DNA of 64,000 nt from Humibacillus sp. DSM 29435 (GTDB taxonomy: Bacteria > Actinomycetota > Actinomycetes > Actinomycetales > Dermatophilaceae), in NCBI RefSeq assembly GCF_001758225.1, contig NZ_MAST01000053.1:62001-126000 (forward strand), written 5' to 3'. Under the pieces are notes generated by a model. That model had not been told where the DNA came from. It saw only the letters and a list, made by a program, of their open reading frames with translations, and made no database searches. Positions within the stretch are counted from its first letter, which is position 1, and each line of letters begins with the position of its first letter. Below are positions 1-64,000 of the stretch, piece by piece. The position numbers were made by a program, and so were the translations under genes.

Positions 1-968
1 GTCACGCCCGGGTCGGCGAGGTCATCGAGCGCGACGCCCTGACCGTGACGAGGCACCTGCTGGGCATCGACCGGGGTGAGCTGTCGGTGGGCCCGGCCCG
101 GTGGAACCAGTACTACTACAGCGACCGCCCCCGGGTGAGCCTCGGCCTACCCGACGAGGACGTCACGATCATCTCCGAGCTGGGCCCGATGCCTGCCTGG
201 CTCGTGCGGCCCGCCGACGAGCCGATGGCCGCCGATGGCCTCGGCGTGCGCGACAGCGCAGACGGTCAGCGCCAGAACGGCGACTGGGCGGTGCTCGTGC
301 ACGGCCGGGGAGCGCGCAAGGAGGAGACACTCCGGGCCGTGCCGGTGCTGCGCGACGCCGGGTGGACCAGCCTCGTCGTCGCGTACCGCAACGACCGTGA
401 CGCGCCGAAGGGCCCGGACGGGCGCTACAACCTCGGGCTGTCGGAGTGGCGCGACGTCGACGCGGCGCTGCAGTACGCCGTCAACCAGGGGGCCCGGCGG
501 GTCGTGCTGTTCGGATGGTCGATGGGCGGCGCGATCGTGTTCCAGCTGCTCTCGCGTTCTGCTCTCGCCGACCACGTGGTGGGGGTCGTGCTCGACTCGC
601 CGGTGGTCGACTGGGGCGACGTGCTGACCCACCACGCGTGCACCCACAACCTTCCCCCACCGCTGGTGCGTCTGGCCCAGCGGCTGATGGCGTCGAGGGG
701 TTCGAAACGCCTGGTCGGCGTCGTCGAGCCCGTCGACGTGGCCCTGACCAACTGGGTCGCGCGTGCTGCCGAGCTGCGGCACCGAGTGCTGTTGATCGCC
801 TCTGAAGGCGACGACTTCGTGCCCATCGGGCCGGCTGCGCAGCTCGCTGCACGACGACCCGACCTGGTTCGTCTCGAACGCTGGCAGGTGGCGCGGCACT
901 GCAAGGAGTGGAACATCGACCCAGAGCGTTGGGAGCGGGTCGTGACGGAGTTCGTGGCCACTCTGTGA
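1..968 (+). CDS. Alpha/beta hydrolase, 5'-truncated by window edge
   Basis: The frame is open from the first bases of the window, so the true start is probably upstream; the first in-window start codon is GTG at 45. The product has the alpha/beta-hydrolase core: an oxyanion-loop segment VLVHGRG, a nucleophile elbow GWSMGG with the Ser codon at 519-521, an acid candidate in EGDDFVP and a His in ARHCKEW near the C-terminus. This order fits a serine hydrolase of the prolyl-oligopeptidase/acyl-peptidase type. The substrate is unknown. It converges on the reductase gene ending at 1006. Confidence 0.85.
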   Translation, partial: HARVGEVIERDALTVTRHLLGIDRGELSVGPARWNQYYYSDRPRVSLGLPDEDVTIISELGPMPAWLVRPADEPMAADGLGVRDSADGQRQNGDWAVLVHGRGARKEETLRAVPVLRDAGWTSLVVAYRNDRDAPKGPDGRYNLGLSEWRDVDAALQYAVNQGARRVVLFGWSMGGAIVFQLLSRSALADHVVGVVLDSPVVDWGDVLTHHACTHNLPPPLVRLAQRLMASRGSKRLVGVVEPVDVALTNWVARAAELRHRVLLIASEGDDFVPIGPAAQLAARRPDLVRLERWQVARHCKEWNIDPERWERVVTEFVATL

Positions 969-1005
969 GCTCTGACGTGGTGTGAGCGGTTCGACTGCCG
1001 CGCGA

Positions 1006-1764
1006 CTATCGCTGCACGAACCAGCGACCCATGATCGTCGAGTCCTGTTCCACGAGCAGCGCCAGCTCGAGAGTCGCCGAGGTGCCGTCGACGCCGACCG
1101 TGCGGGGATGCTCGCCCCCGACGACATGGGGAGCGATGGTGTAACAGAGCTCGTCGACCAGCCCGGCCGCGATGAAGGAACCGAGCAGTGACGGGCCGCC
1201 CTCGGTGAGCAGCTGGGTCAGCCCGCGGGCGTGCAGCTGGTCGACCAGGTCTCTCAGGTCGAGGGACTCGCCCCCACAGACGAGCACGTTTGCTTCGCCG
1301 AGATCGTCTCTGGCGCGGGCGAGTCCGGGCGCGCGACCGGGCATCGCGATGAGGGCCGAGCCGTCACGGTACCCCCGCAGGGTAGGGGGGACCTCACCGC
1401 GATGGGTGACCGCGACGAGCGGCAGCGCGTCAGGAAGGCCTCGGGCGCGCCGTAGCCCGACGAGCGGCTCGGCGACCGAGAGCGGCGGATAGCCCTCTGC
1501 CCGAATGGTGCCCGCTCCGACGACGACAGCGTGGCTCGCGGCGCGCAGCACCTCGAAGACCGCATGGTCGGCCGCATTGTTGATCGAGCCCGACTTGCCG
1601 TCGGCACCGGTGGCGGCACCGTCGAGCGAGGTCACCATGTTGCAGCGCAGCCACCCCGCGTCGGGACTGCCGTTCGCGGGCGGCCGATAGGCAGCGAAGA
1701 GGGCTGCCCGGTCGAGCTCGGCCAACGGGTCGAGCCCGGACGAGCCGGAGACGAGAAGTCGCAT
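1006..1764 (-). CDS. RibD C-terminal-like pyrimidine reductase family protein
   Basis: The product is 252 aa. It begins with a segment resembling the substrate/NADPH region of RibD C-terminal reductases (SLDGAATGADGKSGSINNAADHAVF), then VVVGAGTIRAEGYPPL, and ends with LLTEGGPSLLGSFIAAGLVDELCYTIAPHVVGG, the hallmark of the RibD/DHFR-like reductase fold. Family members reduce 5-amino-6-ribosylamino-uracil phosphates or related pyrimidines with NADPH. No deaminase domain is present, so this is a stand-alone reductase; its substrate is uncertain. ATG at 1764 was chosen; an in-frame ATG at 1785 is possible. Confidence 0.85.
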   Translation of the reverse strand: MRLLVSGSSGLDPLAELDRAALFAAYRPPANGSPDAGWLRCNMVTSLDGAATGADGKSGSINNAADHAVFEVLRAASHAVVVGAGTIRAEGYPPLSVAEPLVGLRRARGLPDALPLVAVTHRGEVPPTLRGYRDGSALIAMPGRAPGLARARDDLGEANVLVCGGESLDLRDLVDQLHARGLTQLLTEGGPSLLGSFIAAGLVDELCYTIAPHVVGGEHPRTVGVDGTSATLELALLVEQDSTIMGRWFVQR

Positions 1765-1851
1765 ACCGTCAGTATGTCTGTCCATCCTGCTCGCCGAACC
1801 CTCGAGCTCGGCATCCCGCAGCGGGCGGCCCCGTTCCGGCATCATGAGGCC

Positions 1852-2787
1852 ATGGGTAAGAAGAAGAAGCACGACAAGAAGTCGGTCAAGGCGCGCCAGA
1901 AGAAGATCGAGTCCGATGTGGCGATCGCCAAGGCAGAGCAGGAGGCGGTCACCGAGATCGCCGAGTTCGGCTCTGCGCTGCGCGCCGCGAAGGGCTTCGT
2001 GCTCAGCGACGTCGACACCCGCTCGACCCCCGGCTTCTCCGGCGACAAGCTCGAGGGCAAGGCCGCCCTCGCGGCGTCCGAGGCCGAGCTGTCCGACCTG
2101 CTCGAACGGCTGTTCGCCGAGTCGACCGCCGGCTCGAAACGCGCGCTGTTGCTCGTCGTGCAGGGGATGGACACCTCCGGCAAGGGCGGCATCATGCGCC
2201 ACGTCATCTCGGTGAACCCCCAGGGGGTCAAGGCGACGGCGTTCAAGGCCCCGACCAAGGAGGAGCTGGCCCACGACTTTCTCTGGCGCATCGAGAAGGC
2301 GTTGCCGGAGCCCGGTGAGCTCGGCGTGTTCGACCGGTCGCACTACGAGGACGTGCTCATCGTGCGAGTGCACGACCTCGTGCCCGAGCCGGTCTGGTCG
2401 AAGCGCTACGCGCAGATCAACGACTTCGAACACCGGGTCACCGACGCTGAGACGACCGTGATCAAGGTGATGACCCACATCTCCAAGAACGAGCAGAAGG
2501 ACCGGCTCGCCGAGCGCCTCGACCGGCCCGACAAGTACTACAAGTACAACCCCGGAGACGTCGACGAGCGGCTGCACTGGGACGCGTACCAGGTGGCCTA
2601 CCAGGCGGTGCTCGACGAGACGTCCCCGGTGGGAGCGCCGTGGTACGTCGTGCCGGCCGACCGCAAGTGGTACGCCCGTCTCGCGGTGCAGCAGCTGCTG
2701 CTCGAGGCCCTGCGCGCCATGGACCTCCAGTGGCCGGCGGCCGACTTCGACGTCGAGGCAGAGAAGGCGCGGCTGGCCGAGAGCTGA
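1852..2787 (+). CDS. ppk2: Polyphosphate kinase 2 family protein (PPK2)
   Basis: The product is 311 aa with a very Lys-rich N-terminus (about residues 1-20). It has the PPK2 Walker A variant QGMDTSGKGG (about 104-113) and the Walker B/lid segment GVFDRSHYEDV (about 157-167), then KYYKYNPGDVDERLHWDAYQ. PPK2 enzymes transfer phosphate between polyphosphate and nucleotides, often making ADP/GDP or ATP/GTP. The first ATG that keeps only the domain plus the basic tail is at 1852. It is divergent from the reductase gene, with less than 90 bases between the starts. The PPK2 class was not decided. Confidence 0.92.
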   Translation: MGKKKKHDKKSVKARQKKIESDVAIAKAEQEAVTEIAEFGSALRAAKGFVLSDVDTRSTPGFSGDKLEGKAALAASEAELSDLLERLFAESTAGSKRALLLVVQGMDTSGKGGIMRHVISVNPQGVKATAFKAPTKEELAHDFLWRIEKALPEPGELGVFDRSHYEDVLIVRVHDLVPEPVWSKRYAQINDFEHRVTDAETTVIKVMTHISKNEQKDRLAERLDRPDKYYKYNPGDVDERLHWDAYQVAYQAVLDETSPVGAPWYVVPADRKWYARLAVQQLLLEALRAMDLQWPAADFDVEAEKARLAES

Positions 2788-2815
2788 CCGGTGGGCTCAC
2801 CCTCGCGCCGGTCAG
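2784..2815. terminator. Bidirectional hairpin between convergent genes
   Basis: Perfect 8-base arms CTGACCGG (2784-2791) and CCGGTCAG (2808-2815) lie between the 3' ends of the PPK2 and AidB-like genes. There is no clear U-tract, so terminator function is inferred from the structure and its location. Confidence 0.5.
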
Positions 2816-2820
2816 CCCGC

Positions 2821-4458
2821 TCAGCCCGTTCGCGCGATGAGCTCGGATGCCGCTGACGCCAGGTCGGCGGGAAGCGTGCCGAAGGTGTGTCCGTGGGCGC
2901 CGACCACGCGGGCCGCCACGAACGCGTCAGCGACGGCGGCGGGGGAGTGCTCCACCACCAACGCGCCCTGGAGGGCGATGGCCAGAGCCTCGACCGTTCG
3001 GCGAGCCTCGAACGCGGCTGACGGTGACGCGGGGTCGAGTGAGCGGGCCTGCTGCAGCGCCGATTCAGTGAACCTGTCGAGCTCGTTGCTACGGCCCCGC
3101 ATCCGGTGCAGCTCGGCGGTGAGGGCCCCCAGAGCCGCCTGCTCGCGAGACAGGGCTCGGATCACGTCGAGGGCGTTGACGTTGCCCGACCCCTCCCAGA
3201 TCGAGTTGAGCGGGGCCTCGCGGTAGAGGCGGGCGAGGCCGTTCTCCTCCACGTAGCCGTTCCCGCCCAGGCACTCGAGGGCCTCCGCCACGAGAGGCGC
3301 GGTGCGCTTGCAGACCCAGAACTTTCCCAGGGCCACACCCAGGCGGGCCAGGTCGGTCTCGCCACGGTCGAACGCCTGCGCCAGTCGCATGGCCAGCAGT
3401 GTGGCCGCCTCGGCTTCGAGAGCCAGGTCGGCGAGCACGTTGCGCATGAGCGGCTGGTCGACGAGCAGGGCCCCGAAGGCGAAGCGGTTCCGCGCGTGAT
3501 GGACGGCGCGCGACACGGCATCCCGCATGGTCGCCGTCGAGCCGAGCACGCAGTCGAGCCGCGTCGCCCCCACCATGTCGATAATGGTGCGTACGCCGCG
3601 CCCCTCGTCGCCGAGACGACTACCCCAGGTGTCGTGGAGCTCCACCTCGCTCGACGCGTTCGACCGGTTGCCGAGCTTGTCCTTGAGCCGTTGCAGCGCG
3701 AACGGGTTGCGCGTCCCGTCGTCGAGCACCCGGGGCACGACGAAGCAGGTGAGCCCACCGGGCGCCTGGGCCAGCACGAGGAACATGTCGCTCATCGGTG
3801 CCGAGCAGAACCACTTGTGACCGGTGAGCCGGTAGGCGTCTCCAGGCACCGGCCCCTCGGCCACCGGGAGCGCCCGGGTGAGGTTGGCCCGTACGTCGGA
3901 GCCACCCTGCTTCTCGGTCATCCCCATGCCGGCCAGGGCGCCGGTCTTCTCGGTGAGCGGGATCATGCGGGGGTCGTACTCCCGGCTGGCGAGGCGCGGG
4001 AGCCAGCGAGCGGAGAGCGACTCGTCGTGACGGAGCGCCGAGCCCGCCGCGTAGGTCATCGACACGGGGCACAGGTGTCCGGCCTCGACCCGTGACCAGA
4101 GCATGAACCCCGCGGCGCGTCGGGAGTGCGCGCCGGTGTCAGAAGGCGCCGTCCACGGGCCGGCGGTGAGGCCGGCTCCAACCGACTGCGCCAACAGCCA
4201 GTGCCAGGCGGGATGGAACTCGACCTCGTCGACCCGGTTGCCGCGGGCGTCGAAGGGGTGCAGCACGGGCGGATGGGTGTCGGCGAGGCGACCCTGCTCC
4301 TGTGCGGAGGCTGAGCCCGCCAGACGGCCCCAACGCACGAGCTCGGGGGAGGGTTCGCCGCCGCTTCGACGCAGGGCCTCGAGCAGGGCCGGGTCCTCGG
4401 TGAGCAGGTCGCGCCCGCTGAAGGGTGGGGGCTGGTTGTGGGGCTGGGGGGTGCTCAC
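2821..4458 (-). CDS. AidB-like acyl-CoA dehydrogenase
   Basis: The product is 545 aa from a GTG at 4458, close to the roughly 540 aa of AidB proteins. It carries the subfamily signature GMGMTEKQGGSDVRANLT, then YRLTGHKWFCSAPMSD, and C-terminal ECLGGNGYVEENGLARLYREAPLNSIWEGSGNV typical of the flavoprotein acyl-CoA dehydrogenase fold. In E. coli AidB is an alkylation-response flavoprotein that also binds DNA; many actinobacterial members are annotated as isovaleryl-CoA-type dehydrogenases. The specific substrate cannot be read here. The gene is divergent from the YihY-like gene. Confidence 0.9.
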   Translation of the reverse strand: MSTPQPHNQPPPFSGRDLLTEDPALLEALRRSGGEPSPELVRWGRLAGSASAQEQGRLADTHPPVLHPFDARGNRVDEVEFHPAWHWLLAQSVGAGLTAGPWTAPSDTGAHSRRAAGFMLWSRVEAGHLCPVSMTYAAGSALRHDESLSARWLPRLASREYDPRMIPLTEKTGALAGMGMTEKQGGSDVRANLTRALPVAEGPVPGDAYRLTGHKWFCSAPMSDMFLVLAQAPGGLTCFVVPRVLDDGTRNPFALQRLKDKLGNRSNASSEVELHDTWGSRLGDEGRGVRTIIDMVGATRLDCVLGSTATMRDAVSRAVHHARNRFAFGALLVDQPLMRNVLADLALEAEAATLLAMRLAQAFDRGETDLARLGVALGKFWVCKRTAPLVAEALECLGGNGYVEENGLARLYREAPLNSIWEGSGNVNALDVIRALSREQAALGALTAELHRMRGRSNELDRFTESALQQARSLDPASPSAAFEARRTVEALAIALQGALVVEHSPAAVADAFVAARVVGAHGHTFGTLPADLASAASELIARTG

Positions 4459-4550
4459 CCCAGTGACTGTAGGACGCCGCGGCCAGGTCCAGTCCCACAC
4501 CGGGTGCAGGAGCGCCCCCCTACGGCTGCGGACGGATAGCCTCGAGGGCA

Positions 4551-5732
4551 ATGACTCTCAAGAGCCGCGGTCGCGCTGTGATCGAGCGGATCCCGGGCGG
4601 GATGCCGGTCGCTCGGCTGACGCTGCACACTTTCAACGTCTGCCTGGACTACCGGGTGACGGGTCTGGCCGCTGAGGCGGCGTTCTTCATGCTGCTCTCG
4701 CTGCCACCCCTGGTGCTCGGACTGTTCGGCGCCGTCGGGTTCGTCGGGAGCCTGGTGGGGCCTGACACCGTGCAACAGGTCATCGAGCACATTCGGGCTT
4801 ACGCGTCCCAGTTCCTCACCGACTCGACCATCGTCGACATCCTGCTGCCGACGATCCAGGACGTGCTGAAGACGGGCCGGGCCGAGCTGGTCTCGATCGG
4901 TTTCCTGCTGTCGTTGTGGTCTGGTTCGCGCGCGCTCAACGTGTTCGTCGACACCATCTCGATCATGTACGGGCAGAAGGACGTTCGCGGGATCGTGCAC
5001 ATGCGAGCCCTCAGTCTCGCGCTCTACACCTTGGGCATGGTCGTCATCATCGTGGTGCTGCCGCTCGTGCTCATCGGGCCCGAGCTGATCGGTGACTGGT
5101 TGCCCGACCAGCTCGGTTTCGTGACGATCGTCTACTGGCCGTTCGTGGTGCTGCTCAGCATCTCCGGCCTCACCACGCTTTACCACATCGCCACACCGCG
5201 GCGCGGCACGTGGTGGCGTGACACCCCGGGCGCCCTGCTCGCACTGGCGATCTGGCTGCTCGCGTCGGTCGTGGTGCGGATGGCGCTCGAGGCCTCTCTC
5301 GGAGGCTCGACCATCTACGGACCCCTCAGCACCCCCATCGTGCTCCTGATCTGGCTGTACACGCTTGCCATCGCGATCCTCATCGGGGCCGGGCTCAACG
5401 CGGCGACCCGCATCGTGTGGCCGGTCGAGCTGCACGAGGGTCTCAGTGAGCGCATCTGGGCTCGGGTGCGGGCCGTCTTCGTGGCTCCCGACGCCCCGAC
5501 GGGCTCCGAGCGTCCAACCGATGACCAGCCGGCGGGCGGAGCCGGCGAGGTCAAGGCCGCGGCTCTGACAGACGATCCTGAGGCCCGTCAGCGGGCCCGG
5601 GACCAGCAGTTCGCCAAGCTCGAGCGCTCGGCCCTGGCGGAGGCGATCGAACGGGAGCTCGCGCACGGCCTGCGCGGGTCCCAGGACGCCGACGAACGGC
5701 GCAGCACGCCGACGAAGGCCGACGAACGTTGA
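4551..5732 (+). CDS. YihY/BrkB family inner-membrane protein
   Basis: The product is 393 aa. A short cytoplasmic lead is followed by the family motif YRVTGLAAEAAFFMLLSLPPLVLGLFGAVGFVG, then several further hydrophobic segments (around residues 135-165, 180-205, 225-245 and 260-290). The tail from about residue 300 is charged and disordered-looking, rich in Ala, Arg and Asp. YihY/BrkB proteins are polytopic membrane proteins once annotated as ribonuclease BN; their molecular function is unsettled. The upstream space shared with the AidB-like gene is about 90 bases. Confidence 0.88.
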   Translation: MTLKSRGRAVIERIPGGMPVARLTLHTFNVCLDYRVTGLAAEAAFFMLLSLPPLVLGLFGAVGFVGSLVGPDTVQQVIEHIRAYASQFLTDSTIVDILLPTIQDVLKTGRAELVSIGFLLSLWSGSRALNVFVDTISIMYGQKDVRGIVHMRALSLALYTLGMVVIIVVLPLVLIGPELIGDWLPDQLGFVTIVYWPFVVLLSISGLTTLYHIATPRRGTWWRDTPGALLALAIWLLASVVVRMALEASLGGSTIYGPLSTPIVLLIWLYTLAIAILIGAGLNAATRIVWPVELHEGLSERIWARVRAVFVAPDAPTGSERPTDDQPAGGAGEVKAAALTDDPEARQRARDQQFAKLERSALAEAIERELAHGLRGSQDADERRSTPTKADER

Positions 5733-5839
5733 CCTGCGAGGTCGCAGACGACACCCCGGCATCGGGTTTGGTGTCTCGTCGGGTGATCGGCTAATGTCGA
5801 CCTCGCACCGAGCGGAGCAGTTACGCCGCTGGTGCTTCC

Positions 5840-5912
5840 GCGGACATAGCTCAGTTGGTAGAGCGCAACCTTGCCAAGGTTGAGGTCGCCGGTTCGAGCC
5901 CGGTTGTCCGCT
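5840..5912 (+). tRNA. tRNA-Gly (anticodon GCC)
   Basis: A 73-base cloverleaf has acceptor stem GCGGACA/TGTCCGC, anticodon stem CAACC/GGTTG around loop TT-GCC-AA, T-arm CCGGTTCGAGCCCGG and discriminator T. It is the first of three tandem tRNAs. No CCA is encoded. Confidence 0.96.
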
Positions 5913-5944
5913 CGGAGGCAAATCGAGCAGAACCTTGCCGACAC

Positions 5945-6015
5945 GGTGGAGTGGCCGAGAGGCGAGGCAGCGGCCTGCAAAGCCGCGTACACGGGTTCAA
6001 ATCCCGTCTCCACCT
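5945..6015 (+). tRNA. tRNA-Cys (anticodon GCA)
   Basis: A 71-base tRNA has acceptor stem GGTGGAG/CTCCACC, anticodon stem GCGGC/GCCGC around CT-GCA-AA, T-loop TTCAAAT and discriminator T. It lies 32 bases after tRNA-Gly. Confidence 0.96.
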
Positions 6016-6040
6016 CGAACAGCATCATTTGTTGACACCT

Positions 6041-6112
6041 GGGCGATTGGCGCAGCGGTAGCGCGCTTCCCTGACACGGAAGAGGTCACTGGTTCGATCC
6101 CAGTATCGCCCA
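6041..6112 (+). tRNA. tRNA-Val (anticodon GAC)
   Basis: A 72-base tRNA has acceptor stem GGGCGAT/ATCGCCC, anticodon stem CTTCC/GGAAG around CT-GAC-AC and discriminator A. CCA is encoded immediately after at 6113-6115, unlike its two neighbours. It closes the Gly-Cys-Val cluster. Confidence 0.96.
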
Positions 6113-6120
6113 CCACCAAC

Positions 6121-6156
6121 CGGCCCCTGACCTGCGGAAGCGCAGATCAGGGGCCG
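6121..6156 (+). terminator. Strong hairpin ending the tRNA cluster
   Basis: Arms of 16 bases (6121-6136 and 6141-6156), with one mismatch, enclose the tetraloop GAAG. The stem is very GC-rich and is followed by TTGT. Its position just after the third tRNA makes it the likely terminator of the tRNA transcript. Confidence 0.8.
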
Positions 6157-6206
6157 TTGTCGTGCGCCGCCGACTTCAGGGTCACCGTCCGCCTGGCAAA
6201 GATCGT

Positions 6207-7427
6207 TCACCCCGGTGCGACCTCCTTGGCGGCGGCCGCCACCAAGGAGGTCGAAGAGGTGGTCGCCGCAGTGCTGGTGTTGGCCTTGGCGGACAGCCAC
6301 GACAGCACCCGCGGTAGCTCACGATCCCAGGTGGTGAAGTTGTGGCCGCCGTTCTGTTCGACCAGCAGGGTCACCTGCATCGGCTGCCTCACCATACGCA
6401 CGAACTGCATGGTCGCCCCGAAACCCTGCCCGTCGCTGTCTTCGGCTCGGCCGATCGTCACGAACAGGGAGACGGGCGGGGCAACGTGGTGCCCGAGTCG
6501 CCACCGCAGGTCGCTCGCGTGTTGCAGAGCCGAGGAACCATGGAACAGGTCGCCGGCCGTACCTCCGTCGAGGGCGTGATAATAGCCCGACAAGGACACT
6601 CCGCCGGCGTAGATGCCGGGGTGCAGCATGGTCAGCTTGGCGGCGCAGTAGCCGCCGGTGGAGTCTCCGATCACGCCCCAGTGACCCGGCTGCACCCGAA
6701 ACGCGTGCTGGGCGGCTTCGGTCAGGTCGGTGGAGAGAAACGTCTCTGCTTGGGGCCCGCCGGGAACGTCGGTGCACTCCGTGTCACGAGGTGGGGCCAC
6801 GGTGGAGGAGAGCATCACGTAGATCATCGGCTTGGCCTTGCCCGCCCTCACCAGATCAAGCGCCGCCTGCGGATAGTTCATCCGGGATATCAGGTTCAGG
6901 GCAGAACCGGGGTAGCCGGTCATCACCTCTACCGCGGGGAACCGTTGGTGGGCGTATGCCGACTGAAAGTACTGCGGGGGCAGGTACACGTCCGCAGGAG
7001 CAGCCAGCTTCGAGTGGAAGCCGGTGATCTGCACCGCAACGACCTTTCCGCCGGCATCCCACTGCGCGGGGGTGTTCCAGCCGGTGTTGCCGGTGACCTG
7101 CATGCGGCTGGTGGCCGGGCCCAGGGTGGCCTGCGGGTGGCGTGAGCTCATGGCGGCACTTGCCTTGGCGCCAAACGTCGTGACCGTCGGGCGGGCCGTC
7201 TGGCCGAACAGGCCACTCCACGAGGTGTAGAACTGGCCGTAGTCGTTGGCCAGCACCCCGACCAGCGCGACCGTCACCAGCTGCCCGACGAGCAACAGCC
7301 CCAGCCGGGTCGAGTGACGGGCCACCCGCGAACCACGCAGGCGGTTCCAGCTCCAGACCGTGACCAGTGGAACCAGGATCGCCGCCAACGCCAGCACGAC
7401 GACCAAGGGAGTCCCCAGCAGCGACAA
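6207..7427 (-). CDS. Membrane-anchored esterase (antigen-85/esterase-D-like alpha/beta hydrolase)
   Basis: The product is 406 aa. Two N-terminal membrane segments (about residues 5-25 and 42-62) precede an extracytoplasmic alpha/beta-hydrolase domain. The nucleophile elbow is GVIGDSTGGYCA with Ser at about 256, and the probable catalytic His lies in NGGHNFTTW near the C-terminus. This layout matches actinobacterial putative esterases related to the mycolyltransferase/esterase-D family, acting outside the membrane. Several positions suggest a secreted-domain acyl esterase; no mycolyl transfer is implied. Substrate unknown. Confidence 0.85.
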   Translation of the reverse strand: MSLLGTPLVVVLALAAILVPLVTVWSWNRLRGSRVARHSTRLGLLLVGQLVTVALVGVLANDYGQFYTSWSGLFGQTARPTVTTFGAKASAAMSSRHPQATLGPATSRMQVTGNTGWNTPAQWDAGGKVVAVQITGFHSKLAAPADVYLPPQYFQSAYAHQRFPAVEVMTGYPGSALNLISRMNYPQAALDLVRAGKAKPMIYVMLSSTVAPPRDTECTDVPGGPQAETFLSTDLTEAAQHAFRVQPGHWGVIGDSTGGYCAAKLTMLHPGIYAGGVSLSGYYHALDGGTAGDLFHGSSALQHASDLRWRLGHHVAPPVSLFVTIGRAEDSDGQGFGATMQFVRMVRQPMQVTLLVEQNGGHNFTTWDRELPRVLSWLSAKANTSTAATTSSTSLVAAAAKEVAPG

Positions 7428-7508
7428 GGCCCGTCACCTACCCCTTAGTGGTGGTCCGAAGAGTGAGCTTCGACCCTCGCACGCGATGCTGGGAGTTTCG
7501 TGTCATGG

Positions 7509-7547
7509 CCCACCTGCCCACCTGCCCACCTGCCCACCTGCCCACCG
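7509..7547 (+). repeat. 8-base tandem repeat CCCACCTG
   Basis: Four perfect copies of CCCACCTG (7509-7540) and a degenerate fifth lie between the esterase start and the 3' end of the small membrane protein gene. This is a simple slippage-prone tract with no evident function. Confidence 0.85.
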
Positions 7548-7551
7548 GCGT

Positions 7552-7764
7552 TCAGCGCCTGCCCAGGGCGAAGTACGCGATCGGCCCGAAAGGCTGGACC
7601 GAGAACGCCAGCACCCACAGGGACTTGCGACCCCGGACCTGGCCGACCGGACGCCGAGCCAGGTCGTACACCGCCGCTGCCGTCAGAATCGCCTCCGCCG
7701 CGCCGGCCACGCTGATCATCTTCTGCTGGCCGGTCGTCAGGTCAGACCACTGCTTCTTCGCCAT
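7552..7764 (-). CDS. Small PLDc_N-like membrane protein
   Basis: The product is 70 aa with two hydrophobic stretches (about 15-32 and 48-66) separated by RRPVGQVRGRKSLW. This resembles the phospholipase-D N-terminal (PLDc_N) family of short actinobacterial membrane proteins, whose typical motif is a Pro-Gly/Gln-Arg-Gly hinge followed by a second helix ending FGPIAYF. Function is unknown. It starts at ATG 7764 and is close to and divergent from the GNAT gene. Confidence 0.7.
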   Translation of the reverse strand: MAKKQWSDLTTGQQKMISVAGAAEAILTAAAVYDLARRPVGQVRGRKSLWVLAFSVQPFGPIAYFALGRR

Positions 7765-7870
7765 GAGGCGACGCTACCCGCCCTCTCGGTGCGCAGGACC
7801 CTAGAGTGTGCAGCGTGAGCAGCCCAACAGCGGTAGCGAGCCCAGCGGGCTGGGGGTGTGGTCCCCACCT

Positions 7871-8728
7871 GTGAGCCACCTCAACTGGTCGTCGACGACA
7901 CCTGACGATGTCGACGATCTCGTGCGACTGGGTCAGGCCTGCCTCGACCGCGACGGCGGCCTGCCGGACGTCGCCGACCCCGAGCACCTGCAGAAGGTGT
8001 TCGTGACGAACACGGCGATCTGTGGCCGGGATGAGCTCGGCGAGATCGTCGCCGCGGCGGCGGTCGGGCGCAACGGTGCCGGCGAGCGCATCGCCGCCGC
8101 CCTGGTCGATCCGGCCGTCATGGGGCGGGGCATCGGGGAGGAGCTGGCCGCCTGGGTCGATGAGCACTCCGGGGGGCCGGTCAGCCTGGTCATGGACTCG
8201 ATGAGCCCCGAGGCCGAGCGGCTCTTCTCGCGACTCGGTCTGCGGCGGGTTCTGGCCGAGACCGTGATGTGCCACCCCATGCGGGCCATCCCCAACGTGC
8301 GCCTACCCGAGAACATCCTCACGATCCCTTTCACCGACGACACCTCTGAGGCCTTCCAGCACGCGTACACCGCCTCGTTCTGTGACCAGCCCGGCTACGA
8401 CGCCAGCAGCGCCCAGGCCTGGGGCCGGTGGCTGCGGGAACAGCGCGGTTTCCAGCCTGAGGACTCGCGCGTCGCCCTTGACCGCGACGGGCACGTCGCA
8501 GGGTTCGTCACGATCTCCAAGAACTGGATCGAGGAGGTCGGGGTCGTGCCCGCCTGGCGCGGGCGCGGTCTGGGCGCCCATCTCATCGCTCGGTCGCTGA
8601 CGGCGATCTCCAAGCGGGGCGCGTCCCTGACGTGGCTCGCGGTGGGGTGCGACAACCCTGCGCGGACTCTCTACCAACGGCTCGGGTTTCGCGACTGCGG
8701 CACCCGGGCGCTGTACGAACGAGGCTGA
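7871..8728 (+). CDS. Double GNAT-domain acetyltransferase
   Basis: The product is 285 aa from GTG 7871; an in-frame GTG at 7808 would add 21 residues that look unstructured. Two GNAT modules are visible. In the first the acetyl-CoA loop reads PAVMGRGIGEELAAW; in the second it reads VVPAWRGRGLGAHLIARSL followed by VGCDNPARTLYQRLGFRDCGT. This two-domain layout is that of mycothiol-synthase-like proteins and other tandem GNATs, but there is not enough identity visible to name MshD. The acceptor substrate is unknown. Confidence 0.85.
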   Translation: MSHLNWSSTTPDDVDDLVRLGQACLDRDGGLPDVADPEHLQKVFVTNTAICGRDELGEIVAAAAVGRNGAGERIAAALVDPAVMGRGIGEELAAWVDEHSGGPVSLVMDSMSPEAERLFSRLGLRRVLAETVMCHPMRAIPNVRLPENILTIPFTDDTSEAFQHAYTASFCDQPGYDASSAQAWGRWLREQRGFQPEDSRVALDRDGHVAGFVTISKNWIEEVGVVPAWRGRGLGAHLIARSLTAISKRGASLTWLAVGCDNPARTLYQRLGFRDCGTRALYERG

Positions 8729-8767
8729 CGTCACCCTGGATGCCGCTTCGGCCAGCGGGCGGTGCCC

Positions 8768-8815
8768 GATCACAGGGCCGATCACAGGGCCGGTCACAGG
8801 GCCGGTCACAGGGCC
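8768..8815 (+). repeat. Four 12-base tandem repeats
   Basis: Two copies of GATCACAGGGCC are followed by two of GGTCACAGGGCC, exactly 12 bases apart, in the intergenic space between the GNAT and aminotransferase genes. There is no spacer, so it is not CRISPR. No function can be read. Confidence 0.9.
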
Positions 8816-8976
8816 GGAAGCAGTCGCTTGGACGATGTGAAGTCGAACTTAACGCCAACCACCAAGGACTCGCGCTTGTTCGCCGGTGACCGAGCCAGCG
8901 ATACTCGGCGAGAGCATCGCAGGCCCACTCGAAGTCATCCGGGCCTGCTCTTAACCCATGTCGGAGGACCACCTCA

Positions 8977-10194
8977 ATGAACCTTTCCGAGCGAGCCGTC
9001 GAATCGCAGCGGCTTCAACGGACGCATCTGCCCGGGCGCCGCGAGCAGCTGGGCATGACGGTCAGGGAGGCAGACCTCTCGTTGGGCCTGAACGGTGCCG
9101 GAGGCGGGCTTCTCGACACCACGCATTTCGACACCGTGCGGTTTCCTCCGCCCGACTGGGCCATCAGCACGTTCGCCGCGGCGGCCGCCGACGGCACGAC
9201 GGCTTACACCGCGTATCGCGGAAGCGACGAGGTGCGCCGAGCCTGTGCCCGCTCGGTCTCGGGACTGATGGGTGTCGAGATCGACCCGTCGAGGAACATC
9301 GCCATCACGGCCGGCACCCAGAGTGCCCTCTTCGCCGTGCTGAGCGCCGTCGTCGATGAAGGTGACGTCGTCGTTCTCGCTGATCCCGAGTACCTGTTCG
9401 TCGAACGGATGCTGGCCTTCCTGGGCGCCGAGGTACGTCGGCTTCCGTTCGTCTCGACCACCTCAGGTCTGCAGCCCGACCTCGACCAGCTCGACCTGTA
9501 CAGCAGCACGGGCATCAAGTTGTTCATCACCTCCAACCCCAACAACCCGACGGGCACCGTGCTCAGCCCGGGTTCCGTGGCCCGCCTGGCTCAGCTGGCC
9601 GTTCGCGACGACTTCCTCGTGCTGATCGACGAGCTCTACGCTCGTCTGGTCTACGACGACGTCCCCTACACCCATCTGGCGGCCCAACCGGGAATGGCCG
9701 ACCGCACCATCACCCTGCTGGGAGGCTCGAAGACGGAGTCGCTGAGCGGCTACCGTGTCGGGGTCGTCGTCAGCTCGGCGCCCGTCATCGACGCTGTCGA
9801 ACAGACTCTTGCGATGCTCTGCCTCCGGGCACCGGCCTACGCCCAGCACGTGCTGACCAGGTGGCTCGTCGACGACGGTGACTTCGTGGCCAAGCGCGTA
9901 GCGGAGCTGCACGACATCCGGCGCACCACGATCGAGCAGCTGCTCACCGTGCCGGGCCTGGTCGTCGCCGCCGGGTCGGGAACCGCCTACCTCTGGCCCG
10001 ACGTGTCCGGGCTCGGTATCTCAGGCCTCGAGGCGGCCAGGGTTCTGCAGGAGAAGGCCGGCGTGGTGGTCAGCCCCGGCTACCAGTTCGGGCCATCGGG
10101 GAGCAACCATTTTCGCATCTGCTACGCCCGTGACGAACGGGAGTGGGCCGCCGCTCTCGAACGCATGACGGCCGCCTTGCGCGGGGAGTCCTGA
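8977..10194 (+). CDS. PLP-dependent aminotransferase, class I/II
   Basis: The product is 405 aa of fold-type I. Key segments are AYRGSDEVRRACA (about 79-91), the PLP-phosphate contact SNPNNPTG (186-193), the Asp in LIDELYARL (about 218), the Schiff-base Lys in LLGGSKTESLSGYRVG (Lys 252, Arg 260), and a C-terminal Arg in FRICYARDE. The ATG at 8977 follows a GGAGG at about 8963. RidA lies 58 bases downstream, which suits an enzyme releasing reactive enamine/imine intermediates. Substrate specificity is unknown. Confidence 0.9.
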   Translation: MNLSERAVESQRLQRTHLPGRREQLGMTVREADLSLGLNGAGGGLLDTTHFDTVRFPPPDWAISTFAAAAADGTTAYTAYRGSDEVRRACARSVSGLMGVEIDPSRNIAITAGTQSALFAVLSAVVDEGDVVVLADPEYLFVERMLAFLGAEVRRLPFVSTTSGLQPDLDQLDLYSSTGIKLFITSNPNNPTGTVLSPGSVARLAQLAVRDDFLVLIDELYARLVYDDVPYTHLAAQPGMADRTITLLGGSKTESLSGYRVGVVVSSAPVIDAVEQTLAMLCLRAPAYAQHVLTRWLVDDGDFVAKRVAELHDIRRTTIEQLLTVPGLVVAAGSGTAYLWPDVSGLGISGLEAARVLQEKAGVVVSPGYQFGPSGSNHFRICYARDEREWAAALERMTAALRGES

Positions 10195-10252
10195 CCCAAC
10201 CGCCCAATGATCCTGGGCACCGGCGAACAGTCGGTGACAGAACGGAGCAGCA

Positions 10253-10624
10253 ATGAAGCAGGCCATCAGCGCAGCCGACGCGCCGGCACCCGCCGGCCCC
10301 TACTCGCAGGCGGTTCGGGCGGGCGACTTCCTGTTCGTGTCGGGGCAGGTGCCTCGCCGCGCCGACGGCACCTACGAACCTGCCGACGTGGCCACCGAGA
10401 CCCGGCTGACGTTGCGCAACCTCTCGGCGATCGTCGCCGCGGCGGGCGCACGGCTCGAAGACTCGGTCAAGATCACCGCCTACCTCGCCGACGGCTCCGA
10501 CTTCGAGGAGTTCAACCGGGCCTATGCCGAGTTCTTCGACGACACGCCTCCGGCGAGAACGACGGTGGTCGCGGGGCTGCGCCAGGTCAAGGTCGAGCTG
10601 GACGCGATCGTCTACCTGGGTTGA
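10253..10624 (+). CDS. RidA family reactive enamine/imine deaminase
   Basis: The product is 123 aa, normal for RidA/YjgF/UK114. Visible signatures are PAPAGPYSQAVRAGDFLFVSGQ at the N-terminus and the C-terminal ARTTVVAGLRQVKVELDAIVYLG, which supplies the carboxylate-binding Arg and the Glu of the family active site. RidA proteins hydrolyse enamines and imines made by PLP enzymes. The gene directly follows an aminotransferase gene, consistent with that role. Its 3' end overlaps the convergent LysR gene by 13 bases. Confidence 0.9.
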   Translation: MKQAISAADAPAPAGPYSQAVRAGDFLFVSGQVPRRADGTYEPADVATETRLTLRNLSAIVAAAGARLEDSVKITAYLADGSDFEEFNRAYAEFFDDTPPARTTVVAGLRQVKVELDAIVYLG

Positions 10625-11535
10625 TCGGCCGGTGGGCGACAGGTTCGCTCGAGCTCTGCCAGGGCCGCCGCGATCGCCGGACGTCCCTGCGACGACGACC
10701 TCCACACCCCGAAGACCCGGCGCAGTGGTGGTGACCGCACCGCCACCGCCCGAACGGTGTTGGGCAGCAGGCCCCGTCCCATCCGGGGTGCGAGGGCCAC
10801 TCCGAGACCAGCGCCGACCATCTCCACCTGCGTGGCGTACTCACTGATCATGTGTCCGAGCGACACCCGGTCCGGCACCTCGCGAAAGGCGTGGAGCAGA
10901 AACTCGTGGGCCACCGAACCGGGCTCGAACAGCCACGGGTCGTTCACGAAGTCCTGGAGGGCGACGTCGCTGCTGGAGGCCAGTGGGTGAGCCGTGCTCA
11001 CCAGTACGTCGGAGACATCGTCGCCGAGGTGTCGGGTCTGCACGTCAGTCGGTACGTCCATGGTCACGCCGATCCAGTCGTGCGCGAGAGCGAGGTCGGC
11101 ACCTCCACCGGCCACCAGGTCTACGGCCCGATGCGAGCTGACCTCCAGCAGCCGCAGCTCGAGCTGTGGCCAGCGAGCCAGCAGCCGGCTCATCGCGATG
11201 GGGAGCACACCTCTGGCGGCACTGGGAAAGGCGGCGACGGTGAGCGTACCCGTCACCGTCTGAGCCGCCGCCTGCAGCGTGGCGTTCATGCTCTCGAGCT
11301 CGATGATGATGCGGCGGGCCGACAGGGCCAGGATCTCGCCGGGTGGCGTCAGGGTCGCGCGCCGGCCGCCACGCTCGACCAGACTCTGGTGAAGATCGCG
11401 TTCCAGCCTGAGGATCTGTTGTGAGACGGCAGAGGGGGTGTACCCGAGCGCGACGGCGGCCGCAGAGATCGACCCATGAGCCGAGAGCGCCTCGATGGCC
11501 CGCAGACCGGCCAGACTCACCGCAACCTGCGACAC
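10612..11535 (-). CDS. LysR-type transcriptional regulator
   Basis: The product is 307 aa. The N-terminal winged helix-turn-helix spans about residues 6-62 (LRAIEALSAHGSISAAAVALGYTPSAVSQQILRLE), followed by an effector-binding domain with TVAAFPSAARGVLPIAMSRLL. It is the last gene of the long minus-strand train, 88 bases after the LLM oxidoreductase, and is convergent with ridA. It may regulate the train, the aminotransferase-ridA pair, or itself; no LysR-type T-N11-A site was identified with confidence. Confidence 0.88.
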   Translation of the reverse strand: MSQVAVSLAGLRAIEALSAHGSISAAAVALGYTPSAVSQQILRLERDLHQSLVERGGRRATLTPPGEILALSARRIIIELESMNATLQAAAQTVTGTLTVAAFPSAARGVLPIAMSRLLARWPQLELRLLEVSSHRAVDLVAGGGADLALAHDWIGVTMDVPTDVQTRHLGDDVSDVLVSTAHPLASSSDVALQDFVNDPWLFEPGSVAHEFLLHAFREVPDRVSLGHMISEYATQVEMVGAGLGVALAPRMGRGLLPNTVRAVAVRSPPLRRVFGVWRSSSQGRPAIAAALAELERTCRPPADQPR

Positions 11536-11623
11536 CGGGCACCCCCGTCATGGTCATGGTCACCCAGGCCGGGAGCACGCGACGGCGCCATCGGTCGGCT
11601 CAGACCCTGAGTGAGAACCTGAC

Positions 11624-12469
11624 TCAGACGCCGGCCCCGATGCGCTCGACGAGCTCGGCGTGCCAGCCGGGTTCGGGCTTCGCCGTCTCGATCCACCACG
11701 TTGCACCTGCGTCCACGTAGTCGGGCAGCTCGGTCATCAGCTGCCGGGGGTCATCGGTCACCTCGGCCCAGACGGCGAGGTCGAACGCAGAGGCTCCGGG
11801 CTCACGGTGGTCGGCCACGAGGTCACGAACGCCGGCGATCTGTTCGACAGAGGGTCGGGCCAGTCGGCCGTCGGCCCACGTGATGGGCACCGCGCCGTCC
11901 CACCGGGCCGCCCTGAGCATGGGCCGTCTGCGTGGCAGTGTGCCGCCGACCCAGATGGGAACTCGCGGCCGTTGCACCGGTGTCGGGGTGAAGCTCACCC
12001 CGTCGACCGTGTAGTGCTTGCCCTGGTGCGTGAAGGGTTCCCCGGTCCAGAGCCCCTCGAGTACCGTGAGCCCCTCGTCGAGCATCTCGGCGCGGATCAC
12101 GGCATCCGCCTCGTCGCCGAAGAGGGCGAAGTCCCCTTGGGCGGGCGAGCCGATGCCGACGCCCAGCACGAGCCGGCCGTTGCTGATCCGGTCGAGGGTG
12201 GCCGTCTGCCGGGCGAGCACCGCGGGTCGTCGGCGAGAGATCGGCGTGATCATCGTGCCGATCGTGATGCGTTCGGTCGCGTCGGCGATCAGGGCCAGTA
12301 CCAGCCAGGGGTCGAGGATGTCGGGGCCGACACCGTCGTTGCTGAACAGGATGTGGTCCCAGAGGAAGAACCCGTCGAAGCCCGCCTTCTCAGCCGCGAC
12401 CCCGAGCTCGACGAGGTCGTGGGGGTCTACGGCGAAGTTGGGGGCAGCGAGTCCCCGTTTCAGCGTCAC
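11624..12469 (-). CDS. Luciferase-like (LLM class) oxidoreductase
   Basis: The product is 281 aa from GTG 12469; this start gives a GTGA overlap with the stop of the preceding DUF4438-like gene. The TIM-barrel LLM signatures include GFDGFFLWDHI (about 32-42), TERITIGTMITPISRRRPAVLARQTATLD and GRLVLGVGIG. Members use FMNH2 or, in actinobacteria, often coenzyme F420. Which cofactor applies is not visible. Translational coupling places it in the same operon as the TldD/TldE and DUF4438 genes, where it presumably oxidises a pathway intermediate. Confidence 0.85.
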   Translation of the reverse strand: MTLKRGLAAPNFAVDPHDLVELGVAAEKAGFDGFFLWDHILFSNDGVGPDILDPWLVLALIADATERITIGTMITPISRRRPAVLARQTATLDRISNGRLVLGVGIGSPAQGDFALFGDEADAVIRAEMLDEGLTVLEGLWTGEPFTHQGKHYTVDGVSFTPTPVQRPRVPIWVGGTLPRRRPMLRAARWDGAVPITWADGRLARPSVEQIAGVRDLVADHREPGASAFDLAVWAEVTDDPRQLMTELPDYVDAGATWWIETAKPEPGWHAELVERIGAGV

Positions 12470-13341
12470 CGGCCGGCCAGCTCGGTGAGCAGGCTCGCGC
12501 TGACTCCAACATGGTCGTCGGGTCGCACCTCGAGCTCGACGGTCGCTCGTGGGGCCGAGAAGATCGGCATCATGCCCACCCCGTGGCCGGGGCGGGGGCT
12601 CGTCGTCGTCACCACGACTCCGAGTGTCACCCACCCCCTGCGGTACCCGGCGTTGCGCCGCACGTCGAGATCGGCGACCGCCACCAGGTCACCGATCGCC
12701 AGGCGATGCAACCCGAGCCGGTCGGCGTTGCTCGCGTCAACCTGAAGGTCGAGGTCCCACTGGTGGGCCGGCCGGCCGAGCCCGTTCCCCACGACCTCCG
12801 AGCCGACGACACCGCGCACCGTCGCCGAGACCTGTGCATCGCCGATGGTTACCCCGAGCCGAGGCAGGATGCCGGGGTCGACGTTGAGCAGCTCGGCCCC
12901 CCGCTCGGCGAGTGCCCCTGAGAGACCGGCCCCCTGACCGTAGGCCCGCACGGACATGGCGTCGCCGGGGACGATGGTGGCCAGGGTCTCGGGCGGGAAC
13001 CAGGCCAGCACCCGACCCTGCTCGCCCCGTTTGCCGAGCACGACGCCGCCGGCGCCCGCGGCGGCGCCGCTGCGCACCGTCACCGCGTTGCCCAGGCAGG
13101 CGAACGCGGTCAGGGCGTACCGCGCGGCCGGGTCGGAATGGACCAGCGACACCGCGGCGCTGGCGTGATCGGTGTCGAAGGCGAAGACGCTGTCTCCGAG
13201 TGAGATTCCCAGCACAACCCCTCCGTCACCGATGGGCACGTAGGGGCGCCCATCGACATCGATGAGGTACGGGTTGTTGTCGAGACCGGGGTGCTCGACG
13301 ACGCCGGCCACGTTGGTGGCCACGAGCGTGGGGGTGTTCAT
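12466..13341 (-). CDS. DUF4438-like protein, copy 1
   Basis: The product is 291 aa with no membrane segment. It contains GDGGVVLGISLGDSVFAFDTDHASAAVSL, then ACLGNAVTVRSGAAAGAGGVVLGKRG and a C-terminal RRGWVTLGVVVTTTSPRPGHGVGMMPIFS. These features fit, from memory, the uncharacterised DUF4438 family. It is clearly homologous to the next gene: both share NAVT.RSG.AAGA.G..GK/GQ, the NTDPG/NVDPG segment and GHG.G near the C-terminus. The genes overlap by 4 bases. Biochemical function is unknown; operon context suggests a binding or catalytic role with TldD/TldE. Confidence 0.65.
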   Translation of the reverse strand: MNTPTLVATNVAGVVEHPGLDNNPYLIDVDGRPYVPIGDGGVVLGISLGDSVFAFDTDHASAAVSLVHSDPAARYALTAFACLGNAVTVRSGAAAGAGGVVLGKRGEQGRVLAWFPPETLATIVPGDAMSVRAYGQGAGLSGALAERGAELLNVDPGILPRLGVTIGDAQVSATVRGVVGSEVVGNGLGRPAHQWDLDLQVDASNADRLGLHRLAIGDLVAVADLDVRRNAGYRRGWVTLGVVVTTTSPRPGHGVGMMPIFSAPRATVELEVRPDDHVGVSASLLTELAGR

Positions 13342-14213
13342 GAGAGGTCTCCCATCGTGGTCAGGGCCGAGGCAAGGTTGGCTGCGTCGTCGATGCGAAC
13401 GTCGAACGCCGACGCCGGGCCCGACAGCAGGGTGCTCGGGCCCGGGCCGTGACCGAACAGCCGACAGTGACCGGTGCTGATCACCCCGATGGTCGTGAAC
13501 CCGGGTCGGTGTCCACGGCCGAACCGGTGGTCCTGGTCGTCCAGCGCTACGAGGTCACCGACCCGCAGCCCCTCCAGGCCCAGCGAGAGATCCGACTTCT
13601 GCCCGGGGTAGGCCCCCATCAGGTCGGTGTTCGCGAACTCGGAGTACATCCCGGCGCCCGCCCCGACAGCCGCAGCGGGTACCCGCGTGGCCACGGGCAC
13701 CCGCAGTCGCCCGTCGGCGCCGGTGTCGATGCCGAGAAGGTCGAGCAGGCCCGGGTCGGTGTTCTTGACCACGATGTCGGGATGCTCTGTCAGCCTCAGT
13801 CCCTGACCCCGGGCGTGCACGGTCACGGTGTCACCCACGGTGACTCCCGCGAGCGCCTCCTCGGCGAGATCGACCAGCACGTAGGCGTGTTGCCCGATGA
13901 CCCGCCCGACGGCTCCCGCCGAGGGGCCGGAGCGGAGGGTGACCGCGTTTCCGACACAGGTGAGGAACTGCAGGGCCATGTTCGCCCGCTCGTCACGGTG
14001 ACGCACGGAAAGGCCGGGCTCCAGGTGGTCGGCGGCGTAGCCGGTCGCCGGGTCGCCGGGGTGCACCCCGAGAGTGACGGCGCCCATGCCGGGCAGCAGG
14101 AAGGGGTGCCCGTCGGCATCGGTGCGATACCCGTGCCGGTCACCCAGCGCGGGCCACACCTCGCCGGTGAGCACCTGGGTCACCAGGCGGTCGCGGTTGC
14201 ACAGCAGGGTCAT
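13338..14213 (-). CDS. DUF4438-like protein, copy 2
   Basis: The product is 291 aa, the same length as its downstream paralogue. It shows LLPGMGAVTLGVHPGDPATGYAADHLEPG, CVGNAVTLRSGPSAGAVGRVIGQHAYVLVDL, KNTDPGLLDLLGIDTG and GFTTIGVISTGHCRLFGHGPGPSTLLSG. A good GAGGAG ribosome-binding site precedes ATG 14213. The paralogues are diverged enough to have distinct roles, for example two subunits of one complex. DUF4438 assignment is from remembered family features, not a search. Confidence 0.65.
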   Translation of the reverse strand: MTLLCNRDRLVTQVLTGEVWPALGDRHGYRTDADGHPFLLPGMGAVTLGVHPGDPATGYAADHLEPGLSVRHRDERANMALQFLTCVGNAVTLRSGPSAGAVGRVIGQHAYVLVDLAEEALAGVTVGDTVTVHARGQGLRLTEHPDIVVKNTDPGLLDLLGIDTGADGRLRVPVATRVPAAAVGAGAGMYSEFANTDLMGAYPGQKSDLSLGLEGLRVGDLVALDDQDHRFGRGHRPGFTTIGVISTGHCRLFGHGPGPSTLLSGPASAFDVRIDDAANLASALTTMGDLS

Positions 14214-14255
14214 TCCACTCCTCGGGGTCAGGCGGTCTGGGGTCGTCAGGACAGA

Positions 14256-15683
14256 TCAGTGAGTCGGGGCGGCGCCAAGGCGGAACCCGTGCGCCCGGAT
14301 GGCAGGAGCGGTGATGGCGCCGTTCCAGACGTTCATGACCGGCGAAGAGCGCCGGAGGTCACCGACCCCGTCGACCGAGGCCAACACCTCGAGAACCGAC
14401 TGGGTGAACCTCATGCCACGAAGCGGGCGGCCGAGGCGCCCACCCTTGATCTCGAAGCAGGCGTCGCGGGTCACCCCCGTGATGGTGGTGGCCGTGGTGT
14501 CGACCGGACGGGTGTACCAGAACCGTTGGATGTAGACACCCTCGTCGACACCCGCAATCAGCTCGGCCTCGGTCGAGGTGCCCGCCGCCATCACGATGTT
14601 CGCGGCTCGCGTCTCCGGAACCTCCTCGCGGGCGATGTGCGCGTGACCGGTGGACCGAGACCGGGGGAGGGAGGAGGTGAGCACGCGAGCCGTGTGGAGG
14701 TCGAGCACGGGGGAGTCGACGACGCCGTGGTCGAGCAGCTGCACTCTCTGCTTGGGCACGCTCTCGATGTCGAAGCCGACCGGCAGGCCGATGTCGGCCA
14801 GAGCGTCGTCGGCGATGTCGACGGCTGCAGTGGCCACCTGCTGGCCACGAGACCGCGTCCAGAGCCCGACCCCTGCTGCGGCGAGCTCTCCGGAGAAGCC
14901 GAAGCTGGGGAGGAACTCGAGCAGCTCCGCCGTCGCCTCCGGGCCGAGCACCACCGTGTAGACGCCCGGCTCCAGGTCACCTCGACCCGTGCTCGCTGCG
15001 GCCTGCTGCAGGCCGGCCTCGATCGCGAGTCCGAGCTGCAGGCGCGAGCTCGATCGCCCGACGTCGACGAAGTGGCTCGTGCCGTCGTCGACGGTGAAGG
15101 TACAGCTCGCCAGCGCTTCCGTGGCGAGCGTCGCCCGTTCGACGCCGCCACTCGTGGCCGTCACGAGCGAGGTGGCCGCCCGCCCGAACATGCCGGCCAC
15201 GGTGGCGCCACCCACCCCCGCGGCGATCATCGCCGCCCGCACCTGCTCGACCCGGGCGGCCTCGTCGAACGCCGCTGTGTCGTCGAACCAGAGCAACGAA
15301 CGCGGCGGCCCGACCGGTCCGGTACCGAAGGTCTGACGGGTCGCGACCCGATGGCCGCCGGGCGCAGACGAGCCGGCGGCGATCGCCCTCGCGAACGAGG
15401 CGGCCGACGCCGCGGCCTGCGCGGCACCGGCCAGGCTGCTCGTGGAGGCGCGCGCCGCGTGGCCGTTCACGACCGCCCGCACCATCACCTGCACCTCGAC
15501 GATGTCCTGCGGTTGGTGGATGCGGTCTCCGGCGAACCGGGTGTACTGCCCGTTGCGGCCGGTCAGGAACGCGTCGAACTCGTCGGCACCCGAACCGCTG
15601 ACGACCGCAGTGAGGGTCTCGAGCGCGGCGTCGAGGTCGACGGCAGGCCCGAACGCGTCATCGCTCATCGGGGCTGTCGCCAT
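14256..15683 (-). CDS. TldE/PmbA-like metallopeptidase partner
   Basis: The product is 475 aa. It shows the TldD/PmbA fold segments (RVQLLDHGVVDSPVLDLHTARVL, VMAAGTSTEAELIAGVDEGVYIQRFWYTRPVDTTATTITGVTRDACFEIKGG and GDLRRSSPVMNVWNG) but no HExxxH motif, as expected for the TldE subunit that completes the TldD active site. In E. coli the TldD/TldE heterodimer degrades unfolded peptides and processes microcin B17. Its ATG overlaps the tldD-like stop (TGATG), implying equimolar co-translation. Substrate here is likely a peptide brought in by the operon's transporter. Confidence 0.88.
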   Translation of the reverse strand: MATAPMSDDAFGPAVDLDAALETLTAVVSGSGADEFDAFLTGRNGQYTRFAGDRIHQPQDIVEVQVMVRAVVNGHAARASTSSLAGAAQAAASAASFARAIAAGSSAPGGHRVATRQTFGTGPVGPPRSLLWFDDTAAFDEAARVEQVRAAMIAAGVGGATVAGMFGRAATSLVTATSGGVERATLATEALASCTFTVDDGTSHFVDVGRSSSRLQLGLAIEAGLQQAAASTGRGDLEPGVYTVVLGPEATAELLEFLPSFGFSGELAAAGVGLWTRSRGQQVATAAVDIADDALADIGLPVGFDIESVPKQRVQLLDHGVVDSPVLDLHTARVLTSSLPRSRSTGHAHIAREEVPETRAANIVMAAGTSTEAELIAGVDEGVYIQRFWYTRPVDTTATTITGVTRDACFEIKGGRLGRPLRGMRFTQSVLEVLASVDGVGDLRRSSPVMNVWNGAITAPAIRAHGFRLGAAPTH

Positions 15684-17191
15684 CAGGCCACCCCGATCCG
15701 CTGGTCACGAACGAGGATGGGGGCCGCGCCATGGCTGAGGAAACCCCACTGCTTGGGTTCGCCCTTGCCGCAGGGGTAGCCGAAGTTGCGAACTTCCTCC
15801 GGGCCGGCCACGGCCTCGACCGAGCCCCAGAACTGGGGGGTCACCCCGCCGTAGCTGAAGTTCTTCAACAACCGACCTCTGCGTCCGCGTTTCACCTCGT
15901 AGGCCACCTCGGTTCCGAACTGGAAGTTGACCCGGCGGTCGTCGATCGACCAGCTGTGGTTGTCGTCCAGGTAGTAGCCGGTCCCGAGGCGCTCGAGCAG
16001 CTCGCTCAACGACCCGTGCCCCGGCTCGAGGTGCACGTGCGTGGAGAAGCAGACCGGAAGGTAGGCCCACCCGTCGGAGCGGGCCGCACCGGTCACCGGC
16101 AGGCCGGCCCGAGCAGCCGACTCACGCGAAGACAGGGTGTTGTGCACGATGCCTGCGACGACCAACGGGGTGCGAGAGGCGGGGGTCCCCTCGTCGTCGA
16201 ACGCGAAGCTGCCCCGGGTGCCCGGCACGGTGGGATCGGAGGTGATGCTCACGGCGGCTGAGCCGTAGCGGAGCCGGCCGACGTCGTCGACACCGATGAA
16301 CGAGGTTCCCGCGAAGTTCTGCTCGTCGCCGAGGATGCGGTCGAGCTCGAGGGGGTGCCCTGCCGACTCGTGGATCTGCAGCGACACCTGCTGGGCACCG
16401 ATCACCAGGTCGGCGCGGCCGGGTGTCGCGACCGGCGCCGTCAGCAGCGCGACCGCCTCCTCGCCGACGCGGCCGGCGTTGGCGACCATCTCGAGGCCGA
16501 GCACGAACTCCCAGCCGGCCCCTGCAGTGTCGCCGTGGAAGGAGTTCGGGTAGCTGCGTCGCTGGATGTCGTGGCCGTCGGATGCCGTGGCGACCATCAT
16601 CGCGCCCGACTCCATCAGGTGCTGGTGCTGGCGGGAGCCCTCGGTGTCGGCGTAGTGCCGATGCTGTCGCTTCGCGTTGACCCCGGCCTGGGCGTCTCGA
16701 ACGGCGGCCGGACCGGTCATGGTGGCCATCACGTCTGCGAGCAGGCCGTGACGGCTCGCGTCGTCCACCGCGAACGGGTCGAGCCTGACCTCGGTGGCAT
16801 AGCGACCCGAGATGCCCTCGCGAGCCGGCAGACGCGAGCGAGCGCCGACGCCGATACCGGCCCGAGCGACGGCGAGGGCTCGCCGAGCTGCCGCCGCCGG
16901 GTCGCCGGACGCTCCCAAGGGGCGGGACGCGAAGCCCCAGGCGCCGCCGACCAGCACTCGCACGCCGATCCCCACGTTGTACTCCCGGCGCTCGTCGGGG
17001 TCACCCTCGTGGCGGTGGTAGGCGCGAAGCTCCTCCGCCTCGACGAGCCTCACGTCAGCGAACTCGACGTCGCGGGGCAGCACAGCCAGCGCCTGCTCCA
17101 GCAGGCTCGTCGCCGACCCGTCGTCGGCGAGATCGCCCCAGTCGTGTGCCTGGCTGCGATCTGCCCCCTCGCCGTCGGTCTCGAGGGCCAC
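15683..17191 (-). CDS. TldD-like zinc metallopeptidase
   Basis: The product is 502 aa from GTG 17191, one base after the preceding stop. The TldD metal motif is LQIHESAGHPLELDRIL, an HExxxH with ligands at about His274 and His279. Downstream are FAFDDEGTPASRTPLVVAGIVHNTLSSRESAARAG and a C-terminal GTEVAYEVKRGRRGRLLKNFSYGGVTPQFWGSVEAV. TldD with TldE forms a barrel-like protease for small unstructured or modified peptides. Here the pair sits in an importer/oxidoreductase operon rather than as a scattered housekeeping pair. Confidence 0.9.
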   Translation of the reverse strand: MALETDGEGADRSQAHDWGDLADDGSATSLLEQALAVLPRDVEFADVRLVEAEELRAYHRHEGDPDERREYNVGIGVRVLVGGAWGFASRPLGASGDPAAAARRALAVARAGIGVGARSRLPAREGISGRYATEVRLDPFAVDDASRHGLLADVMATMTGPAAVRDAQAGVNAKRQHRHYADTEGSRQHQHLMESGAMMVATASDGHDIQRRSYPNSFHGDTAGAGWEFVLGLEMVANAGRVGEEAVALLTAPVATPGRADLVIGAQQVSLQIHESAGHPLELDRILGDEQNFAGTSFIGVDDVGRLRYGSAAVSITSDPTVPGTRGSFAFDDEGTPASRTPLVVAGIVHNTLSSRESAARAGLPVTGAARSDGWAYLPVCFSTHVHLEPGHGSLSELLERLGTGYYLDDNHSWSIDDRRVNFQFGTEVAYEVKRGRRGRLLKNFSYGGVTPQFWGSVEAVAGPEEVRNFGYPCGKGEPKQWGFLSHGAAPILVRDQRIGVA

Positions 17192-17192
17192 C

Positions 17193-18239
17193 TCAGTAGC
17201 CTCGGCCGGCCTGGTAGACGTTCCGGAGCGGCTCGCCGCCCCGAAGTCGACGGAAGTTGTCGATGAACAGGTCGGTGAGCACCTCGTTCTCGACGGCGGC
17301 GGTGGAGGCCGAGTGCGGTGAGACCAGCACGTTCGGCAGGTCCCACAACGGTGAGGCGGACGGCAACGGCTCGACGTCGAAGACATCGAGCGCGGCGCCG
17401 CCCAGCTTCCTGGCCGAGAGCGCCTCGGTCAGGGCGTTCTCGTCGATCACCTGCCCCCGTGCAACGTTGACGACGATGGCTCCCGCGGGGAGCGCGGACA
17501 CCCTCGAGGCGTCGATGAGGTTCTGGGTCTCGGGCGTCAGGGGAACCGCCAGCACGAGGATGTCGGTCGCCTCCAGCACGTCGTCGAGGTTCTCGATGTC
17601 GATGGTGGCTACGCCGTTCGGCAGGTCGTACGTGCTGCCCGAGCGACCGACGCCGGTCACCTGCACGCCGAGCGCATGGAAGACCGTGGCGACCTGGCGT
17701 CCGATGGAGCCGAGCCCGACCACGGTGGCTCGTCGACCGGCGAGCTGACCACTGACGTGTCGCTCCCAGTGGTGCTCACGCTGGCGCGAGACCAGCTGCG
17801 GCACGTCCTTGACGAAGTGCAGCACGCCGGTGACGGCGAACTCGGCGAGCGGTGCAGCGTGCGTGCCGGCGGCGGTGGTGAGCGTGAGCTCGCCACCATC
17901 CAGGCCGTACCGCTTCACGAAACCCCCGATCCCCGCGCTGGTCGCCTGCACCCACTGCAGCCTGGGGGCGTTGGTCAGCAGCTGTGCAGGATCGCGCCAG
18001 TCGAAGTCGAAGGCCACGTCGGCGGTCGCCAGCATCTGCAGCCACTCACGTTCCTGGGCCGGCGAGAGGGTCGGTGGCGTCCCGCCGTGGTCGTTGCCGT
18101 ACCGGGGCACGGGGAGCAGCTCTGGCGCGTAGAGCACCTCGACGTCGGCGCTCTGCCTGATCCGTTCGACCAGCGCCGGCTCGAGTGGGGTCGAGATGAG
18201 AACCGAGGGGCGGTCGGGCAGCTGGGTGGGTCGGGTCAC
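17193..18239 (-). CDS. D-isomer-specific 2-hydroxyacid dehydrogenase
   Basis: The product is 348 aa from GTG 18239, giving a GTGA overlap with the upstream Gfo/Idh/MocA stop. The NAD-binding motif is VVGLGSIGRQVATVFHALG, followed by LAVPLTPETQNLIDA, NVARGQVIDENALTEAL (catalytic Arg region), ALDVFDVEPLPSASPLWDLPNVLVSPHSA with the catalytic Glu and His. The family reversibly reduces 2-oxoacids to D-2-hydroxyacids; the substrate is not predictable from this. A longer upstream-start version is low-complexity and unlikely. Confidence 0.9.
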   Translation of the reverse strand: MTRPTQLPDRPSVLISTPLEPALVERIRQSADVEVLYAPELLPVPRYGNDHGGTPPTLSPAQEREWLQMLATADVAFDFDWRDPAQLLTNAPRLQWVQATSAGIGGFVKRYGLDGGELTLTTAAGTHAAPLAEFAVTGVLHFVKDVPQLVSRQREHHWERHVSGQLAGRRATVVGLGSIGRQVATVFHALGVQVTGVGRSGSTYDLPNGVATIDIENLDDVLEATDILVLAVPLTPETQNLIDASRVSALPAGAIVVNVARGQVIDENALTEALSARKLGGAALDVFDVEPLPSASPLWDLPNVLVSPHSASTAAVENEVLTDLFIDNFRRLRGGEPLRNVYQAGRGY

Positions 18240-19213
18240 CGTGCTTCTCCTGTCGTGGCGGCGGCGCGAACGAGGTCGAGCGACCGAGCCTGCTGGACGG
18301 CATCCTGCACGGCGGTGTGTTGCGCCGTCGCCTGGCCGAGGATGACGGCGTTGATGTGGTCGATGGCGTGCCGGAACGCCGAGCCGGAGGCTGCCGGCCA
18401 GGTCTCGACGTGTTCCCGACCAACCCACAGCTCGACCGTGTCGCGGGCGGTGGGGTGGAAGGGGTTGGTCACTCGCAGCTCACCGGTCGTACCGACGATG
18501 CGGGTGAAGGTCGACATCGGGCGGCGCATACCGGCCGACATGATCAACCGCCGTGACTGCGGGAAGTCGACGACGGCCGCCATGTCGAGCTCTACTCCGC
18601 CGGGGCTCGGGGTGAGCGCGGTCGCAGCGTGCACCGGTTCCGAACCGAACAGGTGTCGGGCGAGGCGAAGGGGGTAGCACCCGACGTCGTACAGCGCCCC
18701 GCCACCGAGCTCGCGGCTCAGGCGGATGTTCCCGGTGGCACCGGTGATGTCGAAGTGGAACTCCGACACGATCTCGGTGAGGTCACCGATGCGTCCCTCG
18801 GCCACGAGGCGCTCCAGCAACGTGGTCTGGGGGTGGAACGCGAAGACGAACGACTCCCACAGCAGGTCATCAGGACCGACCGCGGCGACCAGGTGCTCAG
18901 CCTGAGCGGCGTTCAGGGCAATGGGCTTCTCGCAGAGCACCGCCTTGCCCGCTGCGAGGGCGGCGGCCGCCCAGACGGAGTGCTGGTCGTTGGGTAGCGC
19001 CACGTACACGGCGTCGACATCGTCAGCCGCCACTACAGACTCGTAGGTGCCGGCGCGCGTCACCCCGTTCTCGGCGGCCCATGTCTGGCCGCGGTTCTCC
19101 GAGCGACTGCCGACCACGGTGGCCACTCCGCCCGCTTCGCGCAGCGCGGGGAGGAACGCCTTCGCGGCGATGTTCGCCGTTCCCAGCACGCCCCATCTCA
19201 TCGGATCAGGCAT
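18236..19213 (-). CDS. Gfo/Idh/MocA family oxidoreductase, copy 2
   Basis: The product is 325 aa from ATG 19213, which overlaps the GntR stop by 8 bases; ATG 19201 is an alternative that avoids overlap. The NAD(P)-binding Rossmann motif is MRWGVLGTANIAAKAFLPAL, and the family signature is KAVLCEKPIALN (catalytic Lys in EKP). Later VGCYPLRLARHLFG is typical of the C-terminal domain. Members oxidise or epimerise sugars, inositols and their derivatives. It is distinct from the longer Gfo/Idh/MocA protein encoded just upstream of the GntR gene. Confidence 0.9.
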   Translation of the reverse strand: MPDPMRWGVLGTANIAAKAFLPALREAGGVATVVGSRSENRGQTWAAENGVTRAGTYESVVAADDVDAVYVALPNDQHSVWAAAALAAGKAVLCEKPIALNAAQAEHLVAAVGPDDLLWESFVFAFHPQTTLLERLVAEGRIGDLTEIVSEFHFDITGATGNIRLSRELGGGALYDVGCYPLRLARHLFGSEPVHAATALTPSPGGVELDMAAVVDFPQSRRLIMSAGMRRPMSTFTRIVGTTGELRVTNPFHPTARDTVELWVGREHVETWPAASGSAFRHAIDHINAVILGQATAQHTAVQDAVQQARSLDLVRAAATTGEAR

Positions 19214-19883
19214 GGGTGGACCCCACGTAGTGGTCGCGCAGCGCGGCGACCGCAACCGTCGGGTCCTTGCGCCGGAACGAGGTCAGCAGCTTGCGATGCA
19301 TGGCCACGGTCTCGTCCAAAGACATGCCCTGGCGATCCAGGGTCGAGCGCATCAGCGCACCCATCTGCCCGTTCAGCGTCGACCACAGCTCGACGAGGCG
19401 CGGATGCCCGCTGGCGTCCATGATGAGCCGGTGCAGCTCGGTGTCGAGCTCGACGATGCCCGACACGTCGTCTGTGTCGGCCGCGAGCTGCATCAGGTCG
19501 ACCACGTCGCCCATGTCCGCGAGGAGACCGGGCCGCACCAGGTGCCACACGTCAGTCAGCGACGCCGACTCCAGCACGAACCGGGTGTAGCAGGCCTCGG
19601 CCACGTCTTCGGCCGACATCCGCGACACGATCGTGCGGCGTCTCGGCTGCACCTCGATCAGCCGCTCGGTCTGCAGCTCGCGCAGTGCAGCGCGAACGGT
19701 CGTGCGGGAGACGCCGAACTCCGCCGCCAGGTTCAGCTCCACCAGGGGCGTCCCGGCCGGCAGCTCGTTGCTGAGGATCTGGGACCGGAGAATGTCGTGA
19801 ACCGACTCGGGCAGTGAGCGGTGCTGCAGCACCGCGCGCTGCCTGTTCCCGGGGCCAGGGGCGGTGATGGCAGAAGTGGTCAT
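19206..19883 (-). CDS. GntR/FCD family transcriptional regulator
   Basis: The product is 225 aa. The winged helix has LRSQILSNELPAGTPLVELNLAAEFGVSRTTVRAALRELQTERLI (about residues 31-75), and the C-terminal FCD ligand domain carries the metal-binding His pattern LDTELHRLIMDASGHPRLVELW and MHRKLLTSFRR. FCD regulators bind short palindromes and respond to carboxylates or sugar acids. It lies inside the train it probably controls; the best operator candidates are the two TTGTCGACAA palindromes upstream of the train, with a weaker 8/10 match TTGTCGCGAA at 19895-19904 beside its own start. Confidence 0.9.
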   Translation of the reverse strand: MTTSAITAPGPGNRQRAVLQHRSLPESVHDILRSQILSNELPAGTPLVELNLAAEFGVSRTTVRAALRELQTERLIEVQPRRRTIVSRMSAEDVAEACYTRFVLESASLTDVWHLVRPGLLADMGDVVDLMQLAADTDDVSGIVELDTELHRLIMDASGHPRLVELWSTLNGQMGALMRSTLDRQGMSLDETVAMHRKLLTSFRRKDPTVAVAALRDHYVGSTHA

Positions 19884-19931
19884 GAAGTTCCTTGTTGTCG
19901 CGAAGGCAGGTCGATGGGCTCTATCGTGACG

Positions 19932-21062
19932 TCAGCGCCCGTCGGCGGCGAGCGGGAAGTCCACCCAGGCGCGGGTGCGATGGGCCTGCTCGAACGCGTT
20001 GATCGTCTGCTGCACCAGGGCGCCCTGACGAAAGTCACCCTGGTTGACGGGTCCGCCTCCCAGGATCTCATCGGTGAAGTCACGCAGCACGTTGGAGTAG
20101 AACAGGAAGGGCCACGGCTCTTTCGAGGTGCCACCGGCGGGAAAGAAGCGCTCGGGAATGTCGCGCTCGACGAACTCGACGGAATCCTTCGTGGCCGTCC
20201 TGATCGTCTGGCAGATGCCGGCCTCCTCGACCAGACGCACGATGATCGCCCCCTCGGACCCGTAGATCCGCACTTCGATCCCCGGATAGTTCCCGACGGT
20301 CACGAACGAGGACTGCACGGAGGCGAGGCGGCCACCACCGAACTCGGCGATCCACATGTCACCGTCGTCGATGTTCACCCGCGTCATCTCGCCGGTCTCA
20401 CGCACCACTCGGTTCGGCACGAAGTTGCGCATGGTGCCCACGACCGACTCCAGGGGGGCATCCATCCACCAGTGCATGATGTCGATGACGGGCGCCCCGT
20501 ACCCCTCGATGGAGGACACCGCGATCTCTGCGTCGTCGTCGGTGGTGCGCAGCTGTCGCAGGGGAGTCTGCGGGTCCAGCCACTGGCTGTTCTGCTCGAA
20601 GGCGTTGAGCATGTAGGGCTCCCCGATGAAGCCCTGGGCGATCAGCTCGGCCGCGTACATGGTGGCGGGGGCGTAGCGGAACGTGAAGCCGAGCTTGGTC
20701 TTCAGGCCCTTGCTCTCGGCCAGGTCGGCTGCCGCGATGACCTGGTGATAGTCCGAGTGCACCGGCTTCTCGCACAACACGTGCTTGCCCGCCTCGAGCG
20801 CGGCCCACGAGACCTCGAAGTGCATCTGGTCGCCCGTCACCACATCGATGACGTCGATGTCGGGGTCTTCCACCAGACGGCGGTAGTCGCTCTCGAGCCG
20901 CTCGATCCCGAACTCCTTCCCGGCGCTGGCGAGGGCTTCCGCGTCGGTGTCGGCGAGCCCGACCACCTCTACGCGCGGGTCACGCTGCCAGCCGGGAATG
21001 TGCGAGCGGGTGGCCCAGCGACCGGTGCCGATAACGCCGACGCGAAGCTTTTTCTCTGACAC
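19932..21062 (-). CDS. Gfo/Idh/MocA family oxidoreductase, copy 1
   Basis: The product is 376 aa from GTG 21062. It has VGVIGTGRWATRSHIPGWQRD (Rossmann), VDVIDVVTGDQMHFE, the signature KHVLCEKPVHSDYHQV with catalytic Lys, and GAPVIDIMHWWMDAPLESVVGTM in the C-terminal domain. The ending VNQGDFRQGALVQQTINAFEQAHRTRAWVDFP is typical of myo-inositol-dehydrogenase-like members. It follows the transporter genes. The presence of two such oxidoreductases plus a 2-hydroxyacid dehydrogenase suggests several redox steps on a polyhydroxylated or amino-sugar-like moiety. Confidence 0.9.
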   Translation of the reverse strand: MSEKKLRVGVIGTGRWATRSHIPGWQRDPRVEVVGLADTDAEALASAGKEFGIERLESDYRRLVEDPDIDVIDVVTGDQMHFEVSWAALEAGKHVLCEKPVHSDYHQVIAAADLAESKGLKTKLGFTFRYAPATMYAAELIAQGFIGEPYMLNAFEQNSQWLDPQTPLRQLRTTDDDAEIAVSSIEGYGAPVIDIMHWWMDAPLESVVGTMRNFVPNRVVRETGEMTRVNIDDGDMWIAEFGGGRLASVQSSFVTVGNYPGIEVRIYGSEGAIIVRLVEEAGICQTIRTATKDSVEFVERDIPERFFPAGGTSKEPWPFLFYSNVLRDFTDEILGGGPVNQGDFRQGALVQQTINAFEQAHRTRAWVDFPLAADGR

Positions 21063-21098
21063 GGTTTCTCCTTTGACGATGTCTTGGGTGTGAGACGT

Positions 21099-22202
21099 TC
21101 AGCGGGCTGCCCAGAAGTCCATGGGTTCCACCAGGGACGATCGGGGCGGTGTCTCCTGGCCCGACCGGGACGGGGGTTGAAGGTCGATCTCCTGGTGCCT
21201 GCGACACCGGACACCGGCCGGCGAGCCTGCAGCGCCGGCCACCAGCAGCTCCGTCGTCCACGTCGAGCAGCCTTCGTCGGCGAACGTGCAGCGGGGCAGG
21301 AACCGGCACGTGTCGGGAAGGTCGATGAGGCGCGGTGGAGAGCCAGAGATCGCGGTGAGCGGCTGGTCGCGCGGCACTGCGCCAGGAAGCGACTTCAGGA
21401 GCGCATTCGTGTAGGGGTGCCGTGGGGTGTGCAGGAGCGTGGCCGTCTCGGCGAGCTCGACCACCTGACCCCCGTACATGACAGCGACGCGATCGCACAC
21501 CTGGGCGATCACGGACAGGTCGTGGCTGACCAGCACCAGGCTCGTACCCAGGTCTCGCTGCAGGTCGACGAGCAGGCTGAGAATCTGGTCCTGGATGATG
21601 ACGTCGAGCGCGGTGGTCGGCTCGTCGGCGATGAGAACACGAGGGTCACCGGCCAACGCGATGGCGATCAGGGTGCGTTGCAGCATGCCGCCGCTGAACT
21701 GGTGCGGGTAGTCGCGCATTCGCTTCTGCGGGTTCGGAATACCCACTCTGGTCATCAGCTCGACGATCCGCTCGAACCGTTGCGACTTCGGCATCGACGA
21801 GTGCGCAGCGATGGCTTCGGCGATCTGGTCGCCGATGCGGTGCACCGGGTTGAGCGAGGTCATCGGGTTCTGCGGAATCATGGAGATGTAGGTGCCCCAG
21901 TGCTTGCGCATGACACCCCGCCCGGCATCGAGCACGTTCTCGTCCATCACCCCGGGGTAGGTGACCGACCCCGTGTGGCGGGCCTGGGCCGAGGGCATCA
22001 GTCCCAGCAGCGACCGGCAGGTGACGGTCTTGCCGCTGCCGGTCTCGCCGACGATGCCGAGCACCTCTCCCGACCGCAGTGTCAGTGACACATGGTCGAC
22101 GGGGGTGACGATGCCCCCGGAGGTCGGGATCGTGACGGAGACGTCGTTGGCCTCGAGCAGGACGGCTGCCTGAGGGGCGGTCACGGTGTGGTCGGTTCTC
22201 AT
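21099..22202 (-). CDS. Oligopeptide-type ABC transporter ATPase (DppD/OppD-like)
   Basis: The product is 367 aa. Walker A is GIVGETGSGKT, the signature is FSGGMLQR, and Walker B is VLIADEPT, followed by LVSHDLSVIAQVCDRVAVMYGG. The C-terminal Cys cluster DTCRFLPRCTFADEGC is characteristic of the Opp/Dpp ATPases, which often bind an Fe-S cluster. It overlaps the DppC-like gene by 4 bases. Together with the second ATPase encoded at the start of the train it should energise the importer. Confidence 0.95.
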   Translation of the reverse strand: MRTDHTVTAPQAAVLLEANDVSVTIPTSGGIVTPVDHVSLTLRSGEVLGIVGETGSGKTVTCRSLLGLMPSAQARHTGSVTYPGVMDENVLDAGRGVMRKHWGTYISMIPQNPMTSLNPVHRIGDQIAEAIAAHSSMPKSQRFERIVELMTRVGIPNPQKRMRDYPHQFSGGMLQRTLIAIALAGDPRVLIADEPTTALDVIIQDQILSLLVDLQRDLGTSLVLVSHDLSVIAQVCDRVAVMYGGQVVELAETATLLHTPRHPYTNALLKSLPGAVPRDQPLTAISGSPPRLIDLPDTCRFLPRCTFADEGCSTWTTELLVAGAAGSPAGVRCRRHQEIDLQPPSRSGQETPPRSSLVEPMDFWAAR

Positions 22203-23071
22203 CGCTTGGTCCTCAACAGGTCTGACAGTCCGTCACCGACGAGGCTCAGGCCCACGCCCAGCACCACCAGCGCGGCTCCGGGCACCAGCGACAGCCACCA
22301 GTTCGACAGGATGAAGTTCTGACCCGACGAGATCATCGAACCCCACTCCGGGGTGGGCTCGGGGATGCCGACCCCGAGGTAGCCGAGCGAAGCGCCCAGC
22401 AGCACGTTGCCGACGGCGTCGACCATGGCGAAGATGATCACACCGGGCAGCACACTCGGCAGCAGGTGGCGCGACAGGATCCGCAGGTGGGAGAACCCGA
22501 GCGCCTTCGCCGCCACGACGTAGCCGTACTGGTTGGCCGAGAGCGTCTGCCCGTGGGAGATGCGCGCGTAGCTGACCCAGCTGACCACCCACAGGGCGAT
22601 GAACAGGTTGATCAGGCTGGTCCCGAGCGCAGCGATGATCGCGATGACGAGCACGATGAACGGGAAGGCGAAGAACAGGTCGACGATACGCATGACGACG
22701 GCGTCGGTCCGACCGCCGATGTGCGCAGACACCACCCCGACCACGGTGCCGACCACCAGGGTCACAGCGGTGGCGCCGAACGCGATGGCGAGGTCGTAGC
22801 GGCCACCGTAGATGACGCGCGTCCAGAGGTCTCGGCCGTACTCGTCCGTGCCCAGAAAATGGCCAGGGGAGAAGAGCGGGGCCAGGGGGTTCGTGGCGTC
22901 CACGGCGATCGGGGAGTACGACGTGAAGAGCGGAGCTCCGAAGCACACGACGATCATCACGAGCAGGATCGCGACGCCGAGCGCCAGCGACACGTTTCCG
23001 CTGAGCCCGGGCAGCAGCGGGCGACGGGGAGTGGTTCGGGTGGACGGTCGTCCGAAAAGGGTGAGGGTCAT
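22199..23071 (-). CDS. Oligopeptide-type ABC permease (DppC-like)
   Basis: The product is 290 aa with about six membrane helices. It has the OppC N-terminal segment (LSLALGVAILLVMIVVCFGAPLF), FLGTDEYGRDLWTRVIYGGRYDL, and the coupling loop KALGFSHLRILSRHLLPSVLPGVI (EAA-like). The gene overlaps the downstream ATPase gene and is separated from dppB by three bases. Confidence 0.94.
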   Translation of the reverse strand: MTLTLFGRPSTRTTPRRPLLPGLSGNVSLALGVAILLVMIVVCFGAPLFTSYSPIAVDATNPLAPLFSPGHFLGTDEYGRDLWTRVIYGGRYDLAIAFGATAVTLVVGTVVGVVSAHIGGRTDAVVMRIVDLFFAFPFIVLVIAIIAALGTSLINLFIALWVVSWVSYARISHGQTLSANQYGYVVAAKALGFSHLRILSRHLLPSVLPGVIIFAMVDAVGNVLLGASLGYLGVGIPEPTPEWGSMISSGQNFILSNWWLSLVPGAALVVLGVGLSLVGDGLSDLLRTKR

Positions 23072-23074
23072 GGT

Positions 23075-24016
23075 CTAGGCCGCCGCGAGTCGGGGATCCA
23101 TGGCCACGTGGACCAGGTCGGTGAGCAGGTTGGCTGCGAGGACGAACAGCGCGAAGAGCAGGGTCAGACCCTGGACCACCGGGTAGTCGCGGGTCGAGAC
23201 CGAGTTGACGAGCAGCGAGCCCAGGCCGGGGATCGAGAAGACGTTCTCGATGACGACCGTGCCGCCCACGAGAAAGGCCAGGTTGACCCCGAAGACGACG
23301 ACGACCTTCATGCCGGCGTTGCGCAGGATGTGGCGTGAGACCACCCGGCGCCACGACACTCCCTTGAGCAGTGCGGTCGTCACGTAGTCGGCGTCCAGCG
23401 TCTCGATCACGCTGGCGCGCAGCGAACGCACCAGCACGGTTGAGAACGGGATGGCGATCGTGATCGACGGCAGAATCAGGTGTTGCACGTGCTCGAGGAA
23501 TCCGTCGCCGAAGCCGCTGATCGGCAGGATCGGCACCTTGACCCCGAACACGAGGATGAGCAGAACCCCGAGCAGGAAGCTCGGAAGGGCGTAGCCGATC
23601 AACAGGAAGACCCGGCTGCCCTGGTCGGCGATGCCGCCCCGGTGCAGCCCCACGTAGAGCCCCGTGGGGATGGCGATGACCGCCGTGAAGAGCCCGGCCT
23701 GGGCGATGAGGAACAGGGTGGGGACGAGCCCGTCCGAGACCAGCTGCCCGACCGAGGCGTTCAGGGAGTAGGAATGCCCGAACTGCCCGCTCAACGCGTT
23801 GGTGACGAAGATCCAGTACTGGGAGAGGACTGACTGGTCGAGACCCAGGTTGAGGCGGATCTGCGTCGCCGCCTCCGGGGTGTAGTGGTTGCCCAGGATG
23901 AGCGAGGCCGGGTCGCCCGGCACCATCCGGATCAGGACGAAGGACACGATGGTGATGCCGAAGATGATCGGCAGCATCTGCACCAGCCGTCGGCCGATGA
24001 TCGCTATCCAGGCCAT
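23075..24016 (-). CDS. Oligopeptide-type ABC permease (DppB-like)
   Basis: The product is 313 aa. It begins with a membrane helix RRLVQMLPIIFGITIVSFVLIRMVPGDPASLILG, the classic DppB opening, and contains ALLKGVSWRRVVSRHILRNAGMKV as the ATPase-coupling loop and VIENVFSIPGLGSLLVNSVSTRDYPVVQG. It pairs with the DppC-like permease. Confidence 0.95.
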   Translation of the reverse strand: MAWIAIIGRRLVQMLPIIFGITIVSFVLIRMVPGDPASLILGNHYTPEAATQIRLNLGLDQSVLSQYWIFVTNALSGQFGHSYSLNASVGQLVSDGLVPTLFLIAQAGLFTAVIAIPTGLYVGLHRGGIADQGSRVFLLIGYALPSFLLGVLLILVFGVKVPILPISGFGDGFLEHVQHLILPSITIAIPFSTVLVRSLRASVIETLDADYVTTALLKGVSWRRVVSRHILRNAGMKVVVVFGVNLAFLVGGTVVIENVFSIPGLGSLLVNSVSTRDYPVVQGLTLLFALFVLAANLLTDLVHVAMDPRLAAA

Positions 24017-24047
24017 GGTGTCCTCCGTTCCTGATTCGTCATGGTTG

Positions 24048-25652
24048 TCAGTGCTTGTCGACCGTCAAGGTCAGGAGCGAGTCGTTGTAGTTGCCCAACG
24101 GTGAGGCCTTGAAGCCCTTGACCCACTTGCCGCTGGCGTACCGGAACGGGGGGTAGTTGATCGGCAGGTAGGGCACCTGGTCGTAGACGATCTTCTGGAT
24201 CTGCCGGTACATCTCCTCGCGCTTGGCCACGTCCGGCTCCGACCGTGCATCCTTGGCGAGCTTCGTCGCCGTCGGGTCGCTCCAGCTGGTGTTGAAGGAG
24301 TTGGACCCGGCATCCACGACGACGCCGAAGGTGACGACCTCGTCGGGGTCGATGATGTCGTTGGTCCAGTAGCGCTCGCCCAGGCCGTACTCGCCGTTGC
24401 GCTCCTTGTCGTACGCCGTGACGAGCTCGTACGACTCGATCTTCACGTCGATGCCGATCTTGGCGAGCGAGTCCTTCAGCGACACCGCCTGGGCCTGTCC
24501 GGCTGCGTCGCCGCTCACCGTCACCAGGTTGGTGCTGAAGCCGTTGGGGAACCCGGCGTCGGCCATCAGCTGTTTGGCCTTGGCGAGGTCGACCGTCGGC
24601 TCAGGGAGCTGGTCGTTCCAGTAGAGCATCTTGTACGGCATGAACGAGGTTGCCGGGGTGCCGGTGTCGCTGTACGCCAGCTTGTTGATCTGCTTGAGGT
24701 CAGCGGCCGCCTGGACGGCTTGCCGTACCCGCACGTCGGAGAAGTGCTTGTCCTTGGTGTTCATCTGGATGAAGTCGACGCGGGTAGACGGGAAGAGGTC
24801 GACCTGCAGCTTCGGGTTCGCCTCGATCTGCTTGGTGAGGTTGCCCGGGGGGTTCTCGATCACGTCGACGTCGCCACTCTGCAGGGCCAGAACTCGCGCG
24901 TTGTCGTTCGTGATGATCTTGATCTTGACGTTCTTGATCTTGGGCGCGGTGCCGTAGTAGTTGTCGTTGCGGACCAGGTCGATCTCCGACGTCGGCGCGT
25001 AGGTGCTGACGGCGAACGGACCACTGCCCACGGGCTTGGTGAAGAACTTGTCACCCTGTGCCTTCACCAGCTTCTCGGGGAGCACGGAGTAGGCGTACAT
25101 GGCGAGGTCGGCCAACAGGGGGGCGTGGGGCTTCGAGAGCTTCACGACGACCGTCTTCGCATCGGGCGCGCTCACCTCCTTGACCGCGGTGATCAGAAAC
25201 CCCCACCCGCCGTCGTAGGCCTTGGCCCGGTCGATGGAGAACTTCACGTCGGAGGCCAGCACCGGGGAGCCGTCCGAGAACTTGGCGTCGCGCAGGTGGA
25301 ACGTGTACGTGAGGGCGTCGCTCGAGACCTCCCAGTCCGTGGCGAGGTCGGGAACGATCTTCTTTCCCTCCGGGTCGGCTTGCACCAGGCCGCTGTACAG
25401 GTTCTGGTCGAGCCAGATCGACTCGTTGACCGAGGCGACCTGCGGGTCGAGGGTGTCGACCTTCACCGGGTTGGCGATGATGAGGGTGTCGACCTCGCTG
25501 GCACCGGCACCGCCGGTTCCTGGGTTGGTGCTGGGCGTGCCGGGGTCCGAGCTGCACGCGCTGAGCGCAAGCGCGCCGACCACTGCGGCGGCCAGACCTG
25601 TGCGGCGCCACCGACGACTGGAGTTGTCCAGTCCGGGCAGTTGAGTTGTCAT
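24048..25652 (-). CDS. Peptide/nickel-type ABC substrate-binding lipoprotein (family 5)
   Basis: The product is 534 aa from ATG 25652; longer starts would hide the signal peptide. The signal is RRWRRTGLAAAVVGALALSAC, with lipobox LSAC and the acylated Cys followed by SSDPGTPSTNPGTGG, a flexible linker. The mature protein has the SBP_bac_5 layout: VDTLDPQVASVNESIWLDQNLYSGLV near the N-terminus, LAMYAYSVLPEKLV, and YRQIQKIVYDQVPYLPINYPP at the C-terminus. Family members bind peptides, nickel chelates or opine- and glycan-like ligands. Ligand unknown. Confidence 0.94.
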   Translation of the reverse strand: MTTQLPGLDNSSRRWRRTGLAAAVVGALALSACSSDPGTPSTNPGTGGAGASEVDTLIIANPVKVDTLDPQVASVNESIWLDQNLYSGLVQADPEGKKIVPDLATDWEVSSDALTYTFHLRDAKFSDGSPVLASDVKFSIDRAKAYDGGWGFLITAVKEVSAPDAKTVVVKLSKPHAPLLADLAMYAYSVLPEKLVKAQGDKFFTKPVGSGPFAVSTYAPTSEIDLVRNDNYYGTAPKIKNVKIKIITNDNARVLALQSGDVDVIENPPGNLTKQIEANPKLQVDLFPSTRVDFIQMNTKDKHFSDVRVRQAVQAAADLKQINKLAYSDTGTPATSFMPYKMLYWNDQLPEPTVDLAKAKQLMADAGFPNGFSTNLVTVSGDAAGQAQAVSLKDSLAKIGIDVKIESYELVTAYDKERNGEYGLGERYWTNDIIDPDEVVTFGVVVDAGSNSFNTSWSDPTATKLAKDARSEPDVAKREEMYRQIQKIVYDQVPYLPINYPPFRYASGKWVKGFKASPLGNYNDSLLTLTVDKH

Positions 25653-25762
25653 GCTGGTCTCCTTGTGAGCGAGTGGGGGTGCTGGGTGGGCGTCAGAGCG
25701 GTGGTCCCGAGGGAGCCGTCGAAGCCGTCGAGGCCGTCGAGGGGCCGGATTGACAGCGGGGT

Positions 25763-26815
25763 CTAGGGGTGGGGTTCCTCCGCAGGGTTGGGGGTGGGCA
25801 GCTCGTTGTGGGTGGCCGGTGGCCCGGTGTGCAGATGGCAGGCCACGGTTCGTTCCGGCGATGGACGGATCGTGACGGGCACCACGCGCCGGCAGATGTC
25901 CATCGCCTGTGGGCACCTCGGGTGGAAGACACAGCCCGACGGGGGAGTGATGGCGTTGGGCATGTCACCGGTGAGCGCCGGAGTGCGCGCCTGTCTGGTC
26001 GTGTCGAGGTCAGGAGCCGCGTCGAGCAGTGCCTTGGTGTACGGGTGCAGGGGTCGGCGGAAGAGGTCGATGGTCGATGCCTCCTCGACCACCCGGCCCA
26101 GGTACATCACGGCGATACGGTCGCTCAGGCGACGGACCACGGCGAGGTCGTGGGTGATGAACACGTAGGCGAGGCCGAGCTCGGCGCGGAGCTTCTCGAA
26201 GAGGTTGAGCACCTGAGCCTGAACGGAGACGTCGAGCGCAGAGACGGGCTCGTCGGCCACGATCAGTCGGGGCCGAACCGCCAGGGCGCGGGCGATGCTC
26301 ACTCTCTGACGACCGCCTCCACTCAGCTGGTCGGGGCGCTGGTCGGCGAGGTCGGCTGGGAAGGCGACGGTCTCGAGCAGACGGATGGCCTCGTCGCGAC
26401 GGCCTGAGCGCGACAGGTCGCCGTGCACGACCAAGACCTCTTCGATGGACTTGGAGACCGACTGGTAGGGGTTGAGCGTCGAGTACGGGTCTTGCAGGAT
26501 GATCTGGATTCGCTGGCGCAGCTGCGCGGACCGCTGCCGGGTTGGGGTCAGGATGCTCTCTCCCTCGTAGCGGATGTCGCCGCCGGTGGGTGTCTCGAGC
26601 CTGAGCAGCAGTCGGCCCAGGGTGCTCTTCCCTGACCCGGTCTCGCCGACGACGCCGAGCGTCTGGCCGGCGCGAACCCCGACGCTCACGCCGTCGACCG
26701 CCTTGAGGGCCTGTTCGGGCTCGCGTCGAGCCTGCTCCAGGGGGGTACGTCGCACCGGGTAGTGCTTGCTCAATCCCTCGGTCTGCAAGAGGAACCCATC
26801 GTCGTTGCCGGTCAT
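25763..26815 (-). CDS. Oligopeptide-type ABC transporter ATPase (DppF/OppF-like)
   Basis: The product is 350 aa from ATG 26815; a longer start exists but adds low-complexity residues. Walker A is GVVGETGSGKS, the Q-loop segment is ILQDPYSTLNPYQSV, the signature is LSGGGRQR, and Walker B is LIVADEPVSALD. The C-terminal GCVFHPRCPQAMDIC is the Opp/Dpp Cys motif. It is the first gene of the train, immediately downstream of the double-palindrome region. Confidence 0.94.
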   Translation of the reverse strand: MTGNDDGFLLQTEGLSKHYPVRRTPLEQARREPEQALKAVDGVSVGVRAGQTLGVVGETGSGKSTLGRLLLRLETPTGGDIRYEGESILTPTRQRSAQLRQRIQIILQDPYSTLNPYQSVSKSIEEVLVVHGDLSRSGRRDEAIRLLETVAFPADLADQRPDQLSGGGRQRVSIARALAVRPRLIVADEPVSALDVSVQAQVLNLFEKLRAELGLAYVFITHDLAVVRRLSDRIAVMYLGRVVEEASTIDLFRRPLHPYTKALLDAAPDLDTTRQARTPALTGDMPNAITPPSGCVFHPRCPQAMDICRRVVPVTIRPSPERTVACHLHTGPPATHNELPTPNPAEEPHP

Positions 26816-26914
26816 GGCAGCGAGGCCCGCCTTCCTGAGATGGTGGTGCTGCTGGCGTGGCTGCTCTCTCACCCTGGTCGAGCACAGCGACTATGAGAAG
26901 TGACTGTAGGTCGG

Positions 26915-26927
26915 TTGTCGACAATCA
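26915..26927. promoter_or_regulatory. Operator-like palindrome, copy 1
   Basis: The sequence is TTGTCGACAATCA, containing the perfect 10-base palindrome TTGTCGACAA. It lies 100 bases upstream of the dppF-like start and on the shared intergenic region with the SDR gene. Short TNGTCGACNA-like palindromes are typical GntR/FCD sites, so the regulator at 19206-19883 is the likely ligand (inference). Confidence 0.72.
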
Positions 26928-26987
26928 GTCAACGGTTGTGAACGAGAATCTTCGGCCCTTCGTATACTTCTTCCCAGTCGTTGCCGA

Positions 26988-27000
26988 TTGTCGACAATCA
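26988..27000. promoter_or_regulatory. Operator-like palindrome, copy 2
   Basis: This is an exact 13-base repeat of copy 1 (TTGTCGACAATCA), 73 bases away, about seven helical turns. It lies 102 bases upstream of the SDR start. A TATACT -10-like hexamer at 26963-26968 sits between the two copies, so a regulator bound at both could loop over or block a promoter serving the SDR gene. Confidence 0.72.
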
Positions 27001-27101
27001 GACTACGGTCGCTCAACATCACTTGGTGCTGAGCTCTCTTCCTGACGGTGAAGGAGGGCGCAGGCCGAGCACCGCGCCGATCCCAAGACAGGAAACCCAC
27101 C

Positions 27102-27923
27102 ATGGATGTTCGCTACGAGTTCTCAAACAGGACAGCTGTGGTCACCGGTGCATCCCGGGGAGTGGGTCGAAGCATCGTTGCCTCGTTCGTGGCCGCCGGC
27201 GCGCGGGTGGTTGCCGCTGACCGCGATGAGGCGGGCTTGCGCGAGACGTGTTCCCCGCACGGCGACCGGGTGCTGCCGGTCGTCGCCGACATCAGCACGG
27301 CAGCCGGTGCGCAGGACGTGGTGCACGCCGCCGTCACTCACTTCGGCAGACTGGACGTCTGCGTCAACAATGCCGCAGTCGCGCCACACGCCAGCCTGCT
27401 CGAAGAGAGGGTGGAGGTGTGGGACACCGTCTACGCCGTCAACTGTCGTGGCACCTTTCTCATGACCCAAGCCGCCGCCCGAATCATGATCACGCAGGGC
27501 GAGGGTGGACGGATCGTCAACTTCTCGTCGGGTGTCAGCAGCGTGGGGTCAGCCGGTGCAGCCGCCTACGCCAGCAGCCGGGCGGCCACCGAGAGCTTCA
27601 CACGGGTGGCCGCGATCGAGCTGGCACCACACGAGATCCTCGTCAACTGCGTGAGCCCTGGGTTGATCGACACCCAGCCCAAGCCGCTGCCGCCCTCGAT
27701 GGCGCAGGGCCTCTCGAAACGAATCCCCACGCTGCCGCTGGCCCGGCCCGGCCTGCCGGAGGAGGTCGCCAACCTGGTGCTCTGGCTGTGTTCGTCAGGA
27801 GCCAGCTATGTGACCGGTGCCGTGCTGCCCGTTGACGGCGGGGCTGGGGTCGGGAAGCGGGCGGGGCAACCCATCGTCGACGACGACAACCGATACGACT
27901 GGGTCACCGGCCGGCGTCGGTAG
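27102..27923 (+). CDS. Short-chain dehydrogenase/reductase (SDR)
   Basis: The product is 273 aa from ATG 27102. The NAD(P) motif is VVTGASRGVGRSIV (TGxxxGxG), with NNAA in VCVNNAAVAPHAS, catalytic Ser in NFSSGVSSVG, and an atypical catalytic triad region AAAYASSRAATES where the usual Tyr-x-x-x-Lys reads Tyr-Ala-Ser-Ser-Arg. The Lys is therefore replaced by Arg. The end is TGAVLPVDGGAG. It is divergent from the importer/TldD train and shares its operator region, so it is probably co-regulated. Confidence 0.88.
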   Translation: MDVRYEFSNRTAVVTGASRGVGRSIVASFVAAGARVVAADRDEAGLRETCSPHGDRVLPVVADISTAAGAQDVVHAAVTHFGRLDVCVNNAAVAPHASLLEERVEVWDTVYAVNCRGTFLMTQAAARIMITQGEGGRIVNFSSGVSSVGSAGAAAYASSRAATESFTRVAAIELAPHEILVNCVSPGLIDTQPKPLPPSMAQGLSKRIPTLPLARPGLPEEVANLVLWLCSSGASYVTGAVLPVDGGAGVGKRAGQPIVDDDNRYDWVTGRRR

Positions 27924-27924
27924 T

Positions 27925-27955
27925 CCGAGCCCGTCGCCACCTGCCGACGGCTCGG
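27925..27955. terminator. Bidirectional hairpin between convergent genes
   Basis: Arms CCGAGCCCGTCG and CGACGGCTCGG pair with one bulged base around a short loop just after the SDR stop and before the convergent membrane protein gene. No U-tract is seen. Confidence 0.55.
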
Positions 27956-27963
27956 GACTGGGG

Positions 27964-28428
27964 CTAGAGGCGCTCGGGCGACGGCTCGGCCCCGGCAGCA
28001 GTCTTGGCGCTACGGGTGTTGCGGGTGTCACGGGCGACACGCAGGGCGTAGAGCACCAGGCTCGCAGCCGCGACCAGGCCGAGCAAGATCGTCAGGTTGC
28101 CCCCGAAGCTCTGCTGCAGGATGGCTTTGCTGGGCGGCTCCTGCCCGGCACGAAGGATCAAGGGGATCGCGACCGCGGTGATCAGGCCGCCTGCGATCAG
28201 GCCCCCCTGCACGTACCGGCGGCCCCGGGCCGGAACGGCGCGCCCGATGAACCAGCCGACCGCGATCACCGCAGGCGACAGGATGCCGTCATGGATCACG
28301 ACGGCGCCGATCATCCAGCCGGCCAGCACGACCAGGTTGCCGACCGGTACCTCGGTGAGCAGCCGAAAGACCCCGAAGAGCCCGAGCAGGATGCCGGAGG
28401 CCGCGAAGGAGATGCGCCATGCCTTCAT
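27964..28428 (-). CDS. Polytopic membrane protein of unknown function
   Basis: The product is 154 aa with about four hydrophobic segments (roughly 8-22, 30-48, 75-95 and 108-130) and a short Ala/Arg-rich cytoplasmic tail. The segments include NLVVLAGWMIGAVVIHDGILSPAVIAVGW and ARGRRYVQGGLIAGGLITAVAIPLIL. It starts one base after the stop of the molybdopterin oxidoreductase gene, so the two are probably co-transcribed. I do not recognise a named family. Confidence 0.75.
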   Translation of the reverse strand: MKAWRISFAASGILLGLFGVFRLLTEVPVGNLVVLAGWMIGAVVIHDGILSPAVIAVGWFIGRAVPARGRRYVQGGLIAGGLITAVAIPLILRAGQEPPSKAILQQSFGGNLTILLGLVAAASLVLYALRVARDTRNTRSAKTAAGAEPSPERL

Positions 28429-28429
28429 C

Positions 28430-29638
28430 TCAGACCACCTCGATCCGGGCCAGCCACTTGGTGTTGAGCACGCCGGCCCGGTTGGGCGCGATCAGGCGCA
28501 GTGGGTATCCGTGGTCGAGGTTCAGTCGCTCGCCGTTCAGGTGGGTGGCGAGCAGAGCCGCTGACACCTGAGGGCCCAGCACTGTGCTCCGCGCGAACTG
28601 GCTGCCCTGCTGCAGGGAGATCACCTCGACCCGCGAGCCGGCATCGCCGCCCGCCCGCGCCACGAGGTCGAGCAGGGGGATGCCGCGCCAGTGGGCGCCG
28701 ACGCTCCATCCCTCCACACAGGTGATCGGCAGGTCGGCCTCCGACCGAGCGAGGTCGTCGAGCTCGGCGAGCGTCACCGTGAACGGCGTGCGACCGTTCA
28801 CCTGAAGCGTCCAACGCTGGTCAACTGCTACCGCTTGCACGCCGGCCTGTTGGGCGGTGGTGTTGACCGGCACCCGTTGGGGCCCCTTGTTCCACTGGCG
28901 CACCGCGAGCAGCCCGACCGGCTCGAGCGGCGCCACGGTCTGGCCGATCGACGTGACCACCACCGCGCCGACCCCGGCGCCGGCGGCGACCAACACCCCT
29001 CTTCGAGTCAGGGCTGGTGTCGGCGGTGGTGGCACCTCTCCGGCGTTGCTGTGCGCCAAGGGGTTCTGGTCCCAAGGGGTCTCGGTCAGCACATCAGCCT
29101 GTGGGAGCCGGGCCTGGAGACCGTAACGGATGTCGGGCAGCTTGAGGCCCACGTGCAGCAGGATCGAGCCGATCAGCACGTAGGCCAGGAAGCGGTGGAC
29201 AGCGACGAAGTCCCATGGCCAGGCGTACCAGTTGAGCACGTTGAGGAAGCCGGTGGTCAGCTGAACCAGCGCCGATGCGACCAGCACGAACACCGAGAGT
29301 CGTTCGGCTGCGTGCTTCAGAGACGTGACGGCCGGCCAGCGGAACAGGTTCGGATAGACCGACCACAGCTTGACCAGCACCAGTGGAAGGGTCGCGATGC
29401 CGGTGATCACGTGCGTGCCCTGCGTCACCCGGTAGAGCCAGACAGGGCTCGCAGGCTCAGGCAGCCAGGCCCACGGCTGATACTGGTAGTGGCTGAGCAG
29501 GCCTGTGACGAAACAGGTGCCGAAGAAGATTGCGAGCATCCGCCCCAGTCGCGCCGTCAAGGCGGTCGAACGGAGCGGGCTGCTGAATCGGGGCCAAGCG
29601 GCGGGACGCTCGCGGGGCGACACAGTCACATCGGGCAT
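28430..29638 (-). CDS. Molybdopterin-dependent oxidoreductase with N-terminal cytochrome-b-like membrane domain
   Basis: The product is 402 aa. Four hydrophobic helices (within about 30-165) include His residues in TQGTHVITGIATLPLVLVK and VHRFLAYVLIGSILLHVGLK that could ligate heme. A segment ALTRRGVLVAAGAGVGAVVVTSIG marks a further helix, followed by a sulfite-oxidase-fold domain with QVNGRTPFTVTLAEL, the Mo-ligand Cys in LPITCVEGWSVGAHWRGIPLLDLVA, and GYPLRLIAPNRAGVLNTKWL. It resembles membrane-anchored sulfite-oxidase/MsrP-like enzymes with electrons delivered to the quinone pool. Substrate unknown. Confidence 0.85.
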   Translation of the reverse strand: MPDVTVSPRERPAAWPRFSSPLRSTALTARLGRMLAIFFGTCFVTGLLSHYQYQPWAWLPEPASPVWLYRVTQGTHVITGIATLPLVLVKLWSVYPNLFRWPAVTSLKHAAERLSVFVLVASALVQLTTGFLNVLNWYAWPWDFVAVHRFLAYVLIGSILLHVGLKLPDIRYGLQARLPQADVLTETPWDQNPLAHSNAGEVPPPPTPALTRRGVLVAAGAGVGAVVVTSIGQTVAPLEPVGLLAVRQWNKGPQRVPVNTTAQQAGVQAVAVDQRWTLQVNGRTPFTVTLAELDDLARSEADLPITCVEGWSVGAHWRGIPLLDLVARAGGDAGSRVEVISLQQGSQFARSTVLGPQVSAALLATHLNGERLNLDHGYPLRLIAPNRAGVLNTKWLARIEVV

Positions 29639-29741
29639 ACCGACATGGTGCTGTCAGGGCGAGGTGCCCACCAGAGGTTTGCGCCTTACATGACGGTGAC
29701 GCCGCCGGCTGGCCGTTCGCCAGACCGAGGGCCCGTCTTGA

Positions 29742-30041
29742 TCAGACCTTGGGGGAGACTTTGACGCCACGCCAGAACGCGACCCGGTCGCGGATGGACT
29801 CCGCCTTCGCCTTCGGCTCCGGGTAGTACCAAGCCGCATCGGGGTTGGTCTCGCCGTCGACCGTCACCGAGTAGTACGACGCGGTGCCCTTCCACGGGCA
29901 CACGGTGTGCGAGTCGGTGGGGTGCAGCACCCCTTCGGCCACAGCCGATGTGGGGAAGTAGTGGTTGTTCTCGACGACCACCGTGTCATCTGACTCTGCG
30001 ATGACCTGTCCGTTCCAGACTGCCTGCATCAGTTCGCTCAT
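29742..30041 (-). CDS. DUF427 domain protein
   Basis: The product is 99 aa from ATG 30041. It contains the DUF427 core: AVWNGQVIAESDDTVVVENNHYFP, then SHTVCPWKGTASYYSVTVDGETNPDAAWYYPEP and RVAFWRGVKV. The conserved CPWKG and AWYYP elements are diagnostic. The family is a small beta-tent fold, widespread in actinobacteria, with no established function. A longer upstream extension of the frame is low complexity and is discounted. Confidence 0.88.
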   Translation of the reverse strand: MSELMQAVWNGQVIAESDDTVVVENNHYFPTSAVAEGVLHPTDSHTVCPWKGTASYYSVTVDGETNPDAAWYYPEPKAKAESIRDRVAFWRGVKVSPKV

Positions 30042-30106
30042 GGGAGGGGCAACGCCGGAGCCGGTGCTCGGTGTTCCCGCGCCCGACGAGGCACCCGGTC
30101 GCCGGC

Positions 30107-30733
30107 TCAGGCCAGCAGCGGGTAGGCGAGCAGTGACGAGCCCGCCCCGACCAGTCCACCCACGAGAACCTGACCTATGGTGTGCCGACCGGATCGCACG
30201 CGTGCCCAGGCGACCAGCACCGTGAGGGGCGCCATCCCGATGAGAGTGAGCGGGCCGAAGGTGAGGGCGAGCACACCAGCAGACCCTGCGACCTCCCCAG
30301 TGTGGAAAGAGGCCTTGTACAGGTGCGTGACGACCGACATGACGACCAGGCCGGCCAGCATGGCCGCCACGAGGGCGACCAGCGGCTTCGGGGCGTTCAG
30401 CACGAGCAGAAGCAGAAACCCGGTCACGACGGAGACGGCAGCGACCGCCAGTGGCGCGCGGCGCTGCTCGCGAACGAGCAGATGGCGATCGGCCACCCTG
30501 CCCTGTCGCAACATCACGAGGAGCGCGACGTACGGCAGGCCGACGCAGAAGCCGGTAGCGACCAGAGCCCAGCCCAGCCCCGACCACATCGAGGCCGCGG
30601 ACCGCACCGACACCAGCAGTGCCGTCACCGTGACGACCACGGCCGGGTCGGCGACTGCTGCGACCGCGTCCGACACTGCGGACGGTCTCGCCTCCCGAAG
30701 GCGAAGGACATCGGGGTGGGTGTCCGGAACCAT
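30107..30733 (-). CDS. PAP2-like membrane protein with degenerate catalytic motifs
   Basis: The product is 208 aa with about five to six helices. The segment SFHTGEVAGSAGVLAL stands where PAP2 phosphatases have PSGH, and RVRSGRHTIGQVLVGGLVG stands where they have SRxxxxxHxxxD. The first His and final motif His are kept, but the PSGH Ser-Gly-His order and the last Asp are not. It could be an inactive lipid-binding relative or a divergent phosphatase. It is divergent from the VOC gene. Confidence 0.65.
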   Translation of the reverse strand: MVPDTHPDVLRLREARPSAVSDAVAAVADPAVVVTVTALLVSVRSAASMWSGLGWALVATGFCVGLPYVALLVMLRQGRVADRHLLVREQRRAPLAVAAVSVVTGFLLLLVLNAPKPLVALVAAMLAGLVVMSVVTHLYKASFHTGEVAGSAGVLALTFGPLTLIGMAPLTVLVAWARVRSGRHTIGQVLVGGLVGAGSSLLAYPLLA

Positions 30734-30784
30734 CGAGCCAGCCTAGGCGGCAGATCGGGGCAACCGAGCATCTACGGTGAGTCC

Positions 30785-31507
30785 GTGTACCTCGAGAACC
30801 TCGTCTTCGACGCCCTGGAACCGCAACGCCTGGGCCGCTTCTGGGAGGCGGCCCTGGGGACCCAGCAGCTGACCGACACCCCAGAATGCTACGAGACCCG
30901 GTTGCGGGTGCCGGACGGGCCGGACCTCGACCTGTGCTTCCAACGTGTGGCCGAGCGGCCGGGGGACGGGCTTCGGCTGTACCTCGACCTGTGTGGGGGC
31001 CGCGAACCGGCGCGTGTCGTCGATCGCCTTCTGAGCCAGGGTGCCAGCCATCTCGACATCGGGCAGCAGAACTCGCCCTGGGTGGTGCTGGCAGACCCCG
31101 AGGGAAACCCGTTCCGCGTCATGGCGCCCCGGCCGGCCTACGTCGACACGGGTCCGATCGCGGCGCTGCCGGTCGACTCGAGCGACCCCGAGCGCGACGC
31201 CGGCTTCTGGGCGTGGTTGACCGGATGGGTGGCGGGCACCGGCGAGGCGGCGGAGACCTTGCGGCATCCGTCACGACACGGCTTGCTGCTGCAGTTCGGC
31301 GATGAACCGGGGCCGAAGCCGCACGTCAAGAACCGGCTGCATCTTGACGTGCGACTCGAACCCTCCGACGACCTGGAGTGCGTGCTGAAGGAGGTGTGTG
31401 ACCGTGGCGGTCAGCGGTTGGATCCCGACTGGGGAGACCTTCCGTGGCGGGTGTGCGCCGACCCGTCGGGCAACGAGTTCTGCCTGCTACCCGCCCGCCT
31501 CACCTGA
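30785..31507 (+). CDS. VOC (glyoxalase/bleomycin-resistance) family protein, two modules
   Basis: The product is 240 aa from GTG 30785. Two VOC modules are seen: residues about 1-118 (VYLENLVFDALEPQRLGRFWEAALG to PWVVLADPEGNPFRVM) and about 125-240 (DSSDPERDAGFWAWLTGWVAGTGE to PWRVCADPSGNEFCLLPAR). The paired ADPxGNxF motifs end each module. Members are metal-dependent enzymes or binding proteins; the substrate is unknown. Confidence 0.88.
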   Translation: MYLENLVFDALEPQRLGRFWEAALGTQQLTDTPECYETRLRVPDGPDLDLCFQRVAERPGDGLRLYLDLCGGREPARVVDRLLSQGASHLDIGQQNSPWVVLADPEGNPFRVMAPRPAYVDTGPIAALPVDSSDPERDAGFWAWLTGWVAGTGEAAETLRHPSRHGLLLQFGDEPGPKPHVKNRLHLDVRLEPSDDLECVLKEVCDRGGQRLDPDWGDLPWRVCADPSGNEFCLLPARLT

Positions 31508-31522
31508 CGAGCCCGCAGCCGG

Positions 31523-32521
31523 TCACACGGCCGGGTCGCGGTAGGCGAGCCAGCTGAGCAGCATCCGCAACGACTGTCCCTCGGTGAACTGGTCGAGGCA
31601 GGGGTCGTCGCCGTAGCTCATGAAGTTGTGCACGGGGTCTTTGCCCGGCTGCTGGCAGGTGTTCAGCGACTCGTCGCAGTAGAAGATGTTGTCACCATCG
31701 GCCTGGTAGGGAGTGTCGGCCACGAAGTCGCCAGGTTTCGAGCAGCCGTTCTCGAATGTGTGGGCGAGGCCCAGCCAGTGCCCGATCTCGTGGGTGGCCG
31801 TGTCGCCCTCGTTGTACGGGGCGGCGCTCCCGCCGGGCAGGCTCTCGTTCAGCAGCACGACGCCATCGCGGAAGCCGACCTGGTCCTGGGGGTAGTACGC
31901 GTAGCCCAGCAGGCCGTCGCTCAGCCCCGTGACGTACATGTTGAGGTCGTCGTAGCCACCCCGGTGCAACGCCTTCTTGGCGGGCTTGTCATCGCTGTCC
32001 GACCAGTTGTACCAGTTGGTGTTGGGCGTGACGTCGTACGACTTGAGCACGAACCGGAACGGGGTGAAGGCCGAGCCGGATGCCGTCTTGCCGGCGTAGG
32101 CGCGGTTGAGCACCTTGATCTGGTCGAGCACCATCTTGGGCGTTGCGCCGCCCGTTCCGTTGTTCCGGGTGATGACGTGCACCCGCACGTCGATCGTGAT
32201 GGTCTTGAACTTGGCGGTAGCTGCCCTCGTGGCGAGGCCACGCTGCTGGACCCGCTGTTGGAGGGCGGCGTCCCACGTCTTCGACTGGGCCAGTGACATG
32301 GAGTTCGGGTCGACCCCGGCGTAACCGGCCATGACCCTGGCATCGGCCCCGGCTGCCGCCGGGGCGGTCGAGCACGCGGCCCTGGCGGGCGAGGACGTCG
32401 TGGCATCGGCCGCTACGGTCACCGTGCCGCCACTCGCAAGAAGGGCTGTCGTGGCTACGGCAACCGATGCGAAGGATGCTGCGCGACGCTTTCCTCTGTA
32501 CGTCGCAAGACCACCGCTCAT
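31523..32521 (-). CDS. Secreted zinc metalloprotease, M43-like
   Basis: The product is 332 aa. A Sec-type signal peptide (about 1-35: basic KRRAA, hydrophobic FASVAVATTALLASGGTVTVA) precedes a mature chain with the metzincin motif HEIGHWLGLAHTFENGC (HExxHxxGxxH) and DDPCLDQFTEGQSLRM downstream, where a Met-turn would be expected (NFMSYGDDPC). This pattern matches M43/pappalysin-like and cytophagalysin-type peptidases. Four Cys near the metal site could form disulfides. Acts outside the cell. Confidence 0.88.
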   Translation of the reverse strand: MSGGLATYRGKRRAASFASVAVATTALLASGGTVTVAADATTSSPARAACSTAPAAAGADARVMAGYAGVDPNSMSLAQSKTWDAALQQRVQQRGLATRAATAKFKTITIDVRVHVITRNNGTGGATPKMVLDQIKVLNRAYAGKTASGSAFTPFRFVLKSYDVTPNTNWYNWSDSDDKPAKKALHRGGYDDLNMYVTGLSDGLLGYAYYPQDQVGFRDGVVLLNESLPGGSAAPYNEGDTATHEIGHWLGLAHTFENGCSKPGDFVADTPYQADGDNIFYCDESLNTCQQPGKDPVHNFMSYGDDPCLDQFTEGQSLRMLLSWLAYRDPAV

Positions 32522-32622
32522 GTTCGTCTCCTCTGGTCGGGTGGGGATGTCCTCACTCGATGAGGGTCCCGACTCGCGGGGTCGGGGTCAAGGAAAACCG
32601 TCAGCGAATATTCAGCCGGCGG

Positions 32623-33609
32623 TCAGGTGGTGCCGAAGGAGTCGGCCAGCTCAGCGAGCCCCTGCTCGAGGCTCACGGCGGGCGTCCACTTCAGCAGCTC
32701 GCGGGTTCGGCGCTGGTCGAACCAGTGGGCTGTCGACAGCTGCTCGGCGAGGAACCGGGTGAGGGGCGGGTCGCCGGGGGAGCCGCCGAACGGCAGCGCG
32801 AGCCGCGTGGCCCAGATCGCGTCGACGAGGCCGCCGACCAGGGCGGCAGCGGGGAAGGGCACGTGGCGCGTCGGTGTCGGGGCGCCCGCCGCACGGCAGA
32901 TGTCGGCGATCAGCTCACCGACCGGCCGCGGTTCTCCGTTGCTCACGACGAGGGCCTGGCCGTGCGCCTCGCGGCAACGGTCGACGGCGGCAACGAGGGC
33001 ATCGACGGCGTTGGTGACGTACGTGCTGTCGATGAGGGCGGCTCCCGAACCGATGATCGGCAGGCGCCCGCTTTGGGCCCGCTCGACGAGGCGACCCACC
33101 AGCTGGGTGTCACCGGGGCCCCAGACCAGGTGCGGCCGGATGGCGACCACCGCGAGCGTCTCTCCGTCGCCGCCGAGCGCCACCTGTTCGGCGTAGGCCT
33201 TGCTGCGGGCGTAGTGGCCCCGGGCCCCGGTCGGGTCGGCCACCTCGGCCCCCACTCCGACGAGGGAGGCGCCGGAGTGGGCGACGGACGGCGACGACAC
33301 GTGGACCAGCCGTTCGACCCCGGACGCGGCGCACGCCTGGACCACCGACGCGGTGCCCTGAACGTTGGCCCGCTCGTAGTCGGCCCAGCGACCGGTGACG
33401 TTCACCTTGGCGGCCAGGTGCAGAACGGCATCGTGACCGGCCACGGCCGCCCTCATGGCTGCACGGTCGGCCACGTCGGCGAGCACCTCGGGCAGGGGCA
33501 GGCCCGACGGATGTCGCTGCAGCACGGTCACGTCATCACCTCGGGCGGCGAGCGCCAGCGCCGTCTGTCGCCCCAGCATCCCGCTGGCGCCGGTCACGAG
33601 AACCTTCAC
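32623..33609 (-). CDS. oleD: OleD-like NAD(P)-dependent 3-keto reductase
   Basis: The product is 328 aa from GTG 33609, overlapping the OleBC stop as GTGA. It is an extended SDR: VLVTGASGMLGRQTALALA, HLAAKVNVTGRWADYERANVQGTASVVQA, and the catalytic YARSKAYAEQV (Tyr-x-x-x-Lys). OleD reduces the 2-alkyl-3-ketoalkanoate made by OleA to a 2-alkyl-3-hydroxyalkanoate. Position immediately after oleBC and oleA fixes the assignment. Third gene of the ole operon. Confidence 0.88.
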   Translation of the reverse strand: MKVLVTGASGMLGRQTALALAARGDDVTVLQRHPSGLPLPEVLADVADRAAMRAAVAGHDAVLHLAAKVNVTGRWADYERANVQGTASVVQACAASGVERLVHVSSPSVAHSGASLVGVGAEVADPTGARGHYARSKAYAEQVALGGDGETLAVVAIRPHLVWGPGDTQLVGRLVERAQSGRLPIIGSGAALIDSTYVTNAVDALVAAVDRCREAHGQALVVSNGEPRPVGELIADICRAAGAPTPTRHVPFPAAALVGGLVDAIWATRLALPFGGSPGDPPLTRFLAEQLSTAHWFDQRRTRELLKWTPAVSLEQGLAELADSFGTT

Positions 33610-36209
33610 GGTCGACCCGCTCGCTTGCCCACGAGAACGCTTGTGGCCCAGTCAGATACACGAGATCTGTCGATCTTCGAGGCGTGCCTGATGTCGACGG
33701 GCAAGGCCCGAGCCACCAGTACCGCCGCCACGGGCACCCCGGCCGACGCCCGCACGGCGGCGGACAGGTCAGGGGCAGCCAGCCCGTCTCTGGGCTCGCC
33801 GGGCGGCGCGGTACCGGAGCGTACGACCACCACCACCGTCTGCTGGGTGGCAGCGGGACCGACACCCACGACGGCCGCCGTGTCTACCTGGGGGAGTGCC
33901 TCGATGCGCTGCTCCGGGCCGACCGGAGTGACCGGCCCGTCGGGGCCGGTCACGACGTGCACGAGGCGGCCCTCCACCCAGAGCCGACCGTCGTCGTCAA
34001 GGTGCCCGGCGTCGCCCGTGCGGTGCCAGCCCGAACTGTGGCGGCTCGCTCGTTCGGTCGCCCACAGCTGGTCGTAGCGGTCTTTGAGGTGGGCTGCCCT
34101 GACGCAGACCTCGCCGGTGACACCTGCCGTAACGGCCGGATCGCCGACGGCGCGTCCGTCCGCGTCGAGGGCGATCACCGCCACCGTGACCCCCGCCACC
34201 GGGTGACCGACACACACCCCGTCGCCGGCGCCCAGCGCCTCGATCTCGGTGAGCGAGATGTCGGCGACGGGCAGGCACTCGGTCATGCCGTACGGCGTGT
34301 GAGCCTCGGCCGCCGGCAGCACTTCGGTCATCGCACGCAACAAGGAGGCGGGTACCGGTGCGCCGGCCGACATGAGCAGTCGCACCCCCGCGAGTGCATG
34401 CCGGTGCTGCGGGGTCAGGTCGTGGGCCGTGGCCACGACGTTGCGCAACGCGGCGGGTGAGGCGAAGACGACCGTGCCGTCGACCGCCGACACGGCGTCG
34501 GCCAGGGCCGTTGCGGTCAGCGTGTCGGGAGCGGTGACGTCCATGTCGGGCACCGCCGAGCCCAGCCCTAGCGCCGGCCCGTAGAGAGCGAACGGAGCGA
34601 ACGCGGCGACCAGACGGTCTTCGGTCGTGAGGCGGTAGGTCGTGCGCAGGGCGGCGAGCTGGGCGCGCAGCTGACCCTGGCGGTAGACGACACCCTTGGG
34701 TGGGCCAGTGGCGCCCGAGGTGAACAGCACCGCCATCTCGGGGTCGCCGTCCGGCGAAGGGAGTGCCGGTAGTGGCGTGGACCGTCCGCTGCGGGCGAGG
34801 TCGGCCAGGCTGTGAGCGGCGCCCACCAGCGCCATCGTGGCGCGGTCGAGTGGTCCCGCCGCGATGAGCTGGCCGGGCACGCCAGCCGCCCGGGCGAGCA
34901 GGAGACCCTTGGCGATGCCGATGACGTGGTCGGGGGCGCTGCCACGCAGGGCGCGACCCATTCGGCGCACACCGAGGCCGGCGTCGGCGACCACAACGGA
35001 CGCGCCGACGCGCCAGCAGGCGTAGACCGCCGCACTCAGGTCGGCGCCGGGCGGGACGAGCATGGCGACCCGGTGGCCCGGGCGCACGCCTGCGCCGACC
35101 AGTCCCGCCGCAAGGTCTCGAACGGTCGACTCCAGCTGGGCGAACGACACCCTCCGTTCGTGGGCACCGAGCTCGACGATCGCCGTGGCGTGGTCGTTCG
35201 ACCGGGCCGAGAGCGCCGCCCAGAGGGGTTCGCCGGCCGACTGGTCGGTCGGCGGTGGGTCGGATGCGTCGGCTTCCCTGTCGGCCTCGGGCAGGTCGGC
35301 GAGATCGGCGAGCCACTGCCACACGTGGGTGGCGGCCAGCGGGGCGTCCTCGGTGACCAGGTGCGAGGCCCCCTCGTAGCGGTGCACATCGGCGTGCGGC
35401 ATCCGCTTGCGGAGGTCACGCAGGTAGACGTCGGAGAACACCGGGTCGCGGGGGCCCCAGAGCAGCAGCGCGGGCACGTCGGCGAGCTCAGAGAGTCGAG
35501 CCGCGATGTCGTCGAGCCGCGGCGCGCTCGGGTGCCTTGGGTCGAAGGGGATGTCGGCGACGAAGTCACCGACGGCCTGGCGGCGGAAGGCGGAGGCGTA
35601 CGGCGCGGCGAAGGCGTCACGCACCTCTCGTGGCAGGGCCGGGCGAGACAAGGCGGTCGTGGCGCGCACGAAGGTGGGCGTCGCGACGCAGCTGGACTGG
35701 CGAACCCCCGGGGTGTGCGCGAGACGAATGAGGGCGGGCCCAGCGGCATCCGCGGGCTGGTGCACGGCGGTGTTGGTCAGCACGACCGCCCGCAGCTGGT
35801 CACGATGCTCGAGTGCCCACCCGAGCGAGATCGGGCCTCCCCAGTCGTGGGCCAGGGTCACGACCGGCCCGGTCAGGCCGAGGGCTTCGGTCAGGGAGCC
35901 GAGGTCATCGACCCGTTGGGCGAGCGTTCGTGGCGTGGTGCGCTCCGACCAGCCCATCCCGAGCTGGTCGACGGCTACGACGCGCCACCCGGGCGGTGCC
36001 TGGGCGATGAACCGCCGCCAGAGGAACGACCACGTCGGGTTGCCGTGCACGCAGAGCAGAGTGCCGATCGTGGGGGTGACGCCGTTGTCGAGCAGGTGCC
36101 AGGTGCGAGCGATGCCCTCGGCGTCGACGGCCCTGACGAGCCGCGACCACGCAGGGTCGACTCCCACCAGGGGAGGGGGCAGTCGTGCCGCGTCTGACGC
36201 CCTCGTCAC
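33606..36209 (-). CDS. oleBC: OleBC fusion: beta-lactone decarboxylase plus beta-lactone synthetase
   Basis: The product is 867 aa from GTG 36209 (GTGA overlap with the OleA stop). Residues about 1-300 form a haloalkane-dehalogenase-like alpha/beta hydrolase (OleB) with nucleophile Asp in TLAHDWGGPISLGW (about 122). Residues about 325-867 form an acyl-CoA-synthetase-like OleC with FTSGATGPPKGVVYRQGQL and TPYGMTECLPV. OleC closes the hydroxyacid to a beta-lactone and OleB decarboxylates it to the cis-olefin. A single fused polypeptide is the arrangement known from actinobacteria such as Micrococcus. Confidence 0.92.
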   Translation of the reverse strand: MTRASDAARLPPPLVGVDPAWSRLVRAVDAEGIARTWHLLDNGVTPTIGTLLCVHGNPTWSFLWRRFIAQAPPGWRVVAVDQLGMGWSERTTPRTLAQRVDDLGSLTEALGLTGPVVTLAHDWGGPISLGWALEHRDQLRAVVLTNTAVHQPADAAGPALIRLAHTPGVRQSSCVATPTFVRATTALSRPALPREVRDAFAAPYASAFRRQAVGDFVADIPFDPRHPSAPRLDDIAARLSELADVPALLLWGPRDPVFSDVYLRDLRKRMPHADVHRYEGASHLVTEDAPLAATHVWQWLADLADLPEADREADASDPPPTDQSAGEPLWAALSARSNDHATAIVELGAHERRVSFAQLESTVRDLAAGLVGAGVRPGHRVAMLVPPGADLSAAVYACWRVGASVVVADAGLGVRRMGRALRGSAPDHVIGIAKGLLLARAAGVPGQLIAAGPLDRATMALVGAAHSLADLARSGRSTPLPALPSPDGDPEMAVLFTSGATGPPKGVVYRQGQLRAQLAALRTTYRLTTEDRLVAAFAPFALYGPALGLGSAVPDMDVTAPDTLTATALADAVSAVDGTVVFASPAALRNVVATAHDLTPQHRHALAGVRLLMSAGAPVPASLLRAMTEVLPAAEAHTPYGMTECLPVADISLTEIEALGAGDGVCVGHPVAGVTVAVIALDADGRAVGDPAVTAGVTGEVCVRAAHLKDRYDQLWATERASRHSSGWHRTGDAGHLDDDGRLWVEGRLVHVVTGPDGPVTPVGPEQRIEALPQVDTAAVVGVGPAATQQTVVVVVRSGTAPPGEPRDGLAAPDLSAAVRASAGVPVAAVLVARALPVDIRHASKIDRSRVSDWATSVLVGKRAGRP

Positions 36210-37228
36210 CAGGCGATCTCGAGGCACGACACGTTGAGGCCCGAGCCGACGCCAAGAAGCACGACCCGGTCACCGGGGCTCAGCGAGTCGACCTGCGTAG
36301 CGAGGGTGAAGGCGATCGCGGCCGGGCCCATGTTGCCGCGCGTGGGGAAGGTCAGCGGCAGCCGGTCGGCCGGGATGTCGAGAGCTTTGCACATGGCTTT
36401 GGTGTGCACCTGCGAGATCTGGTGAGCGACGTAGCGGTCCATGTTCGACCATTCGAACTCGGCCTTGGCGTCGTTCCACGTGTCGCTGGCCAGGGCGATG
36501 CCCGCGTCGAGCAGGCCCCGGGTGTCGGTGCGCATCCACTCGAGGTCACCGACGCAGAGGTTGTGGTGCTCAGTGCCCGCGCGCGTTACGCCGCCGACGA
36601 TGCGGTGACCCTCGGGGTGCAGGTCGGCCCGACCCAGCACCATCGCGGCCGCCCCGGAACCGAGGGTCAGGGTGGCGAACTGCGACATCACATCCTCGGC
36701 GGTGGCATCGGGGCCGGCCAGGCGCTCGATGGTGACCTCCTGGGTGTGCCGTGAGCTCTCCCCGTTGACGATCACGGCGTAGTCGATCTGGCCCGAGTCG
36801 ATCATCGAGGCGGCCAGCTGCATGCCGTTGACGAAGCCGAGGCACGCGTTGGCGAGGTCGAAGTTGATGCAGCTCGTCGGCATGCCCATGTTGTGGTGGA
36901 TCTCCACGGCCACCGAGGGCTCGAGGTGCTCCCGTGAGACCGACGTGTTGACCATGAGACCGACGCGTGACGGGTCGACGCCCGCCTCGGCGAGGGCCTT
37001 CGCGCCCGCAGTGGCCGCACCCTCGGTGAAGCTGACGCCCTCGGGCCACCAGCGTCGCTCGTGGATGCCGGCCAGCTTCGCGAGCATCCCGGGCTTCAGT
37101 CCCACGCGCTCATAGGTCGAGAGGAGCTGCCGGTCGAAGTCGTCGGAGGTGACCACCACCGGGGCGTCGACCGCGCAGACGGACAGCACCGCCGCGTTCG
37201 TGTGACGGTACGTTGCGTTTCCGCTCAT
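36206..37228 (-). CDS. oleA: OleA-like thiolase/ketoacyl synthase for head-to-head condensation
   Basis: The product is 340 aa from ATG 37228. It is a KAS III-type fold with active-site Cys in FDLANACLGFVNGMQLAAS (about Cys129), His in YVAHQISQVHTKAM and Asn in TRGNMGPAAIAF. OleA condenses two fatty acyl-CoA molecules in a non-decarboxylative Claisen reaction, the first committed step of long-chain olefin biosynthesis. It heads the oleA-oleBC-oleD operon. It is divergent from the LacI gene, which could be its regulator. Confidence 0.9.
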   Translation of the reverse strand: MSGNATYRHTNAAVLSVCAVDAPVVVTSDDFDRQLLSTYERVGLKPGMLAKLAGIHERRWWPEGVSFTEGAATAGAKALAEAGVDPSRVGLMVNTSVSREHLEPSVAVEIHHNMGMPTSCINFDLANACLGFVNGMQLAASMIDSGQIDYAVIVNGESSRHTQEVTIERLAGPDATAEDVMSQFATLTLGSGAAAMVLGRADLHPEGHRIVGGVTRAGTEHHNLCVGDLEWMRTDTRGLLDAGIALASDTWNDAKAEFEWSNMDRYVAHQISQVHTKAMCKALDIPADRLPLTFPTRGNMGPAAIAFTLATQVDSLSPGDRVVLLGVGSGLNVSCLEIAW

Positions 37229-37422
37229 CCTGGCCCCTTCGGCACTGGGTTCCGTGGCGGAACCGGTTGTTCGCTCACCCACCGGGAAAGTAGATCACGC
37301 TGGGGGTGGGTGAGAAGCGTGCGACCCACGGGCGGCGCGACGCCCGCCGGGAGCGTTCTCGGCGCGCTGATCAGGGTACTTGATCTCAGGCGTGGGCCCG
37401 ACCGCCGCACTACAGTGCGCGC

Positions 37423-38571
37423 ATGGACGGCAACCGGCCCGACCCCAGCCCCCGGCGGCCCACGATGGCCGACGTCGCTCGTCGGGCGGGCGTCTCCAGG
37501 GCCACCGTCTCGTTCGTCGTCAACGACACCCTCGGCCAGTCGATCGGGGCTCAGACCCGGCAACGGATCCACGACGCGGTGGCGGCGCTCGGCTACCGGC
37601 CGAACCGGGCGGCGCAAGGCCTGCGGACCCGACGGAGCGCGACGATCGGCTTCATCACCCACGAGACCCCGGAGCGCTCGTTCGCCGATCCGGCCGTCAC
37701 CGGGGCCCACGACGTGGCAGACGAGTTCGGATCGCGCCTGTTGCTCGTCACCACCGGAGGATGCCCCGACCGGTTGCGGCAGTCGGTCGACGACCTGATC
37801 GACCGACAGGTCGACGCCATCATCCTGGCGACCTCGGGAACCCGCGCCGTCTCACTGCCGGACGGCGCCTGGCGCCTGCCCGTCGTGCTGCTCAACTGCT
37901 TCGAGGGCCACCCGGGCCACCCGGGTCGCCCCGGCCGGCTGACGCTGCCGCCCCGGCTGCCCACCCTGCTTCCTGACGAGCAGGCGGGGGGCGAGGCCGC
38001 GGCCCGACTCGCGATCGACGCCGGGCACCGCGACTTCGCCTTCCTGGCCGGCAAGGCCGACTCGTGGGCCACGGTCGAGCGGCTGGCCGGCTACCGCCTG
38101 GCCCTGACAGCGGCCGGATTCGACCCGCGTCGCCAGACGCTGGTTCACGGCCCCTACGAGATCGACGCAGGGCACGCCCTCGCCCGCCGGCTCGTCGCGA
38201 CCGGGCCGCTGCCGACCGTCATCCTCTGCGGTAACGACCGGATGGCGGTCGGGGTGCTGCTCGCGCTGGCCCAGGCCGGCATCCGGGTGCCCGATGACGT
38301 GTCGGTGATCGGCTACGACGACCAGATCGGCCTGGCGTCGTCGCTTCGCCCGGCGCTGACGACGGTGCGCCTGCCCTACCTCGAGATGGGTCGGGCGGCC
38401 GCCGAGCAGCTGCTCTGCCCCGACCGTGACCCCGCCATGCCCGCTATGCCCACCACCACCACCACCATCACCATCACCACGACCCTGACCACTGCCACCA
38501 CCGGGCTGCGCTGGCTGCCGTGCCTACCTGTCGTGCGCGACTCCCTCGGCCCACCCCGAACATCACCCTGA
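37423..38571 (+). CDS. LacI-family regulator with Thr-rich insert near the C-terminus
   Basis: The product is 382 aa. The HTH is TMADVARRAGVSRATVSFVVND (about 14-35) with the hinge YRPNRAAQGLRTRR, followed by a periplasmic-binding-protein-like ligand domain containing VSVIGYDDQIGLASSLRPALTTVRLPYLEMGRAAAEQLL. The usual C-terminal end (LPCxLVVRDSxGPP) is present as WLPCLPVVRDSLGPP, but about 30 residues of Thr/Ile/Ala repeat are inserted before it, encoded by CAC-type repeats at 38451-38480. The ligand is unknown. It is divergent from oleA. Confidence 0.88.
   Translation: MDGNRPDPSPRRPTMADVARRAGVSRATVSFVVNDTLGQSIGAQTRQRIHDAVAALGYRPNRAAQGLRTRRSATIGFITHETPERSFADPAVTGAHDVADEFGSRLLLVTTGGCPDRLRQSVDDLIDRQVDAIILATSGTRAVSLPDGAWRLPVVLLNCFEGHPGHPGRPGRLTLPPRLPTLLPDEQAGGEAAARLAIDAGHRDFAFLAGKADSWATVERLAGYRLALTAAGFDPRRQTLVHGPYEIDAGHALARRLVATGPLPTVILCGNDRMAVGVLLALAQAGIRVPDDVSVIGYDDQIGLASSLRPALTTVRLPYLEMGRAAAEQLLCPDRDPAMPAMPTTTTTITITTTLTTATTGLRWLPCLPVVRDSLGPPRTSP
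38451..38480 (+). repeat. Trinucleotide-type repeat inside the LacI gene
   Basis: CAC/ATC-type triplets run for about 30 bases and encode a Thr/Ile stretch. Length changes in multiples of three would keep frame; others would remove the C-terminal end. Confidence 0.75.
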
Positions 38572-38607
38572 TCATCACCCTGATCATCACCCTGACCCTC
38601 ACCCTGA
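38561..38607 (+). repeat. 12-base tandem repeat spanning the LacI stop codon
   Basis: CATCACCCTGAT (38561-38572 and 38573-38584), CATCACCCTGAC (38585-38596) and a partial CCTCACCCTGA follow directly. The LacI stop codon (38569-38571) lies inside the first unit. Confidence 0.8.
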
Positions 38608-38660
38608 GGCACGCAAGGGCTGCACCGCGCTGTGGTGGCGCTCGTTGAGTAAGGCTCTCC

Positions 38661-38681
38661 TTTCTGGAACTGATCCAGAAA
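38661..38681. promoter_or_regulatory. Inverted-repeat operator candidate upstream of dps
   Basis: Perfect 8-base arms TTTCTGGA and TCCAGAAA are separated by five bases (ACTGA), ending 48 bases before the dps start codon. Size and symmetry fit a dimeric repressor site. The binding protein is unknown; a nearby candidate is the LacI regulator. Confidence 0.6.
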
Positions 38682-38729
38682 ACGTGGTTGGCTGCAGACC
38701 TAGCCCGACCGACGATCAGGAGGATCTCG

Positions 38730-39272
38730 ATGACCGACACGATCAAGCCCACCGCCCGCAAGAGCCCCAAGAAGCACGAGGCGAAGCCGCCGTTCCGCGC
38801 GTCGCAGGAGTTCGCCGACAACCTCCAGCGTCTCCACGTCGACCTGATCGACCTGCACCTGCAGGGGAAGCAGGCGCACTGGAACGTGGTGGGCAAGAAC
38901 TTCCGCGACACCCACCTCGTGCTCGACGAGGTCGTCGACGCCGCCCGCGCCTTCTCCGACCAGGTCGCCGAGCGCATGCGTGCCGTCTACATCACCCCCG
39001 ACGGTCGCGCAGCGACCATCGCCGCGCAGACCAGTCTCGCGCCCTACCCCGCCGACGAGATCGACACGGCCGAGACGGTCGACCTGATCACGGCGGCCCT
39101 CTACGCGGTTGTCGGCACGGCCCGCGACATCCACGAGGTCATCGACTCCGCCGACCCCACCACCGCCGACATCATCCACACCGTGCTCGAGCGCCTGGAG
39201 CAGCTGGCCTGGATGATCGACGCCGAGAACCGCATCGCCAACCGCAGCATCCCGCGCCCCGTTCACGAGTGA
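38730..39272 (+). CDS. dps: Dps family DNA-protecting ferritin-like protein
   Basis: The product is 180 aa from ATG 38730, which follows a AGGAGG-type site. The Lys-rich N-terminus (KSPKKHEAK) is typical of Dps DNA-binding tails. The ferroxidase helix pair is LHLQGKQAHWNVVGKNFRDTHLVLDEVVDAAR with His50 and the following Asp/Glu ligands. Dps stores iron, removes peroxide and can coat DNA in stationary phase. It is followed by a strong hairpin terminator and the LigD-type gene. Confidence 0.93.
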   Translation: MTDTIKPTARKSPKKHEAKPPFRASQEFADNLQRLHVDLIDLHLQGKQAHWNVVGKNFRDTHLVLDEVVDAARAFSDQVAERMRAVYITPDGRAATIAAQTSLAPYPADEIDTAETVDLITAALYAVVGTARDIHEVIDSADPTTADIIHTVLERLEQLAWMIDAENRIANRSIPRPVHE

Positions 39273-39312
39273 GTGCGACCCAGCGCGACTGAGACCACAC
39301 GTCGTCTCGACC

Positions 39313-39342
39313 CGGCCCCCGTCGCACTGCGCGCGGGGGCCG
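39313..39342 (+). terminator. GC-rich hairpin after dps
   Basis: Perfect 9-base arms CGGCCCCCG (39313-39321) and CGGGGGCCG (39334-39342) surround a 12-base loop, 40 bases after the dps stop. It is followed by CGTCCGTCTG rather than a U-tract. Confidence 0.6.
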
Positions 39343-39407
39343 CGTCCGTCTGTAAGCGACGCCTCGCGCCCACCCGCCGCGGCCGGCATCCGTGGTGGAA
39401 TCGACGC

Positions 39408-40391
39408 ATGGCCGCCACCTCCCGCAGCACGCCACCCGAGCAGATCGAGGTCGGCGACCGCACGGTGCGCCTGTCGAGCCCCGACCGGGTCTACTTCTCC
39501 GAACGCGGTGAGACCAAGCGCGATCTCGTCGACTACTACCTCGCGGTGGGCCCGGGCATCGTGAACGCACTGCGCGAGCGGCCCTGCATGCTGCACCGCT
39601 TCCCCAAGGGCGTCGACGGTCCCAAAGTGCACCAGAAGCGGCTGCCCGCCGGCGCGCCGGCGTGGGTGGAGACGGTTCGTCTGCACTTCCCCAGGTATGG
39701 CCTGCATGCCGACGAGCTGTGCGTCACCGAGCTTGCTGACGTGATCTGGGCGGTGCAGATGTCGACGGTCGAGTTCCACCCCTGGAACTCGCGGAGGGCC
39801 GACACGGAGGCCCCCGACGAGTGGCGCATCGACCTCGACCCGATGCCCGAGTGCCCGTTCGACGTGGTGCGTCGAGCCGCTGTGACGACGCAGGAGGTGC
39901 TGAGCGAGATCGGCGCGGTGGGCTGGCCCAAGACCTCGGGCGGCTCCGGCCTGCACGTCTACGTGCGCATCCGCCCCGACTGGGGCTTCAAGGACGTGCG
40001 GCGCGGGGCGCTGGCCTTCGCGCGTGAGGTCGAGCGGCGGATGCCGGGTGAGGTGACCACCACGTGGTGGCGCAAGGACCGCTCGCCGAAGCAGCTCTTC
40101 GTCGACTACAACCAGAACGCTCGAGACCACACGATCGCTGCCGCTTACAGCGTGCGTGGCAACCCTCGCGGCACGGTCTCCGCTCCGATCAGCTGGGACG
40201 AGGTGGGCGACGTAGATCCCGACGACTTCACCATCGCGACCATGCCGGCCCGCTTCGCCGAGCTCGGCGACCTGCACGCCGGCATCGACGAGGCCGTCTT
40301 CGACTTCACGACTCTCATCGAGTGGGCCGACCGCGACGAGCGCGACGGGTCTGACCTTCCGCCCGAGCCGGAGCCCGACGCCACGACCTGA
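39408..40391 (+). CDS. Stand-alone LigD-type polymerase domain (AEP superfamily)
   Basis: The product is 327 aa from ATG 39408. It carries RVYFSERGETKRDLVDYYLAVG, the hallmark STVEFHPWNSR, the catalytic acids in EWRIDLDPMPECPFDVV, KTSGGSGLHVYVRI, and PKQLFVDYNQNARDHTIAAAYSVRGNPRGTVSAP. This is the archaeo-eukaryotic primase-like polymerase module of bacterial NHEJ, without a ligase or nuclease domain. It fills ends during DNA double-strand-break repair together with Ku and a separate ligase elsewhere. Its neighbours Dps and glutathione peroxidase are also stress-related. Confidence 0.92.
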   Translation: MAATSRSTPPEQIEVGDRTVRLSSPDRVYFSERGETKRDLVDYYLAVGPGIVNALRERPCMLHRFPKGVDGPKVHQKRLPAGAPAWVETVRLHFPRYGLHADELCVTELADVIWAVQMSTVEFHPWNSRRADTEAPDEWRIDLDPMPECPFDVVRRAAVTTQEVLSEIGAVGWPKTSGGSGLHVYVRIRPDWGFKDVRRGALAFAREVERRMPGEVTTTWWRKDRSPKQLFVDYNQNARDHTIAAAYSVRGNPRGTVSAPISWDEVGDVDPDDFTIATMPARFAELGDLHAGIDEAVFDFTTLIEWADRDERDGSDLPPEPEPDATT

Positions 40392-40397
40392 CCCACC

Positions 40398-40476
40398 CCC
40401 AAAGTCGAGTGGCCACTTTCGTACGCACCCCCAAGTCGAGTGGCCACTCTCGTACGCACCCCAAGCACGAGTGGCC
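40398..40476 (+). repeat. 31-base direct repeats containing AGTGGCCACT palindromes
   Basis: Two nearly identical units (about 40398-40428 and 40429-40459) and a third partial unit share AAGTCGAGTGGCCACT and CTCGTACGCACCCC-like segments. Each complete unit contains the perfect palindrome AGTGGCCACT (40408-40417 and 40439-40448), and the third has AGTGGCC at 40470. Spacing is exactly 31 bases. The units sit in the intergenic region before the glutathione peroxidase gene. Confidence 0.85.
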
Positions 40477-40623
40477 TGCCGGTGGACCTGCCAACCGGAA
40501 CCAGCCCGTCGGCGCTGGGCCCGGTCACCCTCTGCGGCATCCGATACGACGCTCGCACCGAACCAGCATCACAGGTCACGACCGTGATGAGAGCCCTGAC
40601 CCCGATACCCAGGAGGTACTCCC

Positions 40624-41106
40624 GTGGCCGTTCTCGGTGACTTCACCGCGACCACCCTGAACGGCGAGAACCGTTCGCTGTCTGAATACGGCGGTGACGT
40701 CGTTCTCGTGGTGAACACCGCGAGCCAGTGCGGTTTCACCCCCCAGCTCGCCGGCCTGGAGACGCTCTACGACACGTACCGGGGTCGGGGCCCTACGGTG
40801 CTCGGCTTTCCGTGCAACCAGTTCGGTGGGCAGGAGCCCGGCAGCGAGCACGAGATCGGCGAGTTCTGCCAGCGGAACTACGGCGTGAGCTTCCCGATGT
40901 TCGCCAAGGTCGAGGTCAACGGAAGCGGCGCCCACCCGCTCTTCGAGTGGCTGCGATCGCAGAAGGGTGGCCTCATCGGCAACAAGATCCGCTGGAACTT
41001 CACGAAGTTCCTCGTAGCGCGCGATGGCACGGTGCTGCAGCGCTACGCCCCGAACACCGACCCGGCATCCATCGCGGGCGACCTCGAGAAGGCCCTCGAC
41101 AGCTGA
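40624..41106 (+). CDS. Glutathione peroxidase family thiol peroxidase
   Basis: The product is 160 aa from GTG 40624, preceded by AGGAGGT at 40611-40617. The catalytic Cys is in VVNTASQCGFTPQ (Cys36), Gln in FPCNQFGGQEPGS and Trp-Asn in IRWNFTKFLV, the standard tetrad. It uses Cys, not selenocysteine. Actinobacterial members are usually thioredoxin-dependent hydroperoxide reductases. The 31-base repeats lie just upstream. Confidence 0.93.
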   Translation: MAVLGDFTATTLNGENRSLSEYGGDVVLVVNTASQCGFTPQLAGLETLYDTYRGRGPTVLGFPCNQFGGQEPGSEHEIGEFCQRNYGVSFPMFAKVEVNGSGAHPLFEWLRSQKGGLIGNKIRWNFTKFLVARDGTVLQRYAPNTDPASIAGDLEKALDS

Positions 41107-41160
41107 CCCGACAGGTGAGAGCGCCGAGAGCGCAGGGGGCTCGGGCCTAGGATCACGGAG

Positions 41161-42189
41161 GTGGACCACGCCCGCTTCGCCGACCGTCACGCTGAGGGCG
41201 TCGTCGATGTGCGCTACGGCTCCGACGCTCTCGAAGCGGTCTCGCGGGATGGGTTCTGGGCCGTGGTGGCCACCTTCGAGGGGGCGGTCACCGCCGTTCG
41301 CTTCGCCGAGGTGCGCCTCGGCCGGCCGCCACGACCCGCTCGGGTGGGCTGGTCCCAGCTCGACCGTCACTGGAGCAGCTCGCTCGACCAGGCCGCGTAC
41401 GTCGCGGCCGTGGGTCAGGTACGCGAGCTGATCGCGGCCGGAACCGTCTACCAGGTCAACGTGTGCCGGGTGGTCAGCCACTCTCTCGGCACGGAGGCTG
41501 ACCTCGACGGGCTCGACCGGATTCTGCAGGCCGGCAACCCCGCGCCGCACGCTGCGCGGATCCGCTGCGTTGGAGCCGGCCTCGACGTGGTGAGCGCCTC
41601 GCCCGAGCTGTTCCTCCGACGCCGCGGAGACCGGGTGGTGACCCGCCCGATCAAGGGAACGGCGCCCACGGCCGAGCAGATGCTGCCGAAAGACCACGCC
41701 GAGAACGTCATGATCGTCGACCTCATGCGTAACGACCTTTCGGGAGTGTGTGACCCCGGCTCGGTGTCGGTCGACGAGCTGTGCGTGATCGAGGAGCACC
41801 CCGGGCTGGTGCATCTCGTCTCGACCGTCAGCGGGCACCTGCGTCGCGGTACCTCCTGGACAGAGGTGTTCGCCTCGGCCTTTCCCCCCGGGTCGGTGTC
41901 GGGCGCTCCGAAGTCGAGCGCGTTGACCGCGATCGCCGACCTTGAACGCGCCGCCCGTGGCCCCTACTGCGGCGCGATCGGCTGGGTCGACGCCGACCGG
42001 TCCGAGGCCGAGCTCGCGGTCGGTATCCGCACCTTCTGGGCCGAACACGACGAGGCCGGCCAACGCTGGCTGCGCTTCGGTACCGGCGCGGGCATCACCT
42101 GGAACTCCGACCCGCAGGGCGAGTGGGCCGAGACCGAGCTCAAGGCGGCCCGCCTCGTCGGACTGGCGGCGGGCACCGTGACCCCGTGA
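41161..42189 (+). CDS. pabB: Aminodeoxychorismate synthase component I-like (PabB)
   Basis: The product is 342 aa from GTG 41161, a chorismate-binding domain without its usual N-terminal half. Motifs are YQVNVCRVVSH, SPELFLRRRGDRVVTRPIKGT, HAENVMIVDLMRNDLSGVC, FPPGSVSGAPKSSALTAI and RFGTGAGITWNSDPQGEWAET. This is a short PabB/TrpE-type enzyme making aminodeoxychorismate for folate. Linkage to the downstream class IV transaminase (pabC) supports the PabB call over anthranilate synthase. Confidence 0.85.
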   Translation: MDHARFADRHAEGVVDVRYGSDALEAVSRDGFWAVVATFEGAVTAVRFAEVRLGRPPRPARVGWSQLDRHWSSSLDQAAYVAAVGQVRELIAAGTVYQVNVCRVVSHSLGTEADLDGLDRILQAGNPAPHAARIRCVGAGLDVVSASPELFLRRRGDRVVTRPIKGTAPTAEQMLPKDHAENVMIVDLMRNDLSGVCDPGSVSVDELCVIEEHPGLVHLVSTVSGHLRRGTSWTEVFASAFPPGSVSGAPKSSALTAIADLERAARGPYCGAIGWVDADRSEAELAVGIRTFWAEHDEAGQRWLRFGTGAGITWNSDPQGEWAETELKAARLVGLAAGTVTP

Positions 42190-42337
42190 GATGCCTGAGC
42201 CAACGCTGAGTCACGCCGGTGTCACCGCCGGCCTCACCCTGAGTCACCCCTGAGTCACCCCTGACCTGGCCGCCTTCGTACCTGGATGGCGGCCTCGCTG
42301 TGACACCATGATCACTCCGACGCAGGGGAGGCGCAGG

Positions 42338-43183
42338 GTGAGCAGCAGCACGCGAGTGTGGGTCAACGGCGATCTTGTCGACCCCGTCGGGCCGTCGGTG
42401 TCCGCCCTCGACCACGGAGTCACCGTGGGAGACGGCGTGTTCGAGACCGTGAAGATCGTCGCCGGTGAGCCGTTCGCCCTGACCCGCCACCAGCACCGAC
42501 TCATGCGTTCGGCTCGCGGCCTCGGCCTGCCCGACCCCGACCTGGAGGTCATCGGCAAGGGGGTCGCCGCCGTTCTCGATGGCCCCGTGATCGACTTTGG
42601 ACGGTTGCGCTTCAGCGTCACCGGGGGAGTGGGCCCCTTGGGCTCCGACCGCGACGATGCTGCCCTGACCTACATCGTGCTCGCGGCGCCGGTGCCCCGC
42701 CCGCCGGCATCCGGCAAGGTCACGGTCGTGCCGTTCACCCGTAACGAACGCTCCGCCGTGGTTGGGCTCAAGACCACCTCGTACGCCGAGAACGTCGTCG
42801 CCCTGGCCCGTGCACGGGAGGTCGGCGCCGTCGAGGCGGTGTTCGCCAACACTCGTGACGAGCTGTGCGAGTGCACCGGAAGCAACATCTTCGTCGTCGT
42901 GGGTGGTGAGGTGTGCACCCCACCGCTCGACTCGGGCGCGCTGGCGGGCATCACCCGTGAGCTGACCATCGAGTGGGCCGAGCATCATGGCATCCACGTG
43001 CGGCAGGCGGCCCTGCCGATCGAGGTGCTCGGTCGGGCCGACGAGGTGTTCATCACCAGCACGACGAAGGACATCCTGCCCGTGCATGCGGTCGACGATC
43101 GTGAGCTCACGGCCCCCGGGCCGGTGACCGCCCGTCTCCAAGACATCTTTAGCCGCGAGGCCGACCGGAGGCTTGACCCGTGA
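42338..43183 (+). CDS. pabC: Class IV aminotransferase-fold aminodeoxychorismate lyase (PabC-like)
   Basis: The product is 281 aa from GTG 42338, chosen for the upstream GGGGAGG site; ATG 42308 is an alternative. Signatures are LDHGVTVGDGVFETVKIV, the Schiff-base Lys in LKTTSYAENVVALAR, and EVFITSTTKDILPVHAVD. The class IV fold covers D-amino-acid and branched-chain transaminases too; adjacency to pabB favours PabC. It ends with a GTGA overlap into the next gene. Confidence 0.8.
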   Translation: MSSSTRVWVNGDLVDPVGPSVSALDHGVTVGDGVFETVKIVAGEPFALTRHQHRLMRSARGLGLPDPDLEVIGKGVAAVLDGPVIDFGRLRFSVTGGVGPLGSDRDDAALTYIVLAAPVPRPPASGKVTVVPFTRNERSAVVGLKTTSYAENVVALARAREVGAVEAVFANTRDELCECTGSNIFVVVGGEVCTPPLDSGALAGITRELTIEWAEHHGIHVRQAALPIEVLGRADEVFITSTTKDILPVHAVDDRELTAPGPVTARLQDIFSREADRRLDP

Positions 43184-43644
43184 GCGAGGAACCGCAGCAG
43201 ACGACGGTCGACTACAGCGACCGCAACCACACCCTTGACGCCGACGAGGACCGCTGGGCCTGGCGGGCGAAGCTGCGCCGCAACCCGGCCACCCATTTCG
43301 CTTACCGCGCCACGGTCGGGGTGGTCGGCGGCATCGTCACCGTGGCCGGCCTCATCATGGTGCCGGCCCCCGGGCCCGGCTGGCTCGTCGTGTTCTTCGG
43401 ACTCGTCATCCTCGGCAGCGAGTTCGAGTTCGCCCAGCGTGTGCTCGACTTCGCGCGCAAACAGGTCGGTCGCTGGAACGACTGGGTCATGGCCCAGCCC
43501 ATCTGGGTGCGGGGCCTGGTGGCGCTCGCGACGCTGGCGCTCGTCTGGGCGTTGTTCTGGGCCTACTTCGCCTGGCAGGGCGTGCCCGAGCTGGTGCCCG
43601 ACTGGATCCAGGGACCCCTCGAGCAGCTGCCCGGGATCGACTGA
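43180..43644 (+). CDS. TIGR02611-like membrane protein with PGPGW motif
   Basis: The product is 154 aa from GTG 43180, overlapping the pabC stop by four bases. Two adjacent helices (about 50-90) contain VPAPGPGWLVVFFGLVILGSEFEFA, the PGPGW hallmark, and a third helix lies near 110-132. The N-terminus is acidic/polar. The function of the family is unknown. It is the last gene before the tRNA-Val and the accessory region. Confidence 0.85.
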   Translation: MSEEPQQTTVDYSDRNHTLDADEDRWAWRAKLRRNPATHFAYRATVGVVGGIVTVAGLIMVPAPGPGWLVVFFGLVILGSEFEFAQRVLDFARKQVGRWNDWVMAQPIWVRGLVALATLALVWALFWAYFAWQGVPELVPDWIQGPLEQLPGID

Positions 43645-43745
43645 CCCGAACGGTTCCGGCGGGTGACGGCGGTGGTCGATTACCAACGGCCGCGCTCAAC
43701 CGGCTATTGTTCCCCCGTCGCCCGAGGATGGTTCTCGGGGCGCCT

Positions 43746-43819
43746 GGACGTGTAGCTCAGTTGGTTAGAGCGTTCGCTTCACACGCGAGAGGTCATGGGT
43801 TCGAGTCCCTTCACGTCCA
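43746..43819 (+). tRNA. tRNA-Val (anticodon CAC)
   Basis: A 74-base tRNA with acceptor stem GGACGTG/CACGTCC, anticodon stem TTCGC/GCGAG around TT-CAC-AC, T-loop TTCGAGT and discriminator A, with CCA encoded at 43820-43822. Accessory genes begin immediately after it, so its 3' end is a possible integration site. Confidence 0.96.
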
Positions 43820-43984
43820 CCACTCCTGAACTGTTCCTGAACTGCTGAAACGCCGGCGGACGTGGCCTTGCATGAGGGCGTCGTGGCGGATCCGTATCGG
43901 ATGGCGCGGACGGACCAGCCGCCCGCGGAACCGTACCTCCGGAACTCTCATGGCGCTCTGAGACCCGAGTGGGAAAAGTCGGTT

Positions 43985-44275
43985 GCGCGTGCGCCCTCGG
44001 CGCAACGTCTCGACCCAGCTCGACGCTCGGACCGTCCCCCTCGCCTACCTCCGCGAACGCAAGCGTCTCGCCCGACTTCGCCAGTACGGTGGGCAGGCTG
44101 TCAACGAAGACGCTGGCTCGGGCGATTGTCTCGCCATCGACCGCTCGACCGTCCGGCCCGGGGCGTGCGCCCACCACGTTGAGGTACTGACCCGGTGCAG
44201 CCACGCTCCCCGCACTAGCGGCTCGACAGACGGCGTCCGAGTGCAGACCACCTCGGACGCTTCGACGGCTGCCGG
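43985..44275 (-). pseudogene. Ornithine cyclodeaminase-family remnant, internal part
   Basis: Read on the minus strand from about 44275, two frames encode EVVCTRTPSVEPLVRGAWLH and then GQYLNVVGARPGPDGRAVDGETIARASVFVDSLPTVLAKSGETL. These align without ambiguity to residues about 195-255 of the intact gene at 57245-58231. A frameshift separates the two blocks and no start or NAD-binding half remains. Confidence 0.85.
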
Positions 44276-44349
44276 CTGGCCACCCGTTGCTTGCACGGTT
44301 TGACCTCAGCGCGCTCATCGTCAGAACTGCGCCGGGGACGCAGAGTCCA

Positions 44350-44470
44350 GACGTGATCACACTGTACGATCCTGTCGGGCTGGGGCTTCAAGACTTGGCA
44401 ATCGGCGCGTCTGCTCTACGATTCAGCCCTTGACCTAGGAGTTGGAATGCGTGTCGCCCTCAGTGACTGA
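44350..44470 (+). pseudogene. Ornithine cyclodeaminase-family remnant, C-terminal part, opposite strand
   Basis: On the plus strand the sequence encodes DVITLYDPVGLGLQDLAIG and, after a one-base insertion relative to 58100-58231, the terminal VGMRV.LSD and stop. It continues the remnant on the minus strand (43985-44275) but in opposite orientation, so the ancestral gene has been broken by an inversion. Its 3' end supplies the AGGAG before the GntR gene. Confidence 0.82.
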
Positions 44471-45128
44471 ACCACCCGCTCCTCCCTCCATGTCCGAGCA
44501 CGCCTATCTGGGTATTCGTGAAGGCGTGATCTCGGGTCGATTCGGCCCAGGACAGCGACTGCGTGAACGTGACCTGTCAGTCGAGCTCAGCGTGTCCCGT
44601 ATCCCGGTGCGGGAGGCGCTCGGACGGTTGGAGGCCGAAGGATTCGTAGTGACCCGACCCCGACGGGGCGCACTCGTGCGGCAGCTCACGCTCAAGGATA
44701 TGGATGAGCTCTTCGACTTACGCCTAAGTCTCGAGGTGCTGGCCGCGAGGCAAGCAGCAACAAGGGTTATGGCGGGGGCGGATGTGGACGCGCTGAATGC
44801 TCAACTGCTCAACGCCGACGAAGCTACGATCAGCGGAGACGAACGAAGAATTCGTGAAGCCAACACTGCCCTGCACGCAGAGATTGTCACTTTGTCGGGT
44901 AACAGCATGTTGGCCGAGGTGATGGTACCTATTGTAGGTAGACTCATGTGGCTGTTTGCGCTCACAAAGGACAGGGACCCTGAAGAGCAGTGCCGGGAGC
45001 ATCACGGCCTTTGCAAGGCCATCCAGGAGGGAAACCCGGAACTCGCAGCTGCCCTCGCGTATTCCCATATAGAGCTCGGACGCGAACCGTCACTTCGTGC
45101 GCTAGGCGGCATCCTTCTCAGCGAATAG
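44451..45128 (+). CDS. GntR/FCD family transcriptional regulator, accessory region
   Basis: The product is 225 aa from GTG 44451 with AGGAG at 44437-44441; ATG 44490 is an alternative. The winged helix is HAYLGIREGVISGRFGPGQRLRERDLSVELSVSRIPVREALGRLEAEGFV, followed by an FCD domain with LHAEIVTLSGNSMLAEVMV and EHHGLCKAIQEGNPELA. Codon use is visibly less GC-rich than the flanking housekeeping genes. It may control the downstream transporter via the paired GTATAC sites at 47145-47174 (inference). Confidence 0.88.
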   Translation: MSPSVTEPPAPPSMSEHAYLGIREGVISGRFGPGQRLRERDLSVELSVSRIPVREALGRLEAEGFVVTRPRRGALVRQLTLKDMDELFDLRLSLEVLAARQAATRVMAGADVDALNAQLLNADEATISGDERRIREANTALHAEIVTLSGNSMLAEVMVPIVGRLMWLFALTKDRDPEEQCREHHGLCKAIQEGNPELAAALAYSHIELGREPSLRALGGILLSE

Positions 45129-45571
45129 CCAGGTTGGTCCCGGATCGGTCTTTCTAGCGGCGCTGCCTAAATTTCCGCCCACCCACGGCGTGGGTCGAAC
45201 GCACCCGCAACGGGTGGGGGACACAGCGGCGTGGGCGGTGGCGCAGTCCCCAGCCCGGAGCGTGCGAACGTACGGGTCGGGGACGACGAGCGGAGTTGCG
45301 CCCGGTGGCGGCGCAGAAGCGCTGTCTCGAGAATCGCCCTAACCCGCCAGAGCGACACGGGCACCGACAACCACCATCCTCGTGGCCGTGACAACAAGGC
45401 GCTCCATGAGCACATCATCGCCAAGGTGCTGCACGACGCGCCGCGAATCGGCTCGATCTGCGGCACGAGCGGGTGCTATTTCGTGGCCGCCGGCGAGAGG
45501 AGCATTGCCCCCGCTCGACGAGGATTTCTTGCTGTTCGCGGATCGCCAGGGGGGTCTGGCATTCTTCACGC
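45129..45571. other. Gene-free stretch after the GntR gene
   Basis: No convincing gene is present. A small palindrome ACCCACGGCGTGGGT occurs at about 45181-45195. A short frame near 45400 reads NKALHEHIIAKVLHDAPRIGSICGTSGC, which looks protein-like but has no start and is not recognised; it may be a remnant. Confidence 0.5.
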
Positions 45572-45985
45572 GTGGGACACAGTCTTGTTCGCGGGTCGCG
45601 ATTGACGACAGTGGTGATCGCTGTCGGGGTGCTGAGCGCCTGCAGCAGCCCGGGCGTCAAGCTACCCGATCGCGCCGATCACACGATCCAGCGCGAGGAG
45701 GCGCGGTTGGCCGCCGTCATCGGTGCTCAAACGCCCACCATCCTCGGAGCGCTCGGCACCTGTTCCGTGCGTCTCCTACGGCAGGACGCAACCGCGTCCT
45801 TTGTGTGGGCTGAGTGCGGCACAGGCCCTCCCATCAACTCCGGCGTCAGCGCCCCGATGCGAGTGATCGGATCCGATGTGACCGTCCCGCGCGATGGGAC
45901 TCAGTACACGAAGGACATCCACACCCTGTTCCCCGACGACCTCGCCGAGATCATCGAAGAGCAGGACGACACGATTCGCCCGTGA
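45572..45985 (+). CDS. Putative lipoprotein
   Basis: The product is 137 aa from GTG 45572. The N-terminus VGHSLVRGSRLTTVVIAVGVLSACSS has basic residues, a hydrophobic core and the lipobox LSAC. The mature part is acidic and ends TLFPDDLAEIIEEQDDTIRP; Cys in LGTCSVRLL and AECGTG could form a disulfide. No family is recognised. Orphan in the accessory region. Confidence 0.6.
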   Translation: MGHSLVRGSRLTTVVIAVGVLSACSSPGVKLPDRADHTIQREEARLAAVIGAQTPTILGALGTCSVRLLRQDATASFVWAECGTGPPINSGVSAPMRVIGSDVTVPRDGTQYTKDIHTLFPDDLAEIIEEQDDTIRP

Positions 45986-47144
45986 CACCGGGCTCTTCAC
46001 AATACAGGGTGCAGTCGGGGTCTGAATCCGCCGGTCTGGATCAGCGATCGCGACCTTCTTGGGCCGTGGCCGTCGTTGACCTTGAGAGAGGTCCGCTCTA
46101 ACGTCAGTGCTGTTCGGGCTGGAGCACGAGTTCGCCGCAACATCGGCGTGCACCACCGCGAGCTCGGCGTTCACCTCGACGGCCACCGCGTTCAACACGG
46201 TCAGGGCCTGAAGGACGCTCGGAGGCGTTGCTATCCCGCTCACCGGGAAGTTTGCAACGGCGCGCGCTGGCTGGGCGCCACAGAGTGCCGCGCCGGGCAC
46301 CGAGACCTCGCCCATCGAGTCAGGTTCGGTGAAGAACTCGGGCTGCCCGGAAGCTGTCTCGTCGTCAGTCTCAGCGTCCATCGTGCCCGCCTCGCCAGGG
46401 GGCAGCTGGACCGCTGGTATACATTTCGGGTCGGAAGAAGTGGGCAGGGACCAAGAAAGCCCCGCAGTTTCGGATGACGATGCGCTGAGGCTAGTACTCG
46501 CAAGCCAGGCCCAAGGGCTTCGCGCCGCCGTCGTACTCGAGCGGAGGGGGGCGATTCGCTGGGGCCGACTGGTGCCTGAGACAGGTTTCTGGTGCTCACC
46601 CTCGGGTGGTTCGAGGTGTCATGCTCACACCGTTCGCGAGACCGTGCTCAGTTGCAGGCAGGAAGGCGAATCGAGGACTTTCAGTGTCGCAGCGGGGCGG
46701 TCAGTGCCATCGTCCAGCGGAGGCCGTCGACCCTTCCCCATTTGAGAATGGTCCGCGGGCACTGGTGGTCCGAGGGGTAGCTCACGAGCGTAGAGCGACG
46801 CTGGCTCACGGTCACGGAGCGGCAGGTGCGGGCCGGCGATGCCGAATGTCTGCATCCGCGCCGATGTCGCCTTCGACTCCGGGTTGGTCACGGCACCAGG
46901 GATCGATCTGCTCGTTAGCCACCAACCCACTCGGGGACATCTGAGCACCTGCTCCGGGCTACCCACGATGGCAGGTGGGTCGAGGGCGACCTCGACCATC
47001 GCCCCAGTGAGACGGGCACCGCACGTCGCCGAAGTGCGCCTCGGACTCACTTTCGCAGGGCCGAAGTCAAAATCGATGTCGATGCGCGATCGCCCTCAGC
47101 TTGATTCCGATTCGGTAACGAACCCCGGTGACGCACGTCATCGG
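45986..47144. other. Gene-poor accessory stretch
   Basis: About 1.2 kb has only low-quality overlapping frames on both strands with mixed composition. A minus-strand frame at about 46380-46100 reads SVLQALTVLNAVAVEVNAELAVVHADVAA, faintly like a DUF222/HNH N-terminus, but no continuous gene follows. I read it as decayed sequence. Confidence 0.45.
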
Positions 47145-47174
47145 GTATACCAAACGAAAAATTCTTGTATACAG
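47145..47174. promoter_or_regulatory. Paired GTATAC palindromes upstream of the amino-acid ABC operon
   Basis: GTATAC occurs at 47145-47150 and again within TTGTATACAG at 47165-47174, centres 22 bases apart (two helical turns). They lie 60-90 bases before the binding-protein start. TTGTATACAA-like palindromes are classical FCD-GntR operators, which suggests control by the regulator at 44451-45128. Confidence 0.6.
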
Positions 47175-47233
47175 GACACCTGTTGCAGTCTTAGCGGCGT
47201 GACGTACCACGCCCCTCCTAGTAGAGGAACCAT

Positions 47234-48127
47234 ATGTCTCATCAACGCCTAGCCCTCATCGTCGCGGCGCTCGGTTCACTTCTCCTCACCTCGTGTGGTG
47301 CGGTCGTCCAGAAAGACGCTCCCGCCGCGGCCGGGGCGACCGCGACGTCGACGGCCAAGTTCCACGCCCTGCTGCCTGATGCGATCAAGACCAGTGGCAC
47401 GATCCGTGCCGCTTCCGGCGGCACGTACGCGCCCATGCACTACTTCGACATTGACGGAAAGACGATCATCGGGGTCGAGCGTGACCTCGCTGACGCCCTC
47501 GAGAAGCGCCTGGGCGTCAAGATCGAGCTCGTGTCGACGAACTTCGACGGCATCCTCGCCGGTCTGGAGGCCAACCGGTTCGACACGGCACTGGTCACGA
47601 TGGGCGACTACGAGAAGCGTCGCACCAAGATGGACTTCGTCGACTACGGGCAGACGGGTACGGGCATCAGCGTTGCCGGCGGGAACCCCCTGGGGATCAA
47701 GACCATGGATGACCTCTGCGGCAAGCGGGTCACCGCCGTTCGGGGCTACTCCTACGAAGCCGACCTCAAGGCGCAGTCGACCAAGTGCACCGAGGCGGGC
47801 AAGGCCGCCGTCAATGTGCTCGTGTTCACCGACGACGCCACGGCGAACAATGCGATCGTCACCGGTCGCAGCGACGCCCAGCTCGGAGATGCTGTCGTGA
47901 TCGCCTACGCCGCCCAGAAGTCAAAGGGCAAGGTTGTGATGCTCGAGCAGCAGCTGCAGCCCTCGGTCATCGGGATGCCGGTGCTGAAGACGAACCCCGC
48001 CCTGCGCGACGCCTTGCAGAAGGCTCTGCAGGATGTCATGGACTCTGGTGACTACCAGCCGATCTGGAAGAAGTGGAACCTGCCGTCGAGCGCAATCGAC
48101 AAGGCCATGATCAATGCCAACCCGTGA
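47234..48127 (+). CDS. Polar amino acid-type ABC substrate-binding lipoprotein
   Basis: The product is 297 aa. The signal is HQRLALIVAALGSLLLTSCG with lipobox LTSC. The mature chain follows SBP_bac_3: TSGTIRAASGGTYAPMHYFDIDGKTIIGVERDLADALEKRLGVKIELV, GKRVTAVRGYSYEADLK and TNPALRDALQKALQDVMDSGDYQPIWKKWN. It is extracytoplasmic. The downstream permease overlaps by 14 bases. The ligand is probably an amino acid or similar small zwitterion. Confidence 0.93.
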   Translation: MSHQRLALIVAALGSLLLTSCGAVVQKDAPAAAGATATSTAKFHALLPDAIKTSGTIRAASGGTYAPMHYFDIDGKTIIGVERDLADALEKRLGVKIELVSTNFDGILAGLEANRFDTALVTMGDYEKRRTKMDFVDYGQTGTGISVAGGNPLGIKTMDDLCGKRVTAVRGYSYEADLKAQSTKCTEAGKAAVNVLVFTDDATANNAIVTGRSDAQLGDAVVIAYAAQKSKGKVVMLEQQLQPSVIGMPVLKTNPALRDALQKALQDVMDSGDYQPIWKKWNLPSSAIDKAMINANP

Positions 48128-49049
48128 GTCTCAGGCTCCATCCCCGTCGCTGACGACCGGGATGGAGCCTGAGAACGCCATCCCGGTTCGGCACCCCGGT
48201 CGATGGGCCGCCGCTGTAGCGGTGGCCGTCATGTCGGCGATGCTCTGGAACGCCACCGTCAACAACCCGCGCATGGAGTGGGCGATTGTGGGGCAGTACC
48301 TCTTCGACCCGCAGATCCTGGCGGGGCTGCGGATGACACTGCTGCTCACCGTGCTCGCCATGGCCGTCGGGCTGGTGCTGGGCACGGTTGTGGCCGTCAT
48401 GCGCATGTCGGAGAACCCGCTCGTGCGCACTGCGGCCCAGCTCTACGTGTGGCTCTTTCGTAGCACCCCCCTGATCGTGCAGCTGCTCTTCTGGTTCTAC
48501 CTGGCTGCGGTCATGCCGACTCTCGGACTCGGCATCCCCTTCGGCCCGGAGTGGATCACCTTCGACACGAGTCTGCTGATCTCCCAGATCACGGCTGCGG
48601 TGCTCGGGCTCGGCCTCTGCGAGGCGGCCTACACGGCGGAGATCGTTCGCGCCGGCATCCTGAGTGTCTCGAAAGGACAGTTCGAGGCGGGGGAGGCCCT
48701 GGGTATGAGTCCCCGACGGGTGCTCGCCCGCATCGTGCTGCCCCAGGCCATGCGGGTCATCGTGCCGCCGATCGGCAACTCGACGATCAGCATGCTCAAG
48801 ACCACCGCACTGGTGCTCGTCATCGCGCTGCCCGACCTGTTGACGGCAGCTCAGGCCATCTACAGCCAGAACCTCGCTCAGATCCCGCTGCTGACGGTCG
48901 CTACTGCGTGGTACGTCTTCATCGTCACGGTACTGACGCTGGTGCAGAACCGCATCGAGAGGAAGTTCTCGGCCGGGGTCGCGGGAGTCACCCGAAGCAG
49001 GGTTCGGCGGCGCACCCTGACCGCCGCGCTGTCTGGAGGTTTCAGATGA
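48114..49049 (+). CDS. Polar amino acid-type ABC permease
   Basis: The product is 311 aa. After a variable N-terminus it has helices and the HisMQ-type core [51 protein letters not shown], and coupling loop [41 protein letters not shown]. It is a single permease gene, so it probably works as a homodimer. Its stop overlaps the ATPase start (ATGA). Confidence 0.92.
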
Positions 49050-49825
49050 GCGACACCGACACCGGCAACCACGCCGTGCGTCTCGAGGCAGTGCACAAGA
49101 GGTTCGGCGACGTTGAGGTGCTGCGCGGCGTCGACCTGACCATCTCGCGGGGCAGCGTCGCCTGCGTGATCGGCCCCTCCGGCTCCGGCAAGAGCACTCT
49201 GTTGCGATGCATCAACCAGCTCGAGACGATCCAACGCGGTCGGCTCTGGGTCGGGGGCGAGCTGGTCGGCGTGCGCGAACGGCAGGGCCGCCTCTACCGG
49301 CTCCCCCCGAAGCTCGTCGCGCGACAGCGGCTGCGATGCGGGATGGTCTTCCAGAACTTCAACCTGTTCGCCCACATGACCGCACTCGAGAACGTCATGG
49401 AGGCTCCGGTCGGCGTCAAGAAGGTGCCGAAGACCGAGGCCCTCGCCCTGTCGCGTGACCTCCTGGGCAAGGTCGGCCTGGCCAAGCACGCCGACAAGTA
49501 CCCCTCCCAGCTCTCTGGTGGTCAGCAGCAACGCGTGGCCATCGCCAGGGCCTTGGCCATGTCGCCCGAGATCATGCTGTTCGACGAGCCGACCAGTGCC
49601 CTCGATCCCGAGCTGGTGGGGGAGGTGCTGGAAGTCATGAGGGCCCTCGCGGCCGACGGCATGACAATGGTGGTCGTCACGCATGAGATCGGCTTCGCGC
49701 GAGATGTCGCCGACACTGTGCACTTCATGGACGAAGGGGTCGTCGTCGAGGAGGGCCCCGCGCGGTCGCTGCTCGCTGATCCGCGTCACCAGCGCACCAA
49801 GACGTTCCTCTCTCACTTGCGCTGA
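49046..49825 (+). CDS. Polar amino acid-type ABC transporter ATPase
   Basis: The product is 259 aa from ATG 49046. Walker A is [12 protein letters not shown], the Q-loop segment is [23 protein letters not shown], signature [15 protein letters not shown], Walker [15 protein letters not shown] and H-loop [12 protein letters not shown]. It matches GlnQ/HisP-type ATPases. A 15-residue extra loop ([22 protein letters not shown]) lies between Walker A and the Q-loop. Third gene of the operon. Confidence 0.94.
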
Positions 49826-49867
49826 CCTTGAACCCCACCCGAACAGGAACACGAAGGCGGACACACC

Positions 49868-51115
49868 GTGCACGACATTGATCTCATCAGGGGCGCCCGG
49901 CTCTGGAGCCGACACCCCGACGAGCCTCTCGTAGACGTGAAGATCGTCGACGGGCGCATCGGCGGCATATCCCCCACTGCTGCGCAGGCTGCCCCACCGG
50001 CTTCGGGTCTGGTCTGCCTCGAGGCGGGTGGGCGAGTGCTGGTGCCGAGCCTGGCCGCCGTGCACGAGCATTTCGACTCGAGCGGTCTGGGTGCCGCTTT
50101 TCGACCCCACACGGCCGGTGACAGCCTTGAAGAGCTGATCGCCGACTCACGAGGGGTGTGGCGAGAGTCTTCGGTGCCGCTCATCGACCGGGTGCGTATC
50201 GCCGCCGTGCGCACCATCGCCTCTGGTGCCACGGCGATCCGGTCACACGTACAGATCGACACCGAGTGCCGCCTGGAGCGATTCGAGGCCATGGCTACGG
50301 TGCGTGACGAGCTGGCCGGGGTGGTCTCGTTCGAGATCGTGGCCTTCCCCCAGTGCGGCTACCTCCAGGACCCCGGCAGTGAGCAGCTGGTCGACGAAGC
50401 GCTCGCCGCTGGAGCCGACCTGGTCGGCGGTATCGACCCCTGTGGGCTTGAGCGAGACGCCAGAGCGCACCTCGATATCGTCTTCGGCCTGGCCCAGAAG
50501 CACCACGTCGGAGTTGACCTGCACCTGCACGAGCGCGGACCACTCGGAGAGTTCACGCTCGAGCTGGTGTGTGACCGGGTGACAGCGCTCGGTATGCAGG
50601 GGCTGGTCACCATCTCTCACGCCTTCGCCCTCGCCACCCTCGAACCCCGACCGCTCCAGCGACTGCTCGGCCGGTTGGCCGAAGCGGACATCGCGGTCAC
50701 GACGATTGCCCCGATGGAGACGGCGCCGCTCCCGCACGCGCTGCTGCGCGAGACCGGCATCCGCTGCGGTCTGGGTCAGGACGGCATGCGGGACGGGTGG
50801 TCGCCGTGGGGCGACGGTGACCTGTTGCGACGCACGCGGCAGCTGGCCCTGCGCTCGGCTTGGTCCCACGATGAGGACATCGAGCTCGCCGTTGACATTG
50901 CGACGCGCGGCGGGCGCGCTGTACTGGACGCGAGCCAACGACCTCGAGTGGCCATGACCGAGGATGCGGTATCCGGTCTGGCCGTGGGCGCGCCGGCAGA
51001 CCTGCTGCTCGTCGAGGGCACCACGGTCACCGAGGCGCTTATGGACTGTGGGCCACAGCGCACTGTCGTTCGCCGTGGCGTGGTGGTAGCCGACGGAGGT
51101 CGTGTGCTGCTCTGA
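49868..51115 (+). CDS. Cytosine deaminase-like amidohydrolase
   Basis: The product is 415 aa from GTG 49868. The metal sites follow the CodA-type pattern: VHEHFD (His66/His68), GVDLHLHERG, ISHAFAL and GQDGMRDGWSPWGDGDLL, which matches the GxDxxxDxWxPxGxGDxL element of cytosine/creatinine/isoguanine-type deaminases. The C-terminal beta sandwich GAPADLLLVEG is typical. It lies 42 bases after an ABC transporter operon. The likely substrate is an aminated N-heterocycle; which one is unknown. Confidence 0.85.
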   Translation: MHDIDLIRGARLWSRHPDEPLVDVKIVDGRIGGISPTAAQAAPPASGLVCLEAGGRVLVPSLAAVHEHFDSSGLGAAFRPHTAGDSLEELIADSRGVWRESSVPLIDRVRIAAVRTIASGATAIRSHVQIDTECRLERFEAMATVRDELAGVVSFEIVAFPQCGYLQDPGSEQLVDEALAAGADLVGGIDPCGLERDARAHLDIVFGLAQKHHVGVDLHLHERGPLGEFTLELVCDRVTALGMQGLVTISHAFALATLEPRPLQRLLGRLAEADIAVTTIAPMETAPLPHALLRETGIRCGLGQDGMRDGWSPWGDGDLLRRTRQLALRSAWSHDEDIELAVDIATRGGRAVLDASQRPRVAMTEDAVSGLAVGAPADLLLVEGTTVTEALMDCGPQRTVVRRGVVVADGGRVLL

Positions 51116-51134
51116 GGCGAGGTGACTCTGATCG

Positions 51135-51269
51135 TCAGCCGAGGTAAAAGTCGACGGCGCCTGCTCCGCAGTTTGAACTTCGGCCGCGGAGCGAATCGTC
51201 CGGAAGCACAAGCAGGGCGAGCCAGACGACGGCGACGCTGATCCAGCGCTCGCGGGGGAGCGTGCTCAC
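51135..51269 (-). CDS. Short hypothetical protein (possible remnant)
   Basis: The frame encodes about 44 aa from GTG 51269 with a hydrophobic segment WISVAVVWLALLVL. It overlaps the previous frame as GTGA, which is an argument for a real operon, but it is short and unrecognised. It may be part of decayed DNA next to the transposase relics. Confidence 0.25.
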   Translation of the reverse strand: MSTLPRERWISVAVVWLALLVLPDDSLRGRSSNCGAGAVDFYLG

Positions 51270-51469
51270 GGAGCAGCTGCAGCGCGCAGAGCAGCTGCAT
51301 GTCTGGGGGTGATGAACTGGATCAGCCCCAACGTCACGAACGCGATGCGGCGGCCGGCCGGCGCGAAACACAGCAGCTGGAGCGCCGTGTCCGGAAGGAC
51401 TTCTCGGGCGGGGACAGCCGGTGGTAGGACCCCGATGACGACGGCTCTCTCGGCGTTGGCGGCCTGCAC
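51266..51469 (-). CDS. 5'-truncated hypothetical protein
   Basis: The frame reads AANAERAVVIGVLPPAVPAREVLPDTALQLLCFAPAGRRIAFVTLGLIQFITPRH and is open back to a TAG near 51543, where it continues as DQEDTGNYQYTADRARRTLEGIAVQ without a good start. The sequence looks protein-like. No family recognised. I read it as a remnant whose beginning is lost. Confidence 0.3.
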   Translation of the reverse strand: MQAANAERAVVIGVLPPAVPAREVLPDTALQLLCFAPAGRRIAFVTLGLIQFITPRHAAALRAAAAP

Positions 51470-51599
51470 GGCGATGCCCTCGAGCGTGCGCCGGGCCCGG
51501 TCGGCCGTGTACTGGTAGTTGCCGGTGTCTTCCTGATCTCGCTAGTGGGCCCAGCCGACCGAGGCTAGGTGAAGACGCGCTCGTCGGGCAGGTCCAAGC

Positions 51600-51932
51600 G
51601 TTCGTGAGCCTTTGGCCCGGGCCGTGGTCACGTACGGCTCCTGGGGATGCCGCCGTTCGCGAAGATCGTGACGTCGAGGGGCCCGGGGGCGGTCGTGAAC
51701 CAGCGGAGCAGGGGATCAACGTGAGCGTCTCTCGTCTTGTTCCCCTCGAACTCCTCAAGCATCAGCACAAACCCCGAATGGTCGGTCAGCAAACCGATTT
51801 GCATGGTCGGCGCCCACGGCCGAGATCCATTGTTGGGAAACGTCCTTCGCGTGCACCGGCAGCCGCCGCTTGATCTCAGGGTAGGCCGGCGCCAGTAGGC
51901 CCGACTCTTCCAGCACCGTAATCGGGTCGAGC
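51600..51932 (-). pseudogene. Possible transposase relic
   Basis: Minus-strand frames read LLTDHSGFVLMLEEFEGNKTRDAHVDPLLRWFTT and then VTIFANGGIPRS, faintly like the central region of IS1634/IS4-type transposases (FEGN... followed by a D-containing strand). It has frameshifts and no start. Low confidence; a profile search would decide. Confidence 0.25.
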
Positions 51933-52824
51933 TCAGTTCGATGACCGCGCCAGCACCAGCGCCCTGAACACGGCGTCACGGGCTCTCCGCACTTGGGCGG
52001 GGCGGTACCTGATTTCATGCTCTTCTCTGCCTTGGGGTGAGGCGATGTGGACCATGATGCGCCCTGGGTAGCTGTCCATGTTGGTGAGTTCACAGCCGAC
52101 CCGCTTGGTCTGTTTGATGATCCGGTTGAAGCCCTCGGTGCGCGCGTTGGTGTCGTCGGTGAGCGCGACGAGCACGGCCGGCCAGAACGTCTCGATCGGG
52201 AACGCGAGGCGGGTGGTCTCGTCCATCTCGGCCCTGCTTGGGGGTGAGGTGCTGGTAGCCGGTCAGCAACAGGTCCGGGAGGCCCAGACCCTGTCGGAGG
52301 AGACACCGCGGCGGCCGTGGAGCCGCCGACTGTTCCGCTGCCGGACCTGGGTGAGCATCAGGTTCGCGACGGCGCTCAGGTGCCACTTGTCGACTGCTGT
52401 CCGCGCACCCGGTAGGGCGGGCCGCGTACGGGTCGATCACGACCAGCTCGACACCATCACGGAACGCCGGGGTCTGAGGCGCCAGCCACGAGCTCACGCA
52501 GGCGCCGGAGCGTCCCGGCTTGAGCCCGAGCCGCCGCTTCTGGCGCGGCCGGGTCGTGTTCACGAACGACGTCATCCACGGGTCTGAGCGTCTCCACCCC
52601 GCCTCATCGAGGACCCAGCGCACCGACCGGGCGCCACCCGGTACTCGGTGGCGACCTCGCTGACCGCGCAGTTGCCCGACGCGATCGCGGAACCGATCTT
52701 CTCCCGCGGCCGGGTCGTGAGCCGCGACCGTGCGGGTCGCGGGCACACCAGGCGCCGCGCTCACCCCACACTCAAGTCCCAAGAGCCCGTAAAGGACGAA
52801 GAGCCCGTTGGCCAGCACTTTCAC
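51933..52824 (-). pseudogene. Decayed ISL3-family transposase
   Basis: Minus-strand frames carry LGLECGVS near the N-terminus, SVRWVLDEAGWRRSDPWMTSFVNT, FRDGVELVVIDPYAA and then the diagnostic ISL3 segment VALTDDTNARTEGFNRIIKQTKRVGC in a different frame. Several frameshifts prevent a functional product. The element ends near the long inverted repeat at 52841-52883. It confirms past transposition in this accessory stretch. Confidence 0.8.
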
Positions 52825-52840
52825 CTTCGCACACCGAGCA

Positions 52841-52883
52841 GCCCGTATCGTTCACATGTCGTCGACACGTGAACGATACGGGC
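52841..52883. repeat. 43-base near-perfect palindrome at the ISL3 relic end
   Basis: Left arm 52841-52861 and right arm 52863-52883 pair over 21 positions with one mismatch around a single central base. Arms begin GCCCGTATCGTTCAC and end GTGAACGATACGGGC. It borders the relic, so it may be the head-to-head fusion of two terminal repeats, or a transcription terminator. Confidence 0.85.
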
Positions 52884-52957
52884 TTGGACTCGACTACAAC
52901 TCTAAGACTCGCCCCGATGAATTCTGCAGGCGTCCGTTCGAGATGAGTGGACTGCGT

Positions 52958-53419
52958 TCAACCGGCGGAGTAGCGCTGCCATAGATGGGCGTTGTTTTCG
53001 CGAAACTCTGAGACCATGGATATGCAGGCGGGGTCGTTGGCCACTAGTACATCCGCCCCCTCTCGTCGGAGCCAGTCGAGCGCTCCCGAATAGTGGGTGT
53101 CTTCACCGATGACAAAACGACGGACTCCAGTGATGAATGCGGCGCCCGCGCACATTGGGCAAGGCGACTCGGTGGCAACGAGGGTCACCTTCGTCGGCGG
53201 AGTGTCGTTTTCGTCGAGGTATGCGCGAAGGGCTTCTGTCTCCGCGTGAGCGAAGTAGTCGCCTCTCTGAACTTGGCGGTTTCGTCCACGAGCGACGACT
53301 CGGCCTGCGACCACGAGTGAGGCGCCGAATGGCATACCTCCTTCCGCTATGCCCGCCTGTGCTTCCTCGAGCGCATCTGAGAGGCCAGGGTTGCTCCCGA
53401 GCGTGACCGGATCTCTCAT
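52958..53419 (-). CDS. Nucleobase deaminase of the cytosine/guanine deaminase zinc family
   Basis: The product is 153 aa. The zinc site is DYFAHAETEAL (His58-Ala-Glu60) and TESPCPMCAGA (Cys87, Cys90). GGMPFGASLVVAGRVVARGRN is typical of the cytosine-deaminase (yeast FCY1)/GuaD subgroup. Its start overlaps the NCS1 permease stop (ATGA), so it is co-transcribed with a nucleobase importer. It would hydrolyse an amino group from the imported base. Exact base unknown. Confidence 0.9.
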   Translation of the reverse strand: MRDPVTLGSNPGLSDALEEAQAGIAEGGMPFGASLVVAGRVVARGRNRQVQRGDYFAHAETEALRAYLDENDTPPTKVTLVATESPCPMCAGAAFITGVRRFVIGEDTHYSGALDWLRREGADVLVANDPACISMVSEFRENNAHLWQRYSAG

Positions 53420-54936
53420 CGTGGAGCCGCCTGCATTTGTGAGTCTGTCCGATTCAGATCAGTTGCAGGTTCAACGGCTCTGGCAGGGCGCCTGTTCAGA
53501 AGCAGGTAGAAGATGATGCCGAAGGCGCACCCGAAGTACCACGAGAAGGCAGCCAGGTTGTGAAGGACGGGAAGCTGGGCGATGAGGGTCGAGAGCGTTC
53601 CTGCCGCGACGAGTGCCACGATTGCTCGTGGGTTGAAACCGCGACGGTACCAGTACTTTCCTCGTGGATCGTCGCTGAAGAGGTGCTCAATATCGATCTC
53701 CTGTCGGCGGAGAAAGAAGTAGTCCACTACGACGATGCCGAAGATGGGGCCGATGAAAGCCCCTAGGGTGCCTAGAGTGTATTGGACCATCTCTGGGTTC
53801 GAGTAGAGGTTCCAGGGTGTCACGGCGACCGAAGCAAGCGAGGCAACTATGCCGGCGCGCCGGAAGCTGAGCACTCTCGGAGCCAGGTTCGCGAGATCCA
53901 TTGCGCTGGAGACGAAGTTGGCGACGATGTTCGTAGCAATGGTGGCAGTCATGAACGTCAGTGCGCCGAGAAGCACAGCAGTTGTGTTATCTATGCGGGC
54001 AACCAGCTCAACTGGATCAGTGATGAGTTCGCCGAATACTTTGAGGCCTCCGGACGTGGTCACGACAGCTGCAAAGGCGAACAAGGTGAAGTTGATGGGT
54101 AGCCCCAGGAAGTTGGCGCGCCGCATGGCTGTTGGGGATTTCAAGAAGCGAGCAAAGTCCGCAAAGTTGAGCGTGGTGCCAGCGAACCATGCCGTCGTGA
54201 AGGCTACTGCAGTGAACCACATCCCAACGGCCGCGGAGTTGGAGAGTGTTTCAGAGTGAAGAGTGAAGCTGATCTCGCTGAAGCCACCTGCTTTCCAGAC
54301 GATCCAGCCCGCGAGCAGGAACATAATTACGTAGATTGCCGGGCCCGCCCAGTCGGTGAACCGGCGGATGGCCTCCCATCCGTAGAAGAAGACCAGCAAC
54401 TGCGCAAACCACATGAAGGCGAAGCAAACCCAGCCGAGTGTCGACAATCCTAGGATTGAGTTCTTGGCCAGGGGTGTTAGATCCGGGAAGAAGCGCAGGA
54501 CAACGACGACTAGGGCAGTAGACGCGACCCATGTCTGGATCCCGTACCAAACGGTGGCAGTGGCTGCCTTGATCATGCTCGGGATGTTGGCCCCAAATAC
54601 TCCGAAGCTTGCCCGGCAGAATGCGGCGAAGGCAATTCCGTACTTCTGGCCGGCAGTTCCCGCGAGGTTCGTAAAGAAGTAGATGAGCGTAATCCCGACC
54701 AGCAACGCTGAGAATACTTGCCAGCCGGCAAGTCCGAGTGTGAAAAGACTCGCCGCAAAAACGTAACCTGCCACGCTGTGGACGTTCGACATCCACATTG
54801 CAAAGAGGTTGTAGATCCCCCAGGTCTGGTTGGTCACAGGCTGGATGTCAGGGTTAGACAACCGAGGGCTTACGGCCAAAGGTCCGGGCGGCCGGGCCGA
54901 GCCGTTGGGCTCAAGGTCAGAGGGTGATACACCCAT
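53416..54936 (-). CDS. NCS1-family nucleobase/allantoin-type permease
   Basis: The product is 506 aa from ATG 54936, which is a weak ribosome-binding site; longer starts have low-complexity N-termini. Twelve hydrophobic segments follow the conserved NCS1 opening SNPDIQPVTNQTWGIYNLFAMWMSNVHSVAGYVFAASLF, FRASFGVFGANIPSMIKAATATVWYGIQTW and later NIVANFVSSAMDLANLAPR. NCS1 carriers import cytosine, uracil, allantoin, hydantoins and related bases by proton or sodium symport. It is coupled to a deaminase. Codon use is AT-richer than the core. Confidence 0.92.
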   Translation of the reverse strand: MGVSPSDLEPNGSARPPGPLAVSPRLSNPDIQPVTNQTWGIYNLFAMWMSNVHSVAGYVFAASLFTLGLAGWQVFSALLVGITLIYFFTNLAGTAGQKYGIAFAAFCRASFGVFGANIPSMIKAATATVWYGIQTWVASTALVVVVLRFFPDLTPLAKNSILGLSTLGWVCFAFMWFAQLLVFFYGWEAIRRFTDWAGPAIYVIMFLLAGWIVWKAGGFSEISFTLHSETLSNSAAVGMWFTAVAFTTAWFAGTTLNFADFARFLKSPTAMRRANFLGLPINFTLFAFAAVVTTSGGLKVFGELITDPVELVARIDNTTAVLLGALTFMTATIATNIVANFVSSAMDLANLAPRVLSFRRAGIVASLASVAVTPWNLYSNPEMVQYTLGTLGAFIGPIFGIVVVDYFFLRRQEIDIEHLFSDDPRGKYWYRRGFNPRAIVALVAAGTLSTLIAQLPVLHNLAAFSWYFGCAFGIIFYLLLNRRPARAVEPATDLNRTDSQMQAAPR

Positions 54937-55769
54937 GGGTATTTTTCCAATCGTGTCCAGCGCGCTGCGTTGAGCGCTGATGAATGGTGCTCGGGGGTGG
55001 TCCTGGGTTGTGGACCCGCCAGCGGTTTCCACGATGTGGAAACGGCCTTTCGTTTCGGTAGCGTTGCACGGGCCACCGAGAAGGACAAGCTCGTCTCGCA
55101 GCCGTGCTCGACAACGAGCTCGGGACCCCCACCCATCAGGGGCGCTGCGTGAGCGAGTGGGCCGGGGCCATGGCGGAGGCGGTTCGTAGACTCGCAAGGC
55201 GGCGGCGTCTTGGTAGACCAGGGTAAGCCTGACCGAATATTGACACGCTCAACTGTGGCGTTTCGTACGGGCTTCGGGATAGTCTGGTATCCAGGATCGC
55301 CAGGGTCTGGTGTGTGCCCGGATGTGAGGATGCCTCGTGAGCCAGTGTCTGCCGAGTCACGAGTCAGTGCTCGAGCTCCACTTTCCGATAGCCGCAGTTG
55401 CGCCGTCGGTGCCTGGTCGGCCGCCACGGACAGCCGCAACGCAGGACGGCGTGCAGATCGGCCTCGGCGAGCACGGTCAGCGTGACTACGCGTCGCCACA
55501 CGGCCATACCGACATGCTGGACCGCACCTGGCAGCTGGCGTTCACCAACGAATTCCGCCGCAATGAACTGATCGAGCACGGCCGCGCCGCTACCGCCATC
55601 GGGGGTCCGGCTGTGCTGGAGCCCGCCGGCCGTCGCCTGCGCGGGACCGCCCATCGACGGGGTCTTGAGATCCGCGACCCGGCTGAGCTGCTCCTCGTCG
55701 ACGGCGAAACGAGGGGGCTGGAGTTGCTGTCCACACCATGACGACACCAAAAGGCGGGGGGGACAAAAA
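54937..55769. other. Intergenic stretch between divergent NCS1 permease and chlorohydrolase genes
   Basis: About 830 bases have no convincing gene. It includes the palindrome at 55025-55043. A frame at 55337-55741 (plus strand) reads DRTWQLAFTNEFRRNELIEHGRAATAIGG, not recognised and without good codon or start support. A TTGACA hexamer at about 55248 could be a -35 element. Confidence 0.5.
55025..55043. promoter_or_regulatory. GTTTCCAC-N3-GTGGAAAC operator candidate
   Basis: Perfect 8-base arms (55025-55032 and 55036-55043) about the central GAT, 89 bases upstream of the NCS1 permease start. Symmetric TTCCAC/GTGGAA repeats are typical of IclR-family regulators, which often govern ureide and nucleobase catabolism. 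No IclR gene lies in this window. Confidence 0.6.
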
Positions 55770-57248
55770 GTGAGGACTCAGGTCACGGCCAAGTACCTGT
55801 TGGGCCACCAGGACGGGCGGCACCAGCTGCTCAGAGACGCCAGTGTGGTGTTTGAGGGCGACACGGTCGTTTACGTGGGGACCCGGCTTGACGGCCCCGT
55901 GGACGAGCACCTCGACCTGGGGGAGTCACTCATCCTGCCCGGGCTCATCGATCTCGACGCCTTGTGCGACATCGACCATGTCATCCTCGACTCCTGGGCT
56001 GACCCCGACACCGAGAGCGGTCTGCAGTGGTCCGAGGACTATTTCCGGACGCGGCGTCATGATGTCTTCTCGGTCGAAGAGCGCGCCCAAGTGCGCGAGT
56101 ACGCACTCGTGCAGCTGGCCTTGCACGGGATCACCACATTCATGCCGATCTCCGCCGAGACGCACAGTCAGTGGGCGGAGTCGTACGAGGAAGCCGTGTC
56201 CATCGCCGAGCAGGCGAGCCGGCTCGGGCTGCGCGGCTTTGTGGGTCCGGCCTTCCGCAGTGGTGTGAACGTGGTCCACGACGATGGTGCCCGCGACGTG
56301 CTTTTCGAGGAGCAGCAGGGCGAGAGAGGTCTGGAGGAGGCCCTGCGCTTCCTCGACTGGGCGCAAAGTCGACATGACCCGCTCCTCACAGGAGTGTTGC
56401 TGCCCTGCCGAATCGAGACCATGACGCGGGCCCTCCTCGAGTCGGTTGCGACGCAGGCCCGAGATCGTGGCGTCCTGGTGCGGTTGCACGCCTTGCAGGG
56501 CCTGTTCGAGCGCGAGCTCATCTTGGCGAAGCACGGAATGACACCCTTGGAGCTCATCAAGGAGGTGGGCCTGCTCGGCCCGACGACGTTGATTCCGCAT
56601 GCGATATTCACCGACCGTGACCCGCAGGTACATGGTGAAGACCGAGGGGACCTCGCACTTCTTGCCGACGCTGGGGTGACGGTCATCCACTGTCCACTCA
56701 CGTCACTGCGATACGGCTCCGTGCTGCATTCCTTCCGCGCGTACCGCCAGGCCGGGGTGAACCTGGCTTTGGGCACGGACTCGTTTCCGCCAGATCTGGT
56801 GCGCGGGATGGACGTCGGTGTGCATCTAGCCAAGTACGTCGATGGCCGCCAGGATGCCGCTCCGGTGGAGTGGTACGTCGAGGCGGCCACGCTGGGCGGA
56901 GCCCGGGCGCTGGGCCGGGCGGACCTTGGTCGGCTTGCGCCGGGGGCGCAGGCCGACCTGGTTGCCTTCTCGTTGAACGACATCCGCGACGGTGTCGTCG
57001 ATGACCCCATCCGGACACTCTTGCTCAACGGTGCGGCGCGACAGGTCACGCATTCCTTCGTGGCGGGGCGGGCCGTAGTAGTCGATGGTCGTATTCCAGG
57101 AGTCGACCTTGAGGCCTTGCGGCACAGCGGGCAGCGCCTTTTCGAGAAGATGAGGGCCGCCTACAGCGAACGTGACCACCGGGGCAGGTCGGTTGACCAG
57201 CTGTTCCCGCCAGCGTTCCCCCCGCTGAGCTCGGCGGTGACACGTTGA
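55770..57248 (+). CDS. Chlorohydrolase/TRZ-type amidohydrolase with altered first metal motif
   Basis: The product is 492 aa from GTG 55770 (GGGGGGGA upstream). Amidohydrolase-like features are YVGTRLDGPVDEHLDLGESLILPGLIDLDALCDIDHVI, where a canonical PGxxxxHxH would be expected but DLDALCDIDH appears instead. Later LHALQGLFERELILAKHGMTPL, LIPHAIFTDRDP, LALGTDSFPPDLVRGM and GADLGRLAPGAQADLVAFSL follow. It therefore resembles a subgroup of chlorohydrolase proteins lacking the paired N-terminal His. Overlaps the OCD start. Confidence 0.8.
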   Translation: MRTQVTAKYLLGHQDGRHQLLRDASVVFEGDTVVYVGTRLDGPVDEHLDLGESLILPGLIDLDALCDIDHVILDSWADPDTESGLQWSEDYFRTRRHDVFSVEERAQVREYALVQLALHGITTFMPISAETHSQWAESYEEAVSIAEQASRLGLRGFVGPAFRSGVNVVHDDGARDVLFEEQQGERGLEEALRFLDWAQSRHDPLLTGVLLPCRIETMTRALLESVATQARDRGVLVRLHALQGLFERELILAKHGMTPLELIKEVGLLGPTTLIPHAIFTDRDPQVHGEDRGDLALLADAGVTVIHCPLTSLRYGSVLHSFRAYRQAGVNLALGTDSFPPDLVRGMDVGVHLAKYVDGRQDAAPVEWYVEAATLGGARALGRADLGRLAPGAQADLVAFSLNDIRDGVVDDPIRTLLLNGAARQVTHSFVAGRAVVVDGRIPGVDLEALRHSGQRLFEKMRAAYSERDHRGRSVDQLFPPAFPPLSSAVTR

Positions 57249-58231
57249 CGCTGCTCTTGACGCGGTCGGACCTGACCGCCCTGACCGACATGGCTACCAC
57301 CATCGAGGCGGTTCAGCGTGCCATGGCTGACCTCGAACGCAATCACGCCCGTCAGCCCACTCCCCAGGGGATGACTGATCCCGGCAGCGACGGAGTTTTC
57401 CTCCCGATGGCCGCCCTCTCGCGCCCGTCCGGCCTTGCCTGCGTCAAACTGCTCGCGGACCTGCCCGGTAACTCCGCACGTGGGCTGCCCGGGCAGCGTT
57501 CCACGCTGATGCTCGCAGATGTCGAGACAGGGGAGACGCTCGCGATCCTTGACGGGATGGTGCCCACCCGGGTGCGTACCGCGGCGACGTCGGCCGTCGC
57601 AACTCGACACCTGGCGGCGCCAGACGCGCGAAGCCTCGGGCTCATCGGCGCGGGGGCGCTCGCGGTGGCGCACGTCGAAGCCCTGTCCCACGTGATGCCC
57701 CTCGAAGAAGTGATGTTCTGGACCCGCAGTGAGCGTTCCGCGGTGAGGTTCCGCGAAGCGGTCGCCGGTTTCGGGGTCAGAGCAATGGGGCTCACTTCGC
57801 CACAGGAGGTGGTTGAGCGCGCAGAGGTGGTCTGCACGCTGACGCCGTCGGTCGAGCCGCTAGTCCGGGGGGCGTGGCTGCATTCAGGTCAGCACCTCAA
57901 CGTGGTGGGCGCACGGCCTAGGCCGGACCATCGAGAGGTCGACGCTGAGACGATGGTGCGATCCAGTGTCTTCGTCGACAGCCTGCCTACCGCACTGGCG
58001 AAGTCGGGCGACTTGCTCGGTGCCATCAAGGAGGGCGCCCTGGGGCCGGGCTACGCGCCTGTCGAACTTGGGGCAGTGATCATCGAATCCGCCCCGGGCA
58101 GGCAGTACCCATCCGAGATCACCCTGTACGACTCTGTGGGGTTGGGGCTGCAAGACCTGGCCATTGGACGTCTGCTGTACGACGCGGCCCTCGACCAAGG
58201 AGTTGGACTGCGGGTCGACCTCAGTGCCTGA
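57245..58231 (+). CDS. Ornithine cyclodeaminase/mu-crystallin family protein
   Basis: The product is 328 aa from TTG 57245, overlapping the chlorohydrolase stop as TTGA. NAD-binding is SLGLIGAGALAVAHVEALSHV (about 137-157) and the substrate region has KLLADLPGNSARGLPGQRSTLMLADVETGETLAILDG, LVRGAWLHSGQHLNVVGARP and GLGLQDLAIGRLLYDAALDQG. Family members catalyse NAD-dependent deamination-cyclisation, imine reduction, ectoine or alanine dehydrogenation. The exact reaction is unknown. A second, broken copy lies at 43985-44470. Confidence 0.88.
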   Translation: MTLLLTRSDLTALTDMATTIEAVQRAMADLERNHARQPTPQGMTDPGSDGVFLPMAALSRPSGLACVKLLADLPGNSARGLPGQRSTLMLADVETGETLAILDGMVPTRVRTAATSAVATRHLAAPDARSLGLIGAGALAVAHVEALSHVMPLEEVMFWTRSERSAVRFREAVAGFGVRAMGLTSPQEVVERAEVVCTLTPSVEPLVRGAWLHSGQHLNVVGARPRPDHREVDAETMVRSSVFVDSLPTALAKSGDLLGAIKEGALGPGYAPVELGAVIIESAPGRQYPSEITLYDSVGLGLQDLAIGRLLYDAALDQGVGLRVDLSA

Positions 58232-58582
58232 ACTCTCCTTTTCAGCCTCCATGGTCGAGCGCGTCTCCGGGGACCTTCTCGGCGCAGGATGACCGGCGCT
58301 GCCTCTGCGGTGGTGCAATGGGGTCATGACCGATCAGGCGCCTGTGGATCGTTCCTGGCCTGGTGTTTGCTGCCCGAGGTGCTGGCACGTGGGCCGGCGG
58401 TGCAGGTGAGCCAGCCGGGTTACTGCCCCGACCCGCGCGGGTGACGTTCAGCCCGGACAGCCGCCGGCTCGGGCCGGGTGAGGTCGGGGAGCTCGCGCGC
58501 TGGTGCACCGTCATCCCGCTGCCGAGCGCCCGACCCTCGCCGCGGGTTTGCGACGGTTCGACGGCTGCGGACACTACTGGTT
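58232..58582. other. Gene-free stretch between OCD and ECF genes
   Basis: About 350 bases, GC-rich, with no convincing frame or repeat. It probably marks the right-hand end of the accessory region and carries the ECF promoter; no clear -35/-10 is readable. Confidence 0.5.
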
Positions 58583-59179
58583 ATGCGCAGCGTGATTGAC
58601 GTCTCGGCGGAGGAGGGCCTGCTCGAGCAGGTGACCCGAAACGACCGGGATGCGTTCGGCGCGTTGTACGACCGGCACGTGGGGGCGGTGTTCGCGCACT
58701 GCGCCCGACAGCTGGGCACCATTCAGGACGCCGATGACCTGACGGCGATCGTGTTCCTCGAGGCGTGGCGGTCGCGGTACCGGATCCGGGCCGTGAACGG
58801 TTCGGTGCTGCCGTGGCTGTTGGTGACGGCCACCAACGTGGCCCGAAACTACCGCCGCTCCGCCCGTCGGTACCGGGCCGCGCTGGCCCGGATTCCGGCG
58901 CCGCGGGCCAGCCCCGACCACGCCGAGGATGTCGCGGCCGCGGCCACCTTCGAGCAGACCGGGCGGGCGTTGGCGCAGGCGCTCTCGGATCTGCGTCCGA
59001 TGGACCGCCAGGTCGTGTCGCTGTGCCTGATCGCCGAGCTGAGCTACGCGGAAGCGGCCCAGGCACTGGGGATCAGTCACGCCGCCGTCCGCTCGCGGCT
59101 CATGCGATCGCGGGAGAGCGTCAAAGCAGCCCTGCTCGAGGCAGGAATCACCAGCTCGCAGGAAGGACCACCGTCATGA
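58583..59179 (+). CDS. ECF-type RNA polymerase sigma factor
   Basis: The product is 198 aa from ATG 58583. Region 2 reads FGALYDRHVGAVFAHCARQLGTIQDADDLTAIVFLEAWRSR, and region 4 reads LRPMDRQVVSLCLIAELSYAEAAQALGISHAAVRSRLMRSRESVK. The last 12 residues extend beyond region 4. It overlaps the following membrane protein gene (ATGA), a typical layout for ECF sigma/anti-sigma pairs. Confidence 0.92.
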   Translation: MRSVIDVSAEEGLLEQVTRNDRDAFGALYDRHVGAVFAHCARQLGTIQDADDLTAIVFLEAWRSRYRIRAVNGSVLPWLLVTATNVARNYRRSARRYRAALARIPAPRASPDHAEDVAAAATFEQTGRALAQALSDLRPMDRQVVSLCLIAELSYAEAAQALGISHAAVRSRLMRSRESVKAALLEAGITSSQEGPPS

Positions 59180-59673
59180 CCAGCACCGGACCGTCCGCGC
59201 CTCGGATGAGCGCCGACCGAACCAGGCAGCTGCGGGCGGCCATCATGGCTGAGACCCGCATCAGTAACGGCCGCGGCCGGCGGCCGTTGGCGGTCGCGGC
59301 GGTCGCGACGACGAGCGTGCTCGTCGTCGGCGGCACCGCCGCGGCGTGGGTCGCGGTGTCGCGGCCCGATGACCCCAACAACGCGTACTGCTCTTCGGAA
59401 GCGAGCACGGACCGGGACGTGTGGGCTCTGCACGGGGTCGGAACTGCGGTCAACGCCGACACGGGTAAGCAGGACCGCCTGAACGCGCTCGAGGTCTGCG
59501 CGGGGCTGTGGCGCGCCGGGGTCGTGCATGAGCCTGGAGCGCGGCCCAGCCCGTCGGGCACCTACCGGGTGCCGGGCCTGGTGGCGTGTGTGGTCGACGA
59601 CCAGCTCGTGATCTACCCCGGCGGGCCCGGAGTCTGCGGGCAGCTGAAGGTTCCGGCGGCGGAACCCAACTGA
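59176..59673 (+). CDS. Single-pass membrane protein, probable ECF partner
   Basis: The product is 165 aa. About 40 cytoplasmic residues, rich in Arg (PRMSADRTRQLRAAIMAETRI), precede one helix (RPLAVAAVATTSVLVVGGTAAAWVAV, about 35-60) and an outside domain with YCSSEASTDRDVW, CAGLW and CGQLKV. No zinc-binding HxxxCxxC anti-sigma motif is present. Its overlap with the sigma gene suggests a regulatory role, either anti-sigma or sensor; this is inference. Confidence 0.75.
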   Translation: MTSTGPSAPRMSADRTRQLRAAIMAETRISNGRGRRPLAVAAVATTSVLVVGGTAAAWVAVSRPDDPNNAYCSSEASTDRDVWALHGVGTAVNADTGKQDRLNALEVCAGLWRAGVVHEPGARPSPSGTYRVPGLVACVVDDQLVIYPGGPGVCGQLKVPAAEPN

Positions 59674-59676
59674 GCC

Positions 59677-59716
59677 GGTGTGGGGGTGCCGCACACGGGG
59701 TCGGCATCCCCACACC
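59677..59716. terminator. Bidirectional hairpin between convergent genes
   Basis: Arms 59677-59691 and 59702-59716 (15 bases each, one mismatch) pair between the sigma-partner gene and the convergent secreted protein. A second stem (CACCACCA/TGGTGGTG) lies at about 59728-59756. Confidence 0.65.
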
Positions 59717-59761
59717 ACCCAGCCCCGACCACCACCAGCGGTGCTTGTCGTGGTGGTGTCG

Positions 59762-60328
59762 CTAGTTGAACTGGATCGAAGAGGTGCGGTCGTTGATGGC
59801 GCCGCCGACGTAGGCGCTGCTCCCGGCGTAGCCGTACGAGATTCCGCTGAAGGTGTTGTCCCACAGCTTGGTGGCGCAGCGGCCGTACGAGGTGAACGAG
59901 GAGATGCGGTCGTTCCACCCCGCCGGCATCACCGCCACCTGGAAGTCCACGTCCGGGTTGGTGTCACAGTCCGAGCTGCCGGTGAACGTGTAGGTGCCGC
60001 CCGAGGCGGCGTGGCCGGCGTCCGCGTAGACGGTGGCCAACACGTATGTCCCACTGCCCGCACTGGCGCCGTGGGTAGTGCGGGCGGGTTGGGCGATCTC
60101 GGCTCGTTCCTGATCGGTCACGGTGGCCGCACTCGCGCCCAGTCTGACGCGGTCACCGCTGAGGTCGGAGATCACCTCAGCAAAGCTGCGGTGGCAGACG
60201 TGGGCGCCGGTGCTCACGTTGAGCCAGCAGTGTGCACCGCCCTGCGCGGCCTGGGCGGGCGAGCCGCCCACGGCCGATACCGCTGCCGCCAGCAACACGG
60301 CCGCTGCTGTCTTGAGTACCTTTTTCAT
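59762..60328 (-). CDS. Secreted I36/beta-gamma-crystallin-like protein
   Basis: The product is 188 aa from ATG 60328. The signal peptide MKKVLKTAAAVLLAAAVSAVGGSPAQAA precedes a mature domain with HVCHRSFAEVISDLSGDRVRL, SDCDTNPDVDFQVAVMPAGWNDRISSFTSYGRCATKLWDN. The WNDRISS(F)xxxxxC segment is characteristic of I36-type protease inhibitors and crystallin folds. Four Cys probably form two disulfides. Acts outside the cell. Confidence 0.75.
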   Translation of the reverse strand: MKKVLKTAAAVLLAAAVSAVGGSPAQAAQGGAHCWLNVSTGAHVCHRSFAEVISDLSGDRVRLGASAATVTDQERAEIAQPARTTHGASAGSGTYVLATVYADAGHAASGGTYTFTGSSDCDTNPDVDFQVAVMPAGWNDRISSFTSYGRCATKLWDNTFSGISYGYAGSSAYVGGAINDRTSSIQFN

Positions 60329-60683
60329 GATCTCTGATCCCCTTTCCCGCAGCACGATGCTGCGGGCCCGCGTCTTCTCTGGACCGTCACCCCGGTCTTG
60401 TCCCGAGCTCTTGAGTGCTCGCCGGATGTGGTCGAGATGCTCTCAAGGTAACCCGAACGCCCACGACGCACCCCGGGCAGTGACGACCTGAACACCACCG
60501 TCCGGGGAAGGCGGCGCCTCATGCGAGTCGGTGGGCGGCGTGGTGCCCTCTCGCTCTGCTGCCTGAGCGGCGTCCGACCGACCCTGACGATGGAGGTCTC
60601 ACACACGGCCGAAACCGTGTCCGTGCGTGGGAGACGTCGACCGCTGTGCGCCCTTCAGAGCAGTTCGACGAGCTCGCGGTAGG
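60329..60683. other. Gene-free stretch upstream of the secreted protein
   Basis: About 350 bases contain no convincing frame. It should carry the promoter of the secreted protein. A short distance before 60684 no SDR-like coding continues, so the SDR tail is truncated there. Confidence 0.5.
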
Positions 60684-60800
60684 GGTCGAGACGCTTTCCC
60701 CGAGGAGATCGCCGCCGCCTTCCTGTTCCTGCGCTCCAACGTCTCGGACATGATCAACGGTGCGGACCCGCTGGTCGACGGGGGGCACGCGATCCGCTGA
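60684..60800 (+). pseudogene. Orphan C-terminus of an SDR gene
   Basis: The frame encodes DAFPEEIAAAFLFLRSNVSDMINGADPLVDGGHAIR and a stop, the exact ending of classical SDR enzymes (EEIAxAxLFLxS ... ING...VDGG). No Rossmann or catalytic part is present upstream, so this is a decayed remnant. It is not the SDR at 27102. Confidence 0.8.
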
Positions 60801-60878
60801 GGGCGGTCGAGTCGGGTTTCGTCCGTCGGATGCCGGGCAGCTGCTCAGAGCGGGGAGCCAAGCGATAGCGTCAGTTCC

Positions 60879-61229
60879 ATGGATGCCATCGTGTCGAGCC
60901 TTTTCATCTACCCCGACTCGACCTCACCCGGCCAGCAGCTCTCTACCGTGGCGGTCACGCTCGAAGGCCCGGAGGGGAACCGCTCCAAGAAGCACGCGGT
61001 GCACCTGGTGACGGCCGGCGAGTACGTCGCCGACCACCCGAAGGCGAACATCGTTCTCGACATGGATGCCGCTGTGCTCGCCGACCTCGTCGGCCGGGTC
61101 GTGCGGCTGGGTGACTGCACGCTGAACGTCACCCGACGCCCGTCGAGCTGTGCCGGTGTCTACGCGGATGTCGTGACGCCCGGCAGCGTCAGCGTCGACG
61201 ACCGCCTCCTCGTTGCCGACGACGCCTGA
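60879..61229 (+). CDS. Small MOSC-like domain protein
   Basis: The product is 116 aa. GPEGNRSKKHAVHLVTAGEYVADHPKANIVLDMDAAVLADLVGRVVRLGDCTLNVTRRPSSCAGVYADVVTPGSVSVDDRLLV matches the MOSC core (AGDRxxKxAVHLVs ... RANIVv ... lxIGxxxlxVTgrpxxC ... GxVxVGDxvxv), with the usual Cys in RPSSCAG. MOSC domains act in molybdenum cofactor and N-hydroxylated base handling. The Cys supports function. A short stand-alone form. Confidence 0.6.
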   Translation: MDAIVSSLFIYPDSTSPGQQLSTVAVTLEGPEGNRSKKHAVHLVTAGEYVADHPKANIVLDMDAAVLADLVGRVVRLGDCTLNVTRRPSSCAGVYADVVTPGSVSVDDRLLVADDA

Positions 61230-61237
61230 GGCGCAGA

Positions 61238-61762
61238 GTGACCATTCACTCGGAACACCCTTTCGACCCACCCGAGGGTGAACGCGACCAGGTGCGTCGA
61301 CTGCGAGGCCGGGTCGGCTCCACGGTCTCGCTGTGGACCGCCGGGGTGGGGATCGAACGGGTCGGTCTGACGGTCTCGTCGTACCTCGTCGCATCGGGTG
61401 ACCCGAGCCGGGTGGTGGCGCTGCTGCACCCAGACTCGGATCTGCTCGACCGCCTTCAGGAGACCGGCACCGCCGTCATGGCTCTGCTCGACTGGCGCGA
61501 CAGGGAGCTCGCTGACGTCTTCGCCGGTCTGATGCCCTCGCCCGGGGGGCCGTTCCGGCTCGGCGACTGGGAGCAGACCGAGTGGGGCCCGCGTCTCACC
61601 ACGATGACGACCTGGGCCGGCCTCCGGCTCGACCCGACCACTCAGCGCGACGCGGGGTGGTCAGTACTCGTCGAGGCCGAGGTCGAGCGCGTCGAGGTGG
61701 GCGAGGAGGGCGACCCGCTCGTGCACCGGCGAGGCCGCTACGTTCGCCCGGCATCCGGCTGA
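61238..61762 (+). CDS. Flavin reductase-like (FMN-binding split barrel) protein
   Basis: The product is 174 aa from GTG 61238. The split-barrel pattern is seen in GRVGSTVSLWTAGVGIERVGLTVSSYLVASGDPSRVVALLHPDSDLLDRLQETGTAVMALLDWRDRELADVFAG, typical of flavin reductase/NADPH-FMN oxidoreductase family members. It starts 9 bases after the MOSC-like gene, so they are probably co-transcribed. Confidence 0.75.
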   Translation: MTIHSEHPFDPPEGERDQVRRLRGRVGSTVSLWTAGVGIERVGLTVSSYLVASGDPSRVVALLHPDSDLLDRLQETGTAVMALLDWRDRELADVFAGLMPSPGGPFRLGDWEQTEWGPRLTTMTTWAGLRLDPTTQRDAGWSVLVEAEVERVEVGEEGDPLVHRRGRYVRPASG

Positions 61763-61880
61763 ACCTGCGTTGGAGCGGACCCTCCTGCGTGACCGCTCAG
61801 TGCGAGGTGCCGTGAGCGCGGAGGGGTCGATGAGGGCGGGTAGAGCGGAAGCTGCGCACGTCGGTGGCGTCTTCTCGGGG

Positions 61881-62642
61881 TCACTCAGGGTGAGCGGACC
61901 AGGGTCTCGGTGGGGGAGACTCCGTCTGAAGGGTGAGCTGTGGCGCCAAGCCGTGCCAGGCGAGGTCGGTGAGCGTCTCGACGAGCTCGTCCCGAGGAAG
62001 ACGGTCGGATGCTGCGAGCCAGTCGTCGGCCACGGCCTGCACCGATCCCACGAGCGCAACCGCCCAGACCCGCGCACGGCAGTACAACGCGTCACCGTGG
62101 ATGCCGTGGCGGATGTCGTGGCCACCGAGCGAGCCTCGGAGCGCTCGGGTGAGATGGTCGGTCAGCTGGTCGGCAACCTGCCCGGCTGTGCCCTCGACGG
62201 GGTCGTCGGCGAGGGGCCGGTCGACCAGCGGACGGTTCACGACGAAGCGGTACACCTCGGTATCGCTCTCGACGAGGGACAGGTAAGCCTCCACGGTCGA
62301 TGAGATCAACGTGCGCGGGTCTGGTGGGGTGGTGTTCGACGCCAGCAGGGCGGCGCTGACGTCGCCGACCACCCGCGCGTCGATGCGCTGGGCCACAGCA
62401 CGGTAGAGACCGGCTTTGTCGTCGAAGTGCCGGTAGATGACCGTCCTGCTCGTTCCGGCTTCGGCGGCGATGTCGTCCAACCCGACCGTGGCGCCATGTC
62501 GCCGGATGGCTTTGATGGTGGCGTCGACCAACGACTTCCGTCGCTGTTCCCGATGTGGCTGCCAACGGGAGTCCCGTCCGTCGCGGGCGGCGACCCGCGG
62601 CGTAGGACCGGCGGCGGACGACCCTTGACCCGAGATGTCCAT
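61881..62642 (-). CDS. TetR-family transcriptional regulator
   Basis: The product is 253 aa. HTH: DATIKAIRRHGATVGLDDIAAEAGTSRTVIYRHFDDKAGLYRAVAQ (about 39-85). The N-terminal 35 residues are an unstructured basic extension. The C-terminal ligand domain ends ...DLAWHGLAPQL. It is divergent from the thiolase gene, with 156 bases between the starts, and probably regulates it (fatty-acid response by analogy). Confidence 0.88.
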   Translation of the reverse strand: MDISGQGSSAAGPTPRVAARDGRDSRWQPHREQRRKSLVDATIKAIRRHGATVGLDDIAAEAGTSRTVIYRHFDDKAGLYRAVAQRIDARVVGDVSAALLASNTTPPDPRTLISSTVEAYLSLVESDTEVYRFVVNRPLVDRPLADDPVEGTAGQVADQLTDHLTRALRGSLGGHDIRHGIHGDALYCRARVWAVALVGSVQAVADDWLAASDRLPRDELVETLTDLAWHGLAPQLTLQTESPPPRPWSAHPE

Positions 62643-62798
62643 ACCGCGAAAGTAACAGGTACGTCGTGTATCGACTACTGGCAGTGTCGGTTATCTTGGT
62701 GCCAGCGGACGGTACGCCCGCAACACCTCGCCGCGACAGATCCTCGTGACACCTCAGGTGCTTCGAGGGCAGGAGCCGGCCGAAAGCAGGAGTGACCG

Positions 62799-64000
62799 AT
62801 GGCTACGAAGCCCACCCCACGCAAGACGCGGCGTGCCGCGGTTCTCGGTGGCAACCGCATCCCGTTCGCCCGTGCGAACGGGGCCTACGCCAAGGCCTCC
62901 AACCAGGACATGCTCACAGCCACGCTCGACGGGCTCGTGGCCCGCTACGGCCTCGCGGGCGAGCGTCTGGGGGAGGTGGTGGCGGGAGCCGTGCTGAAGC
63001 ACAGCCGAGACTTCAACCTCACCCGCGAGACCGTGCTCGGCAGTCGGCTCGATCCGACGACGCCAGCCTACGACGTGCAACAGGCCTGCGGCACCGGCCT
63101 CGAGGCCGCGATCCTGGTGGCCAACAAGGTGGCTCTCGGCCAGATCGAGGTGGGCATCGCCGGTGGTGTCGACTCGGCCAGTGACGCACCCATCGCGGTC
63201 AGCGAGGGCCTGCGTCACACCCTGCTGGCCGCCAACCGGGCAAAGACGGTCGCACAGCGAGCCAAGGCCCTGGCGGGTCTTCGGCCCGGTGATCTGCTGC
63301 CGTCGATCCCCCAGAACGTGGAGCCCCGCACCGGCCTGTCGATGGGCCAGCACATGGCGATCACCGCCGAGCGGTGGGGCATCACCCGCGAGGCCCAGGA
63401 CGAGCTGGCCGCGGCCAGCCACCAGCACCTGGCCGCCGCCTACGAGCGAGGCTTCTACGACGACCTCGTCACGCCCTACCTCGATGTCACGCGCGACAAC
63501 AATCTACGAGCCGACTCGACCGTGGAGAAGCTCGCGAAGCTGAAGCCCGTCTTCGGCAAGGGCGAGCACGCGACGATGACGGCCGGCAACTCGACCCCGC
63601 TCACCGATGGCGCCTCGGCGGTGCTCATCGCCAGCGAGGAGTGGTCACGCGAGCACCATCTGACCCCGCTGGCGTGGCTCGTCGACGCCGAGACCGCTGC
63701 CGTCGACTATGTGCACGGCGACGAAGGCCTGTTGATGGCCCCGGCGTATGCCGTTCCACGCTTGCTGGCCCGAAACGGCCTCGCGCTGCAGGACTTCGAC
63801 TTCTACGAGATCCACGAGGCCTTCGCGGCAACGGTGCTCACCACGCTCAAGGCGTGGGAGGACCCGGCCTTCTGTCGCGACCGCCTCGGCCTGGCGGGCG
63901 CCCTGGGCGCGATCGACCCCGCGAAGCTCAACGTCAACGGGTCATCACTGGCGGCCGGGCATCCCTTCGCCGCGACCGGAGGACGCATCCTCGCGTCGCT
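62799..64000 (+). CDS. Acetyl-CoA acetyltransferase (thiolase), 3'-truncated by window edge
   Basis: At least 400 aa are encoded from ATG 62799 (AGGAGTGACCG upstream). Active-site Cys is in VQQACGTGLEAAI (about Cys97), His in YEIHEAFAAT, and the C-terminal Gly-rich NVNGSSLAAGHPFAATGGR replaces the canonical GGAIALGHP, keeping the HP. It is a FadI-type thiolase of beta-oxidation. The gene continues beyond the window and may head a fadI-fadJ-like operon. Confidence 0.92.
   Translation, partial: MATKPTPRKTRRAAVLGGNRIPFARANGAYAKASNQDMLTATLDGLVARYGLAGERLGEVVAGAVLKHSRDFNLTRETVLGSRLDPTTPAYDVQQACGTGLEAAILVANKVALGQIEVGIAGGVDSASDAPIAVSEGLRHTLLAANRAKTVAQRAKALAGLRPGDLLPSIPQNVEPRTGLSMGQHMAITAERWGITREAQDELAAASHQHLAAAYERGFYDDLVTPYLDVTRDNNLRADSTVEKLAKLKPVFGKGEHATMTAGNSTPLTDGASAVLIASEEWSREHHLTPLAWLVDAETAAVDYVHGDEGLLMAPAYAVPRLLARNGLALQDFDFYEIHEAFAATVLTTLKAWEDPAFCRDRLGLAGALGAIDPAKLNVNGSSLAAGHPFAATGGRILAS

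Follow-up and report, generated by a model that had tools for sequence, protein, structure and literature searches.

Gene organization of the DUF4438 locus

The window (the whole stretch of 64,000 nucleotides that was analysed) contains two adjacent DUF4438 genes, designated DUFa and DUFb, which were found together with the following genes and features:

11624..12469, minus strand: LLM-class (luciferase-like) oxidoreductase, 4-base overlap with DUFb (PF00296; start predicted)
12466..13341, minus strand: DUFb, second DUF4438 paralogue, putative non-catalytic partner (291 aa, intact, PF14505 and PF20999)
13338..13341, minus strand: ATGA overlap of the DUFa stop and the DUFb start (from the sequence)
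13338..14213, minus strand: DUFa, first DUF4438 paralogue, putative catalytic subunit (291 aa, intact, PF14505 and PF20999)
14256..15683, minus strand: TldE (PmbA-like), without HExxxH (PF19289/PF01523, motif scan)
15683..17191, minus strand: TldD, with HESAGH and a downstream Cys (Pfam, 5nj5 at E 1e-19, motif scan; start predicted)
17193..18206, minus strand: D-2-hydroxyacid dehydrogenase (PF02826; start predicted)
18236..19210, minus strand: Gfo/Idh/MocA oxidoreductase 1 (PF01408; start predicted)
19206..19883, minus strand: GntR/FCD regulator (PF00392, PF07729)
19932..21062, minus strand: Gfo/Idh/MocA oxidoreductase 2 (PF01408)
21099..25916, minus strand: Opp/Dpp-type importer, whole (this and its three parts by NCBIfam matches below equivalog cut-offs)
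21099-22202, minus strand: importer ATPase
22199-23071 and 23075-24016, minus strand: importer permeases
24048-25916, minus strand: importer binding protein
25763-26872, minus strand: further oligopeptide-type ATPase (PF00005 and PF08352)

From the binding protein (25916) to the LLM-class oxidoreductase (11624) all genes share one orientation and neighbours are spaced by -5 to 61 bases; this stretch is therefore likely to be a single operon. The TldD reading frame extends over 15683-17386 with a likely GTG start near 17191, and the motif scan found HESAGH and a downstream CGKG in TldD and neither in TldE. A PLP aminotransferase and a RidA-like protein are encoded on the plus strand at 8977-10624, facing the operon; such genes also flank a second Opp set at locus L018. 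A 488-aa open reading frame at 4455-5921 on the minus strand had no Pfam match and may not be a gene.

The original prediction had described two tandem 291-aa genes of the DUF4438 family with a 4-base overlap, placed directly after TldD/TldE. All of this was confirmed: the genes lie on the minus strand at 12466-13341 and 13338-14213 with an ATGA junction, immediately downstream of TldE/TldD, and both proteins scored above the curated Pfam cut-offs for both domains of the family. For the N-terminal domain PF14505 (cut-off 24.9), DUFa gave 139.7 bits (E 6.3e-41) and DUFb 90.7 bits (E 8.7e-26); for the C-terminal domain PF20999 (cut-off 27), the scores were 110.6 bits (E 5.9e-32) and 76.1 bits (E 2.9e-21), respectively. 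The two proteins are 36% identical over 270 aligned columns (E 2e-31), far above chance, and are the sole DUF4438 copies in the genome. The closest relative was a Humibacillus MAG, with a 95% identical DUFa.

A Shine-Dalgarno-like GGGAG lies inside the 3' end of DUFa, and a -4 overlap is possible in 20 of 29 related a/b pairs. Translational coupling, which had been put forward for the pair, was nevertheless dropped as specific evidence because overlaps are common throughout the operon, with further 4-base overlaps at OppC/OppD and DUFb/LLM. The equal length of the two proteins is a coincidence, since other pairs differ in length (for example 291/294 and 283/280). No NCBIfam model matched DUFa or DUFb, plasmid searches with both gave zero matches, PHROGs gave a sub-threshold match only and PADLOC none. 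The literature search found no paper on DUF4438.

Predicted fold and relation to TM1086

In sequence searches the best match of both proteins was TM1086 of Thermotoga maritima (3dcl, 3n99), at E 5e-53 for DUFa and E 1e-35 for DUFb. AlphaFold2 models with pLDDT of 91.8 (DUFa) and 88.2 (DUFb) were compared with 3dcl by Foldseek, giving E 2.7e-32 and TM 0.90 for DUFa and E 2.2e-28 and TM 0.84 for DUFb; a second aligner superposed the DUFa model on 3dcl_A with Z 40.1 and an rmsd of 1.6 over 278 residues at 38% identity. Both proteins are thus predicted by their models to adopt the TM1086 fold. Neither Foldseek nor the second aligner found a fold relative of DUFa other than TM1086, and the PDB profile search returned TM1086 plus chance-level matches only.

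The other structural rows covered only the barrel stretch (model residues ~13-136) and were N-terminal barrels of F1/V1-ATPases at Z ~8; as this is the level of a common arrangement, kinship with them was rejected. The shared GNAVTLRSGPSAGAVGRV motif in residues 84-125 of DUFa (13338-14213) resembles KOW, and a uL24 match reached only E 0.3.

TM1086 is described in one crystallisation paper, with an asymmetric unit of >1 MDa (PMC2661377). The many copies in the crystals are compatible with a large assembly but no proof of one.

TM1086 resembles DUFa in family, full-length fold and the four-residue set described below but, unlike DUFa, is a member of the single-copy clade of DUF4438. To our knowledge, it has no degenerate partner.

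Gene neighbourhoods and the link to TldD/TldE

Three types of neighbourhood were distinguished across genomes. In type I (Actinobacteria) an Opp importer, Gfo/Idh, usually TldD-TldE, DUFa-DUFb and GntR were found, frequently with a second Gfo/Idh, a 2-hydroxyacid dehydrogenase, an LLM oxidoreductase or an aminotransferase. Type II (Chloroflexota, L125-L129) consists of Gfo/Idh, 2-hydroxyacid dehydrogenase, DUFa-DUFb and Gfo/Idh twice. In type III, with hosts among Chloroflexota, Alphaproteobacteria, Deinococcota, Thermomicrobiota and Armatimonadota, most loci had an Ldh_2 dehydrogenase gene after DUFa-DUFb; the neighbours were M24, M20 or M32 peptidases, Xaa-Pro-dipeptidase-like and hydantoinase-like amidohydrolases and a DoeB-like deacylase, and also aminotransferase, GntR, Gfo/Idh and Opp genes. 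The recurring theme is a catabolic neighbourhood of an Opp-type importer, Gfo/Idh and 2-hydroxyacid dehydrogenases, GntR, aminotransferase and peptidases. Opp/Dpp-linked operons for the catabolism of peptide and amino-acid derivatives share with these loci the ABC importer, GntR, dehydrogenases, aminotransferase and peptidases, and the literature search found none described with DUF4438 at its core.

A family of ~470 aa was seen in 10 type III loci (for example L045:16356-17777, L042:16275-17846, L088:16303-17733 and L033:2062-3441). The members tested had no NCBIfam or PDB match, and their Pfam similarity to GHL10 was sub-threshold only.

The position after TldD/TldE had been taken as a strong functional hint, and DUFa/DUFb could accordingly work specifically with TldD/TldE, for instance by completing the breakdown of peptides that it opens. 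Of 14 actinobacterial pairs, 12 had TldD/TldE directly upstream, and in Chloroflexota type II it lay near two pairs (L126, L127). However, within the fetched flanks it was absent beside the two other actinobacterial pairs, L012 (7209-7274) and L142 (9689-11724), whose genomes carry TldD-family genes elsewhere, and it adjoined none of the 20 type III pairs (some of these flanks were short: L025, L041). Moreover, five genomes with a type III DUFa (G396, G398, G399, G400 and G401) had no TldD-family gene at all. A dedicated partnership is thus quite unlikely, and the hint is weakened to a lineage-limited link: absent from the type III flanks, TldD/TldE is accessory to types I and II. Single-copy DUF4438 proved frequent. 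The original prediction had held that frequent single copies without TldD/TldE would weaken a paired complex; the outcome tells in part against the TldD/TldE link and not against the pair.

Distribution and evolution of the pair

DUFa and DUFb are an ancient pair with conserved order in at least six phyla. Among 39 a/b pairs the two genes were invariably adjacent in the order a then b, and the reading frames were intact in all. Paralogue counts in other genomes, which had been suggested as a check on the pair, bore it out: exactly two DUF4438 copies were found in 15 of 16 pair-class genomes, the remaining one holding a alone. This lone DUFa-type protein is encoded in a Trueperaceae genome (L028:9989-10852) in which a second DUF4438 copy was not found.

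DUF4438 is rare in the actinobacterial phylum (1 of 198 genomes) and was above the cut-off in 5 of 394 genomes of the class; all actinobacterial genomes above the cut-off hold an adjacent pair. Counting the centre genome in each case, two adjacent copies were found in 7 of 7 genomes with matches in the family of a Tropicimonas genome (L089), two copies in 7 genomes and one in 10 in the phylum of an Anaerolineae genome (L032), and a single copy in 47 of 48 genomes with a match, with two in the other, in Bacillota, the phylum of a Peptococcaceae genome (L029). Outside the pair lineages DUF4438 is mostly single-copy. A tandem pair in Bacillota (L143:8986-10773), 64% identical and with the full residue set in both copies, fell inside the single-copy clade and arose by a duplication of its own that left no degenerate copy.

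In the tree, all DUFa proteins formed one group (SH-aLRT 92) with DUFb apart from it; DUFa of types I and II grouped together, as did DUFb of these types (97 each, starred), and the single-copy proteins, TM1086 among them, were separate from both. The AU test did not reject a single DUFb clade (p 0.45). The simplest explanation would be one old duplication, which is uncertain because of long branches. The a/b distance correlation (r 0.96) may mirror shared descent alone and is weak support for a complex.

Putative active-site residues in DUFa and their loss in DUFb

Four residues stood out in the alignment, with the following codons in the window:

14025..14027, minus strand: DUFa H63, putative active-site residue (position computed from the reading frame; invariant in DUFa and single-copy proteins)
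14019..14021, minus strand: DUFa E65, putative active-site residue; S61 in window DUFb
13887..13889, minus strand: DUFa H109, putative active-site residue; R105 in window DUFb
13449..13451, minus strand: DUFa H255 in GHGPG, putative active-site residue; kept in window DUFb (H253)

H63, E65, H109 and H255 were invariant in 40 of 40 DUFa and in 52 of 52 single-copy DUF4438 proteins including TM1086, and the full H/E/H/H set was found in 0 of 39 DUFb. At these positions, which correspond to 62, 64, 108 and 253 in the chain sequence of 3dcl (TM1086), window DUFb has H, S, R and H. The actinobacterial DUFb proteins (n=14) have mostly HARH or HSRH, otherwise SSRH; those of Chloroflexota type II (n=5) have RQHH or QQHH; and those of type III (n=20) have CHSY (16 of 20), THSH, NESY or REHY, with CHSY and THSH making up most. 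Other invariant residues, C86, D128 and D220 among them, were retained in DUFb. The residue counts are not independent events because the sequences share kinship; the independent part is three DUFb lineages with three differing losses. The pair serves as a natural experiment in which one subunit can do without four residues that the other cannot lose, and this points to an active site. The set may thus be the active site of DUFa, plausibly metal-centred from its His and Glu residues.

Loss of otherwise invariant residues and faster evolution would also be expected if DUFb were a recent, decaying and functionless duplicate. For the window pair dN/dS was 0.27 in DUFb vs 0.13 in DUFa, so that constraint on DUFb is about twofold relaxed, yet purifying selection persists (dN/dS 0.27 and 0.18). 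With this and with frames intact in all pairs across several phyla, decay is highly improbable.

The original prediction had offered a two-step enzyme as an alternative to a heteromeric complex. DUFa and DUFb would then be separate enzymes acting in sequence in one pathway, DUFb having been re-tooled and not silenced. The prevailing type III set, CHSY, is consistent and conserved over several phyla, and the C, H, S and Y at the four positions could be an alternative working site and not a dead one; purifying selection on DUFb points the same way. Against this, the set was lost by DUFb in three unrelated ways, none of the genomes with inspected loci had DUFb without DUFa, and dN/dS of DUFb in the window is ~2 times that of DUFa. 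The two-step reading is disfavoured because DUFb is without residues common to all other family members examined, and we consider it rather unlikely.

Discussion

One copy keeps the residue set and the other is always without it, which suggests a working and a supporting subunit. We favour, with a probability of roughly 0.58, an obligate hetero-oligomeric enzyme of a catalytic DUFa and a silent DUFb that helps to break down an imported compound, peptide-like or an aminoacyl conjugate. This heteromer is backed indirectly, by features of sequence and gene order: the fixed order and adjacency in 39 pairs, the 1:1 copies genome-wide and loss of the set in the second copy only. The DUFa that stands alone (L028) counts against it.

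The paralogy, fixed order, copy number, residue loss, purifying selection and neighbourhood are direct observations, and a mechanism is proposed on top of them. DUFa and DUFb would descend from a single-copy, TM1086-like ancestor that was duplicated in ancient times, and would assemble as one obligate hetero-oligomer. DUFa would be the catalytic subunit carrying the putative metal-centred set of H63, E65, H109 and H255, and DUFb, its active site presumably lost, would be a structural, gating or regulatory subunit. The substrate may be peptide-like or an aminoacyl conjugate that enters through the Opp/Dpp-type transporter, and metal-dependent hydrolysis or isomerisation would be the most likely reaction class; both are guesses. 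A sugar part of the substrate is possible, as judged from Gfo/Idh, an epimerase family and the weakly GHL10-like protein.

In TldD/TldE both proteins are required and the metal is held by TldD only (PMC5810440). Like DUFa/DUFb, these are neighbouring homologous genes that are kept together, one with a metal site (putative in DUFa) and one without. In contrast, they belong to an unrelated family, and their complex and activity were demonstrated by experiment, whereas a DUF4438 complex is inferred from sequence.

The pair is old, patterned and within a known family, and is not a new kind of system. Only tentatively may it stand for a new class of heteromeric metal-dependent enzymes with a catalytic and a silent subunit and a fold for which TM1086 was the only close PDB relative found, serving a widespread and undescribed catabolism of an imported aminoacyl- or glyco-conjugate. 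DUFa/DUFb would be a second example of working and silent paralogues, in the same operon as TldD/TldE. The recurring neighbours narrow the search for the substrate to compounds that enter via Opp/Dpp-type importers. For DUF4438, a family with a solved structure and no assigned function, what is new is a set of putative active-site residues and a proposed heteromer that can both be put to the test.

Follow-up and report, generated by a model that had tools for sequence, protein, structure and literature searches.

TldD/E proteins are widespread, and the roles described for them in the literature consulted are the maturation of the cell's own peptides or the degradation of an antitoxin fragment. 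The window analyzed here, a 64,000-nucleotide stretch of contig NZ_MAST01000053.1 of Humibacillus sp. DSM 29435, carries tldD- and tldE-like genes within a gene run which also specifies an ABC importer, and this raises the question of whether the pair is a dedicated part of an uptake operon or merely lies beside one. The linkage of a TldD/E clade to an importer, fixed partners, and an operator-like site would offer a route to a natural substrate, given that the ligand of the solute-binding protein would lead to the substrate of TldD/E.

The tldD-tldE pair and its gene run

Both genes of the pair are real and adjoin at CCTGATGGC, overlapping by one base (TGATG), as the first-pass annotation had described. 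The GTG start of tldD lies one base past the stop of the dehydrogenase gene, and a longer ATG form would extend to position 17386, within that gene. TldD and TldE each match PF01523 and PF19289 above the Pfam cut-offs, the domain content of family M103, and the HExxxH motif is, as previously noted, confined to the first gene, occurring once in TldD (HESAGH, from residue 274) and nowhere in TldE. Two histidines, a glutamate, and Cys474, the latter being the likely third metal ligand, are invariant in 10/10 rows of an alignment with E. coli TldD, while HExxxH and CGK are present in all 59 TldDs of relatives and HExxxH in 0/58 of the partner TldEs. The window TldD does not reach the curated cut-off of either the E. 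coli-type TldD equivalog NF008006 (63.5 bits versus 513) or the archaeal equivalog NF040952 (94.3 bits versus 635). The pair is best read as the catalytic and noncatalytic halves of an M103-type metallo-amidohydrolase and a dedicated part of the operon.

The pair is located within a run of 14 genes, in the order OppF-SBP-OppB-C-D, Gfo/Idh, GntR, Gfo/Idh, D-2-hydroxyacid dehydrogenase, TldD, TldE, two DUF4438 proteins, and a luciferase-like oxidoreductase (Table 1). The transporter has the composition of an Opp/Dpp-type ABC importer, with an SBP_bac_5 protein, two BPD permeases, and two ATPases harboring oligo_HPY, and its solute-binding protein (SBP) does not reach the cut-off of any of the NCBIfam models that it matched. 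The nearest solved relatives of Gfo1 act on sugars or polyols where a substrate is named.

Table 1. Features of the analyzed window
Feature	Position	Strand	Remarks
Importer ATPase, OppF-like	25763..26815	-	oligo_HPY
Solute-binding lipoprotein, SBP_bac_5	24048..25652	-	PF00496 1.5e-96; best PDB match 7kz8; lipobox LSAC by eye
Importer permease, OppB-like	23075..24016	-	
Importer permease, OppC-like	22199..23071	-	
Importer ATPase, OppD-like	21099..22202	-	oligo_HPY
Gfo/Idh/MocA oxidoreductase 1 (Gfo1)	19932..21062	-	found in 32/34 loci
GntR-family regulator with FCD domain	19206..19883	-	
Gfo/Idh/MocA oxidoreductase 2	18236..19213	-	
D-isomer 2-hydroxyacid dehydrogenase	17193..18239	-	PF02826 2.9e-50
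TldD homologue, predicted catalytic subunit	15683..17191	-	502 aa; PF19289 1e-31, PF01523 1.2e-5; HESAGH residues 274-279
TldE homologue	14256..15683	-	475 aa; without HExxxH; PF19289 2.4e-34, PF01523 1e-4
DUF4438 protein a	13338..14213	-	PF14505 and PF20999; relative of Thermotoga maritima TM1086
DUF4438 protein b	12466..13341	-	37% identity to a; 4-base overlap with a
Luciferase-like (LLM) oxidoreductase	11624..12469	-	GTG start; near TIGR03619 F420 group, below its cut-off
LysR regulator	10612..11535	-	last of minus-strand run; found in 3/34 loci
RidA-type imine/enamine deaminase	10253..10624	+	PF01042
Class I/II aminotransferase (AAT)	8977..10194	+	found in 18/34 loci, part of the matches weak; homologues in relatives' clusters
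Palindrome TTGTCGACAA, putative operator, copy 1	26915..26924	.	
Palindrome TTGTCGACAA, putative operator, copy 2	26988..26997	.	

Recurrence of the cluster in actinobacteria

The cluster was found in 34 actinobacterial loci, many of them from distantly related hosts; carriers include Asanoa ishikariensis, Agreia sp. Leaf210, and Streptosporangium. A scan with two short peptide patterns missed at least three further clusters found otherwise (L045, L046, and L047). TldD is present in 24 of the 34, and OppB/OppC permeases lie near it in 22/24 (both exceptions being cut by contig ends; in 16/24 the permeases are upstream in the same strand run), compared to only 2/33 loci outside the cluster (Fisher P = 1.9e-11, the loci not being independent and the P value describing this sample only). 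With 9 SBP_bac_5 genes in the 5.02-Mb genome of the host, chance proximity to such a gene would be infrequent, though hardly rare; the arrangement is not due to chance, because it recurs across the phylum, and it is this conservation, rather than proximity alone, which carries the argument. Two transporter sets were evident, one with an SBP approximately 60% or more identical to that of the window (order F-SBP-B-C-D) and one with an SBP of approximately 26% identity (order SBP-D-F-C-B); the link between TldD/E and the importer thus survives a change of transporter.

The tldDE genes are absent from 9/34 clusters, and the TldD/E step is thus not universal, being replaceable or dispensable in some; among the nine genomes concerned, seven possess a pair or half-pair elsewhere and two possess none. 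Clustering of open reading frames (ORFs) of at least 100 aa without homology to the window genes, performed over 37 loci (the 34 plus the three named above), yielded no additional partner family in more than three loci, a single loose family being present in 3/37. Twenty chosen flanking ORFs were compared with Pfam, and the matches, which included such one-offs as DAO and Pyr_redox genes (L060), a DHDPS-family gene (L063), and CN-hydrolases (L079), point to no substrate.

Phylogeny of TldD and TldE

The TldDs of the cluster form one clade (26/26 rows, support 100/100) apart from stand-alone actinobacterial TldDs and, within the sample, confined to the cluster, such that the window TldD falls outside the ordinary clade. 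The TldEs likewise form one clade (27/27 rows, SH-aLRT 99). Duplicate loci (L036 and L037, of L083 and L073, respectively) were omitted from the trees, L048 represents the same contig as L077, and the more careful TldD tree also omitted the long branches of E. coli TldD and L142. The TldE tree, in which long branches are present, additionally omitted L050 and rows of <300 residues. The TldD tree does not resolve which sequences are closest to the cluster clade. A clade at the level of the family Intrasporangiaceae is rejected by the TldD gene tree (p-AU 0.00065, for a group which is a taxonomic family but was chosen after the tree had been seen), a finding which points to transfer. As judged from these comparisons, the TldD/E of the window is a kind separate from housekeeping TldD/E.

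TldD/E is absent from 55/59 family genomes searched (the host's own genome being counted). DUF4438 was found in 3/97 relatives, in which the accompanying TldD/E represents the only pair. Of four further genomes examined that carry the cluster, two possess a second pair, of another clade; none was found in the host genome, the window pair being its only one. Of the two observations which, according to the first-pass annotation, would together make recruitment less likely, this one holds, while the other, placement in the ordinary clade, does not.

Putative operator and regulation

Two full copies of TTGTCGACAA are present in the window (chance, 0.03), and the palindrome core precedes SBP, OppF, Gfo1, dehydrogenase, or AAT genes in 19/21 matches. 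Because they share this palindrome, the importer, Gfo1, dehydrogenase, and aminotransferase genes look like one regulon. The regulator would bind TTGTCGACAA and be released by a pathway intermediate, and is probably the FCD-type GntR of the operon itself; this assignment is not secure, since the Microbacteriaceae clusters L062, L064, and L066 possess the palindrome with no GntR gene within the fetched stretch.

The DUF4438 pair

Both DUF4438 domains (PF14505/PF20999) are present in proteins a and b, which may together form one complex. Protein a matches TM1086 (PDB 3dcl/3n99) with an E value of 5e-53, and an AF2 model built from 46 sequences (pLDDT 93.4; an initial model from 6 sequences was poor, at 68.7) adopts the same fold, with a Z score of approximately 40 to 3dcl. 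TM1086 was the only whole-length match in the fold comparison; a resemblance to F/V-ATPases (Z near 9 over approximately 70 residues only) was discarded and offers no word on function. As Gfo1 is related to DgpA, it was briefly considered whether Gfo1 and the DUF4438 pair might correspond to DgpA and DgpB/C of the C-glycoside system; this idea was not adopted, since nothing linked DUF4438 to DgpB/C.

The structure of a DUF4438 protein has been solved since 2008, and the cluster supplies a pathway context for a domain for which no paper and no function were found in the literature searched: PF14505, 3DCL, and 3N99 returned no functional paper by title, and TM1086 returned one crystallization survey and a remainder that appeared unrelated by title. 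While TM1086 is a relative of protein a in sequence and fold over the whole length, it differs from the actinobacterial DUF4438 proteins in that the latter occur as unequal adjacent pairs, mostly with TldD/E and the importer.

Proposed pathway and alternative explanations

We consider it fairly probable that a dedicated TldD/E in an actinobacterial uptake-and-breakdown operon cuts an amide bond of an imported conjugate, the parts of which are processed by the remaining enzymes. We infer that the Opp-type importer would bring in a small molecule conjugated to a peptide or N-acyl group, and that cytosolic TldD/E would then cut the amide bond between the amino acid, peptide, or acyl part and the remainder of the molecule. 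The core left over would be processed by Gfo1 and the DUF4438 protein, the latter with two subunits, while the aminotransferase, RidA, and the 2-hydroxyacid dehydrogenase would dispose of the amino or keto acid part. A more specific version, in which a breakdown pathway spread by transfer in Actinomycetota employs a specialized TldD/E and a heteromeric DUF4438 enzyme to take apart a conjugate of the peptide-sugar or acyl-amino type after its import, is about evenly balanced between holding and failing. If true, TldD/E would acquire a role in nutrition, with imported molecules as its substrates, and DUF4438 would gain its first function. Recruitment of the pair, as originally proposed, is supported with respect to membership of an importer operon (own clades, conserved linkage, and shared palindrome), while the processing of an imported substrate is a step we infer.

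A review (Vobruba et al. 2022) places N-deacetylases, in its title, among the TldD/TldE proteins, and TldD/E may accordingly be an N-deacylase rather than a peptidase, stripping acetyl or other acyl groups from an imported amino compound; the sugar- and polyol-acting relatives of Gfo1 would suit an N-acyl amino sugar. The sequences compared do not separate deacylase from peptidase, however, and the transporter is of the peptide/nickel/opine class, and we regard this activity as unlikely. The target of TldD/E could also be a molecule different from the one imported. Degradation of one of the pathway's own peptides or proteins, such as a regulator or a damaged enzyme, with the proximity of the importer reflecting co-regulation only, would agree with the nine clusters that manage without tldDE and with E. 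coli TldD/E, a loosely specific peptidase that degrades CcdA41 (PMC5810440). Such a role is rather improbable, as the pair travels with catabolic enzymes and the importer across families and its TldD clade is restricted to the cluster in the sample.

That the pair is an ordinary housekeeping TldD/E lying near an importer by accident would fit its being the only pair in the genome, but is strongly disfavored and very improbable in view of the absence of TldD/E from most of the family genomes searched, the separate clade and rejected family grouping, and the further pair in two other cluster-bearing genomes. Scarcely credible is a cluster for RiPP or pearlin biosynthesis in which TldD/E frees the product: although proteases resembling TldD/E take part in the biosynthesis of microcin B17 and of ammosamide, the operon proteins harbor no peptide-modifying enzyme domain, the transporter is of importer type, and the intergenic space (largest gap, approximately 110 bases) is too small for a precursor, which could still be encoded elsewhere.

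Comparison with known TldD/E systems

The operon is undescribed in the titles and abstract openings retrieved for TldD with TldE, importer, TonB-dependent, and N-deacetylase, a search outside which most subscription papers fell. Amm12/Amm13 (ammosamide) and LmbIH/LmbQ (lincosamides) are likewise actinobacterial TldD/E-like pairs with a pathway-specific place; by description, they differ in belonging to biosynthetic clusters, for which the accessible portions of the sources mention no Opp-type importer. On plasmids of Pseudomonas aeruginosa (CP124675) and Burkholderia stagnalis (NZ_CP156687), TldD/E adjoins an Opp-family importer as in the window, namely, a Yej-type ABC importer, together with a TonB-dependent receptor and ExbBD, an arrangement for which no description was found in the literature searched. 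Unlike the window pair, these plasmid pairs possess TldDs of a separate clade and have no DUF4438, Gfo/Idh, or GntR named among their annotated neighbors, and a search for DUF4438 on plasmids gave no match. E. coli TldD/TldE (MEROPS M103; PDB 5nj5) resembles the window pair in comprising two genes with the same Pfam domains, of which only TldD possesses HExxxH and a C-terminal cysteine (PMC5810440). The two TldDs share approximately 24% identity, and E. coli tldD and tldE occupy separate loci, whereas the window genes are adjacent and embedded in an importer operon.

Organization of the tldDE-containing operon

The paired TldD and TldE homologues belong, by their domains and active-site residues, to the TldD/TldE family, and the gene positions, the adjacency, the one-base TGATG overlap and the restriction of HExxxH to TldD reported in the first-pass annotation were all confirmed in the sequence. 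The two histidines, the glutamate and Cys474 of TldD are invariant in an alignment with Escherichia coli TldD and eight others, which suggests that the active site is likely to be functional; the same residues are described as metal ligands and catalytic base in the available text of Ghilarov et al. (PMC5810440). The window TldD nonetheless falls outside both the E. coli and the archaeal TldD equivalogs, and its GTG start codon lies one base past the stop of the dehydrogenase gene.

Coordinates of the features and loci discussed
Feature	Sequence	Coordinates	Strand	Content
TldE	window	14256-15683	-	PF01523 and PF19289 above cut-offs
TldD	window	15683-17191	-	PF01523 and PF19289 above cut-offs
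Operon run	window	26815 to 11624	-	OppF, SBP, OppB, OppC, OppD, Gfo1, GntR, Gfo2, D-2-hydroxyacid dehydrogenase, TldD, TldE, DUF4438a, DUF4438b, luciferase-like oxidoreductase
Three ORFs in a row	window	32623-37282		Read by eye
TldD match	L069, Trebonia kvetii	13164-14637		In two pieces
TldD/E with OppB/OppC/SBP	L130	9367-17677		Divergent
TldD/E with OppB/OppC/SBP	L163	8573-14698		Divergent
tldDE with sugar ABC importer	L089	4757-10702		Divergent
TldD/E plasmid locus	L087	13479-28891		Proteobacterial
TldD/E plasmid locus	L088	1570-16393		Proteobacterial
Radical SAM region	L088, Burkholderia stagnalis	21395-28187		About 5 kb past TldD/E

The widest intergenic gap in the run, between OppF and the solute-binding lipoprotein (SBP), is about 110 bases. 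A LysR gene follows the luciferase-like oxidoreductase gene, while RidA and aminotransferase genes occupy the opposite strand. The SBP scores below the cut-off of each NCBIfam model that it matched. Elsewhere in the window, we take three consecutive ORFs to encode an OleA-like ketoacyl synthase, an OleB-OleC-like fusion and an OleD-like reductase, a row presumably resembling the arrangement for long-chain olefin biosynthesis.

Conservation of the cluster across Actinomycetota

A search of genomes from 84,980 species with a DUF4438a alignment yielded 34 loci, every one labelled Actinomycetota or a subgroup thereof (Acidimicrobiaceae, Solirubrobacterales, Micromonosporaceae, Pseudonocardiaceae, Streptosporangiaceae, Microbacteriaceae and Propionibacteriaceae among them). 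DUF4438a and DUF4438b co-occur in all 34, accompanied by the oxidoreductase Gfo1 (32), OppB and OppC (30), a GntR homologue (29), TldE (25), TldD (24), the dehydrogenase (23) and an aminotransferase match, in some cases weak (18). The sole locus with TldE and without TldD, L065, is cut by a contig end. OppB/OppC lie within the stretch in 22 of the 24 loci with TldD, both exceptions (L072 and L085) being cut by contig ends, and 16 of the 24 have the Opp permease genes upstream within the same strand run. The TldD match of L069, which appears broken or mis-sequenced, follows GntR rather than preceding DUF4438a.

Two kinds of importer are represented, one window-like, with an SBP (where present) about 58-98% identical to that of the window, and one with a different gene order and an SBP approximately 26% identical. 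The TldD/E partnership is kept with both and has thus survived a switch of importer, a pattern that speaks against simple hitch-hiking.

Phylogeny, copy number and probable transfer

In a careful TldD tree of 57 rows, from which the long branches of E. coli and L142 were excluded, the 26 cluster TldDs occupy one side of a single branch (support 100/100; present in 200/200 bootstrap trees examined). A quick tree of all 59 rows gave the same grouping, and the cluster TldEs likewise group together (27/27; SH-aLRT 99). The TldDs of the window and Humibacillus sp. 41_S55 are placed apart from that of their family mate Nostocoides sp. Soil756, and forcing the three together cost 80 log-likelihood units (p-AU 0.00065); the proposed phylogenetic check returned a separate, fully supported clade and rejected a family grouping. 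The simplest explanation is that the cluster, or tldDE, was acquired by horizontal transfer.

The second check, for another TldD/TldE pair, gave none: across the 54 contigs of the 5.02 Mb genome (completeness 100), PF01523 and PF19289 matched these two genes only. Of the two conditions named as making recruitment less likely, the single copy applies, but the pair is not in the ordinary clade. Both DUF4438 (PF14505) copies of this genome are at the window locus. Including this genome, TldD/E occurs in 11 of 97 relatives (4 of the 59 in the same family), and DUF4438 in three (G000, G001 and G002), all among the 11 and with one TldD/E pair apiece; in a class-wide draw, DUF4438 exceeded the cut-off in 5 of 296 genomes, own included. 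Thirteen cluster-bearing genomes were searched for extra pairs. Of the four with tldDE in the cluster, Asanoa and Microlunatus carry a second pair of another clade, and Plantibacter and Actinokineospora have the cluster pair alone; among the nine without tldDE in the cluster, a pair or half-pair is present at another site in seven and absent from two.

A shared palindrome

Two copies of the palindrome TTGTCGACAA are present in the 64 kb window, each ahead of OppF (0.03 expected), and nine were counted in 40 sequences (757 kb) versus 0.35 in simple shuffles. Its core, TGTCGACA, has 21 matches in 37 cluster loci and the window's 20 kb slice, 19 of them ahead of SBP, OppF, Gfo1, dehydrogenase or aminotransferase genes; of the other two, the L082 match lies close to an SBP start that is itself uncertain, and L055:15966 has a different location. 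This placement ties the importer, Gfo1, dehydrogenase and aminotransferase into what is likely, judging from site positions, a single regulon. We assume the palindrome's form to be compatible with GntR-family operators, though GntR was not found within the mapped stretch of L062, L064 and L066, where the palindrome is present.

Proposed role of TldD/E

Clade, linkage and shared palindrome support the earlier proposal that the pair was recruited to an importer operon, and a dedicated role in this import-and-breakdown unit is supported. We infer that TldD/E acts on the imported substrate, its likeliest job being hydrolysis of an amide bond of that compound. A review title reportedly places N-deacetylases within the family. 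Available text on E. coli TldD/E describes N-terminal trimming of unfolded peptides (PMC5810440), and that on Amm12/13 describes removal of a C-terminal dipeptide (PMC12424672). As the closest solved relatives of Gfo1 have sugars or polyols as substrates, where one is named, a sugar-like core is possible. Across 46 DUF4438 sequences, Asp, Cys, Asn, Gln, Arg and His positions are invariant; fold comparison gave no relative of known function. The literature searched, of limited coverage, yielded no description of the operon.

TldD/E and importers outside the cluster

Thirty-three non-cluster TldD loci were mapped identically; the flanks spanned roughly 6-11 kb, apart from one side of L142 (1.5 kb). 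The expectation that TldD/E usually lies apart from transporters fits this sample, OppB/OppC being present in two loci (L130 and L163), but there is more than one exception. The TldDs of these two loci, from two actinobacterial genomes, belong to one other lineage outside the DUF4438 clade (82% identity over the compared stretch), and a second, independent TldD/E-importer association may thus exist.

In one record, labelled as an M. ulcerans plasmid, tldDE adjoins a sugar ABC importer without an ATPase gene; the operon of the amino-sugar importer UspABC is described in the literature as lacking one too. Plasmids of P. aeruginosa and B. stagnalis carry TldD/E next to a Yej-type ABC importer, ExbBD and a TonB-dependent receptor, perhaps to import a peptide-like metal chelator and trim it. 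Further along the B. stagnalis locus, three radical SAM genes, an insulinase-family gene and a 55-codon ORF form what looks like a peptide-product cluster.

Follow-up and report, generated by a model that had tools for sequence, protein, structure and literature searches.

Does the run of genes for amidohydrolases, transporters and a cyclodeaminase-family protein in Humibacillus sp. DSM 29435 encode a single pathway, and for what kind of compound? A preliminary description of positions 49868-58231 of the window (the whole 64,000-nucleotide stretch analyzed here) proposed the sequential deamination or hydrolysis of a nitrogen heterocycle, ending in a cyclic imine or amino acid. Judging from sequence comparison, part of this gene set belongs to a recurrent module that probably breaks down a nitrogen-ring compound.

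Gene content and genomic setting

All of the families named in the preliminary description were recovered by profile search, namely an AtzC/cytosine-deaminase-like amidohydrolase (CDA), a nucleobase deaminase, an NCS1 permease, a putative chlorohydrolase (CHL), a cyclodeaminase-family protein (OCD) and an amino-acid ABC transporter. The list was incomplete, lacking a GntR regulator, relics of CDA, OCD and an ISL3-like transposase, and a tRNA-Val gene. The features are as follows:

43746..43822 (+): tRNA-Val (CAC), at whose 3' end synteny with the sister species breaks off
43823..60860 (no strand): species-specific 17.0-kb segment enclosing the entire gene set (comparison with the sister species)
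44013..44266 (-): OCD relic, residues about 190-276, in two frames (sequence comparison)
44284..44464 (+): OCD relic, residues about 268-327, in two frames, directly upstream of GntR (sequence comparison)
44490..45128 (+): FCD-type GntR regulator (profile search; relatives adjoin CHL, OCD or CDA in other genomes)
47234..48127 (+): ABC transporter solute-binding lipoprotein, SBP_bac_3 (profile search)
48114..49049 (+): ABC transporter permease, polar amino acid type (profile search)
49046..49825 (+): ABC transporter ATPase (profile search)
49868..51115 (+): CDA, with all metal ligands kept (profile search and alignment)
51750..52830 (-): ISL3-like transposase relic, frame-broken, limits approximate (sequence comparison)
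52958..53419 (-): dCMP/cytosine-deaminase-fold nucleobase deaminase (profile search; nearest solved structure yeast cytosine deaminase)
53416..54936 (-): NCS1-family nucleobase/allantoin-type permease (profile search)
55361..55711 (+): remnant of another CDA, comprising its 117 C-terminal codons, with His in place of the metal Asp (sequence comparison)
55770..57248 (+): CHL, a PRK06151-family amidohydrolase-fold protein with DLDA replacing HxH (profile search, alignment and structure model)
57245..58231 (+): OCD, an OCD/mu-crystallin-family NAD(P)-dependent protein whose start overlaps the CHL stop (profile search)

The polar-amino-acid ABC transporter (47234-49825, + strand) lies just left of the originally described interval. 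Homology to the sister species ends at 43821 and picks up again at 60861; the sister species lacks the 17-kb segment and has ~6.5 kb of different DNA at this site. A synteny break at the 3' end of a tRNA and absence from the sister genome are features of a tRNA-anchored island. The last 20 bases of the tRNA-Val have no second copy in the stretch examined, leaving no attachment-site pair, and there is no integrase among the segment's scanned genes. The copy of the module in the window occupies an island setting and is locally rearranged. It is partly scrambled: a second CDA (55361-55711) and a second OCD (44013-44464) survive as relics, and the CDA at 49868-51115 is the sole intact copy genome-wide.

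The NCS1/deaminase pair is of odd composition (the GC3 of the NCS1 gene, 0.698, is 3.2 sd below that of the window's genes, and the deaminase has a z of -4.4) and neighbors the ISL3-like transposase relic; the GC3 of the GntR gene is also low (z -4.5 against the window's genes). NCS1 is placed in its family by Pfam. Its nearest NCBIfam equivalog is the allantoin permease (PRK11375 group), against which it scores 297 bits, the cut-off being 620.

The amidohydrolases and OCD

The metal ligands of CDA (HEH, HLH and D) are conserved and align with the AtzC zinc ligands His60, His62, His217 and Asp303. The best solved relatives of CDA are AtzC-type structures (6nbo, 1.4e-68; 2qt3, 6e-38), with which it shares the fold family, the four metal ligands and conserved Phe/Gln, His and Trp positions. 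However, two substrate residues of AtzC, Lys65 and Asn304 (PMC4577212), have Ser and Gly as their aligned counterparts in CDA, and the score of CDA against the NCBIfam PRK05985 amidohydrolase model (384 bits) is below the cut-off of 408.

CHL scores 622 bits against the NCBIfam PRK06151 model (NF004801, 'chlorohydrolase family protein'; cut-off 416), and such proteins are rare among close relatives, with 3 of 395 class genomes above the cut-off. The structure model of CHL (pLDDT 92.1) has the ATZ/TRZ-type fold of the amidohydrolase superfamily, the best match being 4dyk_A (Z 42.6, 2.2 Å over 420 residues), and comparison of this model with nucleobase deaminases and TrzN gives Z 40-43; the Foldseek and VIA-align lists behind these matches are evidence of a shared fold, not of function. 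Where the first barrel strand ends, CHL has DLDA instead of the HxH motif. DLDA is found in at least 28 of the 29 CHL-clade members aligned and in 11 alphaproteobacterial CHLs, with DLNA appearing in its place once, in Rhodococcus JS3073. The Glu that is catalytic in deaminases is Gln in every CHL-clade relative examined, while the fold and three other ligands, His240 (beta5), His277 (beta6) and Asp337 (beta8), are kept and invariant in the alignment. Indeed His240, Gln243, Glu247, His277 and Asp337 are invariant even when the HxH-bearing sister group is included. The proteins closest to CHL in sequence and fold, the 8-oxoguanine/isocytosine deaminases (3hpa and Vcz 7ww2/8is4) and the adenosine deaminase 4dyk, possess equivalents of His62, His64 and Glu218 (PMC6186785), whereas CHL has Asp, Leu and Gln at these positions.

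CHL lacks the metal motif of ordinary chlorohydrolases and deaminases of the same fold. The PRK06151 family was named by similarity, no paper naming it was found in the literature searched, and the absence of HxH from it is reported here on the basis of alignments. Since the CHL clade lacks both HxH and the deaminase Glu, 'chlorohydrolase' is an unsafe name, and the reaction of CHL may not be hydrolysis. The alignment predicts a remodeled metal site formed by Asp63, which would substitute for the first His, together with His240, His277 and Asp337. We tentatively suggest that the PRK06151 clade comprises amidohydrolase-fold enzymes that dropped HxH and the catalytic Glu. Their conservation in both Actinobacteria and Alphaproteobacteria could then reflect joint action with an AtzC-like deaminase on a ring-nitrogen compound, whether by means of an unconventional metal site or by chemistry different from hydrolytic deamination; the chance that this reading is correct seems to us slightly short of even.

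OCD falls beneath all NCBIfam equivalog cut-offs. Its top model is ketimine reductase (215 vs 322 bits), the best cyclodeaminase models being further from their thresholds (205 vs 417 and 160 vs 408 bits), and its best solved relative is the ketimine/pyrroline-2-carboxylate reductase 6t3e (2.4e-56). Judged by these scores, 'ornithine cyclodeaminase' is an unsafe name for OCD. The proposal that the pathway ends in a cyclic imine is conjecture.

Recurrence of the module in other genomes

Comparison of the window's genes with those of about 45 relatives delineates a recurrent module consisting of CDA, CHL and an FCD-type GntR regulator, sometimes OCD, and a transporter of species-dependent type. 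The core of CDA, CHL and GntR is found in many genomes of at least two phyla, including on alphaproteobacterial plasmids. In 19 of 30 named loci no more than 10 kb separates CDA from CHL, and for 10 of the remaining 11 the genome has CDA at another place. Its occurrence in 12 of 13 genomes, against a baseline of 9 of 197 class genomes, gives a Fisher p of about 3e-13, ignoring kinship and with CDA already beside CHL in 2 of the 13; the locus counts are not independent, since many come from related Arthrobacter and Amycolatopsis. Two relatives, one of the same family (L059) and one an Arthrobacter (L034), have a contiguous CHL-OCD-GntR-CDA run, and the relic OCD ahead of GntR in the window mirrors the order of OCD before GntR in both. 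Arthrobacter sp. ISL-28 is an example of a strain with this four-gene run intact. A shared ring-nitrogen pathway is well supported by this recurrence and by the order kept in these two relatives.

GntR-Opp-CDA-CHL arrangements occur on plasmids of Marinovum, Sulfitobacter, Leisingera, Paroceanicella and Alloyangia. In Rhodobacterales the frames of CDA and CHL directly adjoin or overlap each other, and several Arthrobacter carry CHL alone, apart from CDA. The neighbors of CHL include genes for ring-opening amidohydrolases, allantoinase, allantoicase, racemase, nucleoside deaminase or NCS1: in Micromonospora loci CDA and CHL flank an AtzD/barbiturase-family gene, with racemase, allantoinase and allantoicase nearby, allB is near CHL in S. 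meliloti, NCS1 is near CHL in Leisingera, and a nucleoside deaminase shares the gene run of CHL in Rhodobacterales. The candidate transporters are elsewhere an Opp-type ABC, a sugar-type ABC, a symporter or DUF3100. A complete PAAT-type ABC like that of the window is found elsewhere only in one locus (L063), beside the HxH-bearing sister group. The ABC type varies between lineages and therefore indicates no single substrate class.

The NCS1/deaminase pair of the window has no close relatives in the actinobacterial CHL loci compared and occupies the spot at which relatives have a divergent DUF3100 gene; DUF3100 has no gene in the Humibacillus genome itself. Dismissing the pair as mere passengers is tempered by the nucleoside deaminase and NCS1 that adjoin CHL in Rhodobacterales, although neither is closely related to its counterpart in the pair (28.6% by tblastn for NCS1; another subfamily for the deaminase, with 36-38% identity over part of its length). 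The shared heterocycle pathway originally proposed is thus supported for the CDA-CHL-GntR module and not for the particular gene set of the window as a single inherited pathway, given the divergence and composition of the NCS1/deaminase pair and the restricted occurrence of the PAAT transporter.

Proposed function and alternative explanations

We consider it rather probable that the set forms a catabolic module that varies horizontally between genomes and acts on a small nitrogen-ring compound, either a nucleobase or ureide or a molecule of similar type. The FCD-GntR protein would control expression of the module, and the compound would be imported by the PAAT ABC and/or NCS1 permease here and by the Opp-type ABC, sugar-type ABC, symporter or DUF3100 elsewhere. 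CDA, with its intact mononuclear metal site, would hydrolyze an exocyclic C-N bond; CHL, with its remodeled site, would perform a partner step, acting either on the same intermediate or on the one that follows; and OCD, where present, would reduce an imine or imino-acid product. The module in Humibacillus appears broken and partly replaced. The original CDA would now be the relic upstream of CHL, its role may now be filled by the divergent CDA next to the ABC transporter, and the foreign-looking NCS1/deaminase pair would have settled at the DUF3100 site.

The intact CDA shares only ~45% identity with the CHL-linked CDA clade and the window departs from the conserved gene order, so the local set may have lost its function. 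It is conceivable, though on the unlikely side, that the locus is the wreck of a once functional module together with unrelated arrivals, gene flux beside the tRNA having piled up CDA, ABC, NCS1/deaminase and CHL-OCD, which no longer form one pathway in this organism. The CDA, OCD and ISL3 relics, the low GC3 of NCS1, deaminase and GntR, the absence of the segment from the sister species and the lack of close NCS1/deaminase relatives in actinobacterial CHL loci would all fit such decay. However, the GntR, CDA, CHL and OCD frames are all open, CDA retains its ligands, and the recurrence of a nucleoside deaminase and NCS1 transporter beside CHL in Rhodobacterales fits a functional link. Loss of HxH and the catalytic Glu throughout the CHL clade, together with the abutting or overlapping CDA and CHL frames of Rhodobacterales, could instead mean that CHL is a non-enzyme, an inactive partner or regulator of CDA; the five invariant residues of CHL and its solitary occurrence in several Arthrobacter make this improbable.

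Least probable of all, and by a wide measure doubtful, is a lower s-triazine pathway with CHL as AtzB, CDA as AtzC and an AtzD-type ring opener. The AtzC-type relatives of CDA, the resemblance of the CHL fold to TrzN and the AtzD/barbiturase-family gene of the Micromonospora loci favor it, but it is weakened by the altered AtzC residues of CDA, the missing HxH of CHL and the missing AtzD neighbor. AtzB, AtzC and AtzD do not occur together here: the segment lacks an AtzD-family gene, the genome's single AtzD-family protein is on another contig (C51) and is closest to barbiturase (9e-195), and no biuret or allophanate hydrolase was recognized among the segment's scanned genes.

Under our preferred explanation of a catabolic module, its wide distribution, which takes in bacteria of soils and the sea as well as plasmids, suggests a route for a nitrogen source or a pollutant that the word 'chlorohydrolase' has masked in annotation; the literature searched describes no substrate for the module. 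Literature searches on PRK06151, on DUF3100 and on the operon turned up nothing useful, and the module would provide a first functional context for this membrane family, as a likely transporter of the module's compound. CHL itself is a test case for an amidohydrolase fold operating without the usual metal motif.

Gene content and recurrence of the set

Profile searches recovered every family that the preliminary description had named in this gene set, which comprises the following features.

44490-45128, +, FCD-type GntR regulator (GntR)
47234-49825, +, polar-amino-acid ABC transporter
49868-51115, +, AtzC/cytosine-deaminase-like amidohydrolase (CDA)
52958-53419, -, nucleobase deaminase with the cytosine-deaminase fold
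53416-54936, -, NCS1 permease
55770-57248, +, 'chlorohydrolase' of amidohydrolase fold, NCBIfam PRK06151, GTG start (CHL)
57245-58231, +, OCD/mu-crystallin-family protein, TTG start (OCD)

The purine-rich stretch GGCGGGGGGG lies ~10 bases 5' of the CHL GTG start, and the CHL stop is overlapped by the OCD TTG start.

Scanning species-representative genomes for CHL gave 30 named loci, 19 of which have CDA within 10 kb of CHL. A genome search found CDA elsewhere in 10 of the other 11, against a baseline of 9/197 other genomes sampled evenly from the class, counted at the looser limit of 1e-50. An FCD-type GntR is present at 17/30 loci, including three of a second subtype. The contiguous order CHL-OCD-GntR-CDA occurs in two genomes, Arthrobacter sp. 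ISL-28 (locus L034) and a member of the window's own family (L059). On alphaproteobacterial plasmids GntR, Opp-type ABC genes, CDA and CHL occur together, often with a flavin reductase, in reading frames that abut or overlap. Because the Arthrobacter and Amycolatopsis loci are related, the counts run too high, but the association spans phyla. The component families of the module are already known and sequenced copies of the module are numerous; the literature searched yielded no account of what it does. What a specialist would not expect is a CHL clade without the usual metal motif within a conserved operon.

Active sites of CHL, CDA and OCD

CHL scores 622 bits with the PRK06151 model, whose cut-off is 416, and its confident AlphaFold model (pLDDT 92) superposes at Z 40-43 on adenosine deaminases, TrzN and the isocytosine deaminase Vcz. 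The metal of cytosine deaminase and related enzymes is held by the histidines of the HxH motif (PMC6186785). In place of HxH, at least 28 of 29 aligned CHL clade members have D-L-D-A, as do 11 alphaproteobacterial relatives, and Rhodococcus JS3073 has D-L-N-A. Since these variants run across the clade and HxH is kept in its sister group (L060, L063 and L064; 31-34% identity), the loss is clade-wide and old. At the position of the fifth-strand deaminase Glu, CHL has Gln, and this Gln is common to the sister group, near whose three loci no CDA was found. His240, His277 and Asp337 are invariant in the alignment. Judged from these sequences, the residue pattern is held under constraint, and the most economical guess would be a metal site using Asp63.

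The nearest solved relatives of CDA are AtzC-type structures, and all four metal ligands are present. The substrate-contact residues Lys65 and Asn304 of AtzC (PMC4577212) are, however, replaced in CDA by Ser and Gly, a sequence difference that rules out isopropylammelide hydrolase as a suitable name. OCD falls below every equivalog cut-off in the profile search and its best solved relative is a pyrroline-2-carboxylate reductase; cyclodeamination is not supported, and a role as a predicted imine reductase is plausible.

Transporters and partner genes beside CHL

Transporter type is freely swapped between CHL loci, and includes Opp-type ABC systems, sugar-type ABC systems (Micromonospora) and a sodium:solute-symporter-like protein assigned to its family from sequence only (Amycolatopsis). 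A divergently oriented DUF3100 membrane protein gene adjoins CHL at 11/30 loci (L028, L029, L032-L034, L038-L040, L044, L046 and L048) and also at L059 and L062, and its product is likely a transporter of the same compound. The partners that recur are a ring opener of the AtzD/barbiturase family with an Asp/Glu/hydantoin racemase (Micromonospora) and allantoinase- and allantoicase-like genes (L036, L043, L033, L045, S. meliloti and Defluviimonas); in Paroceanicella and Alloyangia the last gene of the run encodes a nucleoside deaminase, and Leisingera has an NCS1 transporter as partner. The reading that most simply covers all these neighbours would be a nucleobase- or ureide-type ring-nitrogen compound.

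Insertion at tRNA-Val and other regions

Homology to the sister species, which lacks the 17.0-kb segment 43823-60860, runs up to 43821, where tRNA-Val(CAC) ends, and picks up again at 60861; by this evidence the gene set is an insert that is specific to the species and adjoins the tRNA, and neither an integrase nor an end repeat was detected there. GC3 of GntR, the deaminase and NCS1 lies 3.2 to 4.5 sd under that of the window's genes, that of CDA, CHL and OCD is within 1.6 sd, and that of the ABC genes is typical. The interval from NCS1 to CHL contains the remains of a second CDA copy, which shares 63% identity with the L029 protein of Arthrobacter and has His in place of the metal Asp. The remnant of an ISL3-like transposase lies between CDA and the deaminase, and pieces of a second OCD lie left of GntR, one inverted and one in the OCD-GntR order of L034 and L059. 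The segment also holds an ECF-type sigma factor (58478-59179), for which no close relative (E <= 1e-30) was found in 59 other family genomes.

Elsewhere in the source genome (G000), locus L065 (contig C51:131174-132253) codes for a ring-opening amidohydrolase that resembles barbiturase (match to PDB 5hwe at 9e-195). Its neighbours look, by eye, like carbamate kinase and hydantoinase/oxoprolinase-type genes, and the region is probably an oxidative pyrimidine route. Within the window, 17196-26872 carries a second FCD-GntR, an Opp-type ABC transporter whose ATPases are ~42-44% identical to Arthrobacter Opp ATPases beside CHL, two GFO/IDH/MocA oxidoreductases and a D-2-hydroxyacid dehydrogenase. 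At 33609-37282 an alpha/beta hydrolase-AMP-binding domain fusion adjoins an ACP synthase III-like protein, genes that we take to resemble those of long-chain olefin (OleBC/OleA) biosynthesis.
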